Position numbers and translations under genes: made by a program. Positions 1-24,981 of a DNA stretch of 24,981 nt are shown here, piece after piece. The stretch is from a virus, in the IMG/VR virus record IMGVR_UViG_3300031565_000338, positions 1 through 24,981 of that record, one strand, 5' to 3'. Positions within the stretch are counted from its first letter, which is position 1, and every line of letters begins with the position of its first letter. A model generated the notes under the pieces. That model was not told the origin of the DNA. It ran no database searches and worked only from the letters and a program-made list of their open reading frames with translations.

Positions 1-199
1 TATCTTCCCTGTATATATTCTGTCCTTTGACTTTACAATGACCATAAACTATCGGAAGGGCACTTTCTTCTGAGATGCGTATTTCATCTTCACGCACTTT
101 ATAGACCGGGGATAGTTTCTTTTTCTTAGGCTTACCAGTCAGCCATTTTGTTATTTTCCATCCGGCAGCCGCTAAAGTTGCAATCGTTGTTGGTTCCAT
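1..199 (-). CDS. Tail tip / host-specificity protein, N-terminal part only (J-like)
   Basis: Partial gene running off the left edge; 66 residues are visible. It starts with ATG at 199, 7 bases after the stop of the upstream tail-tip gene, with AGGAA about 11 bases upstream. After a short hydrophobic start and a KPKKKK stretch comes a segment containing ALPIVYGHCKVKGQNI. This resembles the 'PIVYG..rV.G' opening of central tail hub and host-specificity proteins (lambda gpJ-like and gene-transfer-agent gp15-like). Its place as the last tail gene after the DUF2460 and DUF2163 proteins fits a receptor-contacting hub or fibre. The assignment rests on this short motif and on gene order, so the product is likely but not certain. 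Confidence 0.6.
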   Translation of the reverse strand, partial: MEPTTIATLAAAGWKITKWLTGKPKKKKLSPVYKVREDEIRISEESALPIVYGHCKVKGQNIYRED

Positions 200-206
200 C
201 TATATA

Positions 207-2021
207 TCAATTCCTATCTGGCTTTTGCGGTAACAATGCAAAGCCTCCCATATTTTGCCAATTATTAAATTTGAATCTGCAATCCTTAGAGTTTTTATTA
301 CACCCACGTTTTATTGTATATGTATCAGTATCCGAAGGTGTATCATCAAGGGGTATGTAAACCTCTACTTTACCCGAAGCGGAAACGGAATCTTTTACTA
401 ATCTCTTCTGACCATCACAAGCACCCGATGTAAATTCTATTGTTCCGTAGTTCCAATAATCGTCAGACTCGGTTCTATTAGTTGTATCAAATATTACAGA
501 TGTTGAACAGCCCACAGTGGCTTCCCCATTAGTTTCTTCTGTGATGTCATTTATTAATTGTCGATTTGCTTTTGTTAATGTTGCTTCAAATATTCTAATA
601 TCCGAAAGAGCCAAATTTCCATAAGTAGCTAAACATCTAAAAAAATCCAGATCGTCAACTGCAAAAATAGTTTGTACATTGATTATAATATTACATCGTG
701 CGGTTGATGTTAGTGTTGCCGTATATTCATTATTTATATAAGTATAAGAACCGACAAATCCATGTGCTGTTACTATAGAACTATCAATACTTACAGAATG
801 AGCACCACCAGAATCAAAAGATATAATCGTTTCATTTGCAGAATGAGGATTAACCCAGAGAGATACAGCCTTTAAACTTGCGCTAATATCACCTATATCA
901 ACATAATCATCCGTACCGTCGGCTTCCATTTCCTCATCTTCAATCTCAAAACGACCTTCTGAGTATGTTGGTATGTGACATATTCTACCATGATTATCAT
1001 TCCCACTTACATCTGCGGTCTGAATTTCTTTTACCGAAACATCGTCAACATAGAAAGACTTGCCGGCATTTGCTGCACTGGTTGGGTGAACATAAACCCG
1101 GATAGTTGTTGATGTTGCATCTACCGTACGAATCCCAGTTAATTTGACCCAACTGCCGTTTGAAAATAATACAGGAGTGAAATCACCATTAAAGAAGAGA
1201 TAAAAATTTGATGCTGCTAAATCTAAACCTCTTACCCAAGCAGTAACTTTATATGTTTTACCGATTGTAAGCCCTGATATTGTTTGTCGTATCCCTCCCG
1301 ATGTTCCGCTTCCATCTAAGGTAATCTTTCTTGAATATGTTCCGCCATGAGCTTGCTCTGAACTTTGTACATTAGCGGCTGGCGATCCATCATCTGTCCA
1401 ATCACCGTCAAATTCCATAGTACCATTTCTTACAAGCTCATCTCCATAAATTTCATGTGCTTTGTCAAGAGGCCACCATCCCACAAGATTATCAACAGGC
1501 CCGGAAAATCTGTTACATTCCTTACTTCCAAATATATGAGGACAATTCCCTTGATACATACGTTTAGGAATATTCTGATTAATTTTATACATAGGTGAAT
1601 AAACCATTATACCAAATGTATTTTCATCAATCACAGGCGCACCCAGATAGCCCTTGAATACTATCATATAATTACTTGCTGAAGCCAGGTAACCGGCAAA
1701 CACACGTTTTATTGTAAGTTTTTTGTTTTGAAATGTGTATGTGCGGAGAAGATAATTAGGACTATCTGTGTCGGCAGGATTAGCATTGTCAAACGTAATA
1801 TTAACCCTGTCAACCTCATTTGTCATTGTGTTAAGAATCTTACTGAATTTTATACCCCATGCTTTATAAGTATTCCCGCCAGCAGTAGGGAAATTAACAT
1901 CTTCATTATTATCGGTATAATATTTTGTCAGTCCGTCAAGTTCTATCTCTATTAAATAATGAGGTTGGTTTGTTGAACTCTGAGCAACTGTTTCTATTGT
2001 AGCTGATAATGTTTTCGGCAT
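207..2021 (-). CDS. Tail-tip hub protein, DUF2163/BR0599 family, with inserted LamG and carbohydrate-binding-type domains
   Basis: 604 residues; start ATG at 2021 shares one base with the preceding TAA, with GAGG 7 bases upstream. Residues 1-170 match the DUF2163 N-terminal fold, and residues about 500-600 match the phage BR0599 C-terminal region, ending in GCNKNSKDCRFKFNN...GGF. Family-type cysteine pairs are visible at C160/C169 and C574/C581. Gene-transfer-agent gp13 relatives are roughly half this length. The extra 320 residues (about 175-495) are an insertion. It opens like LamG (NLVGWWPLD), is interrupted at about 192-335 by a CBM_4_9-like unit (NGTMEF...W, ITLDGS, FYVDDVSVKEI), then resumes LamG (SGNDNHG, ADGTDDYVDIGD, SDIRIF). 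The family forms the hub below the tail tube; the inserted lectin-like domains suggest binding of surface sugars (inference). Confidence 0.8.
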   Translation of the reverse strand: MPKTLSATIETVAQSSTNQPHYLIEIELDGLTKYYTDNNEDVNFPTAGGNTYKAWGIKFSKILNTMTNEVDRVNITFDNANPADTDSPNYLLRTYTFQNKKLTIKRVFAGYLASASNYMIVFKGYLGAPVIDENTFGIMVYSPMYKINQNIPKRMYQGNCPHIFGSKECNRFSGPVDNLVGWWPLDKAHEIYGDELVRNGTMEFDGDWTDDGSPAANVQSSEQAHGGTYSRKITLDGSGTSGGIRQTISGLTIGKTYKVTAWVRGLDLAASNFYLFFNGDFTPVLFSNGSWVKLTGIRTVDATSTTIRVYVHPTSAANAGKSFYVDDVSVKEIQTADVSGNDNHGRICHIPTYSEGRFEIEDEEMEADGTDDYVDIGDISASLKAVSLWVNPHSANETIISFDSGGAHSVSIDSSIVTAHGFVGSYTYINNEYTATLTSTARCNIIINVQTIFAVDDLDFFRCLATYGNLALSDIRIFEATLTKANRQLINDITEETNGEATVGCSTSVIFDTTNRTESDDYWNYGTIEFTSGACDGQKRLVKDSVSASGKVEVYIPLDDTPSDTDTYTIKRGCNKNSKDCRFKFNNWQNMGGFALLPQKPDRN

Positions 2022-2605
2022 TATATCACCTCTATAAGCTCAACACTTCTGATTTCGCCCACGTCTTTATAGATAAAATTATTCTCAAAATAATCATCAT
2101 TGAATCTTGTGAAGTATGTGCAATAGGCTGTCAAGGCAACGACCCCGCTTTCTGTCGCAGCCCATGAGCCTGTCGGGACGGAAAGTGTCGCAGCCGTCAC
2201 GGCGGATACAGAAAAAGTTCCATCATTGCCCGCTCCCGAACCGCTAACTCTTACATATAAATCTGTGTTGAACCCCTTTTTAACCCATCCGCTCTGGCTG
2301 TCAACTATTGAATCAGTTCCGGCACCGCCGACAACCATTGTTAGCCGAGTTCCTTTTATCATTTGCATAAAATTGGGGAAATAAAAAGATGTATATGCAC
2401 CGTAGAGTCCATCAAAGAATACCCTTATTTCATCTATAACCGTATCAGTAAGAGCTTCAAAAGAAAGTATAAATCTGTGTTTTTTACGACTCCATTTCTT
2501 TCGTCTCTGTTCTTTGCCGGATTCAAATTCTGATACTATAGTATTCCATTCAGTAGCGAATTTTGCTACATCTTGTGGAACCCAATTTATATTCCAGTTA
2601 GCCAT
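2021..2605 (-). CDS. Distal tail protein candidate, DUF2460-like
   Basis: 194 residues. It starts at ATG 2605, 2 bases after the tape-measure stop. The opening (WVPQDVAKFATEWNTIVSEFESGKEQRR...) and the F...L...DTVIDEIRVFFDGLYGAYTSFYFPN segment look like DUF2460 / gene-transfer-agent gp12 distal tail proteins, and the end (TRFNDDYFENNF...IRSVELIEVI) matches the usual 'vRF.dD.fe..f' finish. These proteins form the ring between tail tube and hub. Residues of roughly 95-155 (GGAGTDSIVDSQSGWVKKGF ... VPTGSWAATESG) look like a small extra beta-domain spliced into the middle. Position directly after the tape measure and before a DUF2163 gene supports the call, as this is the gene-transfer-agent order. 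Confidence 0.72.
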   Translation of the reverse strand: MANWNINWVPQDVAKFATEWNTIVSEFESGKEQRRKKWSRKKHRFILSFEALTDTVIDEIRVFFDGLYGAYTSFYFPNFMQMIKGTRLTMVVGGAGTDSIVDSQSGWVKKGFNTDLYVRVSGSGAGNDGTFSVSAVTAATLSVPTGSWAATESGVVALTAYCTYFTRFNDDYFENNFIYKDVGEIRSVELIEVI

Positions 2606-2607
2606 AT

Positions 2608-4371
2608 TTATTTACCTAATAATCCGTTCCTATCCATATTTTCGTAAACTATACCTACTATTGCATCAGCACTCGGACCGTCAACTTTTACATAAACATC
2701 ACCACCATGTGCTGCCTTTCCAACTTTAGGTATTACTTCTGCGGCAGGCGTTGTTTTCTTACCCAATCCTATTAATGATAGTCCTGTTTCGATAGCTTCA
2801 CCGAAAAAATTCTTACTCTCAAATGTGCGTTCATAAAGACGTTCAGCAACCATATCAGAAATCATACGAGCATAAGAATTGTATACATCCATAAACATAT
2901 TTTTCATGAAGTTTCCGAATGACATACCGCCTCGCATCATGTTTTCCATAGTATATGACCATGAGGACTGCATATTCCATGAAAGTGTTTGCCACTGACT
3001 TGAAATTTCCTGTGTTGCGGTTTTTGTGGCTGTTTGTAAGCCGAGTAACTGGCTTTCATAAGTTCTTTTCATTCCCATACCGGCACCGGGGAATCCACCA
3101 AGTCTGGGATATGCCATTGTTGCAGCTTTTGGAATCATCGGAGCCTTGCCAAAATAATATGGAATTGATGTTATAGCTCCTTGCCCCTCTTGTTTTTCAG
3201 GTGTCCATGTACCTTTATGAATTGCTGGCATTCTCGCATAAGCTTCTTTTCTCATTTGAGTAATTCTTTTTTTCTGTGCTTCATAAGCACTCATTAATGC
3301 GTTTTGGTGTGCTGTATCTCCGCCCCAAGAAGGTAATTTTGTACCATATCTTGTTTTTACTCCATACTGAGCAAATTCTTTCTGCCAATTAGTTATCCCA
3401 TATTTACTATAAAGATTTCCTATAAGTTTCCATCCCTCAATTGCTGCTAAAATAGCTTTCGAGGCTGTTTCTATTGCTTTAAAAACGGAAATTATATCAT
3501 CCTTATGACTCCATATTTTTTCCAATCCACCGACAACCTTATCGGAAAATGTTTGAGCAAGAGCGTTAAACGCACCGGATGTTTTCATTTCATTTATTTT
3601 ATCAATAAGTAATTGAACTTTATCTTTTAAATATTTGAATACACCGGCTTCCATAACCGCAATCTTGAATAAATCCCATGCATCTTGAATCATTGACATT
3701 AAACCTGACCAAGTTGTCGCAAGTTTTGCTGTCGCTCCCCTGAATTGACTATCTAATTTTGTCCAAGCTTGCATTATCATACGCCTTGTTTCTTCTGCCG
3801 TATATGCAACTCCGGCTTTAAAACCAAGCATAGTAGAGACACCTTTATCCCGGAACATATCGGCAGCAGCAGCGCCGGCTGAATACATTCGGATAATTTG
3901 ACTTGTCGTATCTCTAAATGTCATTTTATAAGCAGCAGCAAGATCGCCAATCATAGGCACCCATTCTTTAATTTCATTGACACCGCCCCTCATAACACCG
4001 GCAAGAGATGTCACCGATTCCATTATTTCCATGAATTTAAAAGGAACTCTTGCTGCATATTTTTGCATTTCTTGAAATAAACGATTACCTTCAGCCTGCG
4101 AACGAAGCAACGTACTTAAAATTATCATATATTGTTCTGCTGCATCAGCAGCCCCTATAAATGGTTTTATAACCCATCTATTCAAGGCGTATGCTGTGGC
4201 TACTGCAAAGGCTGTAATAGCCAAGGCAGCCCTTTTGAGATTGATGCTGTCAAATTTCTTTTGCACCTTCTGAGCAAAAGTCTGCGTTGTCTTATGCGCC
4301 TTCTTTATTTTTAAATCATAGTCTTTGTCTCTTAAAGTCAAGGCTATATATATTTCAGATAACTTTGCCAT
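2608..4371 (-). CDS. Tape measure protein
   Basis: 587 residues, ATG at 4371, overlapping the end of the frameshifted chaperone frame by 17 bases. The N-terminus is helical and basic, residues about 47-75 are hydrophobic, and much of the rest is helical and alanine-rich. The part around residues 460-530 (NMQSSWSYTMENMMRGG, FGNFMKNMFMDV, YNSYARMISDMVAERLYERTF) resembles the lambda-type tape measure C-terminal domain. Tape measure proteins span the tail lumen, set tail length and enter the host envelope at ejection. At the usual ~0.15 nm per residue this length implies a rather short tail of about 90 nm (inference). Position after the frameshifted chaperone pair is diagnostic. There is no clear Shine-Dalgarno, so it is probably translationally coupled to the gene before it. 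Confidence 0.88.
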   Translation of the reverse strand: MAKLSEIYIALTLRDKDYDLKIKKAHKTTQTFAQKVQKKFDSINLKRAALAITAFAVATAYALNRWVIKPFIGAADAAEQYMIILSTLLRSQAEGNRLFQEMQKYAARVPFKFMEIMESVTSLAGVMRGGVNEIKEWVPMIGDLAAAYKMTFRDTTSQIIRMYSAGAAAADMFRDKGVSTMLGFKAGVAYTAEETRRMIMQAWTKLDSQFRGATAKLATTWSGLMSMIQDAWDLFKIAVMEAGVFKYLKDKVQLLIDKINEMKTSGAFNALAQTFSDKVVGGLEKIWSHKDDIISVFKAIETASKAILAAIEGWKLIGNLYSKYGITNWQKEFAQYGVKTRYGTKLPSWGGDTAHQNALMSAYEAQKKRITQMRKEAYARMPAIHKGTWTPEKQEGQGAITSIPYYFGKAPMIPKAATMAYPRLGGFPGAGMGMKRTYESQLLGLQTATKTATQEISSQWQTLSWNMQSSWSYTMENMMRGGMSFGNFMKNMFMDVYNSYARMISDMVAERLYERTFESKNFFGEAIETGLSLIGLGKKTTPAAEVIPKVGKAAHGGDVYVKVDGPSADAIVGIVYENMDRNGLLGK

Positions 4372-5082
4372 TTTCTATAGTCTCTTTTATAATATGTCGT
4401 GCCATTAAAACTACTCTTTTAAAACATTCAAGTTGATTTTCAATACTGAATAAATCCATAACTATTTTAAGTGATGCAAAATTTATATCAATCGGATCAC
4501 CCATACCCGAAACTATCATCTGATTACAAACTATTGCATATATCTCAAATGCCTCTTTGTTTTCAGGCATTATTTCAGGCATACATTTTTCACAAGGTGG
4601 TTCTTTTCTTTTAGCCACGAATACGGCTTTACATTTGTCACAGGGTGTTTTTTTATAAAGCCACTCTGCGACTTCAATCAGTTTTTTGTTTCAGTCTCCT
4701 CTTTTGCTTTTATTATCTCCGGTATGCTATCAATTTTATCGGAAACAAATTCCATTAATTGTGGGTGTTCACCCATAATCATTGCTTTGTTTTCCGGTGT
4801 ACATTCGATAGGATCCTCGTTGTCATCCTCTAACCCTGTCCACTCCACAATGCAATAATCAGCTACTAATATTTCCTTAAGTTTTTCATCATAAAGAATA
4901 TCCTTATAGGGAATACCGCCCTTTGCGAGCATGATTTTTTCCTTTAATAGTGTTTTTGCATTGATTCTTTTTAGAGCAGAAGCATTTAATGGGCGTACCG
5001 TTATACCGCTTTTACTATCTGCCATTTCACCCGGCCACGGGAAAAATACACCGGGGTTCATATCCTTGAGATTTATTTTCAT
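4355..5082 (-). CDS. Tail assembly chaperone, long form made by -1 ribosomal frameshift (gpGT-like)
   Basis: Join of the frame starting at ATG 5082 with the -1 frame entered at 4681, read to the stop at 4355-4357; 242 residues. I traced the frames directly: the 0 frame reads ACA AAA AAC TGA, and slipping back one base on A AAA AAC gives ...AAA AAA CTG ATT GAA and stays open to 4355. The extension has two CxxC pairs (TPCDKC and PPCEKC) that could bind zinc. It then has a region (PENKEAFEIYAIV, MIVSGMGDPIDINFASLKIVMD) resembling DUF1799-type phage proteins. As in lambda gpG/gpGT, the long form would link the tape measure to the tube protein during tail assembly. Without frameshifting the downstream frame could only start at GTG 4618, which would cut off the first CxxC pair. 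Confidence 0.88.
4678..5082 (-). CDS. Tail assembly chaperone, short form (gpG-like)
   Basis: 134 residues. ATG at 5082 is chosen over the upstream TTG because GGAGG lies 6 bases before it. The protein is acidic toward its end and has no recognised enzyme motif. Its role is inferred from position between the tail tube and tape measure genes and from the frameshift site at its 3' end. Such proteins coat the tape measure before tube polymerisation and are absent from the mature virion. It ends at TGA 4678-4680 directly after the slippery heptamer, so most ribosomes would make this form. Confidence 0.85.
   Translation of the reverse strand: MKINLKDMNPGVFFPWPGEMADSKSGITVRPLNASALKRINAKTLLKEKIMLAKGGIPYKDILYDEKLKEILVADYCIVEWTGLEDDNEDPIECTPENKAMIMGEHPQLMEFVSDKIDSIPEIIKAKEETETKN
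4681..4701 (-). promoter_or_regulatory. Programmed -1 frameshift site
   Basis: Slippery heptamer A AAA AAC at 4687-4681, in the correct phase for simultaneous -1 slippage and immediately followed by the 0-frame stop TGA. An SD-like GAGGAG (4701-4696) lies 8 bases upstream, the arrangement known to stimulate -1 shifting in bacterial dnaX. A weak downstream stem (CAG.GTG with CAC.CTG, one mismatch, long loop) can be drawn within about 45 bases but is not convincing on its own. Confidence 0.88.
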
Positions 5083-5094
5083 TATCAACCTCCA

Positions 5095-5514
5095 TTATGC
5101 AAGTTTATCGAGATAACCATCACGAACACGCATCGTAAAACCAATTTCAGCCACTCCGTTTGCATCGACACTCGGCCCGTCAACACTTTCAACAAAAATA
5201 GATGCCGCCGGACTTGTGGACGGTCCCCAATAACCTGATGAACTATAATAAAGTTTTAAACCGGCAACTGCTGTATCATCAATACAATTTGCTATCACTG
5301 TAGCAACCGGAGTTGCAGCACTATCATAATAACCATGAATTGTTATCGAACCACCATTAAGCGCCCCCCTAAAAAAGGTCTTGTTTTCATCCTGAAAAGC
5401 ATTACCTTTTTCAATGATATCCCTTGTTAGACCGGAATAATTCCATGTAGCCATTTGGAATAAAGTTCCTGACGTAACAACAACCTTACAATCTATTCCA
5501 CCTGTAACTCCCAT
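5095..5514 (-). CDS. Major tail tube protein
   Basis: 139 residues, ATG at 5514 with AAAGGA upstream. The pattern of short beta-strands (ATWNYSGLTRDIIEKGN, GSITIHGYYDSA, LYYSSSGYWGPS, AEIGFTMRVRDG) fits the siphovirus tail tube fold. The gene sits between the DUF3168 tail-completion protein and the tail assembly chaperone, the standard place for the tube protein. Six-fold rings of this protein would form the tail lumen around the tape measure. Length is typical of the shorter members of the family. Confidence 0.8.
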   Translation of the reverse strand: MGVTGGIDCKVVVTSGTLFQMATWNYSGLTRDIIEKGNAFQDENKTFFRGALNGGSITIHGYYDSAATPVATVIANCIDDTAVAGLKLYYSSSGYWGPSTSPAASIFVESVDGPSVDANGVAEIGFTMRVRDGYLDKLA

Positions 5515-5530
5515 TTTACTATCCTTTCAT

Positions 5531-5920
5531 TTAATTTTTTGTCATAAATACTTTGTATCTAACTGTACATTGCCAGACATTTTCAACACCTGAATCTGGC
5601 ATAAAAACAACTTCTCTTTTCATTTCTACAAATGCATATCCTGTAATTGTCAAATTACACCCATGGTAAACAGCATCAAGTGCTGTATAAGCAGCAGTAA
5701 CTTCAGCCCAATCATCACAGAATAAATTAAACTGGATAATGATTTCTTCATTCTGGCTGCCAAGTTTTAAATTGGATGTTGCCGTTATAAGTTCATAAAT
5801 ACCGTATGGAAGTTTTGTTCCCTGTTTTGCCTGTGCGGGTTGCAAACTTGTTATTGCTTTTTTTAATGTGGCATCCCCACTATATTTTGTATATATGGCA
5901 TCAAATAAACTATCTATCAT
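5531..5920 (-). CDS. Tail completion protein, DUF3168 family
   Basis: 129 residues; its ATG overlaps the stop of the gene before it (ATGA). The sequence shows DUF3168 features: an N-terminal helix (IDSLFDAIYTKY), a central P.GIYELI segment, and a strand-rich C-terminus ending WQCTVRYKVFM. SPP1 gp17-like members of this family cap the head-proximal end of the tail and join it to the connector. Position after the HK97 gp10-like gene and before the tube protein agrees. Confidence 0.85.
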   Translation of the reverse strand: MIDSLFDAIYTKYSGDATLKKAITSLQPAQAKQGTKLPYGIYELITATSNLKLGSQNEEIIIQFNLFCDDWAEVTAAYTALDAVYHGCNLTITGYAFVEMKREVVFMPDSGVENVWQCTVRYKVFMTKN

Positions 5921-6231
5921 TCAAAAGCCCCTTTTGCAATAACCCTTAATTCATTCTGGCTTGTTTCCGTTGCGATAGAGAGCCATGGGAAAGCACGCAT
6001 TTTTATAGTGCCTGTTTCAAGCAATCTCCCAACAAAATAATTCGTTCCTACTCTTGCCTCATCGCCTTCTATTTCATATCTTATTGACTCACTTGTATCA
6101 CCAGAACGCTTATGCACGATTTCTTTTGCCCGCTCAACTAATAATTCAGACATATTTACAAGAGCTTCTCTTTTTGCCCTATTTTTTGCTTTCAATATTT
6201 CTCTTGAATAATCTTTTACTATCGCTTTCAT
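5917..6231 (-). CDS. HK97 gp10-like neck / tail completion protein
   Basis: 104 residues, starting in a 4-base ATGA overlap with the adaptor gene. A basic N-terminal helix leads into RSGDTSESIRYEIEGDEARVGTNYF and then LETGTIKMRAFPWL, the signature of HK97 gp10-type proteins ('r.GtL..si', 'G....YA...E.Gt....P.p.l'). It is somewhat shorter than most members. Expected role: neck component joining head connector and tail tube. Confidence 0.87.
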   Translation of the reverse strand: MKAIVKDYSREILKAKNRAKREALVNMSELLVERAKEIVHKRSGDTSESIRYEIEGDEARVGTNYFVGRLLETGTIKMRAFPWLSIATETSQNELRVIAKGAFE

Positions 6232-6551
6232 TTGATTTCTTCACACATAAATATTAATTCTCTGTTCAATTCAATTGTATTAATAACAGATTTTATTTTA
6301 TAAATCCTGTCGCCCCATTTAATACGCCATGTACCGTCAATACTATTGCTGAAATACCGTATAGTGATTCGTGTTGTAACTTCTTCTTGAATCTGTTTTG
6401 CAGCAAGATATTCCCTGCCCGTCAATGGTTCAATAGCTGCAGGTACATTTTTTATTGTATCAACATAGGTTATTAATTCTTCACCACTTGAACCTGTTGT
6501 TGTTGTCGGCACCTGAAATATTATTGTATGCCTTAATTGTCCTGCTTGCAT
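6228..6551 (-). CDS. Head-tail adaptor (SPP1 gp16-like / HK97 gp7-type)
   Basis: 107 residues. The ATG at 6551 overlaps the connector gene by 19 bases. The opening AGQLRHTIIFQVPTTTT is the classic 'G.lrhrI.i...' of the phage head-tail adaptor (stopper) family, followed by A.IEPLTGREYLAAKQIQEEVTTRITIRY and W..RIKWGDRIYKI, which also match. It would bind below the portal/connector ring to close or gate the DNA channel. Confidence 0.88.
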   Translation of the reverse strand: MQAGQLRHTIIFQVPTTTTGSSGEELITYVDTIKNVPAAIEPLTGREYLAAKQIQEEVTTRITIRYFSNSIDGTWRIKWGDRIYKIKSVINTIELNRELIFMCEEIK

Positions 6552-7132
6552 GTGAATATCCTATATGGTATTGTTAGCCGTTCAATCGTATTAAGTTTTT
6601 GAATGCTTCTTATTGCAACAGTATCTTCACGGTTCTCATACATCTCGGCTATCATAACTTTCATAGCCTGTTTTATGTTTTCGGGGACATCTGATTGTTT
6701 AGTTCCGTACCCAGCAACAAATGTTGTTTTTATAGGATTATTGGTTGCGAGTGTAGTTGAAGGCCATATCTCCCCATAATTCAGTACAGCTCTTCCCGGC
6801 TCGCTTACCGTATCAACATCATAACAACTTGAGCTTAATGTTGCTGCTGTTCCTCCGCTGTCTGTATAAATAATACTTGTAACCGATATTAACGGAGGGC
6901 GTGGTATAAGCAAGGCATTACCATCGGGAAACCAATCGAGATAATACTCAAATGTTTGTTGCAATAACGCACGTTTTAATAAAACATCTTCCGTATATAC
7001 CGTAGCAGCTTTTATTAAACTTTTTAAATAAACATCCTGATCACTCTCATCAACATTTAGCCGTAAATGTTCTTTTGCTTCTTTGATAGTAACAGGTTCT
7101 ATAGTTGGAGCTGTATTTACTTTTAATTTCAT
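6533..7132 (-). CDS. Head-tail connector, gp6-like (phiE125 gp8 family type)
   Basis: 199 residues; start ATG 7132 shares one base with the previous TAA. The N-terminal part (EPVTIKEAKEHLRLNVDESDQDVYLKSLI, read in two pieces) is the canonical 'v.t..eak.hlr.d...dd..l..li..A' helix bundle of gp6-like connectors. The longer form, with a middle beta-part (IPRPPLISVTSIIYTDSGG, YDVDTVSEPGRAVLN, TTFVAGYG) and a C-terminal helix (PENIKQAMKVMIAEMYENRE), is that of the phiE125 gp8 type. It forms a ring under the portal. Confidence 0.9.
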   Translation of the reverse strand: MKLKVNTAPTIEPVTIKEAKEHLRLNVDESDQDVYLKSLIKAATVYTEDVLLKRALLQQTFEYYLDWFPDGNALLIPRPPLISVTSIIYTDSGGTAATLSSSCYDVDTVSEPGRAVLNYGEIWPSTTLATNNPIKTTFVAGYGTKQSDVPENIKQAMKVMIAEMYENREDTVAIRSIQKLNTIERLTIPYRIFTCKQDN

Positions 7133-7491
7133 TATAAATTCTCCACTGCATCAATTCTTCTATTAAATTCATTGTCAAGCCTTGTTCGTACAGTATTATC
7201 CAATGTTGCGCTAAAAGTTAAATCATAAGTACCGGTTGTAAGCGTAGCCGGATATTTCAAGTATACTGTTACAACATTGGAAGATAGGCTCGCACCTTTT
7301 ACCATTTCTGCAGTTGCATCCGTACCATCCTGGTCTTCTACTGTTACAGAAATACTTGCGATATTAGTTCCATAAGGGATAGCCCCATCATTCAAACTTG
7401 CTGTGCTGCATGGCTCAAATTCAAATCTATATGGCACATAATTATCGTTGGGTCTCAGGACGATTCTTTCACTACCTTTAATATCTGGCAT
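7132..7491 (-). CDS. Probable small virion protein, Ig-like beta fold
   Basis: 119 residues, strong Shine-Dalgarno GGGAGGG before ATG 7491. The predicted strands (NIASISVTVEDQDGT, NVVTVYLKYPATL, GTYDLTFSATLDN) suggest an immunoglobulin-like sandwich. It ends with a short charged helix (RLDNEFNRRIDAVEN). I do not recognise the family. It lies directly before the connector gene, so a head-associated or fibre-associated structural role is reasonable but is inferred only from context. Confidence 0.6.
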   Translation of the reverse strand: MPDIKGSERIVLRPNDNYVPYRFEFEPCSTASLNDGAIPYGTNIASISVTVEDQDGTDATAEMVKGASLSSNVVTVYLKYPATLTTGTYDLTFSATLDNTVRTRLDNEFNRRIDAVENL

Positions 7492-7506
7492 TATTTATCC
7501 CTCCCA

Positions 7507-8007
7507 TTATACGCCATCATCAGCACCTGAGAGCGTGTATGTTATTTTTAACAAATCATCATCTACACAATGCCGGACTGATGCAAATTTAGAACCGCAC
7601 CAGAGTACATCAGCAGCTACCGTACTTCCTTTTGTGGCAGCACTTACAATCGCAGCACCATAAATCGTGGCGTTGGCATTCATTGTGAATGTAGCCTTAT
7701 TCCCATTTGTAACTTCTTTTCCAGAAGCAGCGCCCTCTAAATATTCAGGTCGTGTCGCTTCATCATATTCGGTGTTTTCAGTATATTGAGGAGCTGCATG
7801 AGTATCGGCTGAAGCCGTTGTTGTATTCGTATCAAAAATACAAACATACCATGTAGGCTCATTATCGTCATGGAAAAGAGAATCGAGAGCTTTGTTTACA
7901 CCCTCATTTGTGGTTAAATTTTTGCCCTCTGTCTCGCCTATTAGTTTCCCATCTCTCCAATGCTCACAATTAAAAACACCACCAAATTTCATTCCACTTT
8001 TATTCAT
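7507..8007 (-). CDS. Conserved phage virion-type protein of unknown function
   Basis: 166 residues, AGGGGG about 10 bases before ATG 8007; Met6 is a possible alternative. The layout resembles an uncharacterised protein group often seen in phage structural regions: a 'G.f....wRDGKLI.E.EGKNL.TNEGVNKALDSLF' opening, a WYVCIFDTNTTTA strand, YDEATRPEYLEGAASGKEVTN, then ATFTMNANATIYGAAIVSAATKG. The end is a rich beta-strand region. Probably a surface or tail-associated protein. The function is not known to me. Confidence 0.65.
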   Translation of the reverse strand: MNKSGMKFGGVFNCEHWRDGKLIGETEGKNLTTNEGVNKALDSLFHDDNEPTWYVCIFDTNTTTASADTHAAPQYTENTEYDEATRPEYLEGAASGKEVTNGNKATFTMNANATIYGAAIVSAATKGSTVAADVLWCGSKFASVRHCVDDDLLKITYTLSGADDGV

Positions 8008-8023
8008 TATCTATAACCCCCTG

Positions 8024-9751
8024 TTATTCAAAGTAAAAATCTCTGTCATCCGCCTCGAAATGAAACGGTCTTTTTGATAATACTATATAATAGTCTTTAT
8101 TTTTTGCCTTAAATTTAAATAAAGCTCCAGTCGTATTTACATAAACAACTTCAAGAGTATCGCCGAACCTGATTCCATCAGAAAGAGCAATATTAAATTC
8201 ACCAACAACAGTCGCACTATCACCGAATTTCATCCCATCAGTTAAAGTAACTACATAGGGACCGGCACTTTTAAGCAAATCACCAAACTTAACACCATCG
8301 GCAAGTGATACATTCATTTCTTTTAATACTGAAAGTGTATCTCCAAACTTCATGCCGTCTAATAAAATCAGATTCATTTCCTGAATCACGGCAAGCAATT
8401 CCCCAAACTTTATGCCATCGGTTAATGCGGAATTAAATTCCATATTGTTTAATAAAACTTCCCCCAATTTCATCCCATCTGTCAATGCTATTACATAGGG
8501 ACCGGCACTTGTCAATACATCGCCGAACTTAATGCCGTCTGTTTGTGATAAACCAAACTCACCTATATTTAATAAACTATCTCCCAACAATATTCCATCT
8601 GTTAATGTATCCTCATAAGTAGTACCACCACCACTAATTAATTCTTCACTTCCAAAATCCAGTAAATTATCTATTGCTGTTTCGCTTCCCGCCTTTGCCC
8701 ATGCTGCTGACCTTGCGATGCCTACCGAAACACGGGCTTCATCTATTAAACCTGTATAAAATAGACTCCAGCTTGGACCACCAGTAGAATCTCTTGCGCC
8801 AAGTGCAAAATATATAGAACTATCTAAATCATCTTCAGATATCGCAGTTGGGTCACCTATATCTGTTTGAACTGCTCCATCAACGTATATTTTCAAACCC
8901 GTTGCACTATCTCTATCACATACTCCCATAATCCAATGCTCTGCGTTATCGTTTAAGGCATTGTTGGAAAATACCTGTATACCAGTTCCTGCTGTTCTAA
9001 TTTGCATACATACTTTATCATCTGAATTAAGGACATATAAACCATATCCAGGATTACCGGACAGATAACCTTTTCCCATAATAGCAGCATAATCCGCACT
9101 TTGGTCTCCGGTATATTTAATCAATGCTTCAAGGGTTATGTCATTTAATCCAATATCTAAAGAAGCATGGTCTCCCATACTGATATATTCACCAGTTCCG
9201 CTAAAGTCCTGTCCCTCACCTCCAGGAGTTCCAGTTGTAAGCGTAGGTTCCCCAGCACCTTTCTTTGTTCCATCTGCATCCTCTGCTGTGCTATCTCTAA
9301 CATGAGAGCTATCAGGGTCATCCCGTAAATGTGTTGCAAGCTTATAATAGCTATCCCAGACATTCTCGGCTACTGCATCATTCGGGTCGCCAACATAAGT
9401 GTCATTATCGGCTTGTGCAGAATCATAATACAGGTATAAATCCGTATCACTACTGGAACTTATAGCATCCGCACCCGCAACCTTAACCCATAGCCATGCC
9501 TGTTCGCCGCCATCATCCCACTTCACAATCTCAACATATAATTGAGTCGTACCATCATCCTTCGTTACAGCAATTTTCTTCCTATTTGCATCATCGGTAA
9601 GTTCATCAAACACAAAAGAAATGTCATCACTGTTACGTCCGGATGATATACTTATATAAATGAGAATGGGAAAGTCGGTCAAATTAGCGTCTATATCAGT
9701 ATTGTCAATGGTAAGCTTTACACGCTTTGCCCATGTTCCGAGCCATGCCAT
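8024..9751 (-). CDS. DUF2341-LamG surface protein with eight 20-residue C-terminal repeats
   Basis: 575 residues, GAGGTG before ATG 9751. Residues 1-130 resemble DUF2341 (WAKRVKLTIDNTDIDANLTD, DLYLYYDSAQADND). Residues about 133-375 form a LamG/concanavalin-like domain (YYKLATHLRDD..., FSGTGEYISMGDHASLDIG, DITLEALIKY, LKIYVDGAVQTDIGD, GLIDEARVS). Residues 381-540 are eight units of exactly 20 residues with core LTDGxKFGDxL, followed by a basic/aromatic tail (FKFKAKNKDYYIVLSKRPFHF). No signal peptide or enzyme motif is visible. LamG domains often bind glycans, so an adhesin-like virion fibre or decoration is a plausible role, inferred from domain type and location. It lies two small genes downstream of a zinc-ribbon protein and upstream of the connector genes. 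Confidence 0.82.
   Translation of the reverse strand: MAWLGTWAKRVKLTIDNTDIDANLTDFPILIYISISSGRNSDDISFVFDELTDDANRKKIAVTKDDGTTQLYVEIVKWDDGGEQAWLWVKVAGADAISSSSDTDLYLYYDSAQADNDTYVGDPNDAVAENVWDSYYKLATHLRDDPDSSHVRDSTAEDADGTKKGAGEPTLTTGTPGGEGQDFSGTGEYISMGDHASLDIGLNDITLEALIKYTGDQSADYAAIMGKGYLSGNPGYGLYVLNSDDKVCMQIRTAGTGIQVFSNNALNDNAEHWIMGVCDRDSATGLKIYVDGAVQTDIGDPTAISEDDLDSSIYFALGARDSTGGPSWSLFYTGLIDEARVSVGIARSAAWAKAGSETAIDNLLDFGSEELISGGGTTYEDTLTDGILLGDSLLNIGEFGLSQTDGIKFGDVLTSAGPYVIALTDGMKLGEVLLNNMEFNSALTDGIKFGELLAVIQEMNLILLDGMKFGDTLSVLKEMNVSLADGVKFGDLLKSAGPYVVTLTDGMKFGDSATVVGEFNIALSDGIRFGDTLEVVYVNTTGALFKFKAKNKDYYIVLSKRPFHFEADDRDFYFE
8132..8611 (-). repeat. Eight tandem 60-bp in-frame repeats
   Basis: Within the LamG protein gene, eight consecutive 60-base units encode 20-residue repeats, with the invariant D-G at unit positions 5-6 and mostly KFGD/E at 8-11. 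Units 2 and 6 are the closest pair (both carry SAGPYV and are followed by a TDGMK unit). They lie four units apart, which suggests a 240-bp block duplication on top of the basic repeat. No unit shows a frameshift or stop. Confidence 0.93.
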
Positions 9752-9754
9752 TAA

Positions 9755-9982
9755 TTACACCTCTTTAACGGTAGCAGTTCTTAATGTCCTTAACTGAACT
9801 ACAATAGATTTCTTTTCTTCCTCAAGAGCATATTGCTTTTTGTTAAATACTGCCGAAGCAACTACACGTTCATCATTAACAGTGGCTAAAGCACCGTCTA
9901 TTGCTTGTAACTTCTGCATGAGGTCAGATGCTTCTAATTTCTGTTCTTGTGTCAATTCAATAAAACTAATTTCCGTTGTCAT
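9755..9982 (-). CDS. Small coiled-coil protein of unknown function
   Basis: 75 residues, good AGGAGAT Shine-Dalgarno before ATG 9982. Nearly the whole chain is predicted helical with two heptad-like segments (QEQKLEASDLMQKLQAIDGA and ALEEEKKSIVVQLRTLR), suggesting a coiled-coil hairpin. No family recognised. It is packed 2 bases from the zinc-ribbon gene and 3 bases from the LamG gene, so it is part of the same translation unit. A structural or chaperone-like role is only a guess. Confidence 0.6.
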   Translation of the reverse strand: MTTEISFIELTQEQKLEASDLMQKLQAIDGALATVNDERVVASAVFNKKQYALEEEKKSIVVQLRTLRTATVKEV

Positions 9983-9984
9983 TT

Positions 9985-10197
9985 TTATCTCCTAAAGAAT
10001 TTGGCTGTTCTACCCTTCGGTTTCGGCATTATCGCCTTCTCTGGCGGTTCAAGCATTGCGGTTTCGAAATCTTTCTTTTGGCACTCTGGACAAATATCAT
10101 AATTGTTTTTTTTGTTTCTGATTGCCGCTAATAATGAAGCATCAATTGTATTAAAGATTTTACCGCATTTTAAACATTTTGCATCTGTTGGTTTCAT
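9985..10197 (-). CDS. Small zinc-ribbon protein
   Basis: 70 residues; its ATG shares one base with the upstream TAA. Two CxxC knuckles, CLKC at residues 8-11 and CPEC near residue 36-39, are separated by about 25 residues, the spacing of a zinc ribbon. The C-terminal third is basic and proline-rich (PPEKAIMPKPKGRTAKFFRR). It could bind nucleic acid or protein. Similar tiny zinc ribbons are common in phage operons and mostly uncharacterised. Confidence 0.68.
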   Translation of the reverse strand: MKPTDAKCLKCGKIFNTIDASLLAAIRNKKNNYDICPECQKKDFETAMLEPPEKAIMPKPKGRTAKFFRR

Positions 10198-10526
10198 TAC
10201 TGGTCATCGCTCCAAATAACAGTTAAACCGTAACGTGTTGCACACTTCATATCAATATCAATAGCATCACCAGATTGCAGTTTTACAGAATTTGTTGGCT
10301 GATAATGATAATAGCTCTGTGCGCTCATTAACTGGGCATTCATTTTCATATCATAAGCCGCACCAGCATTTGAATTAATTGTTGTTATAACAGATGCCGC
10401 CGTACTTGTGGCCGCAAGATTTAACATAAATTCGTTAAATTGCCAAACACCAGTTGTCAGATTTTCCGGCGCCACCGAAGTATCAATTGTTGCTATTCCG
10501 GTTACTTCTATAAAATGTCTTGACAT
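10197..10526 (-). CDS. Probable small virion protein of unknown function
   Basis: 109 residues with a strong CGGAGG Shine-Dalgarno before ATG 10526. It is strand-rich and Thr/Ser/Ala-rich (TGIATIDTSVAPENLTTGVW, NLAATSTAASVITTINSN), without cysteine motifs apart from one Cys near the end. I do not recognise a family. It is the first gene after the glycan block and the first of the next run of small structural-type genes, so it may be a capsid or tail decoration and possibly a glycan acceptor (inference). Confidence 0.55.
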   Translation of the reverse strand: MSRHFIEVTGIATIDTSVAPENLTTGVWQFNEFMLNLAATSTAASVITTINSNAGAAYDMKMNAQLMSAQSYYHYQPTNSVKLQSGDAIDIDMKCATRYGLTVIWSDDQ

Positions 10527-10527
10527 A

Positions 10528-11583
10528 TTATTTACCTCCGTTCAATACTTCTTCATAAAGACTTTCTATTTGTTCAACTTGTTTGCTCATTAAAAATTCA
10601 TTTCTCAATTTCAATACATTTTTTCTTAATCTTCTTACATCACCAATCTGATCCTTCAAATTATCAAGGCTCTCAAGATTAACACCACATTTATGCTCAG
10701 TAACAAATTTACCAGCTTCTTTTGCATTGTAACATATTGGCACGACTCCCTGGGACATATATTCAAAAAGTTTATTCGGCATCGCTAACTGCATTAATGG
10801 TGTATTGATAGGACATCCGACAAAGCCAAGTCCATGTGGTCTTAATCCTGAAAGCATTGCCGGATACATTACGGGCTGTCCTACATATATTCCCATCATT
10901 TCATAAGCTTCCTGCTGTTGTGGTGTTGCCGCAAAGATGGTTACCGCAAAACCCTGTTCCCTGAATTTTGCAAATATGCCTGTTAGATTTCTTATATTAA
11001 CAACAACTTTTTGAGGAGAATTTTCGTATGGTTGTGGTTTGCTCTTAGAATCTATTCCACCTTCATAAACAATGGATTGGAAACTTGGATTCTTTATTAT
11101 GTCTTTATCGGAAGATACAAATTGCTCATCCATCCAGCAGTATATCACACGGCTTGGTAAACCATTCCCGTGTTCTTTTTCAGCAAATTCTCTTATCGGT
11201 TCGCTCACATGGATAATCCCGTCTGCTGCTGCAAATGCCTCAACCTCTTCTCCTTCTGCGTGATTATGCCATCTGAGACTTTCAAGATCGTGAACATCAT
11301 AAATAACAGGTCGTCCCTTAGAAACTTCCCGTGTCGCTGCTACTAACCAATCAGGTTCGTTGTGAACATGAAATATATCGGCACTTGAATTTAATATTAT
11401 TCTCCGCAGCTGGTTTTTATCATTATAGAGAATAGGAGTATCAAAAAAATGATAACCAAAAGGTACTTGATTGGCTATTAAATCTACTATATGCCCCCGT
11501 TTCATTAATGCAAGCGATTCTTTTATCACTCTTATACAGCCGTGTTGAGCTACCATTGCAATATGTAATTTGCCGTTTTCCAT
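10528..11583 (-). CDS. Glycosyltransferase, GT-B fold (GT4-like)
   Basis: 351 residues, GGAG 7 bases before ATG 11583; the start shares one base with the stop of the preceding glycosyltransferase. The N-terminal Rossmann half has HIAMVAQHG and ADIFHVHNEPDW (residues about 69-79), YDVHDL (95-100) and ADGIIHVSEPI. The C-terminal half has YEGGID (173-178) and MPNKLFEYMSQGVVPICYN (about 268-286), the 'PnKlfEYma.G.pvi' nucleotide-sugar-binding signature of GT4-type retaining enzymes. It should transfer a sugar from a nucleotide donor onto an acceptor in the cytoplasm; no membrane segment is visible. Neither donor nor acceptor can be read from the sequence. Last gene of the five-gene sugar block. 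Confidence 0.85.
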   Translation of the reverse strand: MENGKLHIAMVAQHGCIRVIKESLALMKRGHIVDLIANQVPFGYHFFDTPILYNDKNQLRRIILNSSADIFHVHNEPDWLVAATREVSKGRPVIYDVHDLESLRWHNHAEGEEVEAFAAADGIIHVSEPIREFAEKEHGNGLPSRVIYCWMDEQFVSSDKDIIKNPSFQSIVYEGGIDSKSKPQPYENSPQKVVVNIRNLTGIFAKFREQGFAVTIFAATPQQQEAYEMMGIYVGQPVMYPAMLSGLRPHGLGFVGCPINTPLMQLAMPNKLFEYMSQGVVPICYNAKEAGKFVTEHKCGVNLESLDNLKDQIGDVRRLRKNVLKLRNEFLMSKQVEQIESLYEEVLNGGK

Positions 11584-12596
11584 TAATAAGCTCCATTAAT
11601 AAGATTTTTATAGACGGTTTCCCATAAACGCCCTGATGTTGCCGGTATACTGTGATATCTTTCAGCCCAATCTCTATGAAGCATTTTTCTTTCTTTTATT
11701 TCCGCATCGGGCATATCACATATTTCTTTTATTCTTTGTTCAAGCATTTCCTTATCATTTGCAATAAAAAGAGGCGGTATATTATTATATTCCTTTTTAT
11801 AAATATCCTGTCGTATAGAATTGGTTATCACGAGTTTGCCAAGCGCAGCAGCTTCAAGGGCAGTATTGCCCCATTCTCCGAAGGGTTTACCCCTCAACTC
11901 CGGTTGTATGGTTTCGATTATCACATCACATTTTCTCATACGCTCTATATTTTCGTACCAATATATTTGTTCATTATGAAGCCCCTGCAGCCCAACATAT
12001 TCAAATCGCTTTCCATATTCCGTTTTCTTTAATTTTTCTAAAACATCAATTATTATCTTTGTGCCTTTTGCTGTCCAATCGCTCGGAAAATGTCCTATAA
12101 TGAGTTTACCCTTTCCGCAGGTATTAAAATCTTTAGGTTTTATGTAATCTGTATCTACCGGATAATAAACAAGATGTTCATTCTTTGCACCGTAACCAAG
12201 CAATGTGGGGAATTGTATTATTGCAGCATCGGCGAATTGGTTGAATAATTTATTAACTGCTTCGGATTCAAGTCTATAGGTTGTACCGCCGTGTTGTACA
12301 ACTACTTTTTTGGTTCTTAAATCTACCCCTGTATCAATAAGGGTACTGGCAATAAAATGAATAATATCGGCTTTCTTTGCGAGATATTGAAGTTCCGGGA
12401 CTCTTACAACTACGGGAAACCAAGCCAAGGGTTTCTTCTCAGCTATTGCCTGATGAATGGCAGCCTGTTCTGGATAATTAAATTTATGTAAATTTCCTTT
12501 AAAATATGTCACATTTAAACCAAGATGTTTCAGGCATCTACTGAAACGATAACCCGTGTTTGCCCAATCATTGTAAGTCAGCATAAGAACATTCAT
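11583..12596 (-). CDS. Glycosyltransferase, GT-B fold
   Basis: 337 residues; start ATG 12596 overlaps the stop of the deacetylase-methyltransferase gene in an ATGA. The N-terminal half contains VLMLTYNDWANTGYRFS, ADIIHFIAS and VVVQHGGTTYR (98-108). The second half contains HFPSDWTAKGTKIIIDVL (169-185) and GEWGNTALEAAALGKLVITNS (240-260), equivalent to the conserved 'E..A.GkPvi' donor-binding region of GT-B enzymes. It has no transmembrane part. It is clearly paired with the next gene and probably adds successive sugars of one glycan (inference). Specificity unknown. Confidence 0.8.
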   Translation of the reverse strand: MNVLMLTYNDWANTGYRFSRCLKHLGLNVTYFKGNLHKFNYPEQAAIHQAIAEKKPLAWFPVVVRVPELQYLAKKADIIHFIASTLIDTGVDLRTKKVVVQHGGTTYRLESEAVNKLFNQFADAAIIQFPTLLGYGAKNEHLVYYPVDTDYIKPKDFNTCGKGKLIIGHFPSDWTAKGTKIIIDVLEKLKKTEYGKRFEYVGLQGLHNEQIYWYENIERMRKCDVIIETIQPELRGKPFGEWGNTALEAAALGKLVITNSIRQDIYKKEYNNIPPLFIANDKEMLEQRIKEICDMPDAEIKERKMLHRDWAERYHSIPATSGRLWETVYKNLINGAY

Positions 12597-13924
12597 GTGG
12601 TTTTCCTTTCAAGCCAGTAAAGATTTCTGTTATTTGCTATTCCATAAAATTTAAGATTAAATCCTTTTAAAAATATCACTTTGAATTTTGTATCACCTAT
12701 ATACCAGTATTTCTTTCCCCGTTGTTTCGCTTCTCTATATCGGTCTGCTGTTGCCGTTGTCAATATTATATCTTTATAATTCAGGCATAGTTCATAAAGT
12801 TTATGATAATCTACAGGTAAATCCTCGGCAGCGAGAAAAACAAATATATCGCCAGGGATATGTTTACCATCGAATATGTCTTTAGCAATAAGATGAGGAG
12901 CATATCCAAGAGCATTAAACATAACCTTGCCAACTTCTATAAACTTCGGTTCTATATCCGCCCCGATATATTTAAGATTATTGGGTTCTGTCAAATACAT
13001 TCCCAGAAGTCCAATACTACAACCGGCATCAACAAGAGTTATTAATTCTCTATATCTGTCGGCAGCGATTCTCATTATTATTTCCTGTGCTTTTAATAAA
13101 TGAGCGGTGTTTTCGATCCATTGTTGTGAATAAGTTGTCAATCTGTTTTGAAATTTTGACTGGATTATATGTATATTCTGCGTATTGACAGGTAATCCGC
13201 CAAGTTTTTTGGTATAAATAGCGTCTTGATTCCTCCAGAAAACTTCTTCTGTGGTATGGTAATGAACTGGATGTGTTTGTATATAAGCCGGCATATCATC
13301 TTTTATACAATCAAAATATTCCATAGGGCTTTTTAATACATGACCACTAAATAACTTACCGCCACTATCTGACATCACGGTTGGTTTAACTTTATGAAAA
13401 CAGGCTGTCTTAAAACTCATTGGTAATTTCGGTTCATAAGTTGAATTTGTTTCTATATCACGGTTTGTATATTCCGGGACTGGCACAATTCTTGAATCAT
13501 AAAAATGCCCGACAATGGAATGCGGATTCATTCCTTCTTTTCTCATTGTCCCGACATCTTTTAAATATTGTTCCCATGCTTCGTCTGGCGGGTAATCATA
13601 AGCCACATTTATATGAAGTCCAAAACCGAAACCATCACCTCGATATTCATTGTAAAGTTCTTTTATATCATCTATGCTATATGAGGGACTATGAATATCC
13701 ACATATACTACACTGTTCAAACCAAATCTTCTTTCAAGTTCAAGCATACACCATGCTGTTTTTATATCGAAATCAATATCATGCCGGATTATTATATTCT
13801 TTTCTTTACAGTATTTGAGCCATTTCTTATAGCTTCGTATACCGTTTTCAGAATTTTGCTGGTCTATACCAAATCTATCAAGATATTTTCGGGGTTTTAA
13901 TTTAGTTTTTGTTAACATTACCAT
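12593..13924 (-). CDS. Fusion: NodB-like polysaccharide deacetylase domain plus SAM-dependent methyltransferase domain
   Basis: 443 residues; ATG 13924 shares one base with the stop of the methyltransferase before it. Residues about 40-225 look like the 'RHDvD' branch of the NodB/CE4 deacetylase fold: IIIRHDIDFD at 44-53, GFGLHIN at 100-106, GHFYDSR near 139-145 and HPVHYH at 218-223 supply the expected Asp and His ligands. Residues about 280-440 are a class I methyltransferase with motif I LVDAGCSIGLLG (297-308), an acidic second strand (IGADIE) and the strand FVFLAAEDLPVD. Such deacetylases remove N- or O-acetyl groups from sugars; the second half would methylate a sugar or related acceptor. 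The pairing in one chain is unusual. Activity of the first domain is uncertain because the catalytic Asp-His-His set is not fully standard. Confidence 0.72.
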   Translation of the reverse strand: MVMLTKTKLKPRKYLDRFGIDQQNSENGIRSYKKWLKYCKEKNIIIRHDIDFDIKTAWCMLELERRFGLNSVVYVDIHSPSYSIDDIKELYNEYRGDGFGFGLHINVAYDYPPDEAWEQYLKDVGTMRKEGMNPHSIVGHFYDSRIVPVPEYTNRDIETNSTYEPKLPMSFKTACFHKVKPTVMSDSGGKLFSGHVLKSPMEYFDCIKDDMPAYIQTHPVHYHTTEEVFWRNQDAIYTKKLGGLPVNTQNIHIIQSKFQNRLTTYSQQWIENTAHLLKAQEIIMRIAADRYRELITLVDAGCSIGLLGMYLTEPNNLKYIGADIEPKFIEVGKVMFNALGYAPHLIAKDIFDGKHIPGDIFVFLAAEDLPVDYHKLYELCLNYKDIILTTATADRYREAKQRGKKYWYIGDTKFKVIFLKGFNLKFYGIANNRNLYWLERKTT

Positions 13925-14496
13925 TATTTTCTCACCATCACAATACGTTCATTATTGCCAGATTTTAAAACCACTGATAAAATTGTATTCTTAAATTGTG
14001 CCTTTCGTATAAAATCAATCATCACCTCATTCGTAAAACCCCACTGATGATGTTTATTATACCTACCATAGATTAAATGCGGTTTGTTTCTCTCTATGTA
14101 CCATATCACCAGCGCACCCTTGCTTTTCAATACCCGATAAGCCTCATTAATAGCAAGTTGCGGGTCTATCATGTGATCAATAGTGCTTGCAAAAAGTACA
14201 CATTCAAAAGTTTCATTATCAAATGGTAAATCCTCACCGGTACCGCAAATAAAATCAAACTCTCTATCAACCTCATCTTTAAATGGATCGATGCCATAAA
14301 ACTGTATATTCGGCTGGTCTTTCATGTATGCCGGTTCTGGCAATAACCCACATCCGACATCAAGGCATCTCCCTTCAATATTATCTCTTAGAAAAACGCC
14401 GACCTCATGAGCCTCTTCACAATCATCAACAGAAAACACTCCAGCTGGTGATTTCTCATAGGCTTCATGCTCGACAGTTTGTAACTGTTCCCACAT
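13924..14496 (-). CDS. Class I SAM-dependent methyltransferase
   Basis: 190 residues from ATG 14496, chosen because AGGG lies just upstream; an open extension to TTG 14556 lacks a good site. The start lies inside the epimerase/dehydratase gene (32-base overlap). Motif I is GRCLDVGCGLLPEP (42-54), the acidic end of strand 2 is YGIDPF (67-72), and later motifs are GTGEDLPFDNETFECVLFAS and AINEAYRVLKSKGALVIWY, typical of Methyltransf_11 enzymes acting on small molecules or sugars. Its place between a sugar epimerase and the deacetylase-methyltransferase suggests a sugar O- or N-methylation role (inference). Confidence 0.83.
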   Translation of the reverse strand: MWEQLQTVEHEAYEKSPAGVFSVDDCEEAHEVGVFLRDNIEGRCLDVGCGLLPEPAYMKDQPNIQFYGIDPFKDEVDREFDFICGTGEDLPFDNETFECVLFASTIDHMIDPQLAINEAYRVLKSKGALVIWYIERNKPHLIYGRYNKHHQWGFTNEVMIDFIRKAQFKNTILSVVLKSGNNERIVMVRK

Positions 14497-15424
14497 ATTC
14501 ACCCTTTTTTTGTCGAGTTCTATATTTCTGTGTATACCATTCAATAACTTTTTCAAGTTCCCCCGCTAAATCGTTGTTATATTCAAACCCTAAATTACCT
14601 TTTTCAAATTTAAATCTTTTTATATCACCTTTCTTTGCGGATGCATATTCGATATTTCTTATCCTGTTCGGCATAAGCTTATAAATAAGCCATGCAAGAT
14701 CATTTATTGCTATTCTCACATCTGAAACCACATTATGAATTGTGTGTCTTAGATAACCATTTTCCGATACTGCAAAATTAGCTTTCACTACATCATTGAC
14801 TGATGTAAAATGACGCTCCTGTTCACCACTGCCATAAATTATTACAGGCTTTCCTTCCCATATTCTCTTTATAAAAATCGGTATAACTCCACCGTTATCG
14901 GAATCATCCTGACGTGTCCCATATACATGATAATACCGAAGAATCGTATATTTGAAATCGGGATAATATTCATGCATTACGCTTAAATATTTTTCAGCCG
15001 TCATTTTACTTGTACCATAAAACGACACCGGATAATTATTGTTCACCGAACCCGTCGAAGCATGAATAACTTTCTTTACCCCATATTCCTGTGCAGCTCT
15101 GAATACATTCAAAGAACCCCATGCGTTTGTCATTAAATCAACATAAGGGTCGTTTCTGCAAACCGTACATTTTGATGCAGCATTATGAAACACTACATCT
15201 ACACCTTTGAAGTGATGGGATATGGCTTTATAATCGCTTATATCTGCTTTTATAAGTTTACATTGTTTAAGAACCCAAAAAGGCTTTAAATTCTCCATTA
15301 ATCCGGTTTTAAAGTTGTCAATAACAACTATTTCTTTCCCTTGTTTAACAAGTTCCTCGCAAATATGACTTCCTATGAAGCCAGCACCACCGGTTATAAG
15401 ATATTTGTTATATTTTAACACCAT
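14465..15424 (-). CDS. NAD-dependent nucleotide-sugar epimerase/dehydratase (extended SDR)
   Basis: 319 residues from ATG 15424; GTG 15433 and GTG 15421 are alternative starts and the Shine-Dalgarno GAGGG is very close. Cofactor-binding TGGAGFIGSH (11-20), acidic VIDNF after strand 2, NAAS (81-84), catalytic Ser/Thr in HASTGS (121-126) and YGTSK (136-140) are all present. RHFTSVNDVVKA matches the conserved 'R.f.yv.D.a.a' region. The enzyme would act on an NDP-sugar (4-epimerisation or dehydration) in the cytoplasm and so supply a donor for the two glycosyltransferases downstream. The exact sugar cannot be told. It is the first gene of the five-gene block, 7 bases after a small structural-type gene. 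Confidence 0.87.
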   Translation of the reverse strand: MVLKYNKYLITGGAGFIGSHICEELVKQGKEIVVIDNFKTGLMENLKPFWVLKQCKLIKADISDYKAISHHFKGVDVVFHNAASKCTVCRNDPYVDLMTNAWGSLNVFRAAQEYGVKKVIHASTGSVNNNYPVSFYGTSKMTAEKYLSVMHEYYPDFKYTILRYYHVYGTRQDDSDNGGVIPIFIKRIWEGKPVIIYGSGEQERHFTSVNDVVKANFAVSENGYLRHTIHNVVSDVRIAINDLAWLIYKLMPNRIRNIEYASAKKGDIKRFKFEKGNLGFEYNNDLAGELEKVIEWYTQKYRTRQKKGEYVGTVTNCRA

Positions 15425-15439
15425 ATCCCTCACTTTTTA

Positions 15440-15832
15440 TTAAGTTCCGACCGCAAGCCAGCTCAACGAACCAGCAACATTAGCCACAGCAATAGTACCC
15501 GCTGTGGCATCTGTTCTGAAACGGTAAGCAGTAAGCGTACCCCCGGAGATTTTATAAGTCAGGACAGTTCCTTCCATCGCTGGCGTTGCATTACAACCTT
15601 CTGTCGTTAAGGCACAGCCTGCTATCGTTGTCAGCCCAGTCGTGATTGCAACTGAAGCTGTCGCAACGCTTGTTCCTCTTGCCAACTTATAATTACCGGC
15701 TATTCCCACTACAGTCTTGTTGAAATCAAAATTATGATTATCAGCAGGACTGATAACGGCAATAGATTTATTAAGAGATGCGTCTTTTATTACGGTCTTC
15801 CCTAAAGAAGCTTCGTATTTAATATTGTGCAT
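15440..15832 (-). CDS. Probable capsid-associated (decoration-type) protein
   Basis: 130 residues; ATG 15832 is chosen over GTG 15841 because AAGGAGG sits 8 bases upstream. After a short polar N-terminus the protein is very rich in Thr, Ala and Ser (LARGTSVATASVAITTGLTT; ISGGTLTAYRFRTDATAGT) and ends in SLSWLAVGT. This pattern of short strands is typical of small head decoration or fibre proteins. It lies two genes after the major capsid protein and just before the glycan block, so it is a good candidate virion surface protein. No definite family. Confidence 0.65.
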   Translation of the reverse strand: MHNIKYEASLGKTVIKDASLNKSIAVISPADNHNFDFNKTVVGIAGNYKLARGTSVATASVAITTGLTTIAGCALTTEGCNATPAMEGTVLTYKISGGTLTAYRFRTDATAGTIAVANVAGSLSWLAVGT

Positions 15833-15845
15833 ATCAGACACCTCC

Positions 15846-16322
15846 TTAGACTATTGCAGTCTTGGTTGTAGCTTTCTGATATCTCGCACCGCTCAATATG
15901 GCTATAATATCTACATACGTAACAGCGCCCGGATCCTCAACCGTAACCTGCAAGCTTGGATACCCGTCGGTAAGTTCAGAGTCGTCAATTTCTATAACAG
16001 CAAATTGACTGACTGTTGCACCAACCCTCAGACCGGCAGCTGTTGCAGTTCCTCTCGCCTCAAGAGTATCACCGGTAGTTGTTCTTTCCCGATAATATCC
16101 AAATGCAATCGGCGTTGAATTTGTCGGAGTAAAATCATCGCACTCATCAACTGTCACACGTACAGAAGCACCAACGGTATTTCCGCCCGTTCTGACAATA
16201 ATAGATGCATGAGCATAATCCTCAAGAGTAAACACATCACTAACAGCGCCCCCGTCCACATTCTGTGAAGGGAGAATATTAACAACATGACCTTCTTCAG
16301 CTAAATTAATTCCAGCTTTCAT
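15846..16322 (-). CDS. Probable head structural protein following the major capsid gene
   Basis: 158 residues, GGGAGG before ATG 16322. The start (MKAGINLAEEGHVVNILPSQ) and the YAHASIIVRTGGNTVGASVRVTV stretch (given here beyond a single motif) look like an uncharacterised family found right after HK97-type capsid genes. The rest is beta-rich (QFAVIEIDDSEL, LQVTVEDPGAVTYVDIIAI). A head-decoration or capsid-stabilising role is inferred from position only. It is separated by 19 bases from the capsid gene. Confidence 0.65.
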   Translation of the reverse strand: MKAGINLAEEGHVVNILPSQNVDGGAVSDVFTLEDYAHASIIVRTGGNTVGASVRVTVDECDDFTPTNSTPIAFGYYRERTTTGDTLEARGTATAAGLRVGATVSQFAVIEIDDSELTDGYPSLQVTVEDPGAVTYVDIIAILSGARYQKATTKTAIV

Positions 16323-16341
16323 TATTTATTCCTCCCTTCTA

Positions 16342-17655
16342 TTAACGAGATGCAAGTTTAATGAATGCACTTTGTGTATTGTCTCCTTTATATGGAGTTA
16401 TTGCTGATTCATATAAAGGTTGACCATTTACACGGTATACAAATCTCAATATCGATTCATCATAGAGAAATCTAACATGAATCGAGCTTGCCTGTTGTAT
16501 ACCACCCTTGTCGATTGTGATATATTTGCTCATATCAACGAGCATAATATCACCGACTGTTCCGAGTGTTTCCGCCTGTTCAATCGGCGTAATCGGTCTA
16601 CCAAGTAATGACCCAAAGGGTGCATTAGAAAGTCCGCCCGCCGGAATAAACATCGGCACTCCACCAGCACCAACCGAATGGCTAAGCTGGAAAATCTGAG
16701 GCCAGCAATCCTGATTAATAAGCCATTCAGAACGTGGCAAAGAACCCGCAAACATTCTTGCATACATCTTTTCAATATTCTCAGCTTTTATAGTTGTTGC
16801 TGTTTGATTCGTCTCTTTCCCAACTGAAATTGTGCAACCGGCACTCTTAATACCAAGTGGCTGTCCTACACCCGTGCCTTCAAAAATAGCGCAATCAAGT
16901 TTAAACCCGATTTCTTCACGGAATCCTTCAGTTACCCATGCTTCAAGAGCTGTAGTATCTTCGATAAGCTCATCAGTCAGATAAACAAGACCGATAAGTT
17001 TCTGGAGACTAAGTTCCATTACACGGAATTTGGGATCACTCTTTGTTTTCAGAGCAGCTTCGGCCGCCCAGTAACAACGAATACCGCCCCACCTGTAACC
17101 GTCTTTTCTGCTTGTTTCGTCTATACCATAGCCTTTTAAGCTATTGGCAGTTGCAGAAATCGGCATACGCTTTACTTTTCTGGAAAGTATACCAGTTTCA
17201 TGAGCTACCTCTACAAGTTTGCCGGCGAAATCCTGTTGAATTAAATATCCACCATCGCTTGGCACACCTTCGCTCATACCGGACGCTCTCTGCTCTATCA
17301 ATCTTTTATCAACAGGGCCGACAGCGGCTTGTCCTACTATCTTACCGGCATAAACTACGGCACTCATAAAATCACCCATAGACTTAAAGCGGTTTTCCCC
17401 TCCACCGTCTGGATTACCTTGAATATTTTCCAGATAAGGTTTTGAGGTCGGCTCTTTGAGAAAATCACCTGTTTTCCGGATACGTTCCTCCGTGGAAATC
17501 TTTTCAGAAAGCTCATCAATCTCATCTAAGATTTTAGTAGCTTCCTCGATTTCCTCTTTGGTTTTATCACGTTTTTCCTTTTCACAAGTTTTTTTCATCT
17601 CATCGAGCTTTTCCCACTTCGCAGTCCTTTCACCTATAAGCTCTTCTGTATTCAT
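16342..17655 (-). CDS. Major capsid protein, HK97 fold
   Basis: 437 residues from ATG 17655; the in-frame ATG at 17667 overlaps the protease stop but has no Shine-Dalgarno, whereas GAGG lies 6 bases before 17655. Residues 1 to about 70 are a highly charged coiled coil, the delta/scaffold domain usually removed by the prohead protease. Then come GVPSDGGYLIQQDFAGKL, a family landmark, and the HK97 core through SEWLINQDCWPQI, LLGRPITPIEQAETLG and IMLVDMSKYITI, to LRFVYRVNGQPLYESAI. This is the HK97 gp5 family, slightly longer than the 385-residue prototype. The cleavage site is likely just before residue 100, but cannot be fixed from the sequence. Confidence 0.93.
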   Translation of the reverse strand: MNTEELIGERTAKWEKLDEMKKTCEKEKRDKTKEEIEEATKILDEIDELSEKISTEERIRKTGDFLKEPTSKPYLENIQGNPDGGGENRFKSMGDFMSAVVYAGKIVGQAAVGPVDKRLIEQRASGMSEGVPSDGGYLIQQDFAGKLVEVAHETGILSRKVKRMPISATANSLKGYGIDETSRKDGYRWGGIRCYWAAEAALKTKSDPKFRVMELSLQKLIGLVYLTDELIEDTTALEAWVTEGFREEIGFKLDCAIFEGTGVGQPLGIKSAGCTISVGKETNQTATTIKAENIEKMYARMFAGSLPRSEWLINQDCWPQIFQLSHSVGAGGVPMFIPAGGLSNAPFGSLLGRPITPIEQAETLGTVGDIMLVDMSKYITIDKGGIQQASSIHVRFLYDESILRFVYRVNGQPLYESAITPYKGDNTQSAFIKLASR

Positions 17656-17666
17656 TTTAAACCTCA

Positions 17667-18362
17667 TTATTTCTTAATTTTTAGTTGTGTTTCTTTAATA
17701 CGCAAATTCAGGTTGTCATTTGCGAGCTTCTGCTTCGCAATTTCTTCCTCTTCGGCAAGCATCTGCTGTGCCGGCACTTCTTTTTCCTTATTAAAATTCT
17801 CAAGTGACCTTAATGCCACAGATGTATCTGGATATGCAGGATATGTCACGGGTGACACATCGAGTAAATCAACCTCGACAAGTGTTCTTTCCGCAGACCC
17901 ATCTTTTTTGTATACCCAATCATCTTCTATTGTGCGGAATGCAAAACTTTGTTGTGTTATATCACCACGCTCTATGGAAACCATTATATCCCGTGCGTTC
18001 TGTGTGTCCGGCGGAATGACTTCCATAAACAGTCCGGTATCATCTTCTTTTAGTTTCAATGTCTTGGCTTTTGTCCTGCCAAGAACGATATTCGGATCGT
18101 GATTAAACAATGCCCGTATATCGCTTTTCTTAATTGTTTTCTCAAAAGCACCGGGATTTATTTTCTCACGGAATCCCATTAAATCAGATGACCATTTATC
18201 AAATACCGCAGCATACCCGACTATCTTTTTCACTCCATTTTCATCTGCAGCTACACGCAGTTCGGTCGTTATATTCCTTTTTTCGATATGTTCTATCTCA
18301 CTGTCCCCTTTTTTATTTCTTCTGTTTCCTATTTTATCCAAAATAAAATTAGTTGAAAGCAT
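17667..18362 (-). CDS. Prohead (capsid maturation) protease, U35 / HK97 gp4 family
   Basis: 231 residues from ATG 18362, which overlaps the end of the asparagine-synthase-like gene by 14 bases and is preceded by GGGGG. Signature elements: VGYAAVFDKWS (about 48-58), INPGAFEKTI, ALFNHDPNIVLGRT with the catalytic His at 88, ERGDITQQSFAF with the catalytic Ser at 139, and LLDVSPVTYPAYPDTSVALRS. The C-terminal 40 residues are a charged coiled coil, common for proteases that co-assemble with the capsid protein. It digests the capsid delta domain and itself inside the prohead. Confidence 0.93.
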   Translation of the reverse strand: MLSTNFILDKIGNRRNKKGDSEIEHIEKRNITTELRVAADENGVKKIVGYAAVFDKWSSDLMGFREKINPGAFEKTIKKSDIRALFNHDPNIVLGRTKAKTLKLKEDDTGLFMEVIPPDTQNARDIMVSIERGDITQQSFAFRTIEDDWVYKKDGSAERTLVEVDLLDVSPVTYPAYPDTSVALRSLENFNKEKEVPAQQMLAEEEEIAKQKLANDNLNLRIKETQLKIKK

Positions 18363-19095
18363 CACAAAACCCCCTTTTTTCTCTGTTAATAACCCATTCG
18401 GGTACACCAATCATTGCTGCAAATTTTTTCCAAAGCTTTTTGCTGTCATCTTTCCCAACTCTGTTTTTGAGAGGGATTTTTGAGATGTAGTTCACAATTG
18501 GTTCATGAAGAAATATCCAATCTATATTCACACCTACCTTTTTAGCTGATTCGTACATAGGAGATAAATGTTTCTCTTCAAGCCGATTCCAAAAATATTC
18601 AAACGCTATATCTATTTTTGGAAATTCTGTATTCCTGTGACTATGCCACCAATAACCACCCATTAGCTCATCTATCCCATCTGTAGCTAAAAGAAATTGG
18701 GAGAAACAAGAAACAAACTTTAAGGCAAGATATACTGAACTATCTCCTGGAAATTTATCCTTTATTAATTCTCTTGCTACAGAGATATTTCTTTTATCTG
18801 GAATCCATATTTTTATATTTAAATCTTTTTCTTTCGCTAATTTTATAGCAGAAAAAACATCAGGGTGTTCACAGGAACTACCAATCGTAAAACATGTTAT
18901 CCCTGGTTTAATTTCTTTCAAAAGAAGCGCAAGAATAGAACTATCAACTCCTCCGCTTAAAAGCATACTCGGATTTTTAATATCTCCCATAGATTCCTGA
19001 ATTTCGTGCTTCAGAATTACATAGAGTTCATCTAAATCGTAAGGTTCTGGGCTAATCTTCCAATTGCCTATTTGCGCAGGGTATCGTCTCGCCAT
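18349..19095 (-). CDS. Stand-alone asparagine-synthase-like ATP-pyrophosphatase domain protein
   Basis: 248 residues from ATG 19095, chosen because GAGGAGG lies 9 bases upstream. Its start lies 44 bases inside the His-rich gene and its end overlaps the protease start. The PP-loop LLSGGVDSS (45-53) and TDGIDELMGGYWW (138-150) are the two hallmarks of the asparagine synthase C-terminal domain, and NREKRGFCDAF near the end matches the region that positions a catalytic Lys. There is no N-terminal Ntn glutaminase domain (no Cys2), so it would need free ammonia, a partner, or another amine. Such domains adenylate a carboxylate to make an amide. Relatives modify asparagine, sugars, lasso peptides or other small substrates. 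It is unexpected between portal and protease. QueC-type chemistry is less likely given the DELMGGY motif. Confidence 0.8.
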   Translation of the reverse strand: MARRYPAQIGNWKISPEPYDLDELYVILKHEIQESMGDIKNPSMLLSGGVDSSILALLLKEIKPGITCFTIGSSCEHPDVFSAIKLAKEKDLNIKIWIPDKRNISVARELIKDKFPGDSSVYLALKFVSCFSQFLLATDGIDELMGGYWWHSHRNTEFPKIDIAFEYFWNRLEEKHLSPMYESAKKVGVNIDWIFLHEPIVNYISKIPLKNRVGKDDSKKLWKKFAAMIGVPEWVINREKRGFCDAFN

Positions 19096-19372
19096 CCGCA
19101 ATTGCCTCCTCATTAGACCAATAGATATCTTGGTCATCCTTTAAACCAGTCAAACAATGATGTATCTTTCCATCATCCCCTTTAATGTGATTTATCTCGT
19201 ATAGGTTTCCCAAATGGTCAACCATAAAACAATGATGAATTATCTCTTCTCCAGTATCCCCGTCAACATGAATATGATGAATCAGATATTCCCAATCCTC
19301 AAGCCCTTCTCCTTCTTCTGCTTTTAGTCTATTCAAAAAAGACTCGACTCTTTCTCTCAATTTTTCTTCCAT
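19052..19372 (-). CDS. Small His-rich acidic protein of unknown function
   Basis: 106 residues from ATG 19372, which has AAGGAT 8 bases upstream. An upstream extension to TTG 19426 would overlap a better-supported mini-ORF and has no site. A helical charged N-terminus (EEKLRERVESFLNRLKAEEG) is followed by three related His units: IHHIHVDGDTGEEI (31-44), IHHCFMVDHLGNLYEIN (45-61) and KGDDGKIHHCLTGL (64-77). Together they have eight or more His and two Cys in HHC pairs, so metal binding is plausible. The asparagine-synthase-like gene starts inside it, so the two are probably translated together. It could be a substrate, a partner or an unrelated virion component. I do not recognise a family. 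Confidence 0.65.
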   Translation of the reverse strand: MEEKLRERVESFLNRLKAEEGEGLEDWEYLIHHIHVDGDTGEEIIHHCFMVDHLGNLYEINHIKGDDGKIHHCLTGLKDDQDIYWSNEEAIADGETIPCANRQLED

Positions 19373-19392
19373 TTTATTATCCTTCTGTATAT

Positions 19393-19431
19393 CTATTTTC
19401 TTTTCTTCTTTTTCCCTTTTCCGCAAGGCAT
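19393..19431 (-). CDS. Mini-ORF, 12-residue very basic peptide
   Basis: ATG at 19431 is preceded by GGAGATAAG, with AAAGGAG giving the best Shine-Dalgarno of this region. It encodes MPCGKGKKKKRK and then TAG at 19395-19393. It lies between the terminator-like hairpin and the His-rich gene, whose own site is about 20 bases downstream of the stop. It could be a real small basic protein or a leader peptide that tunes translation of the cassette. So strong a ribosome-binding site before so short a frame argues that it is translated; function is unknown. Confidence 0.45.
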   Translation of the reverse strand: MPCGKGKKKKRK

Positions 19432-19450
19432 CTTATCTCCTTTGGGCAAA

Positions 19451-19492
19451 CAAAAAACGGCAATGTGATGGTGTGGCACCACACTGCCGTTT
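19451..19492 (-). terminator. Intrinsic terminator-like hairpin after the portal gene
   Basis: On the transcribed strand an 8-bp outer stem AAACGGCA / TGCCGTTT (19492-19485 with 19462-19455) encloses a second stem GTGTGG / CCACAC and an 8-base bulge. The right arm runs into TTTTTTGTTT. This has all parts of a Rho-independent terminator and lies 55 bases downstream of the portal stop. It sits in the middle of an operon whose essential capsid genes are further downstream, so it would have to be leaky, antiterminated or bypassed by another promoter. Confidence 0.72.
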
Positions 19493-19526
19493 AATGTTTC
19501 TTAGCTATCGCACGCCTGCAGGACGC

Positions 19527-19555
19527 TTGACAGAACCCTTGTTATTTTAAATAAT
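19527..19555 (+). promoter_or_regulatory. Sigma70-like promoter candidate, antisense to portal
   Basis: TTGACA (19527-19532), a 17-base spacer and AATAAT (19550-19555, five of six to TATAAT) on the plus strand, pointing into the 3' end of the portal gene against the operon. No plus-strand gene follows. The match is good by consensus but may be chance in A+T-rich DNA; if active it would make an antisense RNA. Confidence 0.2.
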
Positions 19556-21547
19556 TGCTATTATTGTACATTCACATCCATCATGCAGAGGCGGATGACT
19601 CTTATTCTGATAGGTGAGCATAGGACCGCTTCCGCCTTCGGGATTTAATTGTTCACCCTTATTAATAAAATCTCCCTGTATTCCGACTATCCTGCCATTC
19701 ATTTCAATACAATATGGACAGGGATGTATACCGGCAGCAATCCATTTCATGCTCATAACACCAGCAGTCAGATAAACAGCTTTAGAAAATGCCGAACTTG
19801 ACTCGATAACCTGTCTGCCCGCTTCTTTTTCCGGTCGTTTCTCCCGCCATTCTCCAACTCTTGCCAGTATTAATTCGGATACATCATCTTCTTTGGGGGT
19901 TTCCCTTATTATTTTGTTTATCTGATTCTTAGAAGAATTTATATAGTTAAAAGAATAAACATTTTCATAATCTGCTACAAATTTCTCAAGTTCCGGTGTC
20001 ATCTGTGGCTCATTACCTATTTCCTGATTCGCTTCTATTTGCACAACATCCGCATAAGCCATGAAAATTGACAGCATATTTTTCTCTATTGATTCAGGCA
20101 TCTTCACATAATAATCATTCAACCATTCAACAAAATCATTTGTTACACCATATTTAATATATTTTTTCACTGCCCGTGTTATCGCAATGTTTTCCATGCC
20201 AACAATTCGAGAAACAGCATCGGAGAATAAACGTTTATTCACTTCCGCAAGCCGTTTTCTACCTTGTATGGAACGTATTTGTATGGGTGTTATTATTCTA
20301 AAAGACTTTTCTTCCTTTTCATCTTTTTTTGTGAAAGTTGGCATCTGGGGACGTTCATCACCCACTTTTATCATATTAAGCGGTACATAATGTTCATCTC
20401 CGCCATCGAATGGGTTTTTATCTTCGAGTTCACGAATATCGTTTTGCGAATAAGCACCTATCATGAACATCTTATTATAAAACTCTCCTCGTGATAATGT
20501 ATCGCCTCTTAATATCCCATCCATATTATGTTTTGAGAAATATTTGCCTCTGTCTTTTTCAGGCAGAAGTTCACTGTCTATTTTCTGTTCCCAGTAAACA
20601 GCATGTGGCAGTATTGTATCTTTTGCCCATTCAATATCGAGATGTTCGATATTCGAGTATGTTGCTCTATCCAATAATCCAATTTTATTGGGCGGAACAT
20701 CAAAAAGTCCGCATATATCCACTGCTTGAAAATTCCTTGTCTCAAGAAACTGTGCATCGTCAGGCGGTATACCGATTTGTTTCCATGACATACCTTCCTC
20801 AAGAATAAGCATGCCTAACATTTTAGCACCCGCTATTTGTTCACTCACGCTTTTCTTTATATTATCTCTTGCACCCTCGGTTAGTTTCCCAGGGTGTTCG
20901 AGAATACCTGTTGCTTTCGCTGCGTTACTGAAAAATTTACTGCCAAATTTCTCCGTTGCCTTAGCAAGTCCTAAACATTCTCGTGCCTGCGATATTCGGG
21001 AAAGTCCTATAAATCCGTCAAGAGATAAATCCCTCAAATGCCAGACATCTTTTTGCTGAAAAGTTATCGTCTGCCCATCGTTCATTGTATATTCGTATGT
21101 TATTATTCCATTATCACGTTTTGGCGTCATTCTGTCCGGCCTGAATGGCCACAATTCTATAATCTGTCCTAAACCGTTTCTTATTATCTGTGCATAAGCG
21201 TTGCCCCACAAAAGATAATGTCCCTTCAATGTCTTTCTAAATTCTGTTGCGGTCATCTGTGGGTTTGCTCTAACATGGAGTATATACTGCAAATGATGAT
21301 CTGGCGTTTTCTCTTTACCCCCATTCGGCAAATATTTATATATATTCAGAGGTAAAGTGCTTAATGTTTTGCTTATCTTGTCTACGCATTTAAAAACCGT
21401 TGTTATCTGTAAAGAATTTTCTTGTGTTATCTTCTGTCCTGCCGTTGAATATTCCCCCGGCGGATCATCACCTGCGAGGAACTCCTTGTTATGACCAGCC
21501 CACTCATCTTCTGACCGCTTTTCGTATATCCTCGCTAATAGTCCCAT
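19547..21547 (-). CDS. Portal protein (HK97 type) fused to SPP1 gp7 / Mu F-like minor head domain
   Basis: 666 residues, ATG 21547, 3 bases after the small membrane protein stop; weak Shine-Dalgarno. Residues 1 to about 400 are the HK97 portal family: NSLQITTVFKCVDKISKTLS, LYGNAY-like LLWGNAYAQIIRN, IIELWPFRPDRMTP, KDVWHLRDLSLDGFIGLS and the FDVPPNKIG.L...TYSNIE signature. The C-terminal 250 residues are not portal. They are helical and end in a cysteine/histidine cluster, HPCPYCIEMNGRIVGI (608-623) and SHPPLHDGCEC (650-660), the 'C.yC...nG.....  H..CrC' ending of SPP1 gp7 / Mu gpF minor head proteins. The portal forms the 12-fold DNA gate; gp7-type proteins bind the portal and help DNA delivery. 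The usual separate minor head gene is absent from the window, which supports a true fusion. Confidence 0.87.
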   Translation of the reverse strand: MGLLARIYEKRSEDEWAGHNKEFLAGDDPPGEYSTAGQKITQENSLQITTVFKCVDKISKTLSTLPLNIYKYLPNGGKEKTPDHHLQYILHVRANPQMTATEFRKTLKGHYLLWGNAYAQIIRNGLGQIIELWPFRPDRMTPKRDNGIITYEYTMNDGQTITFQQKDVWHLRDLSLDGFIGLSRISQARECLGLAKATEKFGSKFFSNAAKATGILEHPGKLTEGARDNIKKSVSEQIAGAKMLGMLILEEGMSWKQIGIPPDDAQFLETRNFQAVDICGLFDVPPNKIGLLDRATYSNIEHLDIEWAKDTILPHAVYWEQKIDSELLPEKDRGKYFSKHNMDGILRGDTLSRGEFYNKMFMIGAYSQNDIRELEDKNPFDGGDEHYVPLNMIKVGDERPQMPTFTKKDEKEEKSFRIITPIQIRSIQGRKRLAEVNKRLFSDAVSRIVGMENIAITRAVKKYIKYGVTNDFVEWLNDYYVKMPESIEKNMLSIFMAYADVVQIEANQEIGNEPQMTPELEKFVADYENVYSFNYINSSKNQINKIIRETPKEDDVSELILARVGEWREKRPEKEAGRQVIESSSAFSKAVYLTAGVMSMKWIAAGIHPCPYCIEMNGRIVGIQGDFINKGEQLNPEGGSGPMLTYQNKSHPPLHDGCECTIIAII

Positions 21548-21550
21548 TTT

Positions 21551-21700
21551 TTATAATCTCGCTGTTAATATTCCTAATATTATTATTATTAAACCTGTAA
21601 TACTATAAGCTAACCATGGTTTGAATAAATAAAATCCAATAAATAATGAAACAATACCTATAATTACTATTATCTCACTTATTCCTATCCATTTTCTCAT
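21551..21700 (-). CDS. Small membrane protein, two transmembrane segments
   Basis: 49 residues; ATG 21700 overlaps the large terminase stop in an ATGA, and its own TAA ends 3 bases before the portal start, so it fills the gap exactly. The sequence starts MRKWIGISEI, then two hydrophobic stretches (about residues 10-26 and 30-46) flank FKPW. It would be an inner-membrane hairpin protein. No family recognised. Exact coupling to both essential neighbours argues it is a real gene. Candidate roles are superinfection or membrane effects, but nothing in the sequence decides. Confidence 0.62.
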   Translation of the reverse strand: MRKWIGISEIIVIIGIVSLFIGFYLFKPWLAYSITGLIIIILGILTARL

Positions 21701-23268
21701 ACCATTATCAAACCTCTATTATCATATACACTCGTTGCGCCCCATTCTCTCGACATACGTTCCAATGCCATAATAAGCGCCACAATACCATCTATCTTTC
21801 CCTGTGAATTTCTCTTGTCCGGTTTATAATTACCCGCCTCATCCATTTTCACCACAATATTGTCCATCATCCATCTTAATACCGGGTTATTGCCATGGTG
21901 TATTTTACCCTTCAGAACTTTGCTTTCAAAATCTTTTACAGGTGTTGCCATGCTGATAAAACCCATTCCCATGACCGCAACATTAGTGACCCCGGATAAT
22001 TCGTCCTCCAATTCCATCGCAAGCTGATAACCCTGAAAAAGCCTATCTATATTCATGCTCTGCAGGTTAAATTTCTTAGCATCTTCTAATATCTGTTTCT
22101 TTACAAAATTATAATCTATCGCATTCCCCGGTGTTGTGAGTAAATAACCCTCTTGTTTCCATGTTCTGTATTGATTCTGATATTTATTGCTTGTTTCATA
22201 AAGTCTTTCTTCAGGACACCAAAACCGTGCCAAAACATCTATATCGTCCGAATCGCCATAAGGAAAAATCATTACCCACGCTGTTATATCACTCACTGCT
22301 GATAAATCCAGTCCGCCATAACATATTTTACCTATAAGATTCTCTTCATTTACTTCATCTTTTACCCTATCCCAGAGTGCAAGGTCGATCCACCGTGTTG
22401 ATTGCTGTGTCCATTGATTTAAACGTAACCGTCTGAATGTATTTTGTTTCGCCGGGATCTCTTTCGCCTCCCGGTATGCGGTTCTCACTTTTTCGATGTC
22501 AATTATTTTGTCCATGCTTGGATTGACTTTATACCAGTTTTCTTCACTTTCCCAATTTTCACTCTCCGGTAAACCGTAAACAACGGAATAGAAATGCGGA
22601 TCATCTATTATTTCTTTTCTAACTTTCTCCGCATATTGATGTATTTCCCAGCATATTGATTCCCTGTCATACCCGGCTGTTGTAATAGCAAAAATAAGTT
22701 GTTGTACTCTTGCATCTCCCGAACCTTCTGTTAATACATCCCATAAATCACGTTTTGCCTGCGTATGCAGTTCGTCAAATATCACTCCATGAGTATTAAA
22801 CCCATGTTTGTTTGGAACATCGGCACTCAACACATGATAAAAACTGTTTGTAGAAGGTACTACAATCCTTTTTCGTGAATCTATAATCCTGCAATTATCA
22901 TCAAGCGTTTTATTGTATCGTACCATCTGTGCCGCAACATCAAAAACAATAGCAGCCTGTTCTCTATCTGATGCTGCACTATAAACTTCTGCTCCGGGTT
23001 CACGGTCTGCAAATAAGAGATATAATGCTATTGTGGCCGCAAGTTCACTCTTACCATTCTTTTTTGGTATCTCTACATAACATTTTCTTATTATCCTGTG
23101 TCCATTTTCATTAATAGTGCCAAATATTTTCCGTATAAGTTCATCTTGCCAATCAAAAAGAATAAAGGGTTTGCCTGCCCATTTGCCTTTCGTATGTTTT
23201 AATTGCTGTATAAAATCTACCGCATGTTGCGCCCTGTGTTCAGGATTTAAAAAATCATAGTTATTCAT
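21697..23268 (-). CDS. terL: Terminase large subunit (ATPase-nuclease), Terminase_1 / HK97 type
   Basis: 523 residues from ATG 23268; the longer open frame upstream is the overlapped epimerase end. It starts NNYDFLNPEHRAQHAVDFIQ. Walker A is VEIPKKNGKSE (about 65-75), Walker B with catalytic Glu is GVIFDELHTQ (161-170), and ITTAGYD is the C-motif region. The nuclease half has GGLDLSAVSDITAW with Asp321, and a late KIDGIVALIMALE with another acidic residue. This is the motor that translocates DNA and cuts it. The start overlaps the epimerase stop by 8 bases and lacks a clear Shine-Dalgarno, so translation is probably coupled to the epimerase. Confidence 0.94.
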   Translation of the reverse strand: MNNYDFLNPEHRAQHAVDFIQQLKHTKGKWAGKPFILFDWQDELIRKIFGTINENGHRIIRKCYVEIPKKNGKSELAATIALYLLFADREPGAEVYSAASDREQAAIVFDVAAQMVRYNKTLDDNCRIIDSRKRIVVPSTNSFYHVLSADVPNKHGFNTHGVIFDELHTQAKRDLWDVLTEGSGDARVQQLIFAITTAGYDRESICWEIHQYAEKVRKEIIDDPHFYSVVYGLPESENWESEENWYKVNPSMDKIIDIEKVRTAYREAKEIPAKQNTFRRLRLNQWTQQSTRWIDLALWDRVKDEVNEENLIGKICYGGLDLSAVSDITAWVMIFPYGDSDDIDVLARFWCPEERLYETSNKYQNQYRTWKQEGYLLTTPGNAIDYNFVKKQILEDAKKFNLQSMNIDRLFQGYQLAMELEDELSGVTNVAVMGMGFISMATPVKDFESKVLKGKIHHGNNPVLRWMMDNIVVKMDEAGNYKPDKRNSQGKIDGIVALIMALERMSREWGATSVYDNRGLIMV

Positions 23269-24337
23269 TGATAAAACCGGTTTCAAGAATATTAATAATT
23301 TTGTCTGCTGCATGACCATCGCCATACAATAATCCCTGACTACCATTGATTTTATGTGAGCCGGAATAATCTTTATATAATATATTCCAGCCACTTTCCA
23401 CTGTTTCTGTCCACTCGGTTTCTTCCCGCAAGGTAATACAGGGAACTTTGAGCCAATAGGCTTCTTTTTGCATTCCTCCTGAATCAGTGAGAAGAAGTTT
23501 GCTGTTTTTTAATAACATTATCGAATCAAAATAGCTTACAGGATCAATAATTTTTATATTATCGGCAAATGTATGTTTTATAAAATAATCATTATAAATA
23601 TTCATACTTCTGGGATGCATCGGGAAGATGATTTCTTTATCATTTGCCACACTATTAACAAATGAAATTATTTCCTTGAACTTTTCTATGTTGTCTGTAT
23701 TTTCGGGACGGTGAATAGTGAGCACCCCATATTCCTTTTCCCGCAATCCTAAGCTATCGATAATATCGGATTTCTTCTCAGCGATTTCTTTTGCGTTGAG
23801 TAAAACATCATACATGACATCGCCGGTATTAATCCCGTTAGTAATTCCTTCTATTTTAAGTTGCTTTACAGCATTCTCGCTCGAGCAAAAAAGATATGTC
23901 GATATGTGGTCGGTCAATATTCTATTTATTTCTTCTGGCATATATTTATTAAAACTTCTCAAACCAGCCTCCACATGAGCAACAGGAATATGAAGTTTTA
24001 CTGCAGCAAGCATACCCCCAAGTGTTGAGTTTGTATCGCCATATACAATTACAACATCGGGTCTTTCCTCAAACAAAACCTCTTCTGTTTTCTTAAGGAT
24101 TTCTGCGGTCTGTCTCCCATGAGTGCCGGAACCAACACAAAGGTAATAATCCGGGACTTTCATGCTGAATCCATCAAAAAATATCTTCGACATATTGTAA
24201 TCATAATGCTGACCCGTATGAACCAATACATCGTTAATTCTGGCATCTGTTTGTATATTAAAACGCACAATAGCATTTGATATTGGAAAGTATTTGATAA
24301 ATTGAGGTCTTGCTCCAACAATATTGATTATCTTCAT
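23261..24337 (-). CDS. UDP-N-acetylglucosamine 2-epimerase (non-hydrolysing, WecB-like)
   Basis: 358 residues from ATG 24337, which has AGGAAAG upstream; the open frame to 24394 has no site and covers a structured non-coding stretch. Family residues are all visible: GARPQFIK (8-15), HTGQHYDYNMS, YGDTNST (Asp101), HVEAGLRS (Glu123), MPEEINR (Glu135), TIHRPENT (His209), FPMHPR and LTDSGGMQKEA (Asp285). The acid residues and His line up with the E. coli WecB catalytic set D95/E117/E131/H213. Reaction: UDP-GlcNAc to UDP-ManNAc, a cytoplasmic donor step. It lies between the small and large terminase genes and overlaps the latter. It looks complete and active. Confidence 0.93.
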   Translation of the reverse strand: MKIINIVGARPQFIKYFPISNAIVRFNIQTDARINDVLVHTGQHYDYNMSKIFFDGFSMKVPDYYLCVGSGTHGRQTAEILKKTEEVLFEERPDVVIVYGDTNSTLGGMLAAVKLHIPVAHVEAGLRSFNKYMPEEINRILTDHISTYLFCSSENAVKQLKIEGITNGINTGDVMYDVLLNAKEIAEKKSDIIDSLGLREKEYGVLTIHRPENTDNIEKFKEIISFVNSVANDKEIIFPMHPRSMNIYNDYFIKHTFADNIKIIDPVSYFDSIMLLKNSKLLLTDSGGMQKEAYWLKVPCITLREETEWTETVESGWNILYKDYSGSHKINGSQGLLYGDGHAADKIINILETGFINE

Positions 24338-24363
24338 ATTTATAATTCTTTCCTGTTTAGGAT

Positions 24364-24433
24364 GGGGCTGAAGCGCCGGCATTAGGCTCACCACACCTAT
24401 ACTTCAGCCCCGCAGCCTGCTGTGGCTGGCTAA
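24364..24433 (-). other. GC-rich structured element between terS and the epimerase gene
   Basis: A perfect 10-bp inverted repeat GGGGCTGAAG (24364-24373) / CTTCAGCCCC (24402-24411) encloses a 28-base loop that can itself form TAGG/CCTA on the transcribed strand. Just upstream AGCC-ACAGCA-GGCT can form a further small hairpin. I count 38 G+C in the 60 bases 24361-24420, far above the A+T-rich surroundings. No U-tract follows, so it is not a standard terminator. It may be a regulatory RNA in the epimerase leader, a DNA recognition site, or a scar of gene insertion. Confidence 0.6.
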
Positions 24434-24436
24434 ATA

Positions 24437-24943
24437 TTATCCTGTCATACCAATTATATCTCCCATCAGGTCTTTCGATTTCTTCTTTAAACCTGATTGT
24501 AGTTTTGGTCTCGCTACCGGTGATAAGCCAAGTTCACTTGCATACATTCTTAATTGCTGTAATACATGTCTTGCCTCCACAACAGCAGGATTTATCACTT
24601 TCTTGGTCAAGAATACATCACCTTTCTTGTTCAAATACTCTATTTCGATAAAAATGCCGTCAGTTTTGATATTCTGTTCTAATTCTACCCATCTGGCATA
24701 GTCCTGGCAGTAACCCGCAACCACAACCATGTCTAATTGTGATATTATCCCGACAACCTCAAGTTCCCTCGTGATCCTATCCCACTCTATCTTTGCAATA
24801 TCAGAAAGATGTGGTGGACATGGAGGAATATCAATCATAGGCTCCGGTTCAAGCTCATTCAATGGTCTTTTGCCCGGATTACCCTCTAATCTCTTAATGT
24901 TTGTCGGTTTTGGCTTTCTTCCTGGCACTTTCATCAACTCCAT
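24437..24943 (-). CDS. terS: Terminase small subunit, P27 family
   Basis: 168 residues. PGRKPKPTNIKRLEGNPGKR near the start is the family signature, followed by IPPCPPHLSDIAKIEWDRIT, L..VGIISQLD...V.GYCQDYARW, and ELGLSPVARPKL, equivalent to the usual 'fGLtP..R.rl' finish. Proteins of this family bind the viral packaging site and recruit the large subunit. ATG 24943 is given; ATG 24934 (Met4) is an alternative with GGAG directly upstream but at a short spacing. It is the first gene of the late operon in view. Confidence 0.93.
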   Translation of the reverse strand: MELMKVPGRKPKPTNIKRLEGNPGKRPLNELEPEPMIDIPPCPPHLSDIAKIEWDRITRELEVVGIISQLDMVVVAGYCQDYARWVELEQNIKTDGIFIEIEYLNKKGDVFLTKKVINPAVVEARHVLQQLRMYASELGLSPVARPKLQSGLKKKSKDLMGDIIGMTG

Positions 24944-24944
24944 A

Positions 24945-24974
24945 TATAGAAAATTTCATTTAGCGATTTCTATA
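24945..24974. repeat. AT-rich inverted repeat upstream of terS
   Basis: TATAGAAA (24945-24952) and TTTCTATA (24967-24974) form an 8-bp inverted repeat with a 14-base spacer, ending 1 base before the terS start codon. It could be an operator, a small leader hairpin or part of a packaging or promoter region. It is AT-only apart from one G or C per arm, so chance is possible. Bases 24975-24981 hold nothing I can call. Confidence 0.3.
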
Positions 24975-24981
24975 GGAAAAC

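Follow-up and report, generated by a model that had tools for sequence, protein, structure and literature searches.

Phage glycoproteins are commonly regarded as rare, and the cases we found in the literature are mycobacteriophages. Temperate phages also carry Gtr serotype-conversion cassettes, in which a membrane flippase and membrane glycosyltransferases lie near the att site. In the mycobacteriophage Corndog, capsid glycosylation has been reported and gp38 named as an essential glycosyltransferase (PMC12363180). In two further members of Corndogvirus, Firecracker and Catdawg, genes for an O-methyltransferase and for annotated glycosyltransferases lie between portal and protease. In cluster F (Che8-type) mycobacteriophages, phage-encoded glycosyltransferases modify the capsid protein (PMC11256854 and PMC12363180), and in the F1 phage Maravista the corresponding genes lie near the 3' genome end (PMC11256854). 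The chlorovirus PBCV-1 uses a mostly soluble, cytosolic glycosyltransferase and O-methyltransferase pathway (A064R, A061L, A111/114R) to place an atypical N-glycan on its major capsid protein (MCP), and its capsid glycosylation genes are reported to be expressed early (PMC9614988).

Layout of the glycan block

The stretch of DNA that we analysed (the window, 24,981 nt) corresponds to bases 23092–48072 of the 48 kb IMG/VR contig 3300031673_000087. Five consecutive ORFs, all on the minus strand, encode an SDR, a methyltransferase (MT), a putative NodB-like/methyltransferase fusion (NodB/MT), and two glycosyltransferases, GT2 and GT1. They are flanked by the MCP gene and two small head genes on one side and a head-tail adaptor on the other. 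The relevant genes of the window are:

10197–10526, minus strand: small head-module gene directly after GT1 (37% homologue at the same place in contig L023)
10528–11583, minus strand: GT1, GT4-type glycosyltransferase (PF13439, 1.5e-12; HVHNEPDW and PNKLFEY motifs)
11583–12596, minus strand: GT2, second, GT4-like glycosyltransferase (PF13692, sub-threshold; LEAAALGK motif; homologues)
12593–13924, minus strand: putative NodB/CE4-like domain fused to a SAM-methyltransferase-like domain (RHDID..GLHIN and DAGCSIGLLG motifs)
13924–14496, minus strand: MT, SAM-dependent methyltransferase (PF08241, 5.8e-15)
14465–15433, minus strand: SDR, NDP-sugar epimerase/dehydratase of the extended SDR family (PF01370, 6e-45; phrog_540, 1e-57)
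15440–15841, minus strand: orf15440, small head-module protein with a predicted C-terminal beta-sandwich like phage-fibre knobs and H-type lectins
15846–16322, minus strand: small head gene directly after the MCP gene (49% homologue in L023; also in L040, L042, L043 and L049)
16342–17667, minus strand: MCP, HK97 fold (TIGR01554, 1.6e-59; phrog_10, 2e-39)
18349–19137, minus strand: possible asparagine-synthase-like ATP-pyrophosphatase (PF00733, 1e-17, profile positions 21–153 of 354)
23261–24394, minus strand: UDP-GlcNAc 2-epimerase, WecB/WbpI type (longest ORF; ATG at 24337; TIGR00236, 9e-89)

Profiles also identified an HK97 portal, a protease, the head-tail adaptor Ad1 and the head closure protein Hc1 among the flanking genes. 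The WecB gene lies between TerS and TerL, and the asparagine-synthase-like gene between portal and protease. Within the block the start of GT2 overlaps the stop of NodB/MT by 4 nt, the start of GT1 overlaps the stop of GT2 by 1 nt, and the start of NodB/MT overlaps the stop of MT by 1 nt. The most likely start of MT is the ATG at 14496, within a longest ORF that extends to 14556; given this start, its 5' part overlaps the end of SDR by ~30 nt. SDR itself has two candidate starts (GTG 15433 or ATG 15424), and GT1 ends 1 nt before the small head gene at 10197–10526. A preliminary description of this DNA had depicted a same-strand, overlapping five-gene block amid virion genes, and the profile-identified neighbours confirm that picture.

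The same description considered a full pathway with deacetylation and methylation, embedded in this way, to be new; an embedded late-operon glycan block does have a precedent, in the Corndog-type mycobacteriophages. As in Corndogvirus, methyltransferase and glycosyltransferase genes sit in a head operon, adjoining the MCP gene. However, the window block follows the MCP gene rather than lying between portal and protease, and the annotated Firecracker and Catdawg blocks contain no nucleotide-sugar epimerase, WecB or NodB-like gene. A phmmer comparison of the Firecracker block and capsid genes with the window proteins found no homology at E 1. The window system is thus a widespread, non-homologous counterpart of the Corndog-type block with added donor-sugar and tailoring enzymes. 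Che8-type phages likewise encode their own glycosyltransferases, but those of the window lie in the head module and not, as in Maravista, near the 3' end. PBCV-1, compared by literature description only, shares a virus-encoded set of soluble glycosyltransferases and methyltransferases but is a eukaryotic virus with an N-glycan and genes reported as early. Gtr cassettes have phage-encoded sugar transfer in common with the window phage, which lacks their membrane flippase, membrane transferases and att-side location.

Enzymes of the block and their outlying partners

GT1 scored 48.3 bits against the Pfam Glyco_transf_4 profile (cutoff 28.5), and relatives were found on 43 further IMG/VR contigs. 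By tblastn with queries from four GT1 subclades (window, L063, L072 and L025), no match was found among 50,697 deposited phage records in INPHARED, and GTDB genomes gave remote matches only (best about 24% identity). The GT1 family has so far been seen only in uncultured phages. The sole PDB match of its profile, 4w6q, is listed as a glucosyltransferase; this partial, C-terminal match (2.5e-7) may serve as a lead only. GT2 was sub-threshold in Pfam (17.3 bits against the 27-bit cutoff of PF13692), had no PDB profile match and found no INPHARED match by tblastn. It carries a GT4-like LEAAALGK motif and has homologues at 26 loci in all, those in L026, L030 and L024 at 47–55%. GT1, by its PF13439 match, is a phage-encoded glycosyltransferase and GT2, by motif and homologues, a probable one; a simple hydropathy scan showed no clear membrane segment in either.

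SDR has homologues in L026 (58%), L176 (47%) and L167 (38%). The fusion protein has a full-length homologue at 34% on L166/L167, and its NodB label is weak and indirect: the NodB part gave no direct Pfam match, PF01522 included, and the fusion weakly matched a phage RHDLD/GLHFD protein on L178 and bacterial RHDVD proteins, among which L160 barely passes PF01522 (23.6 bits, cutoff 23.1). Single-sequence AlphaFold modelling of the fusion reached a pLDDT of 38. WecB scored 298 bits against TIGR00236, above the curated cutoff of 210, and its best PDB matches were UDP-2,3-diacetamido-glucuronic acid 2-epimerases and 4neq. In L053 a WecB–GT1 pair lies in the head module, between portal and scaffold. 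The asparagine-synthase-like assignment is weak; the match covers the ATP-pyrophosphatase half only, with no glutaminase domain reported, so the product is not assigned as a two-domain asparagine synthase, and hhalign gave it a probability of 5.5% against a 389-aa protein of L026.

Of the enzyme labels proposed earlier, then, those of SDR, MT, GT1 and WecB have profile matches, and two are weaker than had been implied: GT2 falls below its cutoff, and the NodB part lacks a Pfam match. The suggestion that seven sugar or amide genes form one distributed set is borne out in part: the WecB–GT1 pair elsewhere ties WecB to the block, and the link of the asparagine-synthase-like gene is not secure. 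The PADLOC defence library held no convincing match for the five block enzymes or for the WecB-like and asparagine-synthase-like proteins; a weak mad2 match of MT probably reflects the methyltransferase fold only.

Recurrence beside head genes

An identified MCP gene is found no more than 3 kb from GT1 in 22 of 34 GT1-bearing representative contigs, a closeness that is inflated in short contigs because recognition of IMG/VR contigs relies on hallmark genes. TerL, portal or MCP occurs within 7 kb in 33 of the 34, and at some GT1 loci no MCP was identified. For contigs of at least 20 kb the position test gave 13 of 17 where chance would give 3.6 (p about 1e-6), and with related contigs collapsed 6 of 10 where chance would give 1.8 (p 0.003). 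GT1 accompanies head modules of five MCP families (phrog_10, 267, 1357, 334 and 9953), and the clade that includes the GT1 of the window (97/94 support) contains members from both phrog_10 and phrog_267 heads. In many of these contigs GT1 stands immediately after a small head-module gene or the MCP gene.

These positions bear on whether the cassette might instead alter the host surface, either at a late stage of infection or in the lysogen, through receptor masking, superinfection exclusion or serotype change. The window phage is probably temperate, judging by two genes outside the window on the same contig, one for a tyrosine integrase and one HTH repressor-like. NodB-like, WecB and SDR enzymes are characteristic of gene clusters for O-antigen and capsule, and the best PDB relatives of WecB are polysaccharide-type 2-epimerases. 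Against this, the integrase (15.0–16.1 kb of the 48 kb contig) is about 17 kb or more away from the block (about 33.6–38.5 kb), and GT1 relatives stay with head modules across unrelated phages. Gtr-type conversion depends on a flippase and on transferases in the membrane; in a simple hydropathy scan neither the block (maximum 19-residue hydropathy 0.8–1.6) nor the other cassettes examined showed a clear membrane protein, a result of a simple threshold, as values reach 1.7–1.8 in a few cassette proteins. Because of this absence, a flippase or Gtr-type route is not indicated, and we regard a host-surface role as unlikely. Virion glycosylation and a late host-surface change had both been offered at the outset; the former is now favoured by the GT1/GT2/SDR set in the head modules of phages with five MCP families, the lack of a clear membrane protein in the cassettes examined and the analogy to Corndog, and the latter is disfavoured.

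Parts of the block recur as ordered groups: SDR–X–GT2–GT1 in L026, GT-A–SDR–NodB/MT–GT2 after the MCP gene in L167, SDR–MT–GT2 two small genes after the MCP gene in L176, and GT1 followed by a sulfotransferase in L028, with a sulfotransferase homologue in L027. The MCP-related contig L042 has no block; two small genes lie between its homologue of the 15846–16322 gene and an Ad1-type gene. Since head relatives such as L042 lack it, the block is not essential. Such a block-free site, the varying cassette content and the presence of GT2 relatives also within extensive sugar-gene clusters on AT-rich contigs could be taken to mean that the genes are opportunistic cargo at a tolerant late-operon insertion site, with no joint function. 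This is quite improbable, however, as gene order is kept across phages (SDR–MT–GT2, SDR–NodB/MT–GT2, GT2–GT1, WecB–GT1) and adjacency to head genes is repeated. The sporadic, unrelated occurrence that would have counted against the preliminary description is not what related contigs show, although MCP-related ones such as L042 are block-free. We see the block as a modular cassette that recurs among phages, not as random cargo.

Glycosylation of phage DNA to yield hypermodified bases that block restriction is scarcely credible: DNA-modifying phage glycosyltransferases exist (literature cited in PMC12619734), but a Pfam scan of ten left-arm proteins showed two N6/N4 DNA methylases alongside proteins that act in replication or recombination or are uncharacterised, with no base-hydroxymethylase or TET-like enzyme, and tracking of capsid genes is not expected of DNA-modifying transferases.

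A proposed capsid-glycosylation pathway

We put at about 0.72 the probability that the block and WecB, perhaps with the asparagine-synthase-like gene, form a late cytosolic pathway in which a modified sugar is built and attached to a capsid-shell protein before release. Promoter-like sites between 7000 and 24981 showed no excess (59, against 66 in shuffles). In the proposed scheme, WecB and SDR would reshape a host UDP-sugar, and GT1 and then GT2 would move the first and the next sugar onto the capsid-shell protein. The NodB-like domain would trim an N-acetyl group, and the two methyltransferase domains would cap hydroxyl groups. What the sequences show directly is which genes are present, how they are ordered and that they are conserved in head modules, whereas the late timing, the donor sugar, the sequence of enzymatic steps and the acceptor are inferred.

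The acceptor would most likely be a small head-decoration protein adjoining the cassette (orf15440 or the 15846–16322 product) or the MCP itself. The 15846–16322 product is a probable decoration protein; its homologues likewise follow the MCP gene in relatives. orf15440 is one candidate. Its AF2 model has a pLDDT of about 87 across most of residues 51–133, and a VIA fold search returned the R2 pyocin fibre (Z 8.4), AP22 gp53 (8.2), snail agglutinins (7.0–7.4) and discoidin plus snail agglutinin (7.0–7.7), Z values of a size that can reflect a common arrangement. Members of its family lie immediately upstream of GT1 in L023, L025, L027 and L028, and weakly in L067; relatives are present too in phages with no detected GT1. 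Different phages have members of unrelated families as the small gene upstream of GT1; in the phrog_1357 group this gene has no detectable relation to orf15440, so a single acceptor family common to all cassettes is unlikely.

Related genes at a like position across differing heads suggest that many environmental phages glycosylate their own capsids with custom sugars. More specifically, and at roughly even odds, a GT1-centred capsid-glycosylation cassette moves among at least five capsid families, each time in or beside head genes, swapping tailoring enzymes (SDR, WecB, NodB-like, methyltransferase, sulfotransferase, GT9), whereby environmental phages diversify a sugar coat carried by the capsid or by lectin-like fibres attached to it. 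If so, a whole class of uncultured phages would devote late-gene space to making sugars for its own capsids, and the exchangeable tailoring steps would resemble those of capsid glycosylation in chloroviruses. A GT1 gene of the HVHNEPDW family next to the MCP gene would then be a sequence marker for such phages, and the small neighbouring head proteins would be candidate acceptors. There would also be a motive to seek selection on capsids outside the host, such as mucus or matrix binding, grazing, antibodies or receptor-independent sticking.

Layout of the late operon and its glycan block

The window is identical over its full length to bases 23092-48072 of a 48,072-base IMG/VR contig (3300031673_000087). 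The phage is probably temperate: outside the window, this contig encodes an integrase and an HTH repressor-like protein, along with genes for replication or recombination. The contig may be near-complete, judging solely from an HNH-like protein at its left end, which, should the two ends join, would sit upstream of TerS. On IMG/VR contig L015, the HTH repressor-like gene and the integrase flank a small probable lipoprotein gene (14552-15049; LFSGC lipobox, by eye), a candidate for superinfection exclusion, and the DUF5131 protein at 9204-10004 also matches the candidate defence models PDC-M41B and PDC-M30B.

Late operon in order, all on the - strand
TerS; WecB (UDP-GlcNAc 2-epimerase type); TerL; portal; 124-aa ORF; asparagine-synthase-like gene; protease; major capsid protein (MCP)
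15846-16322, small head gene orf15846
15440-15841, small head gene orf15440
10528-15433, five-gene block: SDR (NDP-sugar epimerase/dehydratase), MT (methyltransferase), NodB/MT fusion, GT2 (GT4-like glycosyltransferase), GT1 (GT4-type glycosyltransferase)
small genes; large DUF2341-type protein; head-tail adaptor Ad1; head closure Hc1; neck protein; tail genes; tape measure

The preliminary description of five overlapping same-strand ORFs was borne out: overlaps are 1-4 nt at NodB-MT/MT, GT2/NodB-MT, and GT1/GT2 and short at SDR/MT, and GT1 stops 1 nt ahead of the next small head gene. As sequence-based predictions, the SDR, MT, GT1, and WecB assignments are secure. GT2 is a putative glycosyltransferase by motif, sub-threshold Pfam match, and homologues, and support for the NodB-like label on the fusion protein is only indirect.

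Between 7000 and 24981, promoter-like sites were not above shuffled sequence (59 versus 66) and terminator-like sites were only slightly in excess (14 versus 10.5). These counts give no sign that the block consists of separately promoted morons, which such scans cannot exclude. The strongest terminator-like site of the scanned region, a - strand hairpin of 16 pairs followed by TTTGTTT (19455-19492), lies between the portal and asparagine-synthase-like genes and may act as an attenuator within the operon.

The 575-aa product of 8024-9751, between the cassette and Ad1, has a DUF2341-like N-terminal part and C-terminal DG(I/M)KFGD motif repeats, seen as 91-nt and 48-nt repeats at the DNA level, and is possibly another head or fibre protein. 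A CBM_4_9 carbohydrate-binding domain interrupts the baseplate-hub-type protein at 207-2021, separating its N-terminal attachment domain from the C-terminal BR0599 domain.

Recurrence of the cassette beside different heads

A profile scan with an 11-sequence GT1 alignment identified 44 GT1 loci in IMG/VR, including the window's own contig. None was found by tblastn among 50,697 deposited phage records, queried with three divergent GT1 relatives as well as the window protein, and a GTDB scan with GT1 gave only remote matches (best 24% identity). On present sampling, GT1 therefore counts as a family of uncultured phages.

An identified MCP gene lay less than 3 kb from GT1 in 22 of 34 representative contigs, and TerL, portal, or MCP less than 7 kb away in 33 of 34. 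Hallmark genes are over-represented on short contigs, so we limited the position test to those of the 34 that are at least 20 kb long. GT1 was less than 3 kb from MCP in 13 of these 17, compared to 3.6 expected at random placement (p ~1e-6), and in 6 of 10 compared to 1.8 when related contigs were collapsed (p 0.003).

MCP families beside GT1 or GT2
phrog_10: window, L025, L055, L071
phrog_267: L024 and its cluster
phrog_1357: L063 cluster
phrog_334: L031 cluster
phrog_9953: L030, L167

The GT1 tree places the window in a group of five (support 97/94) that mixes phrog_10 and phrog_267 heads. It needs 13 changes of MCP family against a minimum of 5, a rough count in which contigs with unknown MCP form their own group. 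These comparisons indicate that head genes and GT1 are reshuffled relative to each other, with GT1 still in or beside the head module.

Gene order in related IMG/VR contigs (percentages, identity to the window protein)
L026, between portal and scaffold/MCP: SDR (58%), 389-aa protein, GT2 (52%), GT1 (41%)
L053, between portal and scaffold/MCP: PF02350 epimerase directly ahead of GT1
L167: MCP, 267-aa gene, GT-A-like gene (by eye), SDR, NodB/MT (34%), GT2 (50%), gene partly similar to window tail protein
L176: MCP, two small genes, SDR (47%), MT (33%), GT2 (45%)
L027, L028: large putative carbohydrate-binding-like protein (read from sequence), orf15440-type gene, GT1
L063 and relatives: MCP, small gene, GT1, methyltransferase, GT, GT9
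L031: portal, scaffold-like gene, GT1, further genes (one GT9-like by eye), MCP
L025 (71% GC): MCP, orf15846-like gene (by eye), orf15440-type gene, GT1, Ad1

Judged from these gene orders, parts of the cassette travel together, and the epimerase directly before GT1 in L053 ties WecB to the pathway. A sulfotransferase (confirmed, PF00685) follows GT1 in L028, and L027 has a homologue of it. L042, whose MCP is 51% identical to the window's, has two small genes in place of the block.

GT2 relatives also occur amid runs of many sugar genes in four contigs of 35-110 kb and 25-31% GC (L172, L175, L177, L181), possibly a reservoir for cassettes. WecB homologues are carried by three records named Staphylococcus phages (OR844989, OR845006, OR849864; one 282 kb, unannotated). 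Their sequence may in fact be bacterial although filed under phages, and WecB counts from the deposited collection therefore call for caution.

The neighbouring small head gene

In the window orf15440 is immediately upstream of SDR; its relatives are immediately upstream of GT1 in L023, L025, L027, L028, and, weakly, L067. The small gene preceding GT1 in phages of the phrog_1357 group has no detectable relation to orf15440. The orf15440 C-terminal domain was modelled with pLDDT mostly 85-91. Its leading VIA-align matches are to R2 pyocin fibre (Z 8.4), AP22 gp53 (8.2), discoidin II (7.7), and snail agglutinins (7.0-7.4). Scores of this size border on those that a common arrangement can give, but sugar-binding and phage-fibre domains are frequent among the top matches. 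Family members are present also in contigs where GT1 was not found; orf15440 may thus serve as a shared knob on the capsid and not as the obligatory acceptor.

Precedents and a proposed pathway

PMC12363180 reports glycosylated proteins in Che8, Corndog, and Myrna, and two capsid glycosyltransferases are named there as essential, gp110 of Che8 and gp38 of Corndog. Firecracker and Catdawg (genus Corndogvirus) carry an O-methyltransferase and annotated glycosyltransferases (two and three, respectively) between portal and capsid protease. As an idea, capsid glycosylation from a block within the head operon therefore has precedent. A phmmer comparison at E 1 detected no homology between the Firecracker block and the enzymes of the window. 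Unlike the Corndogvirus precedent, the window block adds donor-sugar and NodB-like tailoring enzymes and uses a different glycosyltransferase family, and its cassette recurs across many head types. A limited search of open-licence literature found no paper describing it; the closest analogue in logic is chlorovirus PBCV-1 (PMC9614988).

Late expression had been read as either virion glycosylation or a late change of the host surface. This reading is partly supported, with virion glycosylation favoured. No clear membrane protein was present in the cassettes examined, which speaks against lipid-linked assembly. Beyond gene identity and position, we infer the following steps: a nucleotide sugar would be made ready by WecB and SDR, GT1 and GT2 would attach sugars, in the cytosol, to a protein of the capsid shell, and tailoring of these sugars would fall to the NodB-like domain and the methyltransferases.
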